NCBI GenBank assembly: GCA_017506865.1
Contig: JAFCMP010000556.1
Span: 310,001-374,000, forward strand
Direction: 5' to 3'
Source of the DNA: Tribonema minus
Taxonomy: Eukaryota; Sar; Xanthophyceae; Tribonematales; Tribonemataceae
DNA length: 64,000 bases
Below the pieces are notes generated by a model that was given only the letters and a program-made list of their open reading frames with translations, did no database searches and was not told the DNA's origin. The position numbers were made by a program, and so were the translations under genes. The first letter of the stretch is position 1. The number at the start of each line of letters is the position of its first letter. Positions 1 through 64,000 of the stretch are shown piece after piece.

Positions 1-480
1 ATGCTGGTCCTGCCAGGTGCATACATGAGGAGTATAATTAGCATTTATATTTCAGCTGGGTATATTGGTATCAAAGTACATGTGTATTTTGTGGCGGCAG
101 CGCTCTCCACGTCCGCACAGGACGATGCCTCAGACATGCTGGTCCTGCGGGAGCATACATGGGGCATACGATTCACATCTATTTGTGTGTTATGTTATCA
201 TAAATGTAATCAAATTACAATGATTAACAATGAGTATATTTCATTATACTGATAAGTATTGTGGCGACAGCGCTCTCCACGTCCGCAAAGGACGACGTCT
301 AGGACATGCTGGTCCTGCCGAGATGATACATTGAGGACTCATTGAGGAGTATACCTAGCATTTATACTTCTGGTGTATTAGTTTGCATATTCAATTACCA
401 ATGTCGAAAACGATAGCAGCGCTTTCCACGTCCACAAACGACAATGCCTCAGACGTGCTTGTCCTGCCGAGGGTAGCCAG
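1..480. repeat. Tandem repeat of about 165 bp, four partial copies
   Basis: A block reading GCTCTCCACGTCCGCA and then a segment ending ATGCTGGTCCTGC recurs at about 91-150, 262-320 and 416-470; the window opens inside a further copy. On the + strand the block can be read as ALSTSAQDDASDMLVL. Copy two has an in-frame stop, so the array as a whole is not coding. The first copy is followed by CCAG|GTGCAT, a plausible splice donor. These look like 3'-edge echoes of a + strand exon whose complete copy lies left of the window. That reading is inference; the repeat itself is seen directly. Confidence 0.7.
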
Positions 481-696
481 TGCGCATGCTTGCATCAGTG
501 GACACAAACTTTATGGATCCTCACACACCGAGTTGCGTACACCCATGCACACTGCGCTGGAGTCACGAGCAACGTCAGTAACCGCAGGCGATGGCTGTCG
601 CTCAGAGCATGTCAGCCCCCCCCCCCACACCCCCACACCCCCTCCCAACAAACGCGCCAGCTACCCCCCTCCCCCCCCCCCCCCCCGCGCGCCAAG

Positions 697-815
697 GCAG
701 ATATATTGACCTCGCTCCCAAGCCTACCTATCTTGTGGCCTCGGTGACGTCAACACCGCCGGCTCCGGAGCCGCCATCATCCGCGGCGCCGTTCTCTCAG
801 ACGAATCAGCCTTAC
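697..815 (+). repeat. Truncated upstream copy of the exon at 902-1147
   Basis: The segment from about 705 matches the segment from about 911. Both encode Y(I/V)DLAPKPTYLVASV on the + strand and then diverge. Differences at TAT/TAC (Tyr) are silent in this frame, which supports the + frame as the one that was coding. The upstream copy runs into a CCCTAACCC-rich stretch at 811-838 and lacks the rest of the exon. Confidence 0.6.
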
Positions 816-901
816 CCTAACCCAAACCCTAACCCTGAGCAGACGCCCGTCCCCGCGCACGATCGCCTCGCAGCAGCAGCAGCAGCAGCGCTCGCGCGCA
901 G

Positions 902-1147
902 GAGGGTACGTATGTTGACCTCGCTCCCAAGCCTACCTACCTTGTGGCCTCGGTGCCGTCGTCGGCGCCTGCGGAGGCACCATCGTCCGCAGTTTCGTCT
1001 TCCCAGACGTGCAGCTTGAGCTCGGAGAGGCTGGCGGTGCGCCGCCGCGCCGCGCGCGCCGCCGCCGCCGCCGCGCGCTGCTTGCCGGTGAGCACCGCAG
1101 AGGATTTGTATGCGCCTGCAAAGAGCGGGGAATTAGAGTTGAAGTGA
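902..1147 (+). CDS. Possible last exon of a + strand gene starting left of the window
   Basis: An 82-codon open frame follows a CGCGCGCAG acceptor at 900-901 and ends with TGA at 1145-1147. It encodes GTYVDLAPKPTYLVASV, a Ser/Ala/Pro-rich linker, an Arg/Ala-rich run and a tail ending SGELELK. Support comes from the partial upstream copy at 697-815, which keeps the same reading frame with silent changes. The Arg/Ala run comes from CG-rich triplets and could be chance. The opposite strand is also open across 933-1277, but no conserved reading is visible there. I do not recognise the protein and see no donor at its end, so it would be terminal. Confidence 0.3.
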   Translation, partial: EGTYVDLAPKPTYLVASVPSSAPAEAPSSAVSSSQTCSLSSERLAVRRRAARAAAAAARCLPVSTAEDLYAPAKSGELELK

Positions 1148-3467
1148 AGGAGGCCGCAAAGTTGAGGTTAAAGGAGGCTGTGGTTGGAGTGCTGCGTGCC
1201 TGCTGCAGTTGTGTGTGTGCAGATTGATGTAGGGTCGCGGTCAGCATTGCGCTTGCGCGCTTGTGTAGCAGTCGCAACAGCAGGGGGCGGCGGGGGGGGG
1301 GGGGGGGGATGTAGGGTTATAGGTGAACTTGCGCACGCCTGCAAGAGGTGCAGAGCAGGGAAGGGGGGTTGGGCGCAGGCGTTTACTAGGGTTAGCTAGG
1401 ATTAGCGGGGCATCACCCCACAAGCGCCGCCGCACGTGCCGGCCACCAATCAGCAGTCGCCACAGTAGCACCTGCCCTAACGAGGGCAGTGCTAAGATGG
1501 GTGTGAAGGGTCTGCTGGTATACACACACCAGCAAGTGGAGCTCTCATCACCATACATGCCCCGAAGAGCACAAAAGCGTCCCCCGGCTTTTCTTGCCCG
1601 TTGCCGGCCTGGGCGGAGCCTTGCCCCTGAGCTTCGGGGTGCGTGGTTCAAGCTGCCGACATCATCAGTGCGCGTCGCATGTATGCATATACGGCGGCAC
1701 AGGAAGAGCCGAAGAGTTGTGAGGTAGATAGTACAACTGCGCATGAAGAGCGTTCTCGAGGCGGTGCGCGAGAGCGACTTGTCGTGGGACTGCATGGTCA
1801 TCAGGCAAGACATTCACAGCCGCAAAGTGCGCTGCTACTGCTGTCAGGAGCGTCGTCTTCCTCCACTCTCAGCCGCCCTGCCTCGTGCACAAACGAGGCT
1901 GCGGCACGCCACAATCAGTGGATGCTCTCCATGTGTTTCCACGACGGACGTGGTTACATGAGGGCTTGTTACCTGTTGCATTTTGGTTGGTCGTCAGCTG
2001 CCTCTCATCGCGTGTTGAGTGCAAGACTTTGGATGGCAAACATGTCATGCATCAGCAGTTGCCATGGGCGGCGACGCGCACTTGGGCGTCACCTATACGG
2101 GACGTGCATGTCGGCCTTAATTACTCATGGTAGCAGCGGTATTGGTAGGGCCACGCAGTAAAAGTACCCCGCCCTCAACACATGGTTAATCTGTTCTGAC
2201 AGCAGACGGTCATGTCCAGCTGTATGCTGCCAATTATACGTGTGGAGCTTGGCAAAAGTTGTCACGCCCATCACTTCAGCCTTGCGCCCACTTCGTTGCT
2301 AGTGCACAGATGAGACGAGACGCCCTCACGCAGCGACCAACATGCTCCGCACCTATGTTCCCGACGCCGACTTGATGCTGAGTAGACCTTCGTCGCAGGA
2401 CGCCAAGCCTGTCCCTATTACCTCCCTGAGTTCCTTTGACACCCCGCCAGCCCCCAGCATGATTATACATGTTGAGCCCGCCTCTGCCGCTGCGACGTTT
2501 CGACTCTAGTTCTTGAGGGTCGCCGTCGTTGCGGCACCTGCGTCGGTGCTGGTGCTGTGAGCTGGTTCTTGAAGACACTGTCAGTCGGCGGTGCGATGTC
2601 GGCTATAAACACGCTGACATAGTTGAGCTGCGGTAGCTGCTGCACTGGAAGCGTTTCTGCTTCGAATTGTTGCTGCTGCGGCGGCGTCGTAAGGGCGCGT
2701 CTCTACACACCTGCACATGAACAACAGCACCCAACGGCAGTTACAGTGAGCTCATAACATACGGTAGGTATCTCTTCGTCCTGGTGGCCTGTTGCAGTAG
2801 CGCTAAAGGTCTTCCAGCAACCCACCAGGTGAGGCTGTGCACCTGAGAGGCGTAGCGCCTGCTTTCGTGGTTGCCTTGCCGAGGGATGGTCGGAGCAGCG
2901 ATGCGCGCCAGGCGTGTAGGGTCTTGAGGTGACGTTGTGGAAAGGCGAGCACGCGCCAGGCCAGGCGCTAGCCGTGGACCTTGCAGTGCAGACACAGCCC
3001 CGGATACGTCGGCGCAGCTGCCTACGCATCTTGCGCCGCGGGGTCAGGCTGCTGCGGCGCGGGGCTGGGGAAAGGCAGGATGCCACCACCTGCCGGGCTG
3101 GGAGCATGCATGCCAACAGCTGCGAGGCGGTTCATTCGGGATAGGACGGTAGCTGGTGTGGCGTTGCGTGATGGCCTCGCTGTTCGGCTGCACGCGGCGC
3201 CGTGAAGGCTTGCAGAGCGTCTGAGAGGCCCCTGATAGTCGTGGGAGGGCAACCCTTGGTGCGAACCAGGAACGCCACCGGTTGGAGTCATACAACGCGC
3301 TGCGGCGCTGTGGCCTTCTCTCGTCATCGAGATTTTGTAGAGCATATGCCACGAAGCTGCTGGGACTTCTGGCGAGCCAGCGCACAGACAGGCTCGGTCA
3401 GCCCCACCGTGCACCTCACACAGATTCGCCAACCCTTTTGGTGCCGCTTGCCGCAGGCTTATATACA
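1148..3467. other. Non-coding stretch between the first exon and the plastid-protein gene
   Basis: No gene is supported. Open frames of 100-190 codons occur on both strands, but none has a protein-like start, a splice partner or a recognisable motif. A G tract lies near 1290-1308. The sequence is otherwise of mixed composition. The last part before 3468 should hold the promoter of the next gene; no clear TATA box at a normal distance was seen. Confidence 0.5.
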
Positions 3468-6012
3468 ATGGCTCGCGTCATGTTCTTTGCCTTGGTGGCT
3501 CTGCTGGTGGCCGCGGCCAGCGCCTTCGTCATGCCTGCCGCCCCTCGGTCCCTCCCCACCCGGCAAGTGGCGTCCTCCGGTGTAGCAGACGCCCTGGCAT
3601 CGGACATCGACTACGAGTCCCAGATCAAGACGATGGAGGTGAGATTCAGTCATGCATGCACCAACATATGTATACATATACATACAACGAACAACCAAAT
3701 GTGTGTATGTGTACGGGTTATCTATACATGCAGGTCACACATTCCCATTTGTCACCGATTGTGAGCCTGCTGGTGGCTGCTGATCCATGTCGCTTGACTC
3801 GGTGAACTGAGGAGTGCCGCTTCCTGCTGAGCGCGTGCAACCTCTCGTGGCAATCGCTACGCATCGTCTGAGGCACAACCATCAGGCAACACCACACCGC
3901 CGTGCAATGACTGTGCACGTAGCGCGCCCTCACTAAGTGTGCTTCATCAGCTCTCAGGCAGTTTCAACCGCTTTTGACATGCAGGCCCCTGCACTGCCAG
4001 CCCATCACTTCGCTCATTCCCCAGCGCGCCTCGGCAGCCGTATTTCTCCTTGAATCTCTAGCAGAGGCTGCCCATCAGTGCTCGACGATCGGAGAAATCG
4101 CTGCTGACCGTACGTCTACCCCCCACCTTTCAAGTCACATGTACTGAGTCCACTCAACGTGCCAAAAATCAATGCAACTATGAAATTGGCGAAAGGCATT
4201 TGCGGCTCACCACACCTTGTCACCTAGAGCTCTACGATCTTCTGATTCGTTTTCTTGTATCCATGGCTGCCAACAGAGGATTGGCCATGCCGCCTGCTGC
4301 AACAGCTCTGGCTACCTGTGCCTACACGTGCTGCGCTCACATAAATTGCTTCATGTCTGCCGAACGCGCCAAGGCTGCCAAACCCCCTGCTGCCGCACTT
4401 CTTGGCCCCCGGAGTCGCCGCCGCATCGCTCAGTTGTCTACGGAGAGGGGGGGGAGGTGGGGGGCTTGCAGGCTCTGCGCTGGGGGGGGAAGGGCATGCA
4501 GGCTGCACCCGGGGAAGGGGGGGGGGGGGGGGGGAGACAAGCACTGGGCAGTTGGCGCAGGGGCGGCGCTGGTGCTGACGTCGCGGTCTTGTGGAGCGCT
4601 GGTGGTCTGCGGAGCACTGATGGCACACGCCTGCCCTTAAACGAGCGACAGCCGCTGGCGAATGCGGCTGTGCAGACGGGCGTAGGTGGGAGAGGGGGGA
4701 GGGAGGAGGGAGGGGGGGGGGGGAGTCGCAGCGCAGAGCGGATATGCCACACGTCAACTGCGGATGCCACACGTAAAACAGTCTATGGATAGCACGGCGC
4801 AGCTCGCACCGTCATGTCGCCGTCTCACGTTGCACCGTGGCGTCGCCTCGTCCTTATGGCTAGGGTTAGGGGGTTTAACGTTAGGGTGAGAGCGTTGTGC
4901 GCATGCGCTGAGCTGTACTGGCGCAGGCTAGCCCTGACCCTAGTTCATGACGGCTCCAGCTGCGTATTGCGGAAACGTGGGATGGTGCTGAGCCCGCAGT
5001 GACGCTCCGCAGATGCGGGCATGCGCCGCAAGTGCACGCGGCGCTGCCTCCTGAGCACGCGTGCGCGCGCATCTGAGGTGGCGGACAAGGGGGCGGACCG
5101 GAAGCAAGGCCGCTCTGCCACGTGACCACTAAAGGATGTGATCTGATGGCGGCGCTGCTAGCAGTGCCGCTGTCACTGGGACGGCGCATCGTCGACGGCG
5201 TGCGCTCCCTTTGGGGTGTGCGCCAGGGCCTCGTGCGCGCGTCTCATGGCCATGACTGGCAGTGGGCACACTGCGCCGCCGCGCCATTTGCGCTGGTGGT
5301 GGCAGCATGTCGACTCCTTGAGGCGGCGCAGCGATCTCTCGAACATCGCCCTTAACCCTAACCCTAGGAGCCAACCTCAACCCTAGGAACATTGACCCTC
5401 ATCCTTCCCCTAACTCCTGCTTCAGCTACTCCAAAGTTGTCGTCACCAATCGGCGCTCCTGCGGCGCACGCCGCCGCCTGCGCTTTTTGCGCTTTTAAGG
5501 GTTGGGGACACTGCCCAGCTGCCGCTTCGCACAGCGTTCTCCCATTCAGCGCCGCAGGCAGGTGGAGGCGTACGTGCGTTGTGTGCATGTGGTCTAAAAG
5601 TCACCTTGCTCATCCCCCCTCCTCTCTGGTTTTCGTGTCCACCTGACGAGGCGAAGCATGCATGCAGTTTGTGTATATTGTCAGAAAGGAGATTGTGACA
5701 TCGCTCAAGCGCCCCCTGCCCCCTTCTTTGCCCCCACCCCGCAAGTTGGAGGCCACGGAGCGCATCAAGAAAGCCTTCGACACGGCGATCGTCAAGTCCG
5801 ATGCGCACTTCTGTACTTTGTCAGAAAGGAGGTGGTGACATTGCGCAACCCCCACCCCCCCCATTTATCATCGTGCCCCCTAGGTGGAGGCCAAGGAGCG
5901 CATCAAGAAGGCATTTGACGAGGCAACCGTCAAGTCGGACGCGGAGGCGAAGGAGCGGTGGGCGAAGCTCGAGGGCGAGATGAAGGCGGCCGCCGCCAGC
6001 GTCGGCCTCTAA
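3468..6012 (+). CDS. Small plastid-targeted coiled-coil protein, two exons
   Basis: Model: exons 3468-3638 and 5884-6012, both phase 0, giving about 99 residues. Residues 1-19 form a hydrophobic signal peptide (MARVMFFALVALLVAAA) followed by the motif ASAF and a basic, hydroxylated stretch (PRSLPTRQVASS). Phe directly after the signal-peptide cleavage site is the known hallmark of bipartite plastid targeting in algae with secondary red plastids. The mature part is a charged helix with two similar short blocks (EAKERIKKAFDE, EAKERWAKLEGE), probably a coiled coil. No enzyme motif is visible and I do not recognise the family. The intron (GTGAGA...CCCCTAG) is 2,245 bp and carries a truncated copy of exon 2 just upstream of the real one. 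The start is the first ATG of the only frame that gives the targeting signal. Confidence 0.72.
3639..5680. other. Intron interior with G tracts
   Basis: This is the bulk of the intron of the plastid-protein gene. It contains long G runs near 4445-4470, 4515-4535 and 4700-4725 and a CCCTAACCCTAACCCTAG tract at about 5351-5368. Apparent open frames of up to 190 codons overlap on both strands around the G runs and look compositional. I see no gene in it. Confidence 0.5.
5675..5813 (+). repeat. 5'-edge echo of exon 2 of the plastid-protein gene
   Basis: About 138 bp upstream of exon 2 lies a copy of the end of the intron (TCAGAAAGGAG...GTGACAT) plus the first roughly 20 codons of the exon, reading EATERIKKAFDTAIVKSDA against EAKERIKKAFDEATVKSDA in the true exon. 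The copy lacks the rest of the exon and the stop codon. Its acceptor-like AG is at 5744-5745. It is a clean two-copy example of the pattern seen in most genes here. Confidence 0.85.
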
Positions 6013-8484
6013 ACTTCAAGTTCAGCTTCATCAGCTTTCTAAACTTCAAGTTCAACTTCATCAGCTCTCCGCACCTCCAACAAAATCGGTTGAACTTTAC
6101 GTGCCGACTGGAACAAGACGCTGTGATTTTGTCGCTCTCGCTTCTTCGAACGCAACCCCCCCCAGCCCTACCACACATACCCTCTTGCGTGCTAGAACCG
6201 CCTCTAAACAAACCATAAAACAAACCAATTTTTCTCATACACTTGAGTCCTGGCCACGGTCTTGGCTTGCGGAGTTTCATCGACTGCCTGCGCGCATGAT
6301 TGCAGGCTGTATGTAGCAGCATTGGCTCGCTCGACAGATGTGGAGGTCGCTTGACGCTGCTTTTGCATCACAGTCGGACGTCGCCATGCTAGTGACTCGA
6401 GCTGAGCAGTGCTGCCGTCCACAAGCGCGGCGTGCGCTATCACCTGCGTCGTGCAGGCATTGAGCTGTGTAGGAAGTGCGTAGCACCTGTTTGAAATCTC
6501 CTTGGGGGCCCAATGCAGAAGGCCTGGCTGAGCGTACAAATGTAGGTACTGTAGCGCTTGGTTTTCGGCTGCCAGCTTACATGCGCGCTGTGAGCACACG
6601 CATTGCACGGCATCATCGTACTGGTAGACTGGTACCATGGCTATACTCTGACTCTACGACGTGCTGATGTTCAGACATGGTTCACAAGTGTGTTCTACGT
6701 ATGTGAGGTCAGGCGGTTGGGGTTTGCATATATGCATATGCCATCTTGCTTCAGTCATTTTGCTCTTCAAACAGTTACTCTGGTGTGCCGCAGGGTGCAG
6801 GCAGCAAGCAGCCCTAACGCTAACCCTAAACCATGGCGCACCAAGTACCGCTGATGCATTGCCCTCAACCTTGTGCTACAGTATTGGTAAAGACATCCGC
6901 TTTTGAAGCATGCCTTCATGCGCACAACACAAGGGCACTGTGCACCGATGAATGCCGGCGCGCCATTGCGCTCCCCCCTCCCGTGCCATGTGTGGCGCCA
7001 TGATGCGCACAACACTGAGGACTGTTGGAATATGAGATGGTCCAACTCTAAGCATACCCTAGGGGTAGGGCACAGTCCAGTTAGGGTTTCACCAGGAAGT
7101 TCTCGCAGGCTCTTAGAAGGTCTGGTGCCCCTACACGGAAGGTTCCCGTGTTTTGTGTCAGCAATGATATCACGTCTTCTTCTGCCAGCTCGAGGCGCCT
7201 GCGGGCGGACAGTGCAGGCCCAGGCTAATGCTGACCCTGACCACATTTCAAGCACGCAGCGAGCTCAACGCTCGCAACAACACAGCAGGCACACGCACGC
7301 TGAGAACTCAGGGCCAGCGACAATCGCCGTGTGGAGCACATCGTGCATCGCACCATATCCATTTCGGGACAGCAGCGCACATGCTGCGCAAGCTGAACGC
7401 CTCACAAACACTACAGATTACACGCTAAAAGAGGGGCTGAGGTGGGTATGTAGTGAGCCCCCACCCCCTGGCAGCCGCGTGCCAAGGCACCGCGGAAGCA
7501 AGGGGAAGGGGGGGCTGCCCACAAAGATGAGATGGAGTTGAAGAGATAAGATGGAGTTGAAGTTGGGTGCTGCTGTCAGGCGGGGCCGCGCGCATGTCGC
7601 CTTCGAGGTAGGTACGTTGGGGTGCGGGGGGGTAGGCAGGTATGGTAGGCGAGGGTCTGCTAGAGGGGGACGGGCGCTTGCGCCTCGGTGGTGTGCAATG
7701 CTGCAGCAGTGCTCAGTGTTGTGTGGGGTCACGCCCCCCCTTCCTGCGAGCAGCACGCGTCAGAGCGGAGAAGGGGATGGGTGGAGCACGTGAGCGCGAA
7801 CGCTGTTCATCAAGGCTGGAGCGGCGCTGCCGTATTGTTATGCTCAGGGGGAAATGGGGGCAGTGTTCAGGCGCCGAAGCGCCAGCGACAGTACAGAATT
7901 AAGTCGCATCACGAAGAACTCGTGCAGCAGGGCACCTACTGATAAAAAGTGAAACCGGCTGCTGTTTCCTGCTGTTGTCAGTCGCTGCGTCAGTGGCGTA
8001 CGAATAACTCATGCAGCAGGGCACCTACTGATAAAAACTGACACCGGCTGCTGTTTCCTGCTGTTGTCAGTCGCAGCGTTCAGTCGCAGCGTCAGCGGCG
8101 TGCACGATGGTGCATTCGCTCAGGGCACGCTACGCAATGCGACGGCCATCAGCACTCCAGCAGAGTCCACATGACTTTGCGCTGCTCGACCAGGCTTACC
8201 GGACTGCCTGTCCTTGTGACGTGCTGGCGTTCAAAAGCGCCCTTGTGGGGCAACAGGTGCAGCAAAACAATGTGCAATACCTGTCACAGATGCCTGCAGC
8301 TTGTCGGCAGCAGTGTTCGTTCTGAATTGATGCGTTTCATCACAAGCGGCAGTACTTGTCACATCGGAAGCAGTAGACCCAGTGGGCTCATCTCGTTCTG
8401 CAACTGTTCTACTCGCAAAACTGGCAACAGCTGGCAACAGTCGTCCATACTGGAACTTCTAGTGCACTCACAACACGACGTACC
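6013..8484. other. Non-coding stretch
   Basis: No supported gene. Directly after the stop at 6012 a short duplicated segment of AACTTCAAGTTCA type occurs twice, at 6013-6065. A tandem repeat lies near 7910-8090. Longest open frame is 212 codons at 6903-7541 (+), with no recognisable motif and a composition like its surroundings. Confidence 0.45.
7908..8090. repeat. Two-copy tandem repeat of about 91 bp
   Basis: The block GCAGCAGGGCACCTACTGAT, then an A-rich segment and CCGGCTGCTGTTTCCTGCTG, appears at about 7922-7985 and again at about 8013-8076 with few differences. It contains no exon-like reading that I can identify. Confidence 0.8.
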
Positions 8485-8732
8485 AGGTGGTGGCAGATGG
8501 CGGAGTCCTTGCGGGCGATGGTAGACAGCCTGTGCTCGATGGTGCTCAGCTTCTCCGTCTTTTGCCTGTGGTAGTCCTCCAGCTTGGCCTCCTGATCCAT
8601 CTTGAGGGCCTGGAAGTCCCTGTCGAGCTGCTCGTGCCAGGGGTGCAACACTGTAATTTGGAAGGTCAGCGCCGTGGTGGCGATGGTGAAGTTGACGTAG
8701 GGCAGCGCCTTGGACAATCTATAGAACGCCAT
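8485..8732 (-). CDS. First exon of a small membrane/coiled-coil protein
   Basis: Reading down from the ATG at 8732 gives about 83 codons and ends at a good donor (CACCTG|GTACGT) at 8485. The product starts MAFYRLSKALPYVNF, has one hydrophobic segment (FTIATTALTFQITVLHPW, residues 15-32), and then a charged helix rich in Lys, Glu and Gln (FQALKMDQEAKLEDYHRQKTE) that should form a coiled coil. That shape is common for small inner-membrane or complex-assembly proteins of mitochondria, but no family is recognised. Without splicing the frame continues to a stop at 8409 with a less protein-like tail. I could not identify the next exon downstream. The 93-bp repeat with a TATA-like core at 9024-9116 lies about 300 bp upstream of the start. 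Confidence 0.5.
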
Positions 8733-9023
8733 GCTGCGCCTCTTCACACCACCTTCCGGCTAAGCTGTTGCACTGCCTCCGTACACTGTGGAAGCGCCCG
8801 TGCTGGGGTGCGCCTGGTCAACGGTGATACACTTTCCGCAAACTTCGTTGCCTCGCTGATGCTGAATGATGCTGCGCAATGACAATGGCTGTATGTCTCG
8901 ATGCACCGCCGCTGTGGAATCATTGGTCCCGCGGTTTGGCGTAGTTCCGTGCAAGAAAACGGTTTCAAAAAATCGAAATTCCGTAATGCATGGTTTTTGT
9001 ACCAAGTGACACGTGTGGGCCCT

Positions 9024-9116
9024 GCGCAGACTAGGCTGCTGCGTTGACGCAAGCTTTTCGATTGCATAGGCAACCCGGCCTCCCTTGGGCCTTTATAAAT
9101 ACAAGTCCATACGTAC
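9024..9116. repeat. 93-bp dispersed repeat, copy A, with TATA-like core
   Basis: This segment is identical base for base with 17741-17833. It includes AAGCTTTTCGATTGC, a GGCCTCCCTTGGGCC block and CCTTTATAAATAC. The TATA-like core reads in both directions. Flanking bases differ on both sides. It could be a promoter module duplicated 8.7 kb apart, or the remnant of a short mobile element. Confidence 0.9.
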
Positions 9117-10099
9117 TGCACCCCACCATTTGTGACAGCAGTCTCTTCTCATCTGCCATTCTATTAACTGTGCCATGCAGAGCAGGGCTAGGACTCGGTG
9201 TGCATCACGATCAAGATCGTTGCAAGGGCCAAATGAAATGATCAATTAGCAGCCGCACACGAGGAGCTCCTGGAGCTTCTGGGGCTCAAGCCTGCTGCGG
9301 CCATGATAATGAAGTGAAGCTTTGGCACTGCCATCAGCAATCGTTGACGCCTCTGAATCCAAAACGGTGTGCGCACACAGCTTGCCCTTCAGCCAGAGCA
9401 AATGCCAAATGAATTTGCCAATCCAGCCTGAGGAATATCGGATTGTTGCAGCTGCAGCATTCAAAGCATTGCCTGGATCCAACAGCAGACTTGTGACACG
9501 AAACGTTGACATGACTGAGGGAACCGGTTGCCTGACGCATGTTTTCAATGGCCCGGGCCTCCTCAAAGTGGTGGCCGCATTGCAATTAAGCAGTTGCTCT
9601 TAAGATGCGGCGAGCAAATTCGCATTGGGGAAGGATAATTCCAAAGCACAGCTGCTGGGTTCTTCACGTTTTCACTCAGCGTGGCGACTGGTTGCATTGC
9701 CACCTCCGTGACGAGTAGCTGGCACAGAGCTAACTGCTTGCTGTCTCATGAAGCCAACCCAGCAAGCACACTACCCAACTGAGTCGCGGACTTTACGCAT
9801 AAGCAGCACTCCTACTCAACGGCCTTCCCAGGTGCAGTATGGCAGTGACAGCTGCAGCGACCGCAGTTGATCTCTCACTCAGCCTGCAGTCACCTGCTCG
9901 GACTCCTTGGAGGCACATCATCCACGAGTGCAGGTGCATGCTGCTGCTGCGGTGCCCTATCCAGCTCTGGGTCACGTCAGAGATGCTGCTGCACTGTCAT
10001 TCGTTGAGCAGCTGAATCTCGGTGGGGGCTGGTTGGTTGATTCGGTTTGGTTTGGTTGGTTTTTGGGATTGGTCTGCAGCGCGCTGTGCAGGAAGGCAG
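9117..10099. other. Non-coding stretch, nothing recognised
   Basis: No motif, repeat or exon-like frame could be supported. Open frames of 60-106 codons on both strands overlap one another. Confidence 0.4.
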
Positions 10100-10333
10100 G
10101 CACATGCCGAGGGCATGCTAGGAGACATCGATGCCATGATGTTGTCTGAACTCGTGGCCAAGGTGATCGGACAAGGCGAGGCATTGACTGAGATGGGCGG
10201 CCGGTTCACGATAGAGTGTTACCTGAGAAAGCCCGGACAGGCGGGCTCCAGCAACAACTGCGGCAAAGCGCCACCTTCCAAAAGATCGAGAAACTCTCGG
10301 GATCTGTCTCAGATGCTCTGGCTTGAGGACTAG
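10100..10333 (+). pseudogene. Gene fragment, + copy of an inverted pair
   Basis: After an acceptor-like GGAAGGCAG the + frame reads AHAEGMLGDIDAMMLSEL, VAKVIGQGEALTEMGGRFT and IECYLRKPGQAG. It then loses the frame seen in its inverted partner at 10386-10531. It runs on to a stop at 10333. A one-base frame change after GQA would restore a tail containing QKIEKLSG, which matches the KKIEKLY ending of the partner. I do not recognise the protein. It is either a true terminal exon with an indel or a pseudogene copy. Confidence 0.45.
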
Positions 10334-10385
10334 ATCTGGACTCGATCTGACGGACTCGGTTGTCAGACGCAAGCTAGAGCTTGCG

Positions 10386-10531
10386 CTAGTAGAGTTTCTC
10401 GATCTTCTTGACAATGTTCGCTTGGGCAGTTGTTGCTGGGGGGGGGGCGCGATGTAGCCCGCCTGTCCCGGCTTGCGCAGGTGGCACTCTATCGTGAAGC
10501 GTCCGCTCATCTCCGTGAGTGCCTCGCCTTG
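10386..10531 (-). pseudogene. Gene fragment, inverted copy of 10172-10299
   Basis: On the minus strand this reads IVQGEALTEMSGRFTIECHL, RKPGQAGYIAPPP and, after a run of ten C, ATTAQANIVKKIEKLY with a TAG at 10386-10388. The two parts are in different frames: the C run would need 8 or 11 bases to join them. The arms of the inverted repeat are roughly 130-140 bp with a loop of about 90 bp. The minus copy has the more protein-like end. It may be the real last exon with a homopolymer error, and the + copy its duplicate. Confidence 0.5.
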
Positions 10532-13047
10532 CACAATGTGTGTGTTAACGCCTTGGCAACTTGGTTTTTTTGAAAACTTTTTTCACTCTGGCGGCAGCTT
10601 CAAGTAAACATGTTGAAGTTCTGCACTTCGACAGGTCGGGGAGGCAGCTCTTGGAGGAGGGCGAGGAAGCACCAGGAAGCAGAGGCGAGCTGGCGTGCGA
10701 TGCAGAGGTGAGCGCCAGCGCAGATTCCCTTCCCGCTTCTATGCAAGCAGGAAGTGCATCTCCACGAGGTCATGAGACAGCGCCTACACACAGTGCAAAG
10801 CAAGCGGCACGCGCGCTTCAGTACACGTGCGGGCACGCTGCTGCAAGCACGAGCGTTCCTTGCTGCCACCGTCATCAATGTGTGACGTCGCGCCCGTTGC
10901 TTGCTTCGTTGTCTGGTGGTGACGCGTTGCAGAGCGGTGGCATGCACCGCAGCGAGGACACTGCGGAGACTAGGCAAACAACGACTTGCTGAAGGTACAG
11001 CAACATGTTATAGCATTCTTGCAGAATATCAATACAATTGTGGATTCGAAACATGTTCAGCGAATGGAAGATTTCGCAGTTGACGCGGTTGAGATGGCAC
11101 TGTCCTGCTCCCTGCAGCGTGCCGCGCCATAAGCATGAGATCGACTCTTTGAAGCCCGGACGGCTATGGGAGAACATCAACGCAGGCGAGGTCGCTGTTC
11201 TTGCCATCGTTGTTCATTTCTGGACATCTAGAGCAGCATGTATGGCGACTTTGTCTGATGTTTTGCAGCCTGCAAGGGAAAAAATGCGACGCGCTGATGC
11301 AGCACTCCATTATGTATCTTGGCAGGTGGAGTCACCTGACCCTAAGTTAAACCTGCCGTAGAGGAGGCCTGCAGGTGTAGGTGTATGCTGACATAGCATT
11401 GTGGCGGCACATGCATTCTGCACATCTGCAGTGCACCAGCTGCGCCCAGAAAATGCTCGTCGCTGCTGCCGCCGATAAAACTGCGTCTCCAGCAGCTGAT
11501 TTTCAATCGTAAGCTTGAGTACCGCATGAGCTGAGAACTGTCAGCTACTTAGCGGGAACGCCAGCCGCAACAGTTACATTCACTGTGCTGCGTACTTATC
11601 ATCTTCACAAACAGGCTGAAGCAGCGGCTCATGCTGCGCTTTGTAAGGAGCAGTCGTTGACACTACTGTAAAGGACCAGCTGTGCAGCCGTGCGCTACGT
11701 GAGGAAATACCCACTCACTTGCAGTAGACACATTGTTTACAGACGTGTTTGCCGCGGACGGCTTAGGGTAAGGGTTAGGGTCAGGGTTAGATCTTGCGTC
11801 ACGGCAAGCTCACGCAGCCAATCGCACTTCGGCAGTGCATTTATCAGCGCCCCTCACGCGCACTTCGATGCGGTCGCGCACTGTCGTGCAGCACACGCGG
11901 GAGCGGCGTGGCGGCTGAGCAGCAGCCTCTCAGAGGTGAGTCGCACTTGAACTTCAGAACTTGAACTTCAGTGTGCTGCACTTGCACTTGTAGTGGCCTG
12001 GGCGCTGTGAACGGAAGCATGGGTACGTGCATCGTACCCCGCGGCGCCCCCCATTCGGACCCCGTCTCAGCCAGTTTGCCCCAGCGAAACGCATGGCGGC
12101 TTGGACAGACTTGGGGTTAGGTCTAACCTGATTCTGCGGTGACGCATGCGTCTGCTGACTTGCGCACAAGACTCGACATGCGAATGAAGGCGCAAAAAAA
12201 AAGGCAAGCCTGACTCTGGCTTCAAACCTTACCCTGGACAAGAGAGCTTATTGGGCTTGACGTGTGCCAAAGTCTGATCAACTGGGCAGAAGCGCCGCCC
12301 GATAAAAATTATGCGCATACACATGCCCTCAGTGACTGTTTTGTCGAATTCGGGTAAGACCGGGTGTCACTGGCTTGTTCTCCGCGGTGCTGGCAAACTC
12401 GGGAACATGGCTTCTGATTAGATCCAGTTGAGACTGCGTAGTACTGGCTCGCATTCCGCCATGCTGACAAGCTTCTGTTTTGTCATGTAAGAACAAAGAG
12501 GGCGAGGCATTTTTCGCTGCCGCTTGGGGCCGCATGCTGCGACTATTCCGGCCAACGCATACACGCATGCGTGCAAATTGGTGCAATGCCACCCACACTC
12601 ACGCAGGCATGCACATACACATACATGCATGCATACACGCGTACATCCAGTGCACATAATTTATGCTGTGTACATACGTGCCTACCCGCGGTCTATACAT
12701 GCCTACATGTAGCATACATACATACTGTGTATACAGCGCTCCACGTGGCGTACTCGTTGCGTGCATTGGCGCACGTGGCAGAGCCCAAAGGGGGGTGGAC
12801 AGATCGATGATGATAATCTGGGGGGGGAGATTCCATGCAACGGTGTCATTCAGGAGTGATCACCGCGCAAATCGAGACACGTTCAAGTTGTCACAAGATA
12901 CACGTAGACACTGGTAGCAAGCTTGCCATCAACCACCTGTGCTTTTTGCGCCCTAAGCGGGATTTACATCACAGTTCACACACACCTATACGTGACACAT
13001 GTGCGTACTTCAAGTTGAAGTACATGCGCATATATGGTCGATCGCAG
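10532..13047. other. Non-coding stretch upstream of the CBS gene
   Basis: No gene is certain. A 143-codon + frame (10561-10992) follows a T-rich tract but has no motif. TTAGGG-like repeats occur at 11763-11790. A possible exon end with a good donor (CTCAGAG|GTGAGTCG) lies at 11938; its frame would join in phase with the first CBS exon seen, but it has no ATG, so I did not add it to the model. CA/CATG-rich sequence at 12590-12730 is microsatellite-like. Confidence 0.4.
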
Positions 13048-13090
13048 CCGGGCAGCCACTCGTACGGCGAGACGCCGTCAACCGTCAACG
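13048..13090 (+). repeat. 5'-edge echo of the first CBS exon
   Basis: A copy of the acceptor (GATCGCAG) and the first codons of the exon, PGSHSYGETPSTVN, lies about 155 bp upstream of the real exon at 13203. It is followed at once by GTACGTGTACG in place of the rest of the exon. Confidence 0.85.
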
Positions 13091-13202
13091 TACGTGTACG
13101 CAAATGCATACATGCACACATGCTAGCGCACCTGTGTTACATGCCTACCTACATGAGTGAACTTCAAGCTGAAGTACATGCGTACGCGTGTGTCGATCGC
13201 AG

Positions 13203-16200
13203 CCGGGCAGCCACTCATACGGCGAGACGCCGTCGACCGTCAACGAGCTGAGCAGCGCGCGCTCGGCGCTGGAGAAGTCCTGCTACTTCAAGATCGACTT
13301 CAAGATCGATGAGGACGCCACCGTCTACGAGGCGGTGCAGCGGTTCGCTGCGTACAACATCGGCGCGCTCGCGGTACGTTCGAAAAACTCTCTATGTACA
13401 TACCGCACGCGTGATCTGTGTCTTGCGTACCGTAGTACCGTGTGTACATGCATGCCTTCGCTGCGTACCGCAGTTTTGTGCACCCCGCCGCAGGCACTAC
13501 GCCTTCGCCGCGTACCGCATTGGCGCTGCTGCGGTTTCCATCTCTGTATGAACACCGTATCTACATGCGCACTCAAGGAGGCCTGTGTATCATGTAAATT
13601 GCGGCATGTGTAATATAACGGATCACGCCCAGCTCTCTCTAATAGAGTCTCTATGGCATGCGTGTCCAGCGAAGCCTGACGCACTGGCGCAGTCGTTGAC
13701 GCTCCCGCGCTCGCTCTTGAACTTGAGGAAGAACTTTATGCAGGGGCCGTGCCGCGAGTGCATGCGGGGTTGCCCAGCTGAAGTTTGAGCATCGCACCGC
13801 ACTCGTCCGAACTGCTTCCATCCATGACGTTCGTTCGTCTCGCGCGCGCGCGGACGGCGCTCAACCTAACCCTAACCCTAACCCTATGCCATGGCTCGCG
13901 TACGCACGTATGCATGCATCATAGCGATGCCGCTCGCACGCCCTCTGCGCTTAGGGTTAGGGTTAGGCCTAACCCTACAGCGGCGCCACGCCGCGTGGCC
14001 AGAGCGCGCGCGTCACTGCCTCCGCCGCTGCTGCGGCCGGCACGCGCGTTGCTGCCTACTGTCGACTGCACAGTGCCCTGTAGTGATGCGTACTTTATGC
14101 TAATCTGCCCTCGGCGTGCTCCGGCATCCGAGCAGCGGTAGCACGAGCGAACGCGCATGCAGAGCCTCCACGCAGTCAGTACATACATACCCATTGAGCA
14201 CCGTGGCAGCGCTCACCGCAGAGGTGCGACGTCTCCTGCCGCTGCGTGCTGGCGCTGACGGCGCACATCTGCAGAAGTTCAACAGCAGAAGTTCAACAAC
14301 GGGCGCCCGCACGGCAGTCGGCTTTGACCGCAAGCTCTCTGCGCATTTAAGCAACGGTGGTTTTGGGCGTGCTAAGCGTGGTTGCCACACAGTACTTCAG
14401 CGACTGCAGCGCAGTTGTCACAGTTTCAGTGTTCCGCAGTCTCAGCTTTCTTTCTCCGCGGCTAGCGCGGAACTTCGCCAACTGCTGCATTCAAGAAGCT
14501 CAGATTTCAACAAGTCGGCAGAGGTGAATCTGGCCTCGTCACAGCCGACTCACGTCTCCCGGCGCACTCAGCACCTCCGCAAGGCTGTTGCGTTTTCCAC
14601 GTGCGTCAGGTGACGGGCAAGGGGCGCTAATCAATTCTTCAAAATTGAACTTCAACTTGGTGAACCGCCCTACTCGCCGTCTCCCCGCGCACTCGGCTTG
14701 TCTGCGCAACGCGTGTTTAAACTTCAACTTGTTGATTCGCCCTTTGTCACAACCAACTCACGTTCCCCCCCGCGCACTCTGCACATCTGCGCGACTTATT
14801 GCGTTTTTGCAACAGGTTACGGACAAGGGGGGCAAGGTGGTGGGCATCATCTCGGAGCGCGACTATGTGTGCAAGATTGCGCTGCTCGGACGACAGAGCC
14901 AGACCACCAAGGTATGTATGTATGTAGTTGAACCTCAAGTTTGAACTTGTGTCATCTTGCGCTCACGATGTGTCCGAGCGCGACTACGTGTGCAAGATTG
15001 CCCTGCTCGGGCGGCAGAGCCAGACCACCAAGGTATGTATACGCATGTAGGTGAACTTCAAGGGTGAACTTGTGCCATTTGCACTCAGATCATGTCCGAG
15101 CACATGTAGAAGAGAATGTTCATGTTGCGAAGTTAGTAATCAGATTATCCCCGAGCGCGCCTATGTGTGCAAGATTGCGCTGCTCGAACGGCAAGTCAGA
15201 CCACTAAGGCATGCACAAGTATGCTTTGTCACAGGAAGAAAATCATGCGTGCAGGCTAGCACGCCACACCGCACCCATGCATAGCGCAGAGGCAGAACGG
15301 AGACAGGCACAAGGCGACACACACACTCGTGGTGTTGCCGGAAAGGAAGGTGGAAAGGAAGGTGGAGGAGGCTGAAGGAAGTGATATCATCATCAACAGC
15401 AAACCTGCGCGTGCCAGCTCAGGATTGCCGAGTCAGCTCAATGATCTGCAGCTGATCTCGAACAGCTCGCGGACAGAACTGCACGTCAACTACACCGTCA
15501 TGTGCAAACCTCAACCAGGGCATCTGACTCTTATTCTGCAACAGCGCCGTATTGCAACACACGCATCACGGCTTGAACAGGCGTGAAGTGCGCTAAGTGC
15601 ATCTGCACGCGAATCACATCAGAGCTGCGCCTGTGTGTGCAAACGGCACTGCTCAAACGTCACAGCCAGAGGATTACAAGGCATGTATCTACACGCTGTC
15701 GAGCTTTAAGGCCTGAACTGTTGTGGATTGTACTGAGTACGGCGAGCCTGGCAGCCACTAACTCGCGTCGCGCCGCGCGCAGGTGAAGGAGGTGGCGGCC
15801 ATGGGCGCCAATATCACCGTCGCTAAGAAGGGCGGCTTGCTGCACGACTGCATGCATAAGATGCTCGTGCGCCTCACCTGCCCACTTCAACTTTATCTTG
15901 AAGTATTAGTTCACGAGCTCTCCCTCCCTGCGTCGCGCCGTTTCGCGCCGCGCGTGCAGGTGAAGGAGGTGGCGACCATGGGCGCCAACATCATCGTCGC
16001 CAAGAAGAGCGACTCGCTGCACGACTGCATGCGCAAGATGCTCGCGCGCGACATCCGCCACCTGCCCGTGCTCGACGAGGAGTCGGGAACGGTCGTCGGC
16101 ATGCTCTCCATAAAGGACCTTATTAAGGAGGTCGCGCATGAGAAGGAAGCCCTCATCGCCAAGCTCAAGGACTTCAAGCTTGGCCGCGGCGGGTTCTTCG

Positions 16201-16211
16201 AGCACACTTGA
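13203..16211 (+). CDS. Paired CBS-domain protein, CBSX3-like
   Basis: Exons seen: 13203-13373, 14816-14911 and 15960-16211, all phase 0, giving 172 codons plus stop; the first exon with the start codon was not found. The order matches a Bateman module of two CBS repeats: DEDATVYEAVQRFAAYNIGA; then VTDKGGKVVGIISERDYV with RQSQTTKVKEVATMG; then SDSLHDCMRKMLARDIRHLP with GTVVGMLSIKDLIKEV and a C-terminal helix (HEKEALIAKLKDF). Motifs GIISERDY and IRHLPV are those of plant CBSX3-type and bacterial single-Bateman proteins, which bind adenosyl ligands; CBSX3 acts in mitochondria with thioredoxin o and complex I. Location here is unknown because the N-terminus is missing. Every visible exon border except the start is accompanied by truncated copies. 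Confidence 0.87.
13450..13541 (+). repeat. Two 3'-edge echoes of the first CBS exon
   Basis: Copies of the exon end (FAAYNIGALA) appear at about 13455-13478 and 13501-13541, as CTTCGCTGCGTACCGCA and CCTTCGCCGCGTACCGCA followed by TTGGCGCTGCTGCGG. Both are degraded compared with the real end at 13373. Confidence 0.6.
13864..13886 (-). repeat. Interstitial telomere-like tract
   Basis: About four CCCTAA units in the first CBS-gene intron seen; a TTAGGG tract in the opposite orientation is 65 bp away at 13951-13978. Confidence 0.88.
14535..14622 (+). repeat. 5'-edge echo of the second CBS exon
   Basis: The intron end before exon 14816 (ACCAACTCACGTTCCC...) and the first codons are present here in a diverged form, ending CAG|GTGACGGGCAAGGGG against CAG|GTTACGGACAAGGGG in the true exon. 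The acceptor AG is kept. Confidence 0.7.
14965..15215 (+). repeat. Two 3'-edge echoes of the second CBS exon
   Basis: Copies reading SERDYVCKIALLGRQSQTTK and then GTATG occur at 14972-15031, and a more damaged one (PERAYVCKIALLERQVR) at 15150-15205. Both lack the first part of the exon (VTDKGGKVVGII). The nearer copy keeps a working donor (AAG|GTATGTATAC). A further weak trace (TSELRLCVQTALLKRHSQR) is at about 15610-15670. Confidence 0.9.
15779..15875 (+). repeat. 5'-edge echo of the last CBS exon
   Basis: About 177 bp upstream of exon 15960 lies a copy with acceptor GCGCGCAG and the first 30 codons, reading VKEVAAMGANITVAKKGGLL and then HDCMHKMLVR. It ends where intron-like CTCACCTGCCC follows. 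The amino acid changes are mild, so the copy is recent or was coding for a time. Confidence 0.92.
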
Positions 16212-16245
16212 GGGGGGGGTCGTGGACCACTACTTCAAGTTGAAG

Positions 16246-16312
16246 TTGAGCAGGCCCTCATCGCCAACTCAAGGACTTCAAGGTGGGCTGCGGGGGGTTA
16301 TTCGAGCACAGG
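16246..16312 (+). repeat. Echo of the end of the CBS coding region beyond its stop
   Basis: The last codons (EALIAKLKDFKLGRGGFFEH) are repeated about 100 bp downstream in frame-broken form, with the G-rich tract and an ACTTCAAGTTGAAGT palindrome between. The duplicated unit therefore includes the stop codon and the start of the 3' UTR, so the duplication is not tied to splice sites alone. Confidence 0.88.
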
Positions 16313-17740
16313 GCGGGGGGTGGAAGGGGGGGGTTCGGGGTGGAGGGGGGGCGTGAACTACTACTTCAAATCGAATTTGATAGGATGACACTGTGCAAGT
16401 TGAAGTCTGGTACTAGCGTGGGGGTGAGGCGCGCGCCAGGGGACAGCGGTGGTGGGCGACCGCCGCCCGCGTAGGTTGTTGAAGTTTTGGCGCATTGGCA
16501 GGGGGGGCATTGCATACGGGGGGAGGGGGCTTTCGCGGTGTCCAATCCTTACACCTAATGTTGTACTTGAACATTGAGGCAGGCGTACGGAACGGCGCCA
16601 GAGCTGGATCTGCCGGAGAGGCGACAATTCCACTATGGAAGTGGTACTGTACTGCTCCATGCAATAGTAGTATGGTCATTTGGCGTTCGCGGCGTTTTGC
16701 ATTCGTGCTGTGTAGCGTAGTGAGCGGTTGTGTGCGCACCTGCCGGCTGTGCCGTCCGTTTGGTGGCCCTCTAATTTTACTGTGACAGTGCGGGGCACCA
16801 CCGCCACGCGACGTGCCCGTCTGCCCTGTGTACAATGAATTCTTGGTTGATTCATGATGAATTCACAGTGAATTCACGGTGAATTCGCGTCGTCCTCGCT
16901 GCGCCGCGCTGCACGTGTTGCTTGTTGTTGTGACATGCGACGAGCCAAGCGGCGCCCCTGAGTGGACCTGCACATGCCAGTTGGCATTGACAATACGTGT
17001 GCTTACACACTTGTCAACACTGCAGCCGTCGTTGACGTACTACAGCATATGGCGGTGTTACAGACGAAGAATGTACATCAGGTCTTGAAATTGCATTGTG
17101 CATTGACAACACGAGTTGTTGACACACGGGGCGCACGCGCAGCATTGGCGGGCACTGCTGTGTGCTGTTGGGATCGACGCATGAGCGTCAGCGCAACAGT
17201 GCTCGGTGAACTCGTCTACTCTTATAAATCATTGGCAGCTGCTCGCTACCTCTTTCGTGCTGCGCTGATAGTCCAATAGGGCTCACTGTGCAATTGAAGC
17301 ACACCAGGCCAACATGTACCCTGCGGACGCAGGTCCCATTACTGCCGGTGTGAGGCTGCATGCCCCCATCTGGTGTGCTTGGCCTACACCCCTGATTTGC
17401 TACCACAAATCATACTTCGACTTCTATCAAGTCTGGTTGTCACTTAAGAGCAGTCGCCTCAGTGTGTATGCATACATGTATGTTCACACTAAACAAAATG
17501 GTGTCGTGTTCGCTGCAACAAGCTGGCTTTCAGCAGCACTCGCCATGTGTGCGAGTGCGACAGAGTAGCTGCACATCGAGCAGCACCTGCATAAGTACGT
17601 GTCAGTGCAACAAGACATGTCAGTATGATCAGTAAGCGTTTCGCTGGCGCGGGAGTTGGCGGAGCGCGTCATGGCGTACACACGCGGAGCGCAAATGCTG
17701 GGCTGTGTTGCAGCGCCGGTATCCAGGCTCCTAGGGCACA
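16313..17740. other. Non-coding stretch downstream of the CBS gene
   Basis: Holds a cluster of GAATTC-centred palindromes at 16836-16886. A 105-codon + frame (16962-17279) of ordinary composition has no recognisable motif. No gene is supported. Confidence 0.4.
16836..16886. repeat. Cluster of GTGAATTCAC-type palindromes
   Basis: TGAATTC occurs five times in about 50 bp, with the perfect palindrome GTGAATTCAC at 16868-16877 and near-copies either side. It may be a protein-binding site cluster or a simple repeat expansion. Confidence 0.7.
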
Positions 17741-17833
17741 GCGCAGACTAGGCTGCTGCGTTGACGCAAGCTTTTCGATTGCATAGGCAACCCGGCCTCC
17801 CTTGGGCCTTTATAAATACAAGTCCATACGTAC
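17741..17833. repeat. 93-bp dispersed repeat, copy B, with TATA-like core
   Basis: Identical to 9024-9116 over its whole length. The sequence immediately outside the match differs on both sides, so the borders are sharp. No gene start lies close by on either strand here, which weakens a simple promoter explanation. Confidence 0.9.
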
Positions 17834-19297
17834 CAGTGCCCCATGCTGTGGGCATGCCTCCTATCGGTGCCAACCTCTAAAGCTTTCTTTCTGATTCTTG
17901 CTGTAGACAGGAAGTTGATTCTTGCTGTAGACAGGAAGCTCGGCTGTAATCGTTAATAATCAGCCCTGCACACTCCAAGCAGCAGCGCCAGCAGGCAACT
18001 CCAATCAAGTGGGGGTGCTGAATGTCGTGAACCTACCAGATTGTCGACAATCATGCCCGTGGGCATGTTTTGTGAATTCCACTCAGCCCACGAAATGTAG
18101 CCCGGCCCTTATTTTTAAAGTTCCTCACAATCGTATGATAATGTCCCCCCCTCCCCCCGCCGCTTTCTCGTCTAGCGCATCCTCTTTACATACGCCGCGG
18201 CGCGTGCATTGTTGCTTGGCAGCACACGCATGCAAACATCGTCAAGTCAGGCACACCATTGGTTTTCCAGCCTCGCATTTGCACAGTCAGCTGCTGCCCA
18301 CTGGTGCCGCTGATGCAGAACTTGCCCTTGCAGTGCAAAATCCACACACCATGTGGCGCCATTTCGTGCTTCCGGCACCTCACGCAAGCGGCTGGTCAGC
18401 AGTGCCACCGGCGGCAACCATATGTGTATGCATGATCGGTTATGTGCGCTGCGCATGTTCGGCGCACGTGCATCTCCGTGTCCATATTGATAGGCCCTCC
18501 ACGGTGGAACACGGGACCATTTTCGTCAGAAGAACACGCCACGGTTGCAGGGACAGTGCAAGACAAGTACGCCAATCTACCTTGGCTTTAGTTGTAAGTC
18601 ATGAAATCACTAGGGCGCCAACTCACGGCAGACTGTCCAAAGCGACGGGCATCAGCGCCGCGGTAGACAGCAACAACTGCGGTACAGCTCAAGAGGGAGC
18701 TGGAGGCATTCCACGCCGTCCTGCACCAAGACTTGAAGTCTTGACTTGGAACGCCAAACACAGACCTCAGGACAACGCGCCATGGTCCACCCGTGGGGGC
18801 TGCTCAAAACCGTCGGCCACTTCTCAGCAGTCATGATGTTCACCGCCTTTCAGCTAGCTGAAGCGTCCGCGCGGGCGTTCTGACAGCCCTCGCCTGCTGC
18901 ACTCGTTGCAACTCAATTGAGAAGCCGCGGTTTTGAGCAGCTGACCGGCTGACCATGATGGGGAGGTCACTGGTCCAGATCGAGGTTGTCTTTGGTGTCA
19001 GAGTCTTGGTGAAGGACCGAGTGTGGAACGCCCCCACACACACCACTCTAAGTAGTTTCGGAGTTCAACTTCGGCAATGGCGAGTCACAAGTATTTGATG
19101 TTCGATGCCCAATCCAATGTGTTGCGAGAAACATGCCCCGGAGAAAAGCTTGCTCGAACCCGTTGGCGAATTGCCAGCTGCTAGAGTGCAGCGTCTGGCT
19201 CGGCAAAGAGTTGCAAACCATTGCCTAGCAGCAACAGCGGTCTATCAGCCACAAGGTCAGCGATTCCTACTGCAATCACGATCTTCAGCAAAACGAG
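17834..19297. other. Region upstream of the substrate-binding-protein gene, with one long open frame
   Basis: A + strand frame stays open from 18009 to a TGA at 18834-18836 (276 codons). Its first ATG comes late, at about 18139, and the predicted protein is Cys/His/Ser-rich without a domain that I recognise. A frame of this length is unlikely by chance at this base composition, but no splice context supports it. The rest, including the presumed promoter before 19298, shows nothing specific. Confidence 0.35.
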
Positions 19298-22200
19298 ATG
19301 GTTGCGGCTGCAGCATGTGCGGCTCTGCTGAGTGTGCTGCTGGCATCACGAGTTGCAGCTGCAAACCTGCTAGACGGGCAGTGCGTTGCTGCTGGCGACT
19401 ACGATGCGGCAACTGATTACTTCCCCGACAAGGTCGCCGTCAACTACGCCAAGCAGTTCACAGTCACGTACCACAAGAACTACAAGACGGTCACCAACCT
19501 CAACGCTGGCCTCACGTACGTCCTCTACCAGTGCGGAACTCCCGACCCTGCCCTAGCCGTCGATGGCACTTTTGCTGTGCCCATCACGAGGCTGGCACTG
19601 GGCGATACCACCTGGATCAACCGCATCGAGCAGCTGGGAGAGCGGACGTCCATCGTGGCCTTCGGCACGGACCCTGCGTATGTGAGCTCGCCGTGCCTCA
19701 AGGTGATGTTGGCGGACAATATGACTGCGGATGCTTTCAACCAGAACACCTACTGCTGGGACAACGCTGCGCTGGAGGCTGCGGGAGTGAACGTGACGTT
19801 CAACGGCGATGCCCTGAACAGCTCTCCACGAAAGGTGCGACGTTCGCGCGGCGTTGCTGCACACAGCGTGCTGCAATTCTCTGCGCTTGCTGTGCATGAG
19901 AGCATCTGCTTCGGTACACATACATTGCACGCATCAGTGATTACTTCCAGTATTTATTTTTCCGAAGCGTGTGATTTATACAGAGAGAGAGTTCACCAGC
20001 GGGGGGCAGTGAACGCTGTGCAGCGATCAGTACCTTGGCGCTTCAATCAACAAGTTACATCAACTTACCATAGCCTTCAAAACAATTGGGGTGGCTATGC
20101 TGCTGGCGTATCAATCACCTGGTGCCCATATAGTCGTGTCACACCGTCAACCCTGAAGGCCACAGTGCTTCTCATCTCGGACCGCCCACAAATTCGCCAA
20201 GGCGTTGACAGAGTATTTCCTCTCCAGCGGCGCAGTCCACCATAACAGCCATGTACGTGGTTCCACGCACGCAGGATGGGCTACTTTGCCCCTATTGTTT
20301 TGCTGATGTTTGAGGCAGCATGGTGTACATGTAGACATGGCGTTGCGGTGGTGCGGTGTCCATGGAGGCGCTCCCAGAGGCGCGTGGTGACCTGCTGCAC
20401 GCTATGAGAAGCGTCTGCGCCCAGACCTATACACAGACCTATGCAATGTGCATCAGGGTTCGGGTTGGGGTGAAGGTTAGGGCTAGGGATAGATGCAGCA
20501 CAGACCACATGCAATTAATGCGGAGCAACAGGATCAACACAGCGACCAGCCGCTCCACAACCAGATTGGTCGTTGCCAGAGCGAATTTGATCTGCAAGAG
20601 GTTTGCAGTTCCGCGGTGCTGTCATGTCATGTCGGGTCTGCAGCGGCCTTGACATCAATCATCTGTGCTTTCTCGTGCCCTGGGCAAGCTTCAACAACAG
20701 GTGCTCCTACAATGAAGAAAGTCCAGGACAGTATGCAAAGGGAGTGTGACACGACACCTAACCCTAGCCCTAACCCACTACGGCCACGCCAGACCACGCG
20801 TGTACTCTGCGTTGCGCAACGAAGCAGCTGTGACTGCGGTCTGGCCGGCGCGCTGTTGGACTCACCCCGTCCCACGGCCATGCTATGTACTCACATCTAC
20901 TTCTATTAGTATATGCAGCCATGTATGCGCGGCAAATTCACGGCTTGACCCCGCTTTGGACCCCCTGTAACGCGCCGTCGTCTGCCGATGCGGCAGAGGA
21001 CGCGCGCTATGGCCTACACTCATCACATAATGAAGTAGTGGCCTCCATTCTACATGTGCATCTTATGTACTCATACCTATTCTCTATACTCTCATGTATG
21101 CGCGGCAGGTGTGCGGCAGCGACCCGGCCTCCGACCCCCTGTACAACTTCGTCGTTTTCAGCGCCGTAATTTTGCGTATGCACCTTGTGTACTCATCATC
21201 AAATACCTATATTATACGCAGCCATCACATATGCATCTTTTGTACTTATAATTATATCGTGTAATCTCATGTATGCGCGGCAGGTGTGCGGCAGCGACCC
21301 GACCTCGGACCCCCTGTACCACGCAGTGGTATTCAGCGACACCGCCGACGCGGCGGAGGACGCGCTGGGCCAGGCGGAGTGGATCAAGTTCGCGGCGCTG
21401 TTCTACAACCGTGAGGCGCAGGCGAACGCCGTATTCAACGGTATGGCCAGCAGGTACGTATGTGTTTTGCATATACGGTATGTATATGCTATGCGGGACC
21501 TGCATGCACCAGGCAAAAATTGATCTACAACGGTGTGGCCAGCAGGTACGTATCGCATGTACACAGTATGTAGAGGTACGTATATATACACTGCGCGGGA
21601 TCTGCTTTCACCAGGCAACATTGAAGTTTGTGGCACGCTTCCGCAACGCAGGCACGTATCGCATGCGTACGCTGCACGCGGCACTGCATGCACGCAGGCG
21701 ATGACGCAGTTCGGGCCGCTCCTCTACTGCGGCAGGATGTGTGTACTTGCAAACCGCATGTACCTGCGCGCGTGTGTACGGCAGCTCCTCTACTACCTCC
21801 TCCCTACGAGCGCGCGTGTGTTATCACCGTGCGCAGATGCCAGCGCGCCGCCGCCAGATGCCGTGACGCGCAGCGAGGTGCCCCCTGCGCCCCGCGTGAC
21901 GCACCCGTTTTGTCAACCCTACGCTCACATTGTCACATATTCTAATCATATGTGGTAGACAACATATACTTTGAAAAGTACGCAGCTGTACACAAAAGCG
22001 TACGTATACAGCTGCACCTACCTCCTTCATCTGCCACCAACGCCGCGACGTGCAGCGAGGTGCTGCCCCACCCCAGCCCGATGTACTCGTTGCATCATAT
22101 CATACATATAGGGTTGCACGAAAACGTATTTGGCCACACATATACGGCGTATTTGGGGCGTATTTGGCAACCAGGAATAAGTTTTTGAGCAAACCGCAAT

Positions 22201-25200
22201 ATGATAACATGCTGCGCGAAGGGCGTATTTGTGGGGCATGTGGTGACTCTGATCGATTCCAAGCATACAGTCCATCACAAAAGGGGCACTTGAACTCACA
22301 CATAAACTTCAAAATACGTCTTTTTGCAACCCTACATGCATACCCATCGTCTATCCACATGTCATGCGCAAACAGATATACGTGTACTAATTAAGAAATG
22401 CGTACAGCCATACTACCTCGCGCGTGCATTCCGTCGCCGCTTGCAGGTACGGGTGCACCGCTGCCAACGCCGTGACGTGCAGCAATGTGCCCCCCCCACC
22501 CAGCATCATGTACCTTTGCGTACCCACATCTATCCCAGCAATACCCATACATATCTGTACTACACATACACCATATAAAGCTGCACTCATTTGCCGCGCC
22601 CGTGTTATCGCTGTGCGCAGGTACGGGTGCACGGCCGCCAACGCCAATGCAGTGACGTGCAGCGAGGTCCTTCACCCTCACAGCACTATGTACCCATGCG
22701 TACCCATACCTGATCCAGCCATGCATGCCTACACATACCCGTACTATACATACCCCATACACAGCTGTACCTGCCACTAAACTGACTCGCGTGCGTGCAT
22801 TCTGTCACCGCTTGCTCCAAAACCGTGCGCGCTGGTACGGGTGCACGGCCGCCAACGCCGTGACGTGCAGCGAGGTGCTCCCCCACCTAGTGTGACATAA
22901 TTACTGTATCACACCATACCTTTGCGTATTCACACATATGATCACACTTGTATACATTGGAAGACCCTTGTATGTATATACATCACCAACCCCCTTCCTG
23001 CGCGCGCGCGCTTGCATTTTGCCGCCGCTTGCAGGTACGGGTGCACGGCCGCCAACGCCGTGACGTGCAGCGAGGTGCTCCCCCCCCCCAGCGTGTCGTA
23101 CTCCCCGGGCTACTACCAGGGCGGCTGGAACCCCAACGACGCCGATGCGTACTACGCCGTCAGCATAGACGCGGCGGGCGGCACGTTCGTGCTCTGCAAC
23201 GACACTAGCGGTGGCGTCTCCACATGTGAGTCTCATGTCGAATATTGTCATCAGACGTCTTTTTAGAATTCAAGGGGAAGTGGTGTGGCACGGTGTGCAC
23301 GCGTGCGTGCCATGGCTGCTAGGGCTGGGGTCAGAACCACGGCATGCAAGGCTGTGAGGCCGATGCGTACTACGCCGTCAGCAAAGACGCGGCGGGCGGC
23401 ACGTTCGTGCTCTGCAACGACACCAGCGGCGGCGTCACCACATGTGAGTATTTTAAAGTAAGGGCGAGGGTTCACCCCAACTTAACCCTAACGGAAAGTC
23501 GAATTTCTTAGAGTAGGGTTAGAGTGAAGGCTAGGGTTGTGATGCCGACGCCTACTACGCCGTCAGCATAGACGCGGCGGGCGGCACGTTTGTGCTCTGC
23601 AACGACACCAGCGGCGGCGTCACCACATGTGAGTGTTGTGGAGAGTCTTGGACGTTTTTAGTACTTCAAGTGGAAGTTGCGATGCGACGCAACCCTGAGC
23701 TTTCAGGGCTGAGTTAAAGTCAGGGTTAGGGCTAGGGGTGTGAGGCGCCTACTACACCGTCAGCATAGACGCAGCAGGCGGCACGTTTGTGCTCTGCAAC
23801 GACATCAGCGGCGGCATTACGACGCGTGAGTGTCATGTCGAGAGATTTTTTGCCTTTTTCTTGTCTTGAGCGTTTTCAAGATTCAAGTGGAGGAGACGAT
23901 GCGCCGCGGCTGTTAGGGCTGGGGTTGGGGTTAGGGTCAAGGCAAGGGTTGTGGGGCGAAGTCAGTTGAAGTACTATCTTCACAAATGACTCGCCGCCAA
24001 TCTTTGAGGCGGCGGGACGTGCTCGCGCGTCACATCATGATGCCGAACTTCCACACCCAGTTTCCCGTCTTTACGTGGGAGGCACCGCGTGGTTGTCACC
24101 CACCGCTCGTGTGTTGTGTGTGTGTGCATGCGTATGCGAGACCGGCCTTCGGCGGCTCGGTACACATCTGTGCCAGGACTACTCACAAGAAGCGGTATGC
24201 TTCACCGCGTGTTTGTCACCCGCCCCTCGTGTGTTGTGTGCGTGTGCCACGCGTGTGTGCGTGCGAGCAGCTTTCGGCACGCCCTTCGTCAGCAACGAGA
24301 CGTTTGTAGAGTGCAACAAGGCTGCCGACGTGTGCATCTTCGGCACGTGCTGGGACACCATCTACCCCGCGCAGGTGCGAGTGAACTGCGTACTTCAACT
24401 TGAATGACATACTTCAACTTGAATTGCACACTTCAACTTGAATTACATTGAATGCTCGGAAGTGTGCATCTTCGGCACGTGCTGGGACACCATCTCCCCC
24501 GCGCAGGTGCAGCTTCAACTTGAACTGTGTACTTCCTAAGTTGAATTACGTTGAGTGCTCGGACGTGGGCATCTTCGGCACGTGCTGGGGACACCAACTA
24601 CCCCAAGCAGGTGCGACTGCATACTTCAAGTTGAACTTTGCAATTTCACTTACAATGCCGAGCTTGGAATGTCGCGGTTAACTGCTTACCTCAACTTGAA
24701 GTATATGCATCAATGTTGTGGTACGCAACTGCATGCATACTACGCCACGTGCAGCAGTCTGACACCACACTACGTAAACATGTCTGCAAAGCACGGGAAA
24801 ACGACTACAACACTCGAGGTAATCGTGTACAGAAAAACGGCATCATTATGATTTTTGTGCGAGGAATGATGTTCCTCGCCGGCACATTGATCTGCAGGCG
24901 ACGTGGCTCGACCAGCTCTCATGTGCGGCGATCGCAATACACCTCAAAGGTCACGTACTGTATATATAGCTATAGAGAGAGACCTCAATATACATGCACA
25001 CAAGTGTCTTCATTGACGCAAAACTTCAGTGGCAACGAACACAATATGTACCTCAAAACGGGAAGCTTCTTACTCACATGTTGTTGCGCTGCAGGCGGCG
25101 TGGCTGGATCAGCTGGCGTGCGCGGCCAACAAGCGCGTGTACGACACTTTCGACAATGGCAATACACCTCTAACGTCATGCTTTTTGTAAAGAGAGAGAG

Positions 25201-27097
25201 ACCTGAACATACCTACATGCAAATATTTTATTGAAACAGACCTTTAGTAGCAACAAACACAATACCTCAAAAATTATAAATTTACTGCGCGCTGCAGGCG
25301 GCGTTGCTCGACCAGCTTGCGTGCGTGACCAACAAGCTCGTGTACGACACGTGTGGCAACCTCAACACGACGCATGCGGCAACATTACCATACATCACAG
25401 GCACCGAGAACAGCTTCCCATGAGTACATGTGTACAGAGAAAGAATCTAATTATCATGGGTGTGTGATCATAAACACGTCGTCAACGTTCTTTATACTGA
25501 TGCGTCGTCGTGCTGCAGGCGGCGTGGCTCGATCAGCTGGCGTGCGTGACCAACAAGCGCGTGTACGACACGTGCGGCAACGGCGACAAGGACTGGTTCG
25601 AGTCGCGCGTCTCCAACCCCGACGTCCTTCTCGAGGACTTTGTCATGGCGATACACAACGACAACACGCTGTTCGGCATAGGTGCGTACGAAGTAAAGCA
25701 ATCAAAATACATCAAATCAAATTGAGAAGGTATGATCTTGGTTAGTCTTACTCGGCAATGGTGGTCAATACTCGGCAATGGTGGTCAATACTCCCATGTG
25801 CTCCTGTACGACTTTGTCATGGCAATACAGGGCGACAACACGCTCTTCGGCATAGGTGAGCGGGCGACGTGAAGGGTTAGGTTTAGGGTTAGGGTTAGGC
25901 TGCCTTGCAGAATACTGCTGGCTAGGGTCAGGGTTGCGATTAGGGTCGGGGTCAACCTCATTCTAATCCAACCCTGACCCCACCTCTGACTCTAACGCCA
26001 ACCTCACCCTAACCCTACATGTTCTACATGCTTGCAATGATCGCGTGAATTTTATCAACCCCAACGTGCTCCTGGGGGACTTTGTCATGGCGATACATGA
26101 CGACAACACGCTCTTTGGCATAGGTGCGTACGCGATCCTGCCCCACTTCTGCACGCTGAATTTATCGGTGGGTTAATCTATAGACGAGTGCAACCAAACT
26201 GTAAGTTAGTTGGTCAGTCAACTCAGCCATGGCAGTTGCTAACTCCCACGCGCTCCACACGATGACAACACGCTAGTCGGCATAGGTGAGTCGTCGACGT
26301 GATGTGATGCCAGCACTCAATCCTTGCAGTACACTCAGCTGTTCAGTAGGGTCAGGGTTAGGGTCAACCCATCCCTACCATACTTGGAGCGGCATAGTGT
26401 TTGCGTGTGTTCTTGGCGGTTTTCCTACACGTCTCACAGTACATGCTTCCATGCGAGAGCGATAACCCCCACCCCCCCGCACACACCCCTCCATCCTACG
26501 CAGGCGCGCACCAGCTCGTGTGGCTGCTCGACGTCTTCACAGAGACCATCTAGCCGAGTTGGACGATATCTTTCTCCCTTTTTTTGCGCATCGGTACAAG
26601 ATTTACAGTACTTCAGAAGTAGATGCTTTCACGCGCGAGCGCTGAACCCCCCCCCCTCCCCCGCTTCTATTCTACGCAGGCGCGCACCAGCGCGTCTGGC
26701 TGCGGGGTGTCTTCACCGGGCATTGCACGATTTTTTTTACGCACTTTCCGTGTGCGTGTCAGATGCTTTTGTGCGTAAGCGATATAACCCCCCCCCCCCC
26801 CCCCCCCCCCCCGCTTACACTATCCCCCTTCCCCTCGTATTCTACGCAGGCGCGCACCAGCGTGTGTGGCTGCGTGACGTCTTCACCGAGACCATCCCCC
26901 CAGATGCAGGGGCGTGCCCCAACGTCACCGCCCCCGTCGTCTCCGCCGCCAACGAGTGCGTGAGCGTGCTCGCGCCGGAGTGCGTGAGCGTGCTCGCGCC
27001 GGAGTGCGTCGCGTCCGCCGCGCCGCCGCGCGCCGCCGCCGCCGCGCTGTCCGCCGCCGCCGCCGCCGTGTTCGCCCTGGCCGTCGCATTTTTGTAG
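19298..27097 (+). CDS. Secreted, membrane-anchored substrate-binding protein (iron-siderophore/B12 type)
   Basis: Exons 19298-19834, 21284-21453, 23035-23225, 24271-24374, 25519-25681 and 26850-27097 join in consistent phase to 470 residues. An N-terminal signal peptide (AACAALLSVLLASRVAAA) precedes a domain like the bacterial COG0614/Peripla_BP_2 family: AVNYAKQFTVTYHKNYK, YVLYQCGTPDP, VPITRLALGDTTWINRIEQL, EWIKFAALFYNREAQANAVF, AGGTFVLCNDTSGGVST, CNKAADVCIFGTC, NKRVYDTCGNGDKDWFESRV and PDVLLEDFVMAIH follow the family's order. Added cysteines suggest disulphides for an oxidising space. The C-terminus has the duplicated block ECVSVLAP, then an Ala-rich hydrophobic tail ending VFALAVAFL, as in a GPI signal or tail anchor. 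Such proteins bind ferric siderophores, haem or corrinoids in bacteria; an uptake role at the algal surface is inference, and a bacterial origin is likely. All five introns are filled with truncated exon copies. Confidence 0.87.
20880..21170 (+). repeat. 5'-edge echoes of exon 2 of the substrate-binding protein (2 copies)
   Basis: The intron end (ATGTATGCGCGGCAG) and exon start (VCGSDPTSDPLYH) are copied at about 20921-21012 and 21094-21168. The nearer copy keeps CAG|GTGTGCGGCAGC and reads VCGSDPASDPLYNFVVFSA. The farther one has lost the acceptor (GGCAAATTC). Units are about 175 bp and include T/A-rich intron sequence. Confidence 0.9.
21454..21720 (+). repeat. 3'-edge echoes of exon 2 of the substrate-binding protein (2 copies)
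   Basis: After the donor at 21454, copies of the exon end (FNGMASR) and donor follow at 21513-21560 (TACAACGGTGTGGCCAGCAG|GTACGT) and at 21620-21665 (CGCAACGCAG|GCACGT, donor lost). Each is followed by a copy of the same intron start, CGTATCGCATG. Confidence 0.85.
21830..22900 (+). repeat. 5'-edge echoes of exon 3 of the substrate-binding protein (5 copies)
   Basis: The exon start (RYGCTAANAVTCSEVLPPPS) is copied at about 21838-21890, 22028-22085, 22446-22510, 22620-22690 and 22834-22895, at 175-400 bp spacing, before the true exon at 23035. Acceptors are intact at 22441-22446 (TTGCAG|GTACGGG) and 22615-22620 (GCGCAG|GTACGGG), but changed at 22833 (GCGCTG|GTACGGG). The farthest copies are the most diverged. 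Each copy ends before the YYQGGWNP part of the exon. Confidence 0.95.
23340..23835 (+). repeat. 3'-edge echoes of exon 3 of the substrate-binding protein (3 copies)
   Basis: The exon end (DADAYYAVSIDAAGGTFVLC, NDTSGGVST) is copied at about 23359-23442, 23541-23628 and 23747-23826. The first two keep the donor ACAT|GTGAGT; the third has ACGC|GTGAGT. Between copies lie TTAGGG-like stretches. Decay increases with distance from the true exon at 23035-23225. Confidence 0.95.
24070..24175 (+). repeat. 5'-edge echo of exon 4 of the substrate-binding protein
   Basis: The segment CACCGCGTGGTTGTCACCC through GTGTGTGCATGCGTATGCGA and a start like AFGGS is a diverged copy of the segment that ends at the real exon start (AFGTPFVSN) at 24271. 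It has no usable acceptor. Confidence 0.65.
24445..24615 (+). repeat. 3'-edge echoes of exon 4 of the substrate-binding protein (2 copies)
   Basis: The exon end (ADVCIFGTCWDTIYPAQ) is copied at 24458-24506 (VCIFGTCWDTISPAQ, donor GCAG|GTGCAG kept) and 24558-24611 (VGIFGTCW, then a shifted end with GCAG|GTGCGA). The spacers contain several ACTTCAACTTGAA elements. Confidence 0.92.
24890..25400 (+). repeat. 5'-edge echoes of exon 5 of the substrate-binding protein (3 copies)
   Basis: The acceptor and exon start (CTGCAG|GCGGCGTGGCTCGA, coding AAWLDQLACVTNKRVYDT) are copied at about 24895, 25096 and 25299, at about 200-bp spacing, before the true exon at 25519. All keep the CTGCAG acceptor. The copy at 25299 reads ALLDQLACVTNKLVYDTCGN. 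Units also carry a conserved intron segment with GAGAGA and AACACAAT. Confidence 0.95.
25800..26290 (+). repeat. 3'-edge echoes of exon 5 of the substrate-binding protein (3 copies)
   Basis: The exon end (DFVMAIHNDNTLFGIG) and donor are copied at about 25809-25856, 26075-26124 and 26260-26286. Each ends GGCATAG|GTGAG or GGCATAG|GTGCG. The nearest copy reads FVMAIQGDNTLFGIG. CCCTAA/TTAGGG tracts lie between the copies. Confidence 0.93.
25874..25899 (+). repeat. Interstitial telomere-like tract
   Basis: Several TTAGGG units with one TTTAGGG, inside an intron of the substrate-binding-protein gene among exon echoes. Confidence 0.85.
26455..26725 (+). repeat. 5'-edge echoes of exon 6 of the substrate-binding protein (2 copies)
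   Basis: Copies of a C tract, TTCTACGCAG and the exon start (GAHQRVWLRDVFTETI) begin at 26504 (GAHQLVWLLDVFTETI, then TAG) and at 26680 (GAHQRVWLRGVFTG). The true exon starts at 26850. Each unit has its own polypyrimidine run. Confidence 0.95.
26788..26812 (+). repeat. C25 homopolymer before the last exon
   Basis: An uninterrupted run of 25 C lies 37 bp upstream of the acceptor at 26848-26849 and may serve as its polypyrimidine tract. Shorter C runs sit at the same place before both echoes of this exon. Confidence 0.9.
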
Positions 27098-29599
27098 GGC
27101 GGCGGTGCTCTAGCTGCCGCTGCTGCCGCCGCGCAGTTTCAAGGCAGCAGTGGCCTGGCACTGCTGTGGGAGGAGAGCTCACGTGTGCGGCACCGGCGGA
27201 GGCGGCGATGTAGAGCTGCTGCTGTCAGCGCCGCCGCCGCCGCCGCCGTCTGTGCGGACCCGCCGCGCGCTGTGCTTAGATCAGGGGCGGTGGAGGCGGC
27301 GCAGGGGTCTGCAGCGCATACATGCAAGCACACATGCCACGGCGGCGGATGATGTCAGCGCGGCTGCGGCCGGGGCACGTGCAGCGTCGCCGCAGGTCAG
27401 AAAGCAGCTCTGGCGACTGCGCAGCAGCGCTCGGCCGTCGCGTCAGCGCTTTGCGGCACTGGATGCAGCAGTGCGCAGCGCGCATGAGCTCCTCCCCCCC
27501 TCCTCCCCCCCCTTCTGTCGCTCGTCTGCGGCGCCGCCGGCCGCAGCAGCAGCAGCACTTTCAGCACTGCTGATTGCGAGCGCAGCTGTGCGCGCTGTCC
27601 CCACAGCTGCGGCCCCTGGCGGGCGTCTGTAGCTAGTGTTGGCATCTCGCCGTTCGCGCCAACGGGGGGGGGGGGGATGACCGGTGCTGCGAGCATACCG
27701 TCCGTTGCTCTGCTTCCTTTTATAGAGCATGCCGCCGCAGCAGCGCTCAAATCTATGCGCATTCCGCCAACGCTTGCACGCTGCTGCATTTCTAGAATGC
27801 AGACGTGGCGAAGGGATCGGGGGATAGGGGGATTTCCGTTGGTGGCTGGTGCTGTTTTGCTAGTTTGCACCGCCGCGTTATCGCGCGTGTAGCCGTTCAG
27901 TTCTACTTAGCGCCAGAGCGCTGCGAATCACACGCAACACACACATGCACAGACACATATTGCTGGAGGTGCGAATGCGGCGAGTTGGTCTATCCAAGAA
28001 TGACCCCGAAGGCTCGATGAGCATTGCTGCCTGGTGGTCGCTTTTGTCGCTGCGCTGTGTACGTTACCGGCTCTGCTGCGGCTTGAACTGAATGTTTGCT
28101 GTGCAAGTGGGGCAAGTGCCCTCACGAATTCGCAATTACAGCTACATGTGCTGCCACGGAGCTCTTTGGCGTGCAAGAAGAAACATAGTACCATCCCCAA
28201 TCCTAAACCATGTGGGGGGCTTGATCGCCATCGCCTACGGTATTGCTCAGGTGCACAAGGGCTGTTGTTCATGCCTGGCCCTGTTCTGCAACATGGCATG
28301 TGGTTAAACGTGGCGGCGACTGCAACCCCCGGCCCTCTTCGCAAGGTGGCGTGCGCAGCGATGCGCACCCTGCTGCGCAAGGAGCAGGCAGCGGCATACG
28401 GCGGCGCCGCAGGGGCGCACGACCTAACCCTAACCCTAATTCTAGTCCTAAGACGGCCGTAGCGCGGAGACGGCCGTGATGCTGCGCGGCTGACAGATGC
28501 ACGGCGGTTGGCGCAGAAACAGCACGTCAGCGGAGGTGGCATCGCTCATTTGCCCCTGCCTCCTTCTGTGAAGCGCAGGCTGTGCCGAACGAACCTGCAC
28601 AGCACAGGTGGGGCAGCGGCCCAATGTCACCTCTCGTCGTGCACTGTTCGCGCGTGAATTCACCACCGCGCATCAGCGTCCGTCGCGTCGTACTGTGCCG
28701 CTGTTTGGGGCTGCATTCGCCTCGGTGGCGGCCACCGCTGCCTCTGCGCCCGCTGCCTTCTCGCCGTTGCCGTGCTCGCAGGCAGCGCTGCCGCGCAGCG
28801 CGTCACCAACCCCGCACACAGCTGCACCGTGCAGACCGTACCCTCAACTCTGACCCCTTCTCAACTTTTATCCTCATCCGAGCTCTAACTTCAACCCTGA
28901 CTCGCTGGCCTGCCCCCCTCGACCAGCAACACCAGCAGCCACCGCGGCGTCGGGCAGAGCACAGCAGCAGCACCACGTGCCGCGCCGTCCGCAGCATGCG
29001 CCGTGTGTCGTCCACTGCTGCCCTATCTCGAGTCCTGCCCACCGCTAGACTCACTGCCTCGTCCCGCAGGGAGGCGGCAGCCTCTCCTGCACAGGAACCA
29101 GCCACACTCAAGACGCAGCCTCGAGTCCCAGGAAAAACACCACTTTTGCTCTCGCTGTCAGGCTAAGAGTCTCAGCGCCAAAAGCAGCCGCTAAGGGCAA
29201 GGTATGTACACATCTGCCCGTTCAACGTAGTTCCTGCTGCATCGAATGTCATACTAGCTCCAGCCTGTCACCTCAGCAGCACCAGCACCAGGTTCCCCAC
29301 AGCGGCCCAAGCCTAGGGCGCTGAGATCATTTGCGGAGCAGCTCTCCTGCACAGGAACAGGCCCACACCCGACAGCCGCAAATCGAATCCCAAGAAAGCG
29401 CCACTCCCGCTCTCAAGCACCAAAAGCAGCCGGCAAGGAAAGGCGTGTACACATGTCTGCCCCGTTCCTGCTGCTTCAAACGTCACACCAGTACCAGTTT
29501 CCCTACAAAACCCCAGCTCCCTGAAGTCCAGCCTGACGGGAACTTCAACAACTTCCATTTGAAGAACACTTTTTTTCAAAGGTTTGTTGAAAGCCTGCG
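27098..29599. other. Non-coding stretch with triplet-rich sequence
   Basis: Downstream of the stop at 27097 the DNA is rich in CCG/CAG-type triplets and gives overlapping Ala/Arg/Pro-rich frames on both strands, which I do not accept as genes. A G11 run is at 27664-27675 and a CCCTAACCCTAA tract near 28422-28440. The frame at 28582-29166 (+, 194 codons) has no motif. Confidence 0.45.
29086..29470. repeat. Two diverged tandem copies, about 245 bp apart
   Basis: A segment starting TCTCCTGCACAGGAAC and containing AAAAGCAGCCG and GTACACAT occurs at 29092-29215 and 29344-29470. The first has a donor-like GGTATGTACAC. It may be a duplicated 5' UTR or exon edge of the gene at 29600. Confidence 0.75.
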
Positions 29600-32062
29600 A
29601 TGGCAGCCAAGCGGTCGCGCACCAGCCTGACTGTGGCTCAAAAGGTGGAGGTCATAGATGCCAAGAAGAAGGGCCAGACCTGGGTCGAGATCAAGAACAC
29701 CTGGGGGATCAGCGAGCGAGCTGGGCAGCGCTTCCTCAAGCTAGAGGACGACCTCCGCGCGCAGCTGCGGAAGCATGGCACCTCCTTCAAGCGTGCGAGG
29801 GAGGCACTGTTTCCCGAGATAGAGGCGGAGCTGGTGCGCATGGTGGATGCTCAGGGGGAGGACCGCATGCCCGTGTCGCCAGCCCTGCTCACCTCGCAAG
29901 CCATGGAGATCAAGACGCGGCTGCTGGCGGATGCCACGCTGGATGACAAGAGGCGCAAGGCGCTGGAAGCGTTCACCGCCTCCGCTGGGTGGGCGCAGAA
30001 CGTCGTCAGACGGCATGGGCTGCGGTCCGCGCGACCGCCTGGCGAGGAGCGCGGCGGCGGCGGCGGCGCAGCAGACTCGCCCGCAGCCGCTGCTGCTGCT
30101 GCAGGGGTAGCCGCTCTCAGGCGCGAGCTGGCACGCTTCGATCCCGACGACATATATAGCGTGGGCGCAACGCCCCTCTTCTACAGGCTGCTGCCGCTGC
30201 GGATGCGCGCCGCGGAGTATGGCGACGGCAGCAGCGCCGCGGAGCACAGCAGCGGCGGCGGCGGTGCGGCGGCGCAGGACCGCATCACCGCATACGTCTG
30301 TGCCAATGCCTCCGGGACGCACAAGGTGCCCGTGGCGATCGTCGGCGTCGCTGCGAGCGTGTGCTGCCGCGGCGCGCACGACGCCGCTGCCGCCGCCGCC
30401 GCCGCCTGCCCGTGCGGCTACTACAGTCAGGCCGCCGCGCGCTCCGACGCCGCGACCTTCGCGCAGTGGTTTTACGGCCAGTTCCTGCCCGCCGTGCGAC
30501 GGCGCACGAGCAGGATCATTGTGCTCATCGCGGACACGAGCTGCGGCGCGCGCGGCGGCGGCAGCAGTGGCCGCGGCGGCAGCGGCGCGCTCGTAGACCC
30601 CCACGGGCAGGTGGCGGTGCGGATCCTGCCGCCGTACTCCGCAGCAGCGCTCAGCCCGGCGGGCGCGGGCCTCGCGCAGGCGCTGCGGCGGCGCTACAAG
30701 TACCTGATGCTCAGCGCCGCGGTCGCGCTGCCGCCGCCGCTGCCGCGCGCCGCCCTGCACGCTGCTGGGCAGCCGGGCACGGCGCCGCAGGGGCTCGGCG
30801 AAGGCCACCGCGTCCCGCACGTGCTGCGTGACGCCGTGGAGCTGCTGACGGAGGCGTGGCGCGCGGTGCGCGCGGAGAGCGTCGCGCACTGCTGGCTGCG
30901 CATTGGTCTGCTGCCGGACGCTGCCCGCCCGCTGCTGCTGGAGCGTCACCGGCGGCGCAGCGGGTGTGCGGCGCTGCCAATCAACGCTGCGGCCGCCGCT
31001 GCCGCAGCGGCTGCTGCTGCCAATGCCGGCGTCGCTGCACCCGCGGCCGCCCCCAGCGCTGCTGCCGCCTCCGCCGATGCTGCTGCCGGCACCGCCACCC
31101 ATGCCGCCGCTGCTGGTGCCGTCGCCATGCTTGCTGCTGCTGCCGGTGCTGCTGCCAACACTGCGGCCACTGCTGTCAACACCGATGAGCCTGCCGTTGC
31201 CGCCACCATGGCTGCTGCTGCTGCTGCCACAGCCGCCGCTGCCGCAGCCTACGCTGCTGCCGACACCACCACCACCGCCACAGCTTCCGCAAGCTGTGAT
31301 ACGGAAACCAGCACGGACGTTGCCGCAGTCGCCGCCGGCGCTGGCAACGGCGGCGGAGGCATCACAGCCGCGGACGAAACAGAGTCGGAGTCAGAGTCAG
31401 CAGGGCCACGTGCGGACGCATTCACGGAAGATGTCGCCGTCGCCGCGCTGTGCGCGCTGCGCGACGCCGCCGCCGCTGACGCGCGGCTCGTCGAGCTGGA
31501 GGGTGCGCTACGCGATGCTGACGCGGTGCGCGCGTGGCTCGCCGCGGAGGATGGCGCAGACGCGCAGGATGCGCTGCGCAATGGCTACGGCGGCGGCGGC
31601 GGCGGCGGCGGCGGCAGCGGAAGCGGCGGCGGCAGCGGCGGGGGGCACGCGTTGCAAAATGGCTGTGGCGGCGCTGGCGCCGGCGCTGGCGGCAGCGGCG
31701 GCGGCGGCAGCGGCAGCGGCGGCGGCGGCGGGGGGCACGCATTGCACAATGGCGGCGGCGGCAGCGGCGGCGGCAGCGACGGTGGCGGGTGGCCAGCGGC
31801 AGCAGCGTGGGCTGGCGCCGCTGGCGGTGCGATCGACGGCGCGGACGCTGCGGCGCGGTGCGAGCCGGATGGTGATGCTCAACCGGCACCACACCTCGAG
31901 GTCACGGAGGCACTTGCACAGCTGGAAGCGGCAGCGCTCAGCAGCAGCCTCGGCGACGACTCGCTGCGTGCGTTGCGCACCGTCGCGCGGAGCTTCGCGC
32001 TGCGCGGCCTGCCGCCGGCGCAGCGGAGCGTCATGACGGAGTACTTTTGGGCGGGCGAGTAG
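29600..32062 (+). CDS. CENP-B/pogo-Tigger-like protein with degenerate DDE domain
   Basis: A single uninterrupted frame of 820 residues. Residues 5-55 look like the CENP-B/Psq N-terminal helix-turn-helix (TVAQKVEVIDAKKKGQTWVE, NTWGIS). Residues about 70-140 match the second, Tc5-type helix-turn-helix and end AGWAQNVVRRHGLRS. From about 181 a DDE-1-like fold follows: DDIYSVGATPLFYRLLP, then a DRITAYVCANASGTHKVPVA strand, IIVLIADTSCG at about 305, and ILPPYSAAALSPAGAGL at about 343. In active Tigger transposases these sites read NMDETGLFYR, LLLDNCPAH and LPPNTTSLIQPLDQG: the first Asp is Gly here, the second Asp is kept but its neighbours are not, and the third is Gly. So it should not cut DNA. 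The C-terminal half has long Ala- and Gly-rich runs. An intact frame with dead catalysis suggests a domesticated DNA-binding protein; a recently silenced copy is the alternative. Confidence 0.85.
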   Translation: MAAKRSRTSLTVAQKVEVIDAKKKGQTWVEIKNTWGISERAGQRFLKLEDDLRAQLRKHGTSFKRAREALFPEIEAELVRMVDAQGEDRMPVSPALLTSQAMEIKTRLLADATLDDKRRKALEAFTASAGWAQNVVRRHGLRSARPPGEERGGGGGAADSPAAAAAAAGVAALRRELARFDPDDIYSVGATPLFYRLLPLRMRAAEYGDGSSAAEHSSGGGGAAAQDRITAYVCANASGTHKVPVAIVGVAASVCCRGAHDAAAAAAAACPCGYYSQAAARSDAATFAQWFYGQFLPAVRRRTSRIIVLIADTSCGARGGGSSGRGGSGALVDPHGQVAVRILPPYSAAALSPAGAGLAQALRRRYKYLMLSAAVALPPPLPRAALHAAGQPGTAPQGLGEGHRVPHVLRDAVELLTEAWRAVRAESVAHCWLRIGLLPDAARPLLLERHRRRSGCAALPINAAAAAAAAAAAANAGVAAPAAAPSAAAASADAAAGTATHAAAAGAVAMLAAAAGAAANTAATAVNTDEPAVAATMAAAAAATAAAAAAYAAADTTTTATASASCDTETSTDVAAVAAGAGNGGGGITAADETESESESAGPRADAFTEDVAVAALCALRDAAAADARLVELEGALRDADAVRAWLAAEDGADAQDALRNGYGGGGGGGGGSGSGGGSGGGHALQNGCGGAGAGAGGSGGGGSGSGGGGGGHALHNGGGGSGGGSDGGGWPAAAAWAGAAGGAIDGADAAARCEPDGDAQPAPHLEVTEALAQLEAAALSSSLGDDSLRALRTVARSFALRGLPPAQRSVMTEYFWAGE

Positions 32063-35000
32063 CGGTTTCAGGTTGCGCGTAGCGTTCTCACCACATGTGC
32101 AATGCAGTTGAAGTACATCATGTGCCTGAAATACATCGCTGCTCCGAAATTGACATCGCTGCTCCTGTTTGACGGCTATCAGGAATCATGTTCGTAGGCG
32201 TATCGAGTGCTGCTGATGCAAGCATCAAATCTGCAGCTATTTACAGTGAGCTTCATGTGTCACACCCACACAGCTTGAGAGTTCAAGTCCCTGGTGCGAT
32301 GCCTTTGCTGCATGAGGTTCATCTTACTTCAAGGGACAGGCAAAACACAGCCTGAAAGGCATTTCACATAATGATGCCAGGATGTACTGAAGCGTTTTGT
32401 GGACTGCAGTGCTCAGTGACCGCATGCAATCGCCCCAGGCAACAGGGATTGGTTGAGCTGGACTGAAAGACTAGCGTGGCCTGCAGCTGCTACCTCTTTG
32501 TGTCATCCCAGCCGCAAGCCGTGCCTTGAATGAGATTTCAAATGCGTGCAGCACTTTCAAGTTTCTGCCATCGCCCATGATGATTCTCGCTGCAGCGTGA
32601 CAAGCCCAGATTTTCAATACTGTTTGAGTCGTCAACTCCACGTCTTGCTTGATTTTAGCTGCGGCGCGACCACGCCCAGACTACCATCACCTCCCCCGTT
32701 GTGTAACGAGAAGGACTCTTCAAAGCCAATGTGTGTAGCCAATGTGTGTGTCATGTGAAGCCGCTTCAAAGAATGCTCCAACAAATGCTGAATGTCGTAC
32801 GTGTGCTAATTCTCGCCAAGGCTGCGAAAAAGACCAGACAATCCATACATATTCCACAGGCGTGCAACATTATACTGCTCACTGGCCACCATCACACCAA
32901 ACAACATGGCCAAACATCACCCCCCCCTCTGGCGTGAGCACATGTCACACACTTCTGTACCAGATGATCATCAAGATGATGCATACACCTTAGTAGAGGC
33001 CCATTGATACACACGATTGCGAGAAGGCCGTTCAAGTCGATGATGCATACACCTTATAGAGGCCCATTGGTACACACGATGATGCATACACCTTAATAGA
33101 GGCCCATTGGTACACACGATTGCGAGTAGGCCGTTCAAGTCGCAGGTACAGCGCGAGCGCATTGTTGCAGCTTGCCCCTTGAGGCCGACGCTGCGCAGCT
33201 GATGCACCCTCCAGAGATGCAGTCAGACCCTAGGTGCGCCTGCCGTCAGCACTGCTCAGGAACACGCATTAGAGTCAGATTTAGGGTGAGGTCCTGACCG
33301 TAACCCCAAGCCTAAGTGTTTGATTGAAAATTCAAAGTCAGACCCTAACCCTAACCCTAAGTGCTGTACAGTCCAACCCAAGTACAGTACATTTTTTTTG
33401 TCCGCGATGAGGGTCTAAGCCCTGTGACGGCAAGTGCGCGAGCGTCGCAAAGCGCTTGCTGCTGCGTCGCCGGCGCGGCGTTCAGCCTTTCTGCAACTGT
33501 GCGTCTGCGTCACGGGTGCTGTGTGCGCGGCCGTGCAGTGACAACGCACGCTGAACCGGCCCACCACACTTAGGTTTAGGCTGACCGTAACCCTAAGTCT
33601 GCCGCTGCAATCCGTCGCACTGATCCGCGCAGCGCGAGCCTGGACCACCCAGCGTGCAGGAGTACAAAGCTGACCGGGGGATGAACAAGACCAGCAAGCT
33701 GGGCCTCCAAGCGTGCGGAATTTGTTTGTACAACGCAACTGCGTGGGGTCGGCAAGACCGGCAGCGTGTGCTACCGCCGTACAGGCGCCCTCTGCGGCCA
33801 CTTCGATCGCGCAATCGCGGCGAGGCAACCACCCCATGACGCATTTGTAGAAGGCACCACCAGAGAGCGCTGAGCACTGAGTTTGAGGTGACTGAGCGAT
33901 GGCGCAGCGTCAGCCGCTCATGGCAGCGGCGGCGCAGCGCGTGCACAGCGGCAGCGGCGCATTGGCACGCACAGCAGCGCTCGGCGCATGGCCTGCTGAG
34001 GCGTCGCTAGCGGTTGACCGAGGCATGTGAGCAACAAAGGCGCTGCCTGAGTGCATCATCTTGCAACATGGGCGCTCGCGCCTGCGCGCTGCCGACACCA
34101 TCAACGGACTTCACTGTGCGTCCAGGAAGAGGGGAGGGTGAAGTACATGCTTCGAGCCCTTCAATCCACCATAGGCTCCATGTGAGTGTCGTCCGACCGG
34201 TGCAATGCAGGATGAAGCTGTCCTGATGTTGGTGAGCTGTCCTGACTGCAGCAGCCGTGCGCGTCCTTGCCACTGCACTTGGCGGCGTTGTCCGTCACGG
34301 ATCACGTGTGTGATGCAGTTCGCCGGCGCGAGTTGCTGTTCCTGCAGCTGAAGGAGGGGTGGGGGATGGGGGGGGGGGGGGCGACACACAGCAGTGTTCA
34401 GACATCATGCGCGTTGCCGCGCGGCGCCACAGACACAGTCAAAGTAAGTGCGCAGGAATGCGTACAGGTACCAGCTACTTCACGTTTGTACTGAACACAG
34501 TGCAGAGGTGCCCTTCACCAGGTACACACACATCGCGTACGAGTACGTACGCATGTGTATGTACGTAGTGTGATAGGGTGCAAGATATGCCGCCGTTATG
34601 ACTCGTATGAACCCAACGGGCGGGTCGAAAAACCGTTTCTCCGGTCGGAATGCCGCGCGCGCCGGGGCGCGACGCAGCAGAGCCGGCTCCGGAATGGGGA
34701 CAGCCTTAAGGACGTGCGGCGGACGGGAAACCGGCGGGACCGCCAGGAAAGACTCCGGAACGGTCCCTGCCCCGCCACGAGTGACTCTGCCAAGGTGTCT
34801 GGGCTGGAGCGCGTGAATTGCCCCCGCCCCCGTGAGGGGGGGGGGGCGCGCGCTCCCGCAATATGGCCTTGGGTGGGTGGGTAGAGGGTGAGGGATGGGG
34901 TATGTATGTATGTACTTGGGGGTCTAGATTGCTCGTGTGGGATACCCAGGAAGAGGCGTGCAGGGACGTTGCTGCTGGAGCGGTTGACAACGGTGCCCAT

Positions 35001-35408
35001 TGTAGGGCTCATGGCAAACCTCGGCACCTTGTTGATGTAATGCAAGTTCTACCGGACAACCACAGATTGCAAACATGCACTGGCTTTGGCTTCTGTAGGC
35101 CAGCACTGGCATGGCAAAAGCAGGAAGGAAAAATGGACCACGGCCACACATCTCGCGGTCCGCCTGAAACTGCTGGATATGCGGTGCGTTACTGCATCAT
35201 GAGTTGCGTCGGTGAGAGGTGGACTGAATACAGAAGTGTAGTTGGCTCACCCGTATGCATTCTGCCATCTACGACGACGCAACCACCACACAATTAAAGA
35301 TCTGTCCAGCTTTGCACATCTGGGGCAGCTGCGAACTGCAATCAAAATGAGCAGTGCCGCTGCATGTCATGATGCAGTATATTAGCTGATTGTGTAGAGA
35401 CCGCTCAC
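32063..35408. other. Long non-coding stretch
   Basis: No gene is supported. It contains a short tandem repeat at 32975-33150, CCCTAACCCTAACCCTAA at 33343-33360, a G13 run at 34369-34381, and a GC-rich segment with repeated CGGAA motifs at 34600-34800. On the minus strand 34929-35020 reads FAMSPTMGTVVNRSSS, NVPARLFLGIPHEQ; it is protein-like, and could be a downstream exon of the gene whose exon is at 35409-35584, but the borders are unclear. Confidence 0.4.
32975..33150. repeat. Three-copy tandem repeat, CATACACCTTA unit
   Basis: The block GATGCATACACCTTA, TAGAGGCCCATTG and TACACACGAT occurs three times. The first and third copies add TTGCGAG and AGGCCGTTCAAGTCG. The unit is 44-70 bp. It encodes nothing recognisable. 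Confidence 0.88.
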
Positions 35409-35584
35409 CTCGTCGTCGTCATCGTCATCATCGTCGTCGATGGCTGCTCTCTTCGCAGCCGCTAGTTGTGGTGCAGCATCGGCGGTGGCAGTCCACGGAT
35501 CTGGCGGTGCGAGCTTGTCCCCGACCGTAGGCAAAGCGTTGCTGAAAGCCTCGGTAGTCAGAGCGCATGCTGAAGAGTGATCAG
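35409..35584 (-). CDS. Acidic internal exon of an unrecognised minus-strand gene
   Basis: On the minus strand an acceptor (ATATTTGCAG) is followed by 58 codons ending in nine Asp and a Glu at a good donor (GACGAG|GTGAGC). The exon reads ADHSSACALTTEAFSNALPT, VGDKLAPPDPWTATADAA, PQLAAAKRAAIDD and so on. Acidic runs of this kind are common in nuclear or nucleolar proteins. Unspliced, the frame ends soon after at 35382. The other exons are not identified. It lies head to head with the J-domain gene at 35805, so the two may share a promoter region. Confidence 0.4.
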
Positions 35585-35804
35585 CTGCAAATATTTTTTT
35601 TTTGAGGACTTCAACAAGTTTTGAGGACTTCAACATACACTTGAAGTGTAAACTTTTTTGGAAGAGGTGTGACAAGGCTGACACGCAAAGCGTGAGGACT
35701 GTGCGTGTATCTGCGGGAACGACTCGTCTGACTGCATTGCCGAAGCGCAACACGGACCCCTTCCGGACGGAAGCCGGAGCTAGCCAAGGCAGCGCACGCA
35801 GCTC

Positions 35805-38800
35805 ATGACGCACAGGGACGCAAATCTATATGGCATCCTGGGAATTGAGCCAAATGCCACCGCCGAAGATATTCGCAGGTATGTGGAACCGAGAACGACA
35901 CTGCAGATTAGCCAGCGCTGTGTTATTATTCCTGGAAAAGTCTGAGTACATCCAACTTGACTCAGAGTGAGCCACTATGTCGCCTCATACGTACGACACT
36001 GTGTGACAATCTGTAGCTGGCGAAACCCTGCGTGCTGACGGTACCTGCCGTCCAGTACACTTATCGTGCCAGCGAGCTTGAAATATACATCTTACAGAAT
36101 GGCCACGGTGGATGCATTGACTATTGAAGTTGGTCGATTTTTGAAAAAAACGATAGAAATGCGCATGAATCTTGTGGCTTGCGATAGCTCAAATGAAAGC
36201 AGACACTAAGAGCTTTCGACTGATGCCTGCAGCAAAGTGCTCAGCCGCCGTGGTCAGCAACTAGCTCACTTGGGGGGGACCCGTGCTCAGCAGCGATAAC
36301 GCGCAGCCACATAGCTCACGCCCATGATAGGGGAGCACTTTGCAGTGGCCATTTTCGGCACAATAAGAAGTTACTTTCACGTTTTCACTAGCGAGTTACC
36401 CCAAATTTGTGCGCATTTCGGGTCAAACTTTCAAAAGGCCGATGGGTCAGAAATCCTATAATCTGAGCCGAATTTGTAAGGGAACCCTTTCAAACGTCAC
36501 TGCAGTTGTGTAACGACACCCAGAGGCGGCGGCACAGGTCCGCACGTCCTTCCATGCTAAAGGGCCACCTGCCCTGCTTGCCAGCTCCAGGCTGCTGTAA
36601 TGCACACCGGCGCGTGCCCGACCCGACCCGATAATGTTTGCATACTTCAAAGTACGTATATGCCGTTTAGAGGTGATTGCAGTGCTACAATTTCAAGACG
36701 TTTGCAACCACACATATAGATTCTGGTTGCAAGTCCATGGACATCCACCATCTAGGCTTTTTTGCGCCCTGAGCGTACATTTATGAGGAGTACATACTTC
36801 TATGTACCTTTATTTCGAGGTGAATTTGCGGCCCCTGAGGGGTTATAACGGTGCCACTTGACACAGCTACGCTGGACGAACACAGCGCTTACAGCACCAA
36901 GATACGGCGTTACAAGTTCAGGCCATTGCACCTCACCGCGGCATGCACAGCGGTGGCTACCTAGTACCAAACTGCGATCAATCAATTCATTTGGCGAAGT
37001 CACTGCATCCACCATTGTCATATTATTCTCATCAGCTTGTACTGAACATCACAACATGGCATCGGCCAGCATCAGCTGTGCTGCAGCGACGACATCGTGC
37101 TCAGTATGCCCACCAAGTGCACGACGCGTCTATCGCAGCTGCCGCCTGTCCCTGAGCCTGCCTCTACAAGATCGCTGCTGCAGTACCGAACTGCAGCTAA
37201 CCACTCTCACGCACTACTAGCTAGACTAGGGTTAGGGTAAGAGCTAGGGCTAGCGGTCAGCGCATGGCGCCCGACCTCCATTGCTCAGCTGTGCCGCCCG
37301 CTTCTGGAGTGCGTGTCCACACAAACTTCAATTTTGAACATCGAATCTGCACCTTTTGCAGCGTTGTGACAAGCGCCGCGCTGGGGCGTTTGTCAGCAGC
37401 GCTCCGCACGGCACAACTGGTCATGTTGCTGCGTGCGCGTACAACCAAATCTGCCACATATTACAGTTAGGCCTGACCCTATACCCTGAACATCACATCT
37501 TGCGCCCGCGCGACGGCGGCGCGCCACGCCACGTGCCTTCATTGGTCATTTGCCGAGTGCTCGCATAGCAGAATTTGCGCAGCACACGCCGCCGCTTCTC
37601 ACACGCGCGCGCGCGCATGCGGTGCGCTGCTCGCTGCGCTGTCGTCACTGCCATTGCCAGCGCATGTGCGTGACAAAAATGGCGCGTCCGCACAGATGCT
37701 CTGAGCCCTGCGGTGGCCGCGCGCGCGCATGCGGCCGAAGCCGCGCGCCGTAGCATCCCCCGCCGCCTCTCGCTGCCGCCTGTCTCCTGGCCAAACCTGG
37801 CCAAACCCTAACACTAGGTCAAATGCATAGCGTCAGCGTCATCAGGGCTTCAAAACTGCGGAGTGCGTTCACCACGGCGGCGGCGCGCGCGCATGCACGT
37901 GGCGCGCACGCACGTAAACCGAATCTGCCGCAGGTCATCATCATCTTTTGCGCCGCCTCTTAGGGTTAGGGTTAGGGTTAGGCGCCCGCTCCTCGCCCCC
38001 ACGCAGAGCGTACCTGGCCAAGGCGCGCGCGTGCCACCCCAACATCACTAGCGCGTTGAACGATGCGCGACGAAACCACGTGTGCCGCCGCGGCAGCGTG
38101 TACGCATGCACTCAAAACCGACCATCCGCGCGCACGCATGCACCTACCCCGAATATATATATGTGGCGTACCTGGCCAAGGGGCGCGCGGTCCACCTGAC
38201 GTCAACGGCGCTTCGAACGGCAGAACACGTGGTTAAGGGTTAGGGTTTGGGTTCGGTGCGCATGCGCATGCACTTAACCGAATTTGCACGCCCTCCCGAC
38301 ATCTCCCGCACGTCACTAGCGCTTTGAACGCGTATGCCACTGCGGCAGTGCGCACGCATGCACTCAAACTGAGTTTTCACGCGCACGCGTGCACTTACCC
38401 CGGAATATAGGGCGTACCTGGCCAAGGCGCGCGCGTGCCACCCCGACGTCAGCAGCGCTCCGCATAGGTGACACGTGTCTGTGTCACCCAGCCACAAGAC
38501 CAACTTGTCGCAACATTAGGCAACGCGAAGTGCGGTCATATGTTCATCATCAGCGAGTTCGTGCACGCGCACGCAACCGAATCCGCCGCAAGTCGCAACT
38601 ATTTCTGCCGCCTCTTGCACCCGCTACTCTCACCCCCATGCAGGGCGTACCTGGCCAAGGCGCGCGCGTGCCACCCCGATGTCATCAGCGCTTTTAACGG
38701 CAACAGACGTATATCATGACGGCAGTGCGCGCATGCAAGCGGCCGAATCCGCCACGCGTCATCATCTTTCGGGCCATTTGTTGCGTCCGCTCCTCTCACC

Positions 38801-41800
38801 TAAATCGATGTTGCCCTCACTGCAGGGCGTACCTGGCCAAGGCGCGCGCGTGCCACCCCGACGTGAACGGCGGCGCGCCACACGCTGCGGAGGCCTTCAA
38901 GCGCGTCGCGCACGCGCACGAGACGCTCAGCCACCCGCTGCGCCGCGCGCGCTACGACGAGGCGCACGCGGGCGGCGGCATGAGCTCCGGCGCGCACTAT
39001 ACCTACCCTCGCGGCAGCGGTTACGGTGGTTACGCGGCAGGGGGCGAGGATTTGAGGGGGTTTGCCGGCAGGGCCTCCGCTGCCAGAGGTGCGTCGCATT
39101 GGCATGTATGTATGCATATTTGGCTTTACTCTAGGTTCCGCTGCGGAGTGCGCGCATGACTGGGTGAGAGCTGCGGCGTGTGCAATTAGGGTTCCGGTCA
39201 GGGATATGATTGGGGCTGGGTTAGGGCTAGGGCTGGGGCTAGGTTAGGGTTAGGCGGTGGCGCACCGCTGCGGCGCGCACGCTACGACGAGGCGCACGCC
39301 GGCGGCGGCATGAGCTCCGGCGCGCACTACCCCTACCCCCGCGGCAGTTACAGCGGTTACACGGGGCGAGGACCTGCGGGGGTTCGCTGGCAGGGCCTCC
39401 GCTGCCAGAGGTGCGCCGCGTGTATTTGTCCCGGGTAACGTGCTTTAAGGTGTGCATGCATGATGAGCCGCACGCCGGCGGCGGCATGAGCTCTGGCGTG
39501 CACTATACTTACCCTCGCAGTGGCGGTTACGGCGGCAGTTACGCGGCGGGGGGCGAGGATCTGCGGAGTTCGCGGGCAGGGCCTCCGCTGCCAGAGGTGC
39601 GCCGTGTTTACTTGCCTCGGGGCATGTACTTCAGGGTATGTATGTGTGGCGGTACTGAAGGCTTCAAGCCTGGGCGTTGGTTCCGCTCTGGTGGGCACGC
39701 ATGTGAGAGCCGCGACGCGTGTGATTGTTATTAGGGTTGAGGTCAGGGCTAGGATTAGGGCTGGGATTAGGGCGAGGGTTAGTGTTAGGGTTAGGGCTTG
39801 GCGCACCGCGGCGGCATTCACATCGATGGAGAGTGAGAGGGCGCCCGTCAAAACTACTGTAAAGAGTGCTCGATGTGCCTCTGCCGCAGTGGGAGCGCTT
39901 TCATGAGGGCATGTCTGGAGGCTTTTAGGGTGTGGGTTTCGCCAGCAGTGCCTGAGCAGGGCCCAGTTGCTGGCATCATCGAGTTACTGGTACTGGGTGC
40001 AGGTGGCTTCAGGGGTATAAAGGGTATGGGTTTGCCAGCAGTGCCTGAACAGGGCTCAGCTGCTGGCATCACTGAGTTTTTAAGGTGCAGGTGGCGGCAG
40101 CTAACACAAGTCGGAGCGTACCTGCTGTTCATTGAACTTCAAAAGTGGAGACTCTGACCTTCCTCGCTCTTTCAAACGATGCAGGGCGCGCGCACGTCGC
40201 GATCTCCACCATCAGCATTCAACTTCAAATATGAAGTTACTGATCCTCCGCGCTCTGTACAGCGACGCAGGCGCGCAGCATTCAACTTCAAATATGATTA
40301 AGCTCTTTTGATTCGCTTTCATGAGCTTGCTGTCCCCCGTCGCTCGCTTCAACGACGCAGGCGCGCGCGCTTCGCGGTATTCGCCATCGACGCTCGATGC
40401 CTTCATAGACCAGCCTCAATATACAACATACAGCGGCTAACCACTCCTTGTCATCTAGAGCTTTACGATCTTTTGTTCCGTTTCCATACAGCAAACTTTG
40501 ATCCCGTGGCTGCCAGGCAGCAAATTCATGGCTGCCTGGCAGCCACGGGACCGAACTTTGGTGTAAGATGAACCGCAGCCTGGCAGCCGCGGGCACAAAA
40601 TTTGGTGGAAAAAGCACTGGTCCATGCACTATGGAAACTCACTTACAATACGACCTTTCTGACCTCTGTGCGCGCCGGGGTCCTCGGCTTCGGCGTTTAA
40701 CGCCCTGGACGTTCTTCATGCACCCGCGCGCCTCATGTTTGAAAATGTACTTAAAATGTGAACTTTGTGACCTCTTCAGGCGCGCGTGCAGCGGGTCCCT
40801 CGGCGTCGGCACTCAACGCCCTGGATGCCTTCACCATTACTTCAAATGTGAACTTCCGACTTCTCTGCGGGCACGCGCGCCCGCGGTGCATGCACCTGCG
40901 CTTTCATGTTCCGAAACTTACTTCAAAAGTGAACTTTGTGACCTCCCATGCAGGCGCGCGCGCGTCGCGGTCCTCGGCATCCGCGTTCAACGCCCTGGAT
41001 GTCTTCGTGCACCCGCGCTTCATGTTCAGAAACTTACTTCAAATGTGAACTTTGTGACCTCCCGTGCAGGCGCGAGAGCATCGTGTTCTTCGGCATCGGC
41101 GTTCAACGCCCTGGACGTCTTCATGCACCCGCGCTTCATGTTCGGGGTGCTGCCGCTGCTGCTGCTGGGCGGGGGGCTGGTGGGGGGGCTGCTGAGCACT
41201 GATGACGGCGCGACCAAGCGGGCGCCACAGGGCGACAAGGTGCTTTTGGTTCTGCACTTTGTATCAGAGCCGCCTGACACACCGCTTGCTGTGTCTGGGC
41301 ACCAGAGCCCATGTTGAAGTCTGTGGGGTGCGGTGTGACCCAGGGGCAGGCAACGGGGGGAGGGGGCTGCTGAGCGCTGATGTCACGCGTATGCTCACTT
41401 CAACTTGCGCGCGAACGCCCCGCATGGTTTGACCCCGCATGGCAGCGGCGGCAGACGCTGTGGGTGCACCCCCCCATCATCAACAATCATCAGGTGGCTC
41501 GATAATTGCAACGCGTACGCTCGCTCCAATTTCTGCGCGCACCCCCCGGCGGCGGGGGACTGCATCTTTCAGCTCCTCACCAATGAACACCAGCTAAAAA
41601 AGCTTCATGCGTACGCTAACTTCAACTTTCGCGGAAGGCCCCTAGGTGCCCGCGTGGTTGAAAACCGCGTCTCAGCGGTGGGAGACTGCGTAATGCAGCT
41701 TCTCATCGACAAGCACTCGCTCGACAAGTGCGATGGAAATGCTCACTTCAATGTTCGAACCCCCGACACCGTGGTTCGTAGCCACGCGCTTGCGTGAACG

Positions 41801-42064
41801 CGCCCAGGTGCCCGCGTGGTTCAACCCCGTTGCAGCGTGGTTCAGCCCCCCACCACCAACAATCACTACAGTAGCTAGAAGAGTGCCACGCAAGTGCTCA
41901 CCTCAATGTTTGCTCAAAACCCTCAGGTGCCCGCGTGGTTCAACCCCGCGTCGCAGCGGTGGGAGACGCCGTCGCCGTGGGACCCTCGCTACCGCGCGCA
42001 GCTGGCCAGAAACCCGGAGCAGATGGTCGCGCGTCACAAGGTGCACCAGTCATCACCCCCGTAG
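35805..42064 (+). CDS. J-domain (DnaJ-like) membrane protein, four exons
   Basis: Exons 35805-35878, 38826-39088, 41070-41239 and 41927-42064 join in phase to 214 residues. Residues 6-70 are a J-domain: NLYGILGIEPNATAEDIRRA, then YLAKARACHPDVNGG with the HPD motif needed to stimulate Hsp70 ATPase, then FKRVAHAHETLSHPLRRARY. A Gly/Tyr/Ser-rich linker follows (GGGMSSGAHYTYPRGSGYGG). Exon 3 encodes NALDVFMHPRFMFGVLPLLL and a Gly-rich hydrophobic stretch, probably one membrane span. Exon 4 encodes VPAWFNPASQRWETPSPWDP and a short basic tail. The arrangement, J-domain then one span then a W-x-x-P-rich tail, resembles small membrane J-proteins of mitochondria or plastids in algae and plants; the compartment is not shown. 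Introns are 2.9, 2.0 and 0.7 kb and carry many truncated exon copies. Confidence 0.87.
37960..37982 (+). repeat. Interstitial telomere-like tract
   Basis: About three and a half TTAGGG units in the first intron of the J-domain gene, just before the first echo of exon 2. Confidence 0.85.
38000..38710 (+). repeat. 5'-edge echoes of exon 2 of the J-domain gene (at least 4 copies)
   Basis: The exon start, coding AYLAKARACHPDV, is copied at about 38008, 38165, 38410 and 38644 before the true exon at 38826. The copies read AYLAKARACHPNITSALN, AYLAKGRAVHLTSTAL, AYLAKARACHPDVSSA and AYLAKARACHPDVISAFN. The copy at 38644 keeps the acceptor ATGCAG|GGCGTACC. So the HPD motif of the J-domain is present several times as fragments that cannot make a J-domain. 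A weaker trace is near 38290. Confidence 0.95.
39268..39605 (+). repeat. 3'-edge echoes of exon 2 of the J-domain gene (2 copies)
   Basis: The exon end (YDEAHAGGGMSSGAHYTYPR through CCAGAG|GTGCG) is repeated at about 39272-39413 and 39465-39600. Both keep CCAGAG|GTGCGCCG as a donor. Small indels break the frame relative to the true exon. Confidence 0.95.
40180..41065 (+). repeat. 5'-edge echoes of exon 3 of the J-domain gene (about 6 copies)
   Basis: The acceptor GCAG|GCGCG and the exon start (SASAFNALDVFMHPRFMF) are copied with varying decay at about 40185, 40268, 40359, 40670, 40780 and 40952 before the true exon at 41070. The copies nearest the exon (40780, 40952) keep GCGTCGGC or CATCCGCG with TTCAACGCCCTGGA. 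Units also carry an intron piece, ACTTACTTCAAATGTGAACT. Confidence 0.92.
40503..40549. repeat. Perfect 19-bp inverted repeat with 9-base loop
   Basis: Arms 40503-40521 and 40531-40549 are exactly complementary (CCCGTGGCTGCCAGGCAGC on the left). A partial third copy of the arm (CAGCCTGGCAGCCGCGGG) follows at about 40575-40592. It lies inside the second intron of the J-domain gene among exon echoes. Confidence 0.93.
41350..41885 (+). repeat. Echoes of exon 3 end and exon 4 start in the third J-domain intron
   Basis: One 3'-edge copy of exon 3 (GGGGGCTGCTGAGCGCTGATG) is at 41360-41380. 5'-edge copies of exon 4 (VPAWFNPASQRWETPSPW) are at about 41417-41460, 41646-41690 and 41810-41860. The last two start GTGCCCGCGTGGTT, the first of them after CCTAG and the second after CCCAG. 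The true exon starts at 41927. Confidence 0.88.
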
Positions 42065-42289
42065 CCGTCGCTGCCGCCGCCACCGCTACGGGTGCTGCCG
42101 CCGCTGCTGCCACCGCCGTCACTGGCGCCTTCGCCGCCGTCGCCGATACCGCCATCACTGGCGCCATCGCCGCCGGCAGCAGTGGCACCTGCCTGCCGAC
42201 GCCACCGCTGCTGCCGGCGCTGGCGTTGCCGCTGCCGCAAGGATGCCGGTCGCAGCTAGTGCTATCATGTGTCAGCTATGGCTGTGGTG

Positions 42290-42460
42290 GCAGATGGTGG
42301 CACGTCACAAGGTGCACCAGTCGTCGCCCCCCTAGCCGACGCTGCTGCCGCGCCGCTGCCGGTGCCGCCGGCAGCAGTGGCACCTGCCGATGCTACCGCT
42401 GCTGGCGTTGCCGCTGCCGCCACAAGGTGCACCAGCCGTCACCTCCGTAGCCGCTGCTGC
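42290..42460 (+). repeat. Echoes of the end of the J-domain coding region beyond its stop (2 copies)
   Basis: The last codons and stop (MVARHKVHQSSPP, TAG) with the CCG/CTG-rich start of the 3' UTR are copied at 42292-42345 and 42418-42455. The first copy still reads MVARHKVHQSSPP with TAG in a row. Triplet-rich 3' UTR sequence separates the copies. Confidence 0.93.
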
Positions 42461-42758
42461 TACCGCCGCCAGTGCCTCCGCCGCCACCGCTACCGCTGCC
42501 GCCGCCACTAATGGCGCCGCTGCCGCCGCCCCCGCTACTGCCGTCGCTGCCGCCGCTGCTGCCGCCGGCGCCTCTGGCGCCGTCGCCGCCGCTGCCGCAA
42601 CCTCCACCGCTCTACCTGCCGCTGCCGGCGCTGCTGCTGCCGCGCCGTCTAGCCTGTGCCGCCACTGCGAGTGACGCCCCTGCTGCTGCTGCGGTTGCCA
42701 CACTGCCCATGGCCATATTTGTGGTGGCGGCAGCGGCGTCTTCGACGACGACAGCAAG

Positions 42759-43352
42759 ATGATAGATAGCTTCATCTCACGAGGCGCACTAGGCACGGCA
42801 CTGGTCGCGGCGCTCCGCGCTGCCGCCGCTGTGGCGGCCACACATGCAGCAGCCAACGCCGCCTCCGCGGCTGACGACGGCAGCGCCGCTGCTGCTGCCG
42901 CGGCGGCGGCGGCATTGACGATGGCCAGGGGGCAGCAGGACAGTGCAGCACTCACAGCCGCTGCGCGTGTTTGCCGCCGCTGTCGCGCCAGCTACATTGT
43001 GCGCGGCTGCTGCGGCAGCTGCGGCAGCGCATTCGAAGACACTGGACCGGGGTGGCATCACATTGCAATTTGCGGCTGGGCACTGCCACGGTTGCTGCCG
43101 CCGTCGCCGTTCCCACCAGTACAGGTGGACACCGACGCTGCTGTTGCCGCCGCCGCCGCCGCCGCCGCAGCAGCAGCAGCAGCGCTGCCTTCAGCGGCGG
43201 CATGCCCCAGTGGCGAGTGCTGCTGCAGCAGAGCCAGCAAGGCAGCAGCGCTCCGTGTGTTCATAGGCTGCAGTGCGCTTAGCTGGGTGCAAGGCAGCAG
43301 CGCTCAGGCAGCAGTAAGGCGTCAGCGATCAGCATCAGGCACTACACGGTAG
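42759..43352 (+). CDS. Doubtful 197-codon open frame, Ala-rich with CxxC pairs
   Basis: From ATG at 42759 the frame reads MIDSFISRGALGTALVAALR, Ala-rich runs, then VCRRCRASYIVRGCCGSCGS with AFEDTGPGWHH, and a poly-Ala tract, ending TAG at 43350-43352. The CxxC...CxxC arrangement resembles a zinc ribbon. Against it, the region is dominated by GCN triplets and is open on the other strand as well (42332-42955), so chance is a fair explanation. It lies 700 bp after the J-domain gene, in the zone that holds echoes of that gene's end. Confidence 0.25.
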   Translation: MIDSFISRGALGTALVAALRAAAAVAATHAAANAASAADDGSAAAAAAAAAALTMARGQQDSAALTAAARVCRRCRASYIVRGCCGSCGSAFEDTGPGWHHIAICGWALPRLLPPSPFPPVQVDTDAAVAAAAAAAAAAAAALPSAAACPSGECCCSRASKAAALRVFIGCSALSWVQGSSAQAAVRRQRSASGTTR

Positions 43353-45879
43353 CATGCGCGCAAAGCAGCTGTGCGGATCCCGGGGCTTTTGCTGCACCGC
43401 CCGCAGCGCAGGATGGCTCTGCAGCACAGCCGGCGCATCTGCGCGGTCTGTGTCTGCAGTGGAGCGTCGCTGCGGCCAAGAGTAGTGTGAACATCAAGTG
43501 CGTACGTGTGACTCTCCTGTGAGCGCTCCCATGAGACGTCACAACTCACCCGCGCAAATCCAGGAACTCAGCCATCAGTCAGTGCGTGCGCCACACGCAC
43601 TGGATCGCCACTGCGACACCTATGCCAGCTCGATATGCGGGCACCGGCGCCGCTGACTGCTCTCCCCGCCGGGGGGTGCTTGCGGTGCGAGTGCTACTGA
43701 TAGTGGTGCACTACAGCAGGTTGTCGCCTGCGGTAATGTTGTAGTGGCGGCCGAGAAGACTGTGTAGCGGTTCATGTAATGCATGTGCCCCCCTCATCAA
43801 AACTGCGGTGCGGTATGGTGGAGTTAGCGCTGTCAAAGCAAAGTGCCACTGCCTGTTCTCTGGGCATGCAGTCGATCACGGCCCACTGAGAACAGAGAGT
43901 CGTTGACGTTTGCATGCTTTGCGACACAGAGTCTGTGCTCCTGCATTCGGATCTGCCATGCTCCACTTGTATAAATCGTCTCTGAGCACATGAGTGGTAA
44001 ACACGTGTAGAATGATGCAAGCTAGTGTGTGGTGCAGCAGGACGCTGCCATGTTAGCTTTGCTTCATGCATTACACAAGATGCCATCTGAACGATGCCTA
44101 CTGGTCACCAATCGGGGTCCATCAGTCGACAAAAACGGCGTTCATGACAATCAGCTTTGGCAATCGGCTTCATGCAGCGTCCAGGATTGTGGGGTGTTCA
44201 ACTGCAGGACAGCAGTATGCAGTTAAATCAGGTGATACTCTCATGAAGTTGGCAACCTAGCTGACACTGGCCAATCTGCTATTTTGAAGGTGAGCACTGG
44301 GGCCTTAACATCAAGGACAAGGACCCGTCCGATTTTAAGTGTCTGCACATAACCTCAAAAACCAAGCTTGCCCTGGGGGCTGCTACTGTATATATATGAG
44401 ATCTCACAACGAGACCACAAGTGCAAAAGGGGGTGGCTGGGCTGGCGGCTGTTGTTGTCACGGAAGTGACAGTGTGTCAAGCACGCGCACTCAGTTGCCT
44501 TTCTCGTCTAGTCATTTGACCAATTGGCAGTTGCAGGCACGTGCTTTACAAGTTCCAGTCATTCAAAGACAAGGCAACGGCTGCACATGGCTCTCAACGA
44601 CAGGCAGCCAAATGCGATCATGAAGTCCATAGTGTCCCACCGCATTAGACTCAGAGCCAAAGTCTCACCACCCATTTTAGGTCAGCATCGCTGCCATCCC
44701 ATCAGAGAATCGTCCATGCACATGGGTTCAATCTTGAGGCTGTCATGGTGCACAAAGTCCTCTTGCAGCTGTGCAGCGAGCTGCAATCTTAAGAAGCAGG
44801 CTGCGCGACTCTGAAACTAAATGTGCGGGCGCACGCGCCATGCAAGTGCAGCAGGTGCCGCATTCAATGCACGCACCGCTGACCCCAACCTCTACTAAAC
44901 CTAAGCAGCAGCGAGGTTCCAGCAGACACAAGACGCGCAGCGCGGCAACAGGTGAAGAGATTATCACAACAAGCGCAAAGCGGCAACAGGTGAAGAGATT
45001 AATTATCGCAGCGCAGGGTGCGCGGCCGCGGCGCAGTCGAATGTCCATGCGGTACATGCGCGCGTCGGCGAGATTAGTAAAAAATGCGGGGGGGGGGGGG
45101 GGTCCCGTCCCCCCGGCGGGGCTCCCCCCCGCCGCGCTCACGCACACCTTTAGTCGGTGCGCGCTGCCCCCCCCCCCCACCCCCCTCGATTATGATTCCT
45201 GCTTGTTAGCGCTGGTGCTGCAGCGCACGCATTGCCCCCCCCCCCCCCCCTGTCGCAGCAGCGGCGCGCGCAACGCGCCGGCCCGCGGCACGCCGAACAG
45301 CAGCGCTCCACGGGCGAATCACACGGGTATGCAGGTATGGCAGGGCGCGCGCTGCCGCGCCCTGTAAATGCAGCAGATGGCTGCGCGCACTGCGCACCGG
45401 CGGCGGTGCGTGCGCGCCGCCGCCGATGCCAGTCGGAACCTAAAGGCAGCGGCGCGCCTGTGCAAGGCTGGTGCTCGGTCGTTCCGCAACCGCATCCCGC
45501 CTGTGCGCAGCGTGAGCTAAATGAAAGAAGTCCATTGCGCCAGCGCATCCGCTGGAAGCCAGCAGTGTGCTGACATTTCAATCCCCCCCCCCCCCGACCC
45601 CCCTCCCCTCCCCTCACCCCCACTTCCGCCGCCGCCCACACACTGGCCGTCCTCTACAGCTGCGCAAGGGGCGCGCGCAGCGCGCGCCCCCTTGTGCACT
45701 TCAACTTGAAGTTTCATGACCTCAACCTGGAACCACAGATATGCTGAAAATTACCATGCACCGGAAAGTACGTGGCACGCACTCGCTTCCCGCGTGCGCA
45801 GAAGTGCCGCCATGCACGCATCCCGGCGAAAGCCTTGAAATTGAGCGTGCGAGACCCGCGCCGCCGCCCGCTGCCCCCC
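43353..45879. other. Non-coding stretch with G/C homopolymers
   Basis: No gene is supported. It holds C/G runs at 45087-45103, 45165-45180, 45234-45250 and 45583-45596, and an ACTTCAACTTGAAGT palindrome at 45698-45712. Open frames of up to 198 codons overlap on both strands and are Pro/Arg/Gly-rich. Confidence 0.45.
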
Positions 45880-46611
45880 CTAGCCGCACTTGGTGGTGAC
45901 CGCGCCGCCGCTGCTGCTGACCTGGCACGCCTGGCCGGCCTTGCAGCAGACGTTGTTGGGCGTCGCCGGCGTGTAGCTCGGGTAGTACTTGTCGATCGCG
46001 TACTTAAGCTTGAGGGGCGACTTGGTGCCGCCGCACGCCTTGCGCCCCTTGGCGCACGCGACCGGCTTGAGGCACCTGCAGTGTGTTTTCCAGCGTCCAG
46101 TGTGCATGCGTCAGCATCAGTGTCACGATGAAACACCGTCATGTGTAGGTATGGATGCATGCATGATGTTGGCACGCGCTGACCAAAGCGCCTTGCGCCC
46201 CTTGGCGTACGCGACCGGCTTGAGGCACCTGCGGCGCAACTGTTGGGGGAGTACAGGTTAGTGCTTCGGTGTTGGCCTCACGTTGCGCCGTCAGGCTGCG
46301 CTGGGCATGCATGGTTCGCACGTATTGATGTTGAGAACCAACGCGCCTTGCGCCCCTCGGCGCACGCGACCGGCGTGAGGCACCTGAGGGTAGATTCAGC
46401 GCGTGCATGCGCGTGCGCGCGTCGGCGTCAGTCTCATGATACGATACTGTCAGGCTGCGCATGTGTACGCATGTATGCATGTACTTCAACTTGAAGTATG
46501 ATGTTGGCGCGCGCCCCGATGCAACGTGCCTCGCGCCCCTCGGCGCACGCCACCGGCCTGAGGCACCTGCAATGGTACAGGGTCGCGGCAGAGAGGTAAC
46601 CTAACCCTAAT

Positions 46612-46647
<36 letters not shown>

Positions 46648-49600
46648 CCCTAAGGTTCAGGGTCAGTCTCGCGTCGCGCTGACGGGCTGCGCTGCGCACG
46701 TGTACAGTAGGTATATGTGCATGTATGACGTTAACGCGCGCCAACCAATGCGCCTCGCGCCCCTTGGCACACGTGACCGGCTTGAGGCACCTGCGGCGCG
46801 ATGTCCAGGGTCCGAAGCGCGATTTGGTTTTCATCCCTCGTGTGTTGCGTTTGTTTACCAAGTAGAGCCGCTTCACGAGCTGCCTGTAAGGCAGTGCATG
46901 ATCTTCAACTTGCGCGCGTGCTTCAGCGTCAGTCTCACGATACCACACCGTCAGGCTGCACTGCGCATAGTTGTAGGCATGCGTGCATGAATGATGTTGG
47001 AAGGGTTAGGGTTAGGGTTAGGAACGTCGGCCCCGCTCTCTTGGCGCACGCGATCGCGTTTGGGGCACCTGCGGCGCCATTTTCCTCAGGGTCCCGTGCG
47101 TGCACGCATGCGCGTCAGCGTCAGTCTCACAGTATACCACGCCGTCAGGCTGCGCATGTGTAGGTATGTGTGTGCGTATGATGTTGGACCACAACGCGGC
47201 CTGCGCGCTCGCGCGCACGCGCGCAAAGGCGTGCACCGGTGTCAGTCCCTTGATATTTTACTGTCAGGCTGCGCATGTGTAGGTATGTGTGCATGTATAT
47301 ACCATGTTGGCGCGCGCCAACCCCCACGCGGTTCGCGCCCCTGCGCGCACGCAACGCGCTTGCAGCGCCTGAATCACAATTTCCACGGTCCAGTGCGCGC
47401 GCGCGCGCATGCTTCGGCGTCTGAAAAACGCATCTTGACTTTTCGTTCAGGCTCACTTGCTGACGCCCCTCTTGTCAAAGTAGCACTGCTCGTGAGCTCA
47501 ACCCTAACCCTAAACCCTAACCCTGACATCGCCATTACTTAGGTGAGCCAAAAAAAAAAGTTGACGTTGACCTGAGGCCTGACTCTAACCCTAGCTGAGG
47601 CCCCAAACCTAGACTCACTTGCTGACGCGCCCTTCTGGTCACAGTAGCACTGCTCGCTGGCTTGAACCTCGCCCTAACGTCGACATTAGTCGTGTGAGTC
47701 AACAAGTAAGTTGATGTTCAACTTATGCTAACCCTAACCCTACCCCTGGCCTCACTTGCTGACGCCCTTCTTGTCAAAGTAGCACTGCTCATCTGCTGCG
47801 CAGCACGTCATGTGAACCCTCATCGTGTAAGCCTAATCCTAACCCTAACCCTCATTCGTGTAAACCTGAACGTACAGGTCCAACCCCAACCCGAACACTC
47901 ATGTTACCCCCAAATCCTAACTCTGGCCCTACCCCCCAGACTCACTTGCTGACGCCCTTCTTGTCGAAGCAGCACTGCTCATCCGCCGCGCAGCAAGTCG
48001 TGTAACCCTGATCATGCAAGTCTAACCCTAATCCTAACCCTCATTCTGCCCCCAATCTGAAGACTGCCCTACCCAGGCTCACCCCTCTTGAAACAGAAAA
48101 CCTCTTGTCAAAGTGATGCTCCTCGCCGACCGCGCAGCAGACAGCTCAAACATTGCCCTGACGTCCATGGTAACTTGAAACGTACTCTTTACCCTAATCC
48201 TAACCCTAGACTCACTTGCTGACGCCCTTCTTGTCAAAGTAGCACTGCTCGCCCGCTGCGCAGCACTTCGTGTCCGCGGTCGCCTCAAAGTACACGCCGG
48301 CGGCGTTGCTGTACTGCGTGTACGTGCGCCCGCACGCCGCCTGCCCCGCACCGCACGCGCGCTGCGCCACGCACTTGGTCGCGGTGCCGCTGCCGACGAC
48401 GCACACCTGCAACGCACAGCGCGCACGCGGGCATTCAGTGTGTTGAGTCATGTGAAGTCTCGAGGGAATAGGACTCGCAAGGCGCTGATCATCCGCATCG
48501 TGGGCAGGGTTGGCTCAGGGTTGGGGCTAGTAGTGCAGGCGTGATTCGCCGCGCAAGTTGGTCGCGGCGCCGCTGCCCAACGACGCAGCCCTGCGCACGC
48601 ATGCATGCGGTGCAAGCGGTAAGGTCTCGTCACGTGGACGCGCATGCATGAAAAAATCCAGCGTGCGCTCGTAAACCCAGAGGTAGGCGTGCATGTACCT
48701 GCTTGGTATTGAAGCTGATCACGCACACGCATGCGTAACCCCCTCCCCCCCGACATCCCCCAAATGCATACTCGAAGTAGGCATAGTGTACACACCTGGT
48801 CCGCGCCGCAGCACATGGTGGACGGCGTAGGCGACGTCCCCGCGCGCGCATGCCCAATACAGAGCACCTACCGAGCCTACGTACACACACACCCCTCCAC
48901 AGCGCTCCCACCCCACCCCACCCCCCACACATGCAAAGCGTACATACCTACCTGGTATGCGCCGCAGCACACGGTGGACGGCGTCGGCGACATCCCCGTG
49001 CATACGTACATACCCACCAGGGCCGCCATACATACCTACACATGCCGCTACATACCCTACATACCTGGTTCGCGCCGCAGCACACGGTCGACGGCGTGGG
49101 CGAAGTCCCGGCGCGCGCGTGCCCGCACGGGGCCTGCCCCTTAGCACACGCCAGCGGCTTGGCGCACGCTTTGCCGCCGCCGCCGCCGCCGCTGCTGCCG
49201 TAGCAGCGCTCGTTTGCGGCGCAGCACTTGGTGCCGCCGCACGGCGCGCCGGGGCGGCCTAGCGTGTCGCCGCAGTCGCAGGTGCCTGTGCGCGCGTCCC
49301 TGCTGGGGTCGCTGAAGACGCGGTTCGGCGCCACGCAGACGCAGCTTCGGGGGCATAAGGGGGGAGGGGGGGGGGGGGGGCAGGGGGGGCAATGGGGGGG
49401 GGGGGGGTTGAGGGCGCTGGCTGCATGGGGGTATCATGGGGGTTTTGCACTCAGAAGGCGGGTTTCGGCCCTGCTGGGGTCGCTGACACGCGGTTCGGCG
49501 CCACGCAGACGCAGCTGCTGGTACATGGCGGTGGGGGGGGGGGGCGGGAGGGGGGGGATTGGTGAGCGCAGTGCGCAATGGCTTCATGGGGGGAGGGGGG

Positions 49601-52600
49601 GGGGGGGTGTTAAGCATCGCACTCAGCTTGCGTGGGACAACAACGATACGGTTCCGCGCCACGAACACGCAGCTGCGGGGGGGGGGGGGGGGGGGGAGGA
49701 ATGGGGGGGGGGGTGGTGGGGCGGCGATAGCTTGGGGGGGGGGCATCGCACTCAGCTTGCATGGGAAATGAGCGTTGATTTCAATGTGGGACATGAACAC
49801 GTTCGGCGCGATGCTGACTTCAAGCAGCGCGCACTGCCGCAAGTTCAGGTGGTCGTCGTGCTTGCGCCCTCACACCCATCCTTACTACCTACTCGAAGAA
49901 CAGTCAGAGGCAGGGGCGCTCACGTGCTGTCGCACGCGCAGGTGAACCTCAAGCAGCGCGCACTGCTGCAACTTCAAAGTGACCAATACCTTCGTACGGG
50001 CTGGCACCCTCGCATGCAACTTCAAGCAATCGTTGCACTGCTGCAACTTCAAGCTTACGTGTTGTCGCGCGCGCAGGTGAGATTCTGCTTGCCCGTCTTC
50101 TTGCAGCACTCTGCTGCAACTTCAACAAGCGATCAGTTTCTTTGCGCCGCGCTGCCACCCCTCACACGCATCCTTGCGGCCAACTCGAAGAACTCGCCTG
50201 CTGAAGCAATCCAATTTATTGTCTACGCAGGGACACTCACGTGTTGTCGCGCGCGCAGGTGACCTTCTGCTTGCCCGTCTTCTCCTTGCACACCGTGCCG
50301 TCCGGGCAGCGCGCTTTTCGGTCTGCGCGGCGCGGCAGCAGCAGCAGCAGCAGCAGCAATGATCAGCACATGACGCGGTATGCGGGAGAGCGCGTTTAAT
50401 CTGTCCGCGCGGCGCGGAAGCGGCAGCAGCAGCAGCAATCAGCAGCAGCAGCAGCAGCAGCAGCGGTGATCGCTACACGACGCGGTATGCGGGGCAGCGC
50501 GCATTCCTGTCCGCGCGGCGCGGCGGCGGCAGCGGCAGCAGCAGCAGCAGCAGCCGCATCCTCATGCGGCAGCAGCGCTTCACACAAGCTTGAAGTTCAA
50601 GTACTTGAAGTACACGTCCTGCGCCTCGATCGCCCGCAACTACGCGGTGACGACCGCGTGAGGCAGGTACGCTAAGCGTTGCGCACGCATGCAGTGGCAG
50701 CGCTCACCCCAGCAGCAGCAGCAGCGCTCAGAATGCGCGTCGGGTGACGTGCGTGCACGTGCTCGTGTGCGTGTCAACCTCAAGTTCTCATCTACTTCAA
50801 GTTCAACCTTGTATCATGCCCACCTCTCAAGCATATGAGCCAGGTACTGCAGGTTTTAGTACACAGATGCACTTCAAGTACCTCAAGTTCAAGTACGTAC
50901 TATTCGATATGTACATACAGTGAAGGCGTTTTCAGCAGCCACGCATGTGTACGCTAGCACTCCGCGCACGCGCACCATGTACGTTTTCTTAGTACTTCAA
51001 GTTCAAGTACTGCAGACCAAACTTCAAGTACGCACCATCGGGGATGTACTTCCCGGTGAAGGCGTCATCCATGGCAACGAACGTGTAGTCCTCCGCGCTC
51101 GCAAATGAAGTTTCTTAGTACTTCAAGTTCAAGTACTCAAGACTAAACTTCAAGTACGTACCGTTGGGGATGCACTTCCCGGTGAAGGCGTCGTCCACGG
51201 CGACGAACGTGTAGCCCTCCGCGCACGCGCACTTGTTCTTCTTGGTGCAGTGCGTCTCCACGGGGCGGCAGAAGTGCTTGCCGTCCGGGCACACCGCCGC
51301 GTCAGCTGAAGCGTGTTGCAAGGGGGGCGGGGGGTAAGCAAGGGTTCAGAGTAAACGGGTTGTTTTGTTTTGGGGGGGGGGGGGGGGGGAGGTCAACGGG
51401 TTGGGTTAAATTGCTGTCAGGGCGCACCGCCGCGTCGGCTGAGGCGTTTTGCAGGGGGGGGGGGGGATATGTACGTCAGGGGTTAAGAGTGCGGGTCAGG
51501 TCTCAAAGCCGGACGCGGTCACGTCACACACTCCTGCGAGGTTCCGGGAATGCGACGGCCCTAAGGGTGACGGACCGTCGCGGAATGCACGGTGTTCCGC
51601 ACAGTTCAATAGTGTGCCCGCACTGTACTACACATGTACCGTGCACCGTCCTCAGCGCCTCAGCTTTCCTAGAGGCCCTGGCGGCATGTGCGAGCGACAT
51701 TTCCGCAAGTGGCGGACCTTGACCGCAACTCTTTCTTGTCTAAGAGCGCCTGCAGATCGCCAGCGCAGTTCAGGAGTGAAGCGTGAGTCGGCTCCGTAGT
51801 GTGTACTTTTATTATATTCCACTTGTGGCTGTGGAAATGCCATGTTGTAGGTGTGTCGCCTTGTTCTCACTCTTGGATGTAGCATGCAAAGCTTGCACGC
51901 CACACCCCGCCCCCCACATCACCCCCAACAAAGCACCCGCAAGCGACTGTCCCCCACACACTAGCAGGGATACCAAACAAAGCTACAAGACTCTCCCCCC
52001 ACAGACAGACCTGTCTTAGGGCCACCCAGCTGTACGCAGACTCCATCTCAAAGTTTTCATGCAGGCCAAGGTCACCATAATGGGCCCTGAACTGGAGATT
52101 GTGGCTATCTACGTGAACCCCGATATCATAAAGATAAGCAGAGGGAGTCAATGGGCGCCAGGCGCTGACGCTAGAAAGAAAGGCTATATAACTAAGCAAA
52201 GCATACTTTGCTGAGTTCCGCTTCTGGGGCAGGAACCCTAGAGTTAGGGTTAGGGTTAGGGTTAGCACCATGTCATGTCACCGTGTCGTATACAACACAT
52301 ATGCATGCTCCTATTGAGCTCGTGCGCGCTTGCCCCGCTGGGACATCTTGAGCACACACAAACACTCACAAAGCCATCTACAGATGGGACCAAGACGGGG
52401 CCTCCTCCGCTGCTGCCTCCGAGCGTATTGTGTACCTGCGCTGTACACTGTACAAGCGCTGTGCGCTGTACCCTCTCTGTACTCTGGACCCTGCACCGCT
52501 TCCGTCTCAGCGTTGCGTAGACCTGGCGGTACATGTGTACATTGTGACCTTGACAGAGAATGTAATGCATCCAGATCACCGGCTTGGGCCAGAAGTGGGG

Positions 52601-53889
52601 TGCGAATCAGCGGCAAAGAAGCGAGTCACTTGCCCTACAAAGTGTTGAACTTGCACATTTGTGAAATGATGTCTGCCGTTGGTGGGCTCGCACAGGTGAC
52701 CGCCGCTGTGCGCTCTGGGTTAGCGTTACGTTGGGGTTAGTTGCTGTGGCGTCTGTCATGCTGATTTGTGCTCTGATTGCGGCCTAGGGTTTAGGTTGGG
52801 GTAAGGGTCGCTGTGGCGTCAGCAATCCTGATTCATGCCCTGCTTGCATCCCTGCCCCTATAAACTCTCAGCGCCCGCCATCGCCGCGTTTAACAGCTGA
52901 ACACATTGAAATGGCAAGCAACGATGGGCCTTAGAGTGAGGATTCCATCGAGCGCTGCTTGTAATGTAAATCTAGTCACCTAGCCCTAATCCTGAGCCCT
53001 GACATGAAACAGCGCAGTGAGGCCACCAGACAATCTGATGATCCTTGATGCAGTAGGCGCGCATTGTGGCTGCGAACATGAGCACTGCCTCGCGAACAGT
53101 ACAGTCAGAGGCAGGGTCGATAGCAGGATTAGGGTTTAAGAAGGCCCATGTGCCGTCTTCGCGCGCCTTCTTTTGCCTTCTCTGTCTTCAAAAATCGTCT
53201 TGCTCCATTATGGTGAATAAGCGCTTTGTGTGAGCATTGTGGCCGCTACCACACCGGCCACTGCCCACGGCCTTCTGATGCATTCATATATTAATTCATG
53301 CATTCTTCATTTATCGCTGTAGATCACCTGGGCAGTACCCCTAGACTATCTGACGTTGCCGCGCGTCTTGTCTGCAATCCATAAGAACCCCCTTCGCTGT
53401 CCATTCATTCTCTCGTTCATTCTATTCATTCAATCACTTCATCGCTGTGAATCACCTGGGCAGTACCCGTACTTGACGTTCTTGCGCGTCTTGTCCGCCA
53501 CCCCATTCGCTATTCATTCATCCATACATTCATTCACACATTCATTGCCGTGAATCACCTGGGCAGTACCCGTACTTGACGTTCTTGCGCGTCTTGTCCG
53601 CGATTCACGTGAAACCTTTCATTATGCATTCATTCATTCATCACTTTTTCATTCATTCATCTCTTCAAATCACCTGGGCAGTAGCCGTACTTGACGTTCT
53701 TGCGCGTCTTGTCCGCGATCCACGTGAACCCCTTAGGGCAGCCACACGCGCTCCCCGCGCCGCACGTCGCCTTCACCCCCGACGTCTGCGACTTGCACTC
53801 CGACTTGTCCGGGCACGTCACCGACTCCGCCAGTGCCCGCTCAACCTCAACTTCAACATCAACTCCGCCGTGCTGCCGCCGCTGCTCCT

Positions 53890-53921
<32 letters not shown>

Positions 53922-54092
53922 GGCAGTGCTGCTGCCGCCGCGACCGCTGCTGCTGCTGCTGAGCCGCTGATGACGCAGGGAGCGCTGCCGCATGCGGCGG
54001 CGGACTGCGCGATGAACGTGGGGCAGCAGGCCGCGTCCACGCGTGCGCTGTCGGCGCCGCTGCCGCAGCGGCCGCTGTCGCAGGCGCCGCAG
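45880..54092 (-). CDS. Cysteine-rich modular protein, probably secreted, 5' end missing
   Basis: Minus-strand exons 53674-54092 (start tentative), 51162-51305, 50241-50322, 49065-49344, 48216-48406 and 45880-46075 join in phase to about 437 residues; the start codon and signal peptide were not found. The first half has three six-cysteine modules of the form CPDxxxC...C...CxC with Gly-Phe/Tyr-Thr: VTCPDKSECKSQTSGVK, AVCPDGKHFCRPVETHC, RCPDGTVCKEKTGKQKV. The second half has three modules of the form KxxACAKGQxxCG...CCxAxQxC, for example KPLACAKGQAPCG with TVCCGANQVC, TKCVAQRACGAGQAACG with TKCCAAGEQCY, and CLKPVACAKGRKACGG with NVCCKAGQACQV. Module borders run across intron positions. Such disulphide-rich tandem modules are typical of extracellular or wall proteins; no named family is recognised. 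Each intron is loaded with truncated exon copies. Confidence 0.78.
46180..47400 (-). repeat. 5'-edge echoes of the last exon of the cysteine-rich gene (about 6-7 copies)
   Basis: The acceptor CTGCAG and the exon start (KCLKPVACAKGRKACG) are copied, in minus orientation, at about 46190-46232, 46345-46390, 46527-46570, 46752-46795, 47035-47075 and 47335-47372, with a trace near 47205. The copies read LKPVAYAKGRKA, LTPVACAEGRKA, LRPVACAEGREA and LKPVTCAKGREA. Units share an intron piece with CATGCATG/TACACATGCGCAGCC and TTAGGG-like tracts. Confidence 0.94.
46599..46653 (-). repeat. Longest interstitial telomere-like tract in the window
   Basis: About nine CCCTAA units in 55 bp with single-base variants (CCCTAAT, CCCTAAA), inside the last intron of the cysteine-rich gene between two exon echoes. 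A shorter TTAGGG tract in the opposite orientation is at 46999-47022. Confidence 0.92.
47445..48160 (-). repeat. 3'-edge echoes of exon 5 of the cysteine-rich gene (5 copies)
   Basis: The exon end (CCAAGEQCYFDKKGVSK) and donor are copied in minus orientation at about 47449-47490, 47613-47655, 47752-47805, 47941-47995 and 48077-48145. Most keep GTCAGCAA|GTGAG. CCCTAACCC-like tracts lie between all of them. The true exon is 48216-48406. A 5'-edge copy of the same exon (VVGSGAATNL) is at about 48545-48590. Confidence 0.94.
48790..49012 (-). repeat. 3'-edge echoes of exon 4 of the cysteine-rich gene (2 copies)
   Basis: The exon end (GTSPTPSTVCCGANQ) and donor are copied at about 48798-48850 (read DVAYAVHHVLRRGP in another frame, TMCCGADQ in the true one) and 48955-49000 (TVCCGAYQ). 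Both keep CAG|GTRTG-like donors. The true exon end is at 49065. Confidence 0.92.
49475..49820 (-). repeat. 5'-edge echoes of exon 4 of the cysteine-rich gene (3 copies)
   Basis: In minus orientation the acceptor and exon start (CVCVAPNRVFSDPSRD) are copied at about 49470-49515, 49630-49678 and 49790-49815. The first two have CAGCAG|CTGCGT or CGCAG|CTGCGT, better acceptors than the true CCGAAG|CTGCGT at 49345-49346. Long G runs separate the copies. Confidence 0.9.
49915..50110 (-). repeat. 3'-edge echoes of exon 3 of the cysteine-rich gene (2 copies)
   Basis: The exon end (TGKQKVTCARDNT) is copied in minus orientation at about 50060-50105 (EDGQAESHLRARQHV in one frame, GKQNLTCARDNT in the true one) and 49923-49945. 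5'-edge copies of this exon lie on the other side at about 50395-50425 and 50495-50525, embedded in CAG repeats. Confidence 0.85.
50905..51112 (-). repeat. 3'-edge echoes of exon 2 of the cysteine-rich gene (2 copies)
   Basis: The exon end (AEGYTFVAVDDAFTGKCIPN) is copied at about 51040-51104, reading DYTFVAMDDAFTGKYIPD, and more weakly at 50915-50978. ACTTCAAGTTCAAGTAC elements separate them. One 5'-edge copy of this exon is at about 51420-51453. Confidence 0.92.
52011..52223 (-). CDS. Possible nested exon of unknown gene
   Basis: On the minus strand a strong acceptor (CCTGCCCCAG) opens a 71-codon frame ending CTAAGACAG|GTCTGT. It reads KRNSAKYALLSYIAFLSSVS, AWRPLTPSAYLYDIGVHVDS, HNLQFRAHYGDLGLHENFEM, ESAYSWVALRQ, of ordinary amino-acid composition unlike the GC-driven shadow frames. 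It lies in the first intron of the cysteine-rich gene but its phase does not fit that gene. It could be part of a nested gene or chance. A TTAGGG tract (52243-52264) adjoins its acceptor. Confidence 0.22.
52243..52264 (+). repeat. Interstitial telomere-like tract
   Basis: About three and a half TTAGGG units in the first intron of the cysteine-rich gene. Confidence 0.88.
53315..53610 (-). repeat. 3'-edge echoes of exon 1 (as seen) of the cysteine-rich gene (3 copies)
   Basis: The exon end (IADKTRKNVKYGYCP) and donor CCCAG|GTGATT are copied in minus orientation at about 53325-53375, 53450-53500 and 53556-53605. Units are about 110-120 bp and share ATTCATTCAT-rich intron sequence. The two nearest copies read DKTRKNVKYGYCP as in the true exon. 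Confidence 0.95.
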
Positions 54093-55658
54093 CTGCGCAG
54101 GGGGCACGCAGAGTGTGCAGCGCAGCGCTCAGGCGATGGATGTTCCAGACTTCAAGTATGAAGAGTGCGGTGCGGCGAGTGCGCAGAGCGCAACGGCGGC
54201 AGTCGCAAACTTGAACTTGAATAGCACTTCAACTCAGCGCACTCACTCATTGGTGCAGGATCGCACAGTCAGGAGGGTGTACTTGCAGCACAACAAGCGC
54301 ATCATCGATGCAAGGATGGAATCGTGGCGACACCCTAGGTGGGCACTAGGTGGGCACATTGATTGATCAATGTGCTTGTGCTCTGGGGTGTGGCCATACT
54401 GCTGCTGCCACGATTCAGCCCCTTGCGCGGACGCGCGTTCTAGGGTGCAAATGACATTTGTTTGGCAGATCCGATGTGGACTCCGGAATCAAAAGTATGA
54501 CGTACCGCAGCGGCCAGAGCCCCTTGCGCGACTCCGTAATAGTAACTCGCAAAAAGCAGCAAAGCCTATTGTTTTGGACATATAGTGTCATCCAACACGC
54601 GCACGCTGCTCGACAGTGTGTCATCATGCGCACAGTAACTTTTGCGTTCACGAGCTGAAGGGCAATACGTGATACTATATAGGAGTTTCCTCAGCATAGG
54701 TACACGACAAGCCCGCTGCGACAAGTGTGCTGCCGCATGACCGTGTTATCCCGAAATTGCGTAGCCTGCAAATCAATTGACGCAGCGCTCGCTCGGCGAG
54801 ACTGAGATGCAGTGTGCACTCTGAAGGGCAGTGCAGTCACAAGAGAGCGATGTGAGAACGCCTCGATGCGCCTGATTGCCGCGCTGATTGCCGCTCGGGA
54901 CACTGTTTTGACGGTTAGGGGTAACCTCACCTGACTGGGCAGCACGCTACTCCGTCGGGGCTGGCAATTCCAGTGCCAGCTCCGCAGTTGCCTTGCAAGA
55001 CAGACGCAGCACGCGCCAGCAGCGGCGCGCACAGCAGGACCAGCGCAGGCACGCGACAGGACCTCATGCTTTTTGCGGTGCTTTGAGCAGCGGGAAGCTC
55101 CGAAGCTCGCTACTGGCAGCACTGCGCACAGGCGGATGCGCAGTTGCGTGGATAAAGAGGATGGCCCGTGCACTCTCAGCGCTCCCTCTTCGGCACAGCA
55201 ATCGCACTGCGGGGTCCCCGTGTGTGTCTTGTATGCCAACCTCGAGCTGCGGAAAACTGGGGGGGGGGCGCAGATTTGTCGGGGTATACTTGTGTGAGCT
55301 GATCCGGTAGTGCTACAGCGCGGAGGGCTCACACCGTCGGTGACTTACAGCAGATATCATGTAGTTCATTGAACGCTCAACTCTAGCTTGCTCGTGCGCC
55401 ACTTACGGTCATTTCAACAGTTTTCCGCCACCGACCGACCTGCAAATACAAAGCCGCGCGCTGCAGACGTTGCAGCGTCGCGACAACTTCACTACTTTCT
55501 CTTTCATACACAATCGCACATCATGTTGGCGCGCTCCCCATAAAAGCAATTGCAATCAATCTTCATTTCTCTAGCGCAACAATAAACTTTAACAGTGGTG
55601 CTGACGAAACAGAATAGGCTGCTCGAGGGGTGAGGTGGGCAGGTCCGTGTTTTCCTGC
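54093..55658. other. Stretch between two genes, probably holding the missing first exon(s) of the cysteine-rich gene
   Basis: A minus-strand frame of 213 codons (54691-55332) has no signal peptide or motif and I do not accept it. No clear start exon was seen. Sequence just before 55659 should contain the promoter of the membrane-protein gene. Confidence 0.35.
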
Positions 55659-57099
55659 ATGCATGCCTGCATCGTCTCAATCACGGACAGCAGCCCGAAC
55701 ACGTTAAGTTCATATGCGTGTTCAAGCATGGTTCCTTGCAAGTTTGCTGCTTCGGGCACAATCCGAGCACGATATCATTGCCATGCAGCGCCCTGTGGTA
55801 TCCGGTCATTGAAGTGTCATCTGCCAACCTTGTCGGCAAGTGAAGACTTGCTTGAGTACCTGCTGCGCAAGCTGACTGCGTTGACCTGCTGCTGCTTCCG
55901 TCATCGCCTCTGGCGTCACAGGATCCTCACAGGGCGGCGCCGCGCTGCGTTGAGCGTCCTGGACGGGATGTACGCCGTCGCTGAGCACTGGCTGCGGTGC
56001 GCCGCCGCCGCGCTGCACCTGCTGCCACTCGACGACAACGGCGGCGGCGGCGCCAGCGGCGGGGACCACGAGCCAGCCTACCTGCTGCTGGCGCTGGCGG
56101 CGCTGGCGCTGCAGTGGCGCAGCGTGGTGCTCACTTCGCGCTGTCTCGGCTGCGATCCGCGCCGCGACTGGCGCCAGGGCTTCGTCGGCGTGGTGCACAT
56201 CCTCGCCTGCGCGCTCGTGTTCGCCGTGCTGTCGGCGCGCGCCGCCTACGCGCCGCTGTCGCGCTGGCTGGCGGCGGCGGCAGCGCCGGCGGCGGCGACG
56301 CTCGCGCGCTGCAGCGGCGACGGCGGCAGTGACTGCGATGTGCCGGCATCTGTCAAAGTGGCGCGTGTCATTGCGGGCGCCGCATGCGTCTGCCTCGCTG
56401 TGTACATCCTCGTGCAGGGCGCGCACCTGGTCGGCGAGGCGGTGGGGCCCTCCTCCGCCGCCGCCGCCGCCAACGCCGCCGCCGACGCGCAGCTCAAGGG
56501 CTTCGAGCTGCACTTCGACAACGCCATCTACGGCATGAACGCGTCGCATATAGCGGAGCTGCACGCGCGCATGAACCAGGACGAGCACCGCGGCGCCGCG
56601 CCGCCGCCGCCGCGCTTCCGCCCGCTGCGGCGCTTCAAGGTGTACGCGGCGCTCGCGGCGGCGGCGGTGGCGGCGCCGGCGGCCGAGACGACGGCGCGGC
56701 GCGCGTGCGCCGCCGCCGCCGCGCGCGCCGCCGCCGCGCTCGCGCTGTCGCCGCGCGCCGCCCTGCGCCTGCGCTTCGCCGCGGCGGCGGCGTACTGGGC
56801 GGCGGCGAGCATCCCGCTGAGCGTTGTCATATTCGCGGCGCTCTGGCCTGGCGTGCGCGAGTTCTTCTGCGCGCGCGCGCGCGCATCGCCAAGTGGCGCG
56901 CCGTCTACAGCAGCGCGCGGCTGCGCGAGGAGGCGGCGCGGCGCAGCGGCGGCCGCGCGGTGGTGCTGCCGCCGCCGCCGCTGCCGCCGGCCGCGGCGCT
57001 GCCGCGCGCAGCGCTGCTGCAGGCGCTGTCGCTGGTCGCCGTTGCGTGCGCGCCGTACGCGCTCGCGTGCCCGCGCGCCGCGGTGGCCTCGTTCGAAGC

Positions 57100-57138
<39 letters not shown>

Positions 57139-57415
57139 GTGCGGCGCGGCGCTGCAGGCCATCCTGTCGTGGTGCGTGCCGAACTCGGACGCGTTCTCTG
57201 CAGTGTACGCCTGGAGCGCCGCGGACCGGCTCGCGTTGATCGTCGTCGCGGTCGGCAACAGCTGGGCGCTAGTGGTGCTGCTGCGCAGCGCCTTGGCTTG
57301 CGCTATAGTGTCGCCGCTAGACCTCGATGTGCCTCCGCCGGGGCTCGCGCTGCGCGACCGCGTGCGCTTCTGGCTCGGCGGCGCGGTGCCGTGGCCCACT
57401 GACCGCGACGACTGA
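55659..57415 (+). CDS. Multi-pass membrane protein, interrupted by a (GC)n frameshift
   Basis: From ATG 55659 the frame runs to about 56870, then continues in another frame to TGA at 57413-57415. The switch is inside a GC dinucleotide run (56871-56884): ending in VREFFCAR before it and RIAKWRAVYSSARLREEAAR after it. Removing one GC unit would give one frame of 584 residues. Hydrophobic spans lie near residues 140-155, 172-195 (GFVGVVHILACALVFAV), 234-255 (VARVIAGAACVCLAVYILV), 377-396 (WAAASIPLSVVIFAALW), 452-471 and 525-550 (LALIVVAVGNSWALVVLL), so about six. A Gly12 run is near 57105-57140. No family is recognised. A sequencing slip, a very short intron or true inactivation are all possible. 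The real start may be further downstream, as the first 80 residues look less protein-like. Confidence 0.6.
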
Positions 57416-57477
57416 GCAGGCAGGGGGTATGTAGGTTTAGGGCTAGGGCTAGGTTTAGGGTAGGGTTAGGGGCCCCT

Positions 57478-57822
57478 AACTTCAATGCTAATGTGCGGCG
57501 GCGGCGCGGCCCGCGCTGCGCGATCGCGAGCGCTGGTTCTGGCTCGACTCGTGGTCCCCCCTGCATAGCGTGATGACTGAGGGGGCAAGGGGGTCAGGTA
57601 CAGTAGGTCTGGGGTTGCGTTTACCTTGCGCCTAGCTTCAACCATAATATGTGGCGGCGCAGGGCTCGTGCTGCGCGACCGCGCACACTGTTCCTGGCTC
57701 GAAGGAGCCGTTGCTTTGCTGCTCACCTTCACGAAGGCCATTGTCGACATAAGTAGATTGAAATTGAAGACTTGAAGTTGAGTCGACTCGCGGCCCGGCG
57801 AGCGCGATGACCGAGAGGGCAG
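57478..57822 (+). repeat. Echoes of the end of the membrane-protein gene beyond its stop (2 copies)
   Basis: The final codons (PPPGLALRDRVRFWLG through DRDD, stop) and following G-rich sequence are copied in decayed form at about 57492-57590 and 57645-57835, the second interrupted by about 60 bp of unrelated sequence. Matching pieces are CGCGCTGCGCGA, TCTGGCTCG, GATGACTGAG and CAGGGGGTA. Confidence 0.8.
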
Positions 57823-57835
57823 GGGGTACTTGAGG

Positions 57836-60040
57836 TTTTGGGGTTGCGCTTACGCTCTGTGACTCTGGTTTACCATTCTGACACTGTCTGGGCCAGGCTA
57901 CCACTCAAGCGGTCATGGCGTCTGTATACTTCAACTTTGCATCGGACGTTTTTGGAATCAGATTGAGCCTTTGTTCACCCAGGCTCACATTTGAAGTGGC
58001 CGATGTAAAACCCTCTCCCGTAATGCGTCAGGGGCCCACCACAGTGGCGGCCTTCCTGCTTGAAGTTGAAGGTCTGCACGCTTCGTCGAAATTTCGTTGG
58101 ACCATCTTGTGACAGTTTACTTGGCTCATTGGGTGCTGCAGACAGTTACACTGGCCGGTGAGCAGACAAACAATGCATTCATTTCTAGCAGCACACGACT
58201 GGTGTCCGTCTTCTGTTGCATTGGTGACCTTGATGTCTGACCTCTGGCGGTGTGCGGCCATCTTGTTGCTTTCAGAGGGATTTGTCATGTTGATTATGGA
58301 TTGTTAGGCATTCATTAATGACAAATGTTTGCAGTCTCGAAAGTTTCTTCGTAGCTGTAATTCATATACTTTGAAGTGCATTGATGTATAGAAGTAACAA
58401 AGTAAGTAGTTACAGCTTTACTTCTGATACGGCTTGGGGGTAGATTGAGGACCAGTTGTACCTCATAGTGAGGCCAGGTCATAGTCAGACCTGGCTGGTC
58501 ATCTTAGACGCGCCCGAAATAGGTGCCTAGAGCTGCACTTGACCCCAGAATCAGCAATTAGCTCTCATGCCAGGTCACATGCAGGGCACATTAGTATAGT
58601 GTTCCTAACCCAAGTCTCTCGGAACCTTGCTGCAGCAGCAGCAAGTAGCAGACAACAGCTGTACCAAGACATCCAGGCCCCAAGCCTCCTTCTCTCCGCA
58701 TCGACAATAAGACATCCCCCGGCGTTCGCATCATTCACACATCAACTTGTTCTCTGGAGCTGGAGCTTGTCTCCATGTTTTGCTCTTCCAGCTTGCTAGC
58801 TTGCATTTATGACAGCATCACATGGTAGCCTGTTTCACTTCTTTGGAGATGAACTCTGTGTCTTGACAACAAAAATGGTATAGGCAAGTGGGCTACAGCC
58901 CACGATGCGCGCTGCTGCACGTCTGCATGTGCTGGCTCACGCTGAAGAGCATTCCTACTTGCTGTTGCGTCAGTTTGCACACAATGTCATTAGCAATGCC
59001 ACCTTGGAATCTGCAATCGACAGCACTGCAGACAACCGAGGACGTCACTCTGTCTGCGTGCAGAGCGCACTGTGCTGTGGCTTTCATTCAGGAGTTAGAG
59101 TCAGGGTGGCCTGACTTTATAAATAAATGTCAATATCCTTCAAAATAGCGACTTCAAGTTGAAAGAGGTACAACCTGACTCAGGGCGCGTGTGTGTGCAA
59201 CTCTGATTTTTCAATCAGGCGAGCATAGCAAAGCATCGCACATGCATGCGCGGCGTAAGTGTTGAGGGGGACGTAGGGGTTATTGAGCAATCTACCAACA
59301 TTAGCAGCACGCGTCTCGAGAGTTTGCATCGCTGCTGCCGCCGCTGCTGCCCTCACTGCGCCTCTGATCTGATTCAAACTTCAATAATTCACACCACGTA
59401 CACTGTGCGGTGTGGACTGAACAGCTGGCTCGACTCGGCAGACTGAGCAGACGAGCACTGCTGCAACGGTGGGGGCAGCGGCTGCAAGTACGGGGTGTTC
59501 ACTGCCACCGCAACGCAGCTACATTCCCAAGACCTCGAGGCAGCGGCGGCACAGCATCCACAGTGATGTTCGCATGCGCTTAACCCATGTTTCGGTCAGC
59601 TGCGGTGTGCAGTGCCCGCGTTGTCGCTGCTGCACGCCTCCGCCGCCGCCGCCGCCGCCGGTGCAGCCACTGCTCCTCAGGCCGGCGGCAGCGTGCGGCG
59701 GCGGCGGCGGTGGGTGTCTGCACAAGCGCATCGGTGCTGCCATGGCGTCACACGGCGCAGCAGGGATCTGGTAGCGCTGCGCACGCAGCTGCCGCTATTG
59801 CAAGCAGAGGCAGCACCGGACCAGCAGCAGCGGCGGCACGTTCAATCGACTCCGCACCATCTTGAATATGCACCATCCGGTATGGCAGAGACACAATGCA
59901 GCGGCGGCAGCAGCGCAGCAGCAGCAGCAACGTCCATGCACGCATCATCCAACACTGCCGCCGCTGGCCAATTCGTTCATGCACGGCGGCGGTGGTGCAG
60001 GCGATGTAGGGCCTGCCGCGCCGCGTGCTGCCACTGTTGC
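57836..60040. other. Non-coding stretch
   Basis: No gene recognised. AT content is higher than elsewhere at about 58100-59250. A 101-codon + frame (59469-59774) is GC-repeat driven. Traces of the echo array that fills 60040-61050 may extend to about 59750. Confidence 0.4.
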
Positions 60041-61050
60041 TGCACGTGGCCTCGGCAGCGGCGGCAGCGGAAGGCGGCGGCGGCAACGGCAATAGCGTCC
60101 ATGTGAGCGATTCGCCCGTCAAAAAGGCAAGCGCGCCGTTTAATGTCATGTCGGCGGTGCAGACGCCATTGGGCCCGCAGTGCGCGCCGCCGCTGCTGTG
60201 GAAGTGGAATGGCCAGTCGTCGCGATGGCGGTGTGGGCGCCATCGAACTCGCAGCCCTCCACACCGCCGCTGCCGCCGCTGATGCGGCCCAGGCAGCGGC
60301 AGAATCAGCAAAGTTTGGGTGACGTCTGTAAGTGACGGTCGCCTATCAAGACTGCCAGCGCGCCAATCAACGTCACAGTGATGGGGCAGGCACGTGGGGG
60401 ACCAGTGCCGCCGCGACCGCTGCCGCCGCTGCTGCGCACGGCCTAAGCCGCGGCGGCAGCTCCAGGCGGCGCGGCCGCCTGCGCGTGAGGGCACTCCCCA
60501 CAGCGCATGGACCAATGTCACGGCGGCGGTGTAAGTGCCGTAGGGCACACCGCGGTGCGTGATTTCGCCGTAAGACTCGCTGCCACCGCCGCTGCTGCTG
60601 CTGGCTTAAGCAGCAGCGGCGGCGCCTGACAGCGCCGGCGACGTCTTTGTGACCGTTTTGCCCAGCGAGACGGCCGGTGCCCGTTTCGGCGGCGGTAGGG
60701 CCCGCCACGCCTTGAGCCGCCGCCGCCGCCGCCGTCGCCGCTGCTGCGCGGCCTAAGCAGCGGCAGCGGCGCCAGGCGGCGGCGGCGATGACCATGTAAG
60801 CGTTTCGCCCAGAGAGATGGCCAGCGCGCCGGTGGGCGTCACGGTGTAGGCACCGCAGGGCCCGCTGCGCCGCATGCTGCCGACGCCACCACCGCTGCTG
60901 CATGGCCAAAGCGGCGGTGGCGACAGCTGGCGGCGGCGGCAATGTCTTCGTAACCCAGCGAGACGGCCAGCGCGCCGGTCGGCGTCACGGCGGCGGTGTA
61001 GGCCCCGTAGGGGCCGCCGCCCCTTGCGCCGCTGCCGCTGGTGCCGCATG
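60040..61050 (-). repeat. Echoes of the end of the last exon at 61053-61260 (about 6 copies)
   Basis: In minus orientation the end of the last exon (YGAYTAAVMPTGALAIFLGK, TLTWSS, Pro and Ala runs, TAA) is copied at about 60960-61020, 60755-60870, 60630-60710, 60450-60545, 60315-60400 and 60060-60180. The copies read GAYTAAVTPTGALAVSLG, AYTVTPTGALAISLGETLTW, TYTAAVTL, TLIGALAVLIGD and VCTADMTLNGALAFLTGESL. It is the longest single array of end-of-gene copies here. Confidence 0.92.
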
Positions 61051-61052
61051 GC

Positions 61053-63946
61053 TTAAGCAGCGGCGGCGGCGCCAGGCGGCGGCGGCGACGACCATGTAAG
61101 CGTTTTGCCCAGAAAGATAGCCAGAGCGCCGGTGGGCATCACGGCGGCGGTGTAGGCGCCGTAGGGGCCGCCGCGGCGCGCGCTGCGCCAGACGCAGCGG
61201 CGCCCTACGAACGCCTCCAGCACGCCCGTGTCGCGCAGGCGCAGCTCCGCCTCCGCCGCCCTGCAGCATTGCGGAATGCGGGCGAGTGCGCGCGTGGGAC
61301 CGACGCGCATACACCTTTCAAAGTAATGTACAGTACTCTAGTTGATGTGTGGTTGTTAGGGGGGACCTCCTAAAGCAGCTAGTCGGAGAGGGCAGGTTTA
61401 GGTCCTGTCTATCTGCAGCGTTGCGGGGTACGGTTGGGGCTCGAGGTATGACTAGGATCAGGGTTAGGATGAGGGTCAGCGACAGCGCGCGCTGCGCCAG
61501 ACGCGGCGGCGCCCCACGAATGCCTCCAGCACGCCCATGTCGCGCAGGCGCAGCTCCGCCGCCGCCGCCCTGAGGCGTTGCGGGGTACGGTTGGGGATCG
61601 AGGTATGACTAGGATTAGGGTTAGGGTTAGGTTTAGGGTTAGCGACAGCGCGCGCTGCGCCAGACGCGGCGGCGCCGAAAAAACGCATCCAGCACGCCCG
61701 TGTCGCGCAGGTGCAGCCGCCACCGCTGCCCTGCAGCATTGCGCGAGAGAGCGCGTGCGCGCGTGATGTGCATGTACTTAGATGTACTTGAACATGCTTT
61801 AAAGACGGTGTACGATGCGTGTTAGGGTGAGGGTTGGGGTCAGGGGTAGGCTTGAGATTAGGGTTAGGATTAGGGTTACAATTCTCGACTGTACTTCTCA
61901 AAGCATACATAAATCGCAAATCCCTGGACCGATTTCCATCGAAATAAGGCATCGTGAGGCTTGTGTCGCACTGTATATGACCTGTTGCTGGGGCGACCAA
62001 GCGCTGGTTGCAGGGCGGAAAGTTCAAGTTCTGAGCGGAGCGTCACCGTAACTGAGCGCGAAGCATGATGCTCTGGAGTACTTTTGAAGACATCATCATG
62101 CAGTCGCCACCCCGCAGCGTTGCGGCTTACGGTCGGCGCTCGAGTGGGGGTGTGAGTTAGGGTGAGGGTTAGCGCGAGGCCCCTGTGTAACGCATCCGCT
62201 CGAGGCCGATCAGTGGGTGTGCTCAACAAGGTTTTCGAACAGGCGTAGAGGAGCCGCCATCGCCACAGCTTGCAGAAAATACAAGTACAACGCTGAATAG
62301 CATCCCTTTCAACAACACCTGCGCCGCGCAGCGCGGCAGCTCCACCGCCGCGCTGCAGCGGCGCAGCGCGTCAGAGCGCGCACGCGTGACGACCGCGTGC
62401 GCTCGTAACCCACATTGCAATCCATTTAAGGGCCGCAAGGCGTTCACGTTGCAGTGTCTGGGTTCATCGTGCTTAGTCGCTTGTGATGTGGCGCTGACGT
62501 AATAGCCACTGAAGTGAAGCACAGGAACCGCCTGCCATGCCCCACCTCCACTTTTCATTGCTTCTTTAGAGCTGTCTTTTTCCTTTTCGAACTACTGCAT
62601 CAATATCTGCAAGTAAGCCCACGTGAAAGCGTACCACCTCAACATACTGCATGCACTCATTGTGTTCCACAAGTAGTCGACCAACCACTGAGAGAGCACC
62701 AGGCATGGGCGATGATGATCAAGCCTTCGGGGTAAGGTAAGGATTAGGGGTAGGGTTAGAAAGTTAGAATCAGGGTCAGGGCTAGGGCTAGGAATAGGGC
62801 TAGGGCTTGCCTGTCGTGCTCCGCGCGCCGCCGCCACATCAGTCGCGCCAGCCACCGCCGCACACAGCTGCAGCAGGGACAAAGCGTCAGCGTGCCAGTG
62901 ACATTGACCAAAATCTTTCACAGATCTTCATCACGTGCTAGTTGAAGTTGAGGTGCAGAAACAGCGCGGCAACTCATGCAAACACTTGTCACAGTCGCAG
63001 GGGGAGTCTTTGGGTATGCGTTGGGGTTGACCGCGCCCTCGTGTTGAAGTGACGGATGGACGTAAAACGCAGCAAAACCCCGCCACCTCGCCCTAACTTC
63101 AGGGTACACCGCACCCCTGACTGAGTCTACATGCCCTGGACGCTGGAAAAGCACACTTCAAACGCTGGCGCACGATCTGCGAGCCGCACATCACCGAAGC
63201 CCCCACAAGCCGGCAAAGTGCGTTTCGGAGCTGCAGATACGGGAACCAGAGATGATCTCGTGCGTGCACGCGTTGCCGGCAGCAGGACCCTTGGGCGCTG
63301 GCTCCAACAACACTTGAACCATGCGCTCGACTCTAACTCTGGCGCAGCACACCCCAAAACACTGGCACGCAGCCTTAGTACTCCCAATGCACGCGCCGCC
63401 AGCAGGGGCCCTCAGGCGCTGGCTTCGGCGGCACATTCGACCACGGCCCCGATGCTAACCATAAAAATAGAACAGCGCACCCCAAAACGCTGGCACGCAG
63501 CCTTCGTAATCCCGATGCGCGCGCTGCCGGCAGAGACGCTTGAGCGCTGGCTTTGACGGCGCTTCGTTGAAAATGCGGTGCTGCGCACTAGCAAAGGCAG
63601 CGGAGGAGGCTGAGAGGCGCTGCCGGACCGTGGGTGCTGGGCTCACGAGAGTGAACAAAGGCTTTACTTAGCATACAAGGCAGCATGTAACCGTCAGACG
63701 GTAGGAAGTCTCCATCAAGAAGCGCACAATTCCAAGAACACGCCTGGCACGTGCTATGAAACTGCTGGGTTTGACCCCCAACCATACCAGATAGTTGCGA
63801 CAGAAGCAGGAACTGTCCAGACTCTAACAGCTTCGACCATGGGCCTCGATCCGAACCCTAGCCCTAGGGTTAGGGTTGGCCCCCTCACCTGAAGCGCGCT
63901 GCGGCACGCGCCTCCCAGACGAGGCTGCCTCCGCCGTCGCCGCCGC
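61053..63946 (-). CDS. Last two exons of an unrecognised minus-strand gene
   Basis: Terminal exon 61053-61260 follows a CTGCAG acceptor and reads AAEAELRLRDTGVLEAFVGR, RCVWRSARRGGPYGAYTAAV, MPTGALAIFLGKTLTWSS and a Pro/Ala tail to TAA. The exon 63889-63946 (acceptor TCATCGCAG, donor TTCAG|GTGAGG) joins it in phase and reads GGDGGGSLVWEARAAARF, giving a continuous helix WEARAAARFRAAEAELRLRD. The first part of the gene is right of the window. No family is recognised. The terminal exon is well supported because its edges are repeatedly copied on both sides; the upstream exon rests on phase and splice signals. Confidence 0.55.
61478..61752 (-). repeat. 5'-edge echoes of the last exon at 61053-61260 (2 copies)
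   Basis: Copies of the exon start in minus orientation (AAAELRLRDMGVLEAFVGRR, RVWRSARC) lie at 61490-61585 and 61650-61735 (HLRDTGVLDAFF, then frame lost). They are separated by TTAGGG-like tracts in direct tandem with the same flank (GCGGGGTACGGTTGGG). Confidence 0.93.
63170..63560. repeat. Three-copy tandem repeat of about 130 bp
   Basis: The block CACCCCAAAACRCTGGCACG through GCGCTGGCT recurs at about 63340-63425 and 63478-63556, with a weaker copy at 63150-63305. On the + strand the last copy reads TPKRWHAAFVIPMRALPAET, LERWL and then stop; the others are in different frames. It is inside the presumed intron of the minus-strand gene. Which strand was coding is unclear. Confidence 0.75.
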
Positions 63947-64000
63947 CTGCGATGAAACAGGGTGAGTGTTGGGATAAGAACGGGCATGAAAGCGTAGGAG

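Follow-up and report, generated by a model that had tools for sequence, protein, structure and literature searches.

The window, by which we mean the whole stretch of 64,000 nucleotides that was analysed, is part of contig C553 (569,972 bases) in the 158-Mb assembly of Tribonema minus, a yellow-green alga of the class Xanthophyceae (Stramenopiles). One gene of the window matches the NCBI T. minus protein JKP88DRAFT_351713. A partial copy of an exon edge inside the adjoining intron is called an echo here, and SBP stands for the substrate-binding-protein-like gene. The four gene models of the window were as follows.

3468-3638 and 5884-6012, plus strand: gene for a 99-aa protein, two exons, with one acceptor echo at 5747-5805; the transcript-derived protein P0031 is without the echo
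13203-13373, 14816-14911 and 15960-16211, plus strand: last three exons of a CBS-domain gene (CBS, PF00571, E 2.8e-24)
19298-19834, 21284-21453, 23035-23225, 24271-24374, 25519-25681 and 26850-27097, plus strand: SBP gene, six exons, GT-AG introns, continuous frame, aligned with P0001
35805-35878, 38826-39088, 41070-41239 and 41927-42064, plus strand: DnaJ-domain gene, four exons (DnaJ, PF00226, E 4.2e-20)

The six SBP exons join to an open frame of 470 codons, and the five introns, all GT-AG, measure 1449, 1581, 1045, 1144 and 1168 bp. The EukProt protein P0001, which derives from a Trinity transcript of a close relative (~96% identity), aligns over all five junctions and contains no echo residues, so the exon model is independent of the repeats. 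A tblastn search of the window with P0001 matched the true exons and, as separate hits, the intron echoes. No Pfam family was found for the SBP protein at E 0.1; three of the 29 relatives found carry the source name iron-complex substrate-binding protein. P0001 is longer than SBP by 5 residues in exon 1, and it lacks an in-frame tandem duplication of 8 codons at 26954-27001 in SBP exon 6. Long C runs lie near the 3' splice sites (from 26788 onward and at other acceptors), one of them of at least 17 C, and are possibly prone to slippage.

Every SBP intron (5/5) contained partial copies of the adjoining exon edges. Iterated alignment of exons against adjoining introns gave 20 echoes at a score of at least 17 (19 at a score of at least 20), with 28-88 nt of exon each. 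Acceptor-side copies repeat the start of the next exon and donor-side copies the end of the preceding exon, and 16 of the 20 extend to within 1 nt of the border. Divergence from the exon is 6-20%, and every copy comes with intron sequence of its own. Seven of the ten edges scored 37-78 in the adjoining intron, compared with maxima of 16-21 after 100 dinucleotide shuffles per edge; the E1 donor, E2 donor and E4 acceptor scored within their shuffle range, and edges placed against non-adjoining introns scored 16.5 or lower. The E2 donor has an extra copy with 20 nt of exon (21526-21545), too short to pass the threshold, and beside the E4 acceptor lies a 120-bp duplication (24083-24257) that is ambiguous as an echo. 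With these two added, the count of 23 edge copies given by the original prediction is about right. The copies are arranged as follows.

20935..21283, plus strand: intron 1, acceptor array of exon 2, echoes 20947-21005 and 21109-21163; steps of ~175 bp, intron flank co-duplicated
21454..21665, plus strand: intron 2, donor duplication of exon 2, 20-nt exon part as given above; unit of 102 bp, below the exon-only threshold
21837..23034, plus strand: intron 2, acceptor array of exon 3, echoes 21845-21904, 22033-22088, 22447-22513, 22621-22684 and 22835-22899; identities 0.81-0.92
23226..23825, plus strand: intron 3, donor array of exon 3, echoes 23356-23443, 23541-23628 and 23747-23815; identities 0.88-0.94, GT kept in 3/3
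24083..24270, plus strand: intron 3, the 120-bp duplication by the exon 4 acceptor; too little exon for certainty, scored as non-border
24375..24610, plus strand: intron 4, donor echoes of exon 4 at 24451-24506 and 24557-24610, by alignment
24898..25518, plus strand: intron 4, acceptor echoes of exon 5 at 24898-24927 (barely at threshold), 25095-25160 and 25298-25367, by alignment
25682..26285, plus strand: intron 5, donor echoes of exon 5 at 25790-25855, 26056-26123 and 26257-26285, by alignment
26504..26849, plus strand: intron 5, acceptor echoes of exon 6 at 26504-26550 and 26680-26718, by alignment

The other gene models built in the window showed the same arrangement. The DnaJ gene, for which no transcript relative was found, had 16 echoes in its introns at a score of at least 20. 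The single echo of the 99-aa gene is absent from P0031 and from the paralogue P0032, whereas the NCBI model P0030 (114 aa) includes an in-frame exon derived from it. Copies were also found 3' of stop codons: in CBS, DnaJ and a GC-rich ORF, three of the five genes tested, these echoes of the end of the coding sequence (CDS) scored above every one of 179-200 random placements. At the SBP stop edge the best score was 27.5 against a null maximum of 45, which is not significant, and no echo was found at the stop edge of the 99-aa gene. Upstream of the start codon, start-edge echoes were found in none of the three genes tested. If duplication is general and filtered by selection, echoes are expected at every coding-noncoding edge whose inner copy remains whole, which includes the stop codon but not the start codon, where a copy placed upstream would provide a premature start. 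Arrays were also found kilobases away from the nearest predicted coding segment, and from these and the stop-codon echoes it follows that splice borders are not the sole sites. The further echoes and arrays of the window are these.

14973-15032, 15144-15208 and 15613-15670 (donor) and 15783-15882 (acceptor), plus strand: CBS gene echoes, by alignment
16247..16310, plus strand: CDS-end echo of the CBS gene, 3' of the stop; score 46 against a null maximum of 18.5 (184 placements)
42290..42450, plus strand: two CDS-end echoes of the DnaJ gene, 3' of the stop; scores 36 and 33 against a null maximum of 21 (179 placements)
57491..57726, plus strand: two CDS-end echoes of a GC-rich ORF ending at 57415, 3' of the stop; scores 34.5 and 28.5 against a null maximum of 26.5 (200 placements)
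46000..48273, minus strand: two large arrays at the edges of predicted coding segments 45889-46071 and 48215-48400
53278..53732, minus strand: array at the edge of predicted coding segment 53681-53734

Coding segments in the sampled loci were predicted by a codon score trained on four gene models, so weak exons were missed and some of the "far" arrays may sit at unrecognised exons; predicted segments with GC above 0.72 were dropped. In the window 25 of 36 predicted segments were kept, and around them 51 direct and 3 inverted copies were counted, some of them doubly because the echo in question had also been predicted as coding. The direct copies were divided between plus-strand (33) and minus-strand (18) segments, which bears out the prediction that the pattern occurs on both strands. 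Eighty of the 96 self-matches in the window were direct and less than 1 kb apart. The earlier tally of roughly 80 copies is plausible.

Eight gene models were tested for recurrence: the four of the window, partly picked for their echoes, and four HSP70 loci, two in full (on contigs C190 and C522) and two as one intron each (C41 and C544). When 60 nt of exon edge was aligned to the adjoining intron, 23 of 48 edges were echoed, compared with 1 of 30 control exon cores of 60 nt. Only 2 of 124 comparisons of edges with non-adjoining introns, which were run at a stricter threshold, passed. Echoed edges were confined to the longer introns, with 23/36 in introns of at least 600 bp and 0/12 in shorter ones (23/34 and 0/14 when the C544 intron is taken as 599 bp), and six of the seven models having an intron of ~600 bp or more had echoes. 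The HSP70 comparison is telling because the exons of these genes are fixed by conservation. C190 and C522 have five intron positions in common; the C190 introns (502-1726 bp) contained 11 echoes at a score of at least 20, whereas the C522 introns (198-531 bp) contained none at the same positions. At the first shared position, C41 carried one recent donor echo with an 85-bp unit, and no echo was found in the single C544 intron examined (599 bp). Contig C522 carries two HSP70 genes of matching exon layout, at 954544-957873 (minus strand) and 981609-984842 (plus strand), ~24 kb apart and in opposite orientation.

Loci taken by position gave the same picture. A phosphofructokinase exon (PF00365, E 3e-8) had 6 donor echoes and 1 acceptor echo. 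A myosin gene (PF00063) had 27 direct edge copies compared with 5 inverted control matches; the 14 low-side copies all started 18 nt or less from the low exon edge, and the 13 high-side copies all ended 9 nt or less from the high one. One copy was counted from two segments in the edge-copy counts for phosphofructokinase and myosin. An rRNA dimethylase segment (PF00398, under the curated cut-off) had two edge copies beside it. Of the 60 coding segments predicted at 16 random loci, 36 passed the GC filter and 19 of these 36 had a local copy (63 copies, compared with 11 inverted), and three of the 16 loci (L017, L018 and L027) were without any local direct self-match. The window and 19 sampled 10-kb loci together yielded 318 direct and 16 inverted self-matches. 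Locus L019, which has no predicted coding segments, holds several tandem arrays of up to 97% identity at 597-9204. The process was first taken to look genome-wide, with the pattern in every multi-exon gene of the window; its recurrence in HSP70, phosphofructokinase and myosin supports its presence elsewhere in the genome, where HSP70 at C522 and the C544 intron are without echoes.

The anatomy of the copies was compared with that of the true borders. The intron flank was shared with the true border above the 95% null of random intron pairs in 24 of 37 echoes (SBP 11/20, C190 13/17), from which it follows that the duplicated unit usually crosses the border; for the 13 echoes without flank similarity above this null, co-duplication is read from spacing alone. 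Together with the direct, side-consistent orientation, this supports tandem duplication of short border-spanning segments with the inner copy remaining functional. In a wider set of 52 echoes (score of at least 20), the median border-to-border step was 175 bp, with 49 of 52 steps between 85 and 268 bp. No sharp nucleosome-sized period was found in the window and sampled loci, where unit lengths and all-array offsets were broad. None of the 52 echoes covers 90% or more of its exon. That copies are never complete exons and that the intact copy is innermost needs no special mechanism, since a tandem duplication acted on by selection gives both by its geometry. Breakpoints, inspected in a handful of recent cases only, showed junctions bounded by repeats, as in the C41 unit (offset 85, 91-column match) and the exact 24-nt duplication in SBP exon 6.

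The exon parts of the SBP and C190 echoes are 71 to 100% identical to the exon. Pooled over the 52 echoes, mismatches at codon positions 1, 2 and 3 were 125/1113, 127/1115 and 211/1117 (11.2, 11.4 and 18.9%). By our own estimate, a free echo compared with a synonymously changing exon should give ~1:1:1.7 under neutrality, and the pooled divergence fits this. The C190 echoes diverged almost evenly (14.2, 15.3 and 17.5%). The SBP echoes alone gave 8.8, 7.1 and 20.0%, with the third position at ~2.5 times the first and second; this excess is above our neutral estimate, and related echoes are not independent. AG or GT was intact in 36 of 41 border-reaching echoes, compared with 32.2 expected from neutral decay. 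The share of intron between the border and the outermost echo was 59% in SBP, 53% in DnaJ, 38% in CBS and 28% in C190, and 12% in C41, 6% in the 99-aa gene and 0% in C522 and C544. Edge copies as the main source of intron length, as had been proposed, therefore describe some of the eight models but not others.

The arrays are very probably neutral remains, of the type called mirages in lancelets, of recurrent short tandem duplications across coding edges. The anatomy, the direct orientation, the co-duplicated flank in most echoes tested, the neutral-like decay and the presence or absence of echoes among HSP70 paralogues at the same intron were all observed. A segment of ~85-270 bp, made up of an intron end and an exon edge, would be duplicated head to tail, with short imperfect repeats probably serving as the sites of slippage or end-joining. 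The old mRNA can then come only from the copy that runs on into the exon body, and that copy therefore stays under selection while the other becomes intron. The spare splice sites would be ignored, most likely because the inner site pairs with the opposite end of the true exon (exon definition). Repeated rounds would then produce arrays and longer introns, the spare copies presumably decaying without constraint, and duplications within exons would mostly be purged by selection. Duplications crossing the stop into the 3' flank are tolerated because the inner copy stays whole, as at splice borders.

The alternative that survives best is that exon borders are true duplication hotspots on top of this selective filter, with nucleosome or Okazaki-fragment ends, R-loops or the C-rich tracts of acceptors as possible causes. 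The median copy-to-copy step of 175 bp, which is close to the nucleosome repeat, favours this idea, whereas the broad unit lengths, not sharply nucleosomal, do not. A purely general process does not account for there being fewer detectable arrays between the genes of the window (3 in 23.2 kb) than in the SBP introns (4 matches in 5.2 kb) and the C190 introns (9 in 4.9 kb), these matches forming 7 arrays by our own grouping.

Placement was examined with exons and echoes masked, so that only intron-derived similarity was left and border and interior arrays should be about equally detectable. This test covered 15 intron arrays in the eight models, with rows, border verdicts and collapsed intron lengths entered by hand, 40130-40276 merged into the exon 3 acceptor array and 24083-24257 taken as non-border. 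At collapsed intron lengths, 13 of 14 masked arrays lay at borders compared with 5.3 expected (P < 1e-5), and 4 of 4 in the HSP70 subset (P 0.007). With ancestral introns of 330 bp, however, P was 0.006 (HSP70 subset 0.06), and with 200 bp it was 0.23 (0.25), so geometry may suffice, and the window genes had partly been chosen for their echoes. Overlap with coding segments, counted after arrays with a GC content of 0.70 or higher had been removed, was likewise mixed: 19 of 26 arrays in the window compared with 9.7 expected (5 of 2000 shifts as high) and 25 of 57 compared with 17.6 when three loci flanking or near the window were added (15 of 2000 shifts), but 18 of 43 compared with 14.0 at the 16 random loci (146 of 2000 shifts). 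Of the masked arrays, 35 of 76 lay within 150 bp of coding compared with 26.5 expected, a count equalled or exceeded in 8 of 300 simulations, and at distances of 150-1200 bp arrays were fewer than expected. At random loci 7 of 10 intron arrays touched a border where 3.5 were expected (P 0.014), under a 60-nt tolerance that favours touching.

The uniform-placement tests are thus mixed and depend on the assumed ancestral intron length, and a border hotspot is not claimed as proven; we hold it as a tentative possibility. The tie to exon borders that had been put forward is upheld by the contrast of edges with cores but not by the stop-codon edges and the far arrays. In the sample, border copies are enriched relative to exon cores, and their excess over interior arrays is significant only if ancestral introns exceeded ~200 bp. 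The stronger proposal, that a mutational process tied to gene structure, driven for instance by Okazaki-fragment ends phased by nucleosomes or by breaks at borders during transcription, recopies a roughly nucleosome-sized segment across borders in a one-way ratchet and is the main contributor to intron length in the genome, seems rather unlikely.

That the echoes are functional, as alternative exon edges or selected splicing regulators, is very improbable. The retention of AG or GT, the third-position excess in SBP and the P0030 model, in which an echo serves as an extra exon, speak for a function. However, the AG/GT excess over neutral decay is small, the pooled divergence fits neutrality and that of C190 is nearly even, and HSP70 C522 manages without any echo. 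The transcript evidence, taken from proteins translated from transcripts of a close relative known here by its proteins, covers two genes, and neither P0001 nor P0031 contains echo residues. Skipping of the echoes in mRNA is supported by these predicted products, and one truncated copy serves as an exon in the NCBI model P0030. Nothing compels a function for the echoes.

RNA-mediated or transposon-like (introner-like) copying of exon ends into introns would account for copies that are many and intronic. It would not account for copies that are direct, side-consistent and usually accompanied by co-duplicated intron, nor for the few passing comparisons with non-adjoining introns, and with an exon-3 query all 8 of the genome matches listed, a lower-bound count, lay within the SBP gene; we give this reading almost no weight. 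Introner-like elements would place similar intron sequence at many loci; the listed matches of this query were at the home locus. Misassembly, to which repeats are liable, can be dismissed with near certainty, as the SBP copies are 6-20% off the exon with their own intron sequence each and the exons are confirmed by a transcript-derived protein.

Recurrent tandem duplication of coding edges has a counterpart in animals. The available parts of two reports, which concern single genes, describe "mirages" in lancelets, namely in amphioxus Adh3, the globins BflGb6 and BflGb9, PGBD5 and troponin C (PMC3087553, PMC3902484). In the portions available, mirage units of the globins are 150-160 bp, many but not all keep AG/GT, splicing is reported as normal, the BflGb6 units are 81-100% similar and homogenised, and the mechanism is called unclear (PMC3087553). 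For PGBD5 the accessible text gives 60-bp and 108-bp repeats that lie across splice sites, and it also names troponin C (PMC3902484). Haplotype and somatic length instability belong to the mirages as well, according to the same partial sources; T. minus is represented here by one assembly. Compared with what these sources give, the T. minus echoes are alike in being edge copies with intron flank (20 in SBP, flank in 24 of 37), in occurring at both donor and acceptor borders and in mostly, not always, keeping AG/GT (36/41). They differ, as far as the parts seen extend, in lineage, being from a stramenopile alga, in their spread over many sampled genes including position-taken loci, in being mostly well diverged, in echoing stop-codon edges and in their large share of some introns. 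On sequence grounds and relative to those portions, the T. minus echoes are the same kind of structure as the lancelet mirages, newly found here and widespread in the sampled genes, and the belief that such a structure had not been described was wrong. The titles and abstracts found, a set outside which most of the subscription literature lies, held no account of such echoes in any alga, Tribonema included.

Intron gain by duplication of AG/GT proto-splice sites, proposed by Rogers and known to us as cited in the available part of PMC3087553, likewise involves tandem duplication and splice signals. No new intron was made in T. minus, as judged from HSP70 only, because the echo-bearing introns sit at the same positions in the echo-free paralogue. 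Whole-exon tandem duplication, which gives alternative exons, is also local and within the gene but differs in extent, since none of the 52 T. minus echoes reaches 90% of its exon. Slippage or end-joining yields tandem duplications, and the echoes resemble these in being direct, local and, in recent cases, joined at short repeats; they differ in density and in their position at coding edges. Intron growth is usually ascribed to transposons. In T. minus, some long introns owe a large share of their length to duplications of the exon edges beside them, and these can be followed one copy at a time. Such a density of echoes in a stramenopile suggests that introns have a general way to grow, one that lends itself to screening. 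Paralogues sharing introns with and without echoes are a natural experiment, and since each echo records decay beside a conserved parent, the events are datable in principle. Public annotation is affected, as P0030 counts an echo as an exon and other public gene models may do so too.

Two further repeats were seen in the window. A 93-bp block occurs twice without any difference (9024-9116 and 17741-17833), and by eye it ends near a TATA-like TATAAATA; it may be a shared promoter or what is left of a mobile element. Telomere-like (CCCTAA)n/(TTAGGG)n runs of at least 2 units were found at 13 places, for example at 13870, 25883, 46617 and 47502, in both intronic and intergenic sequence.
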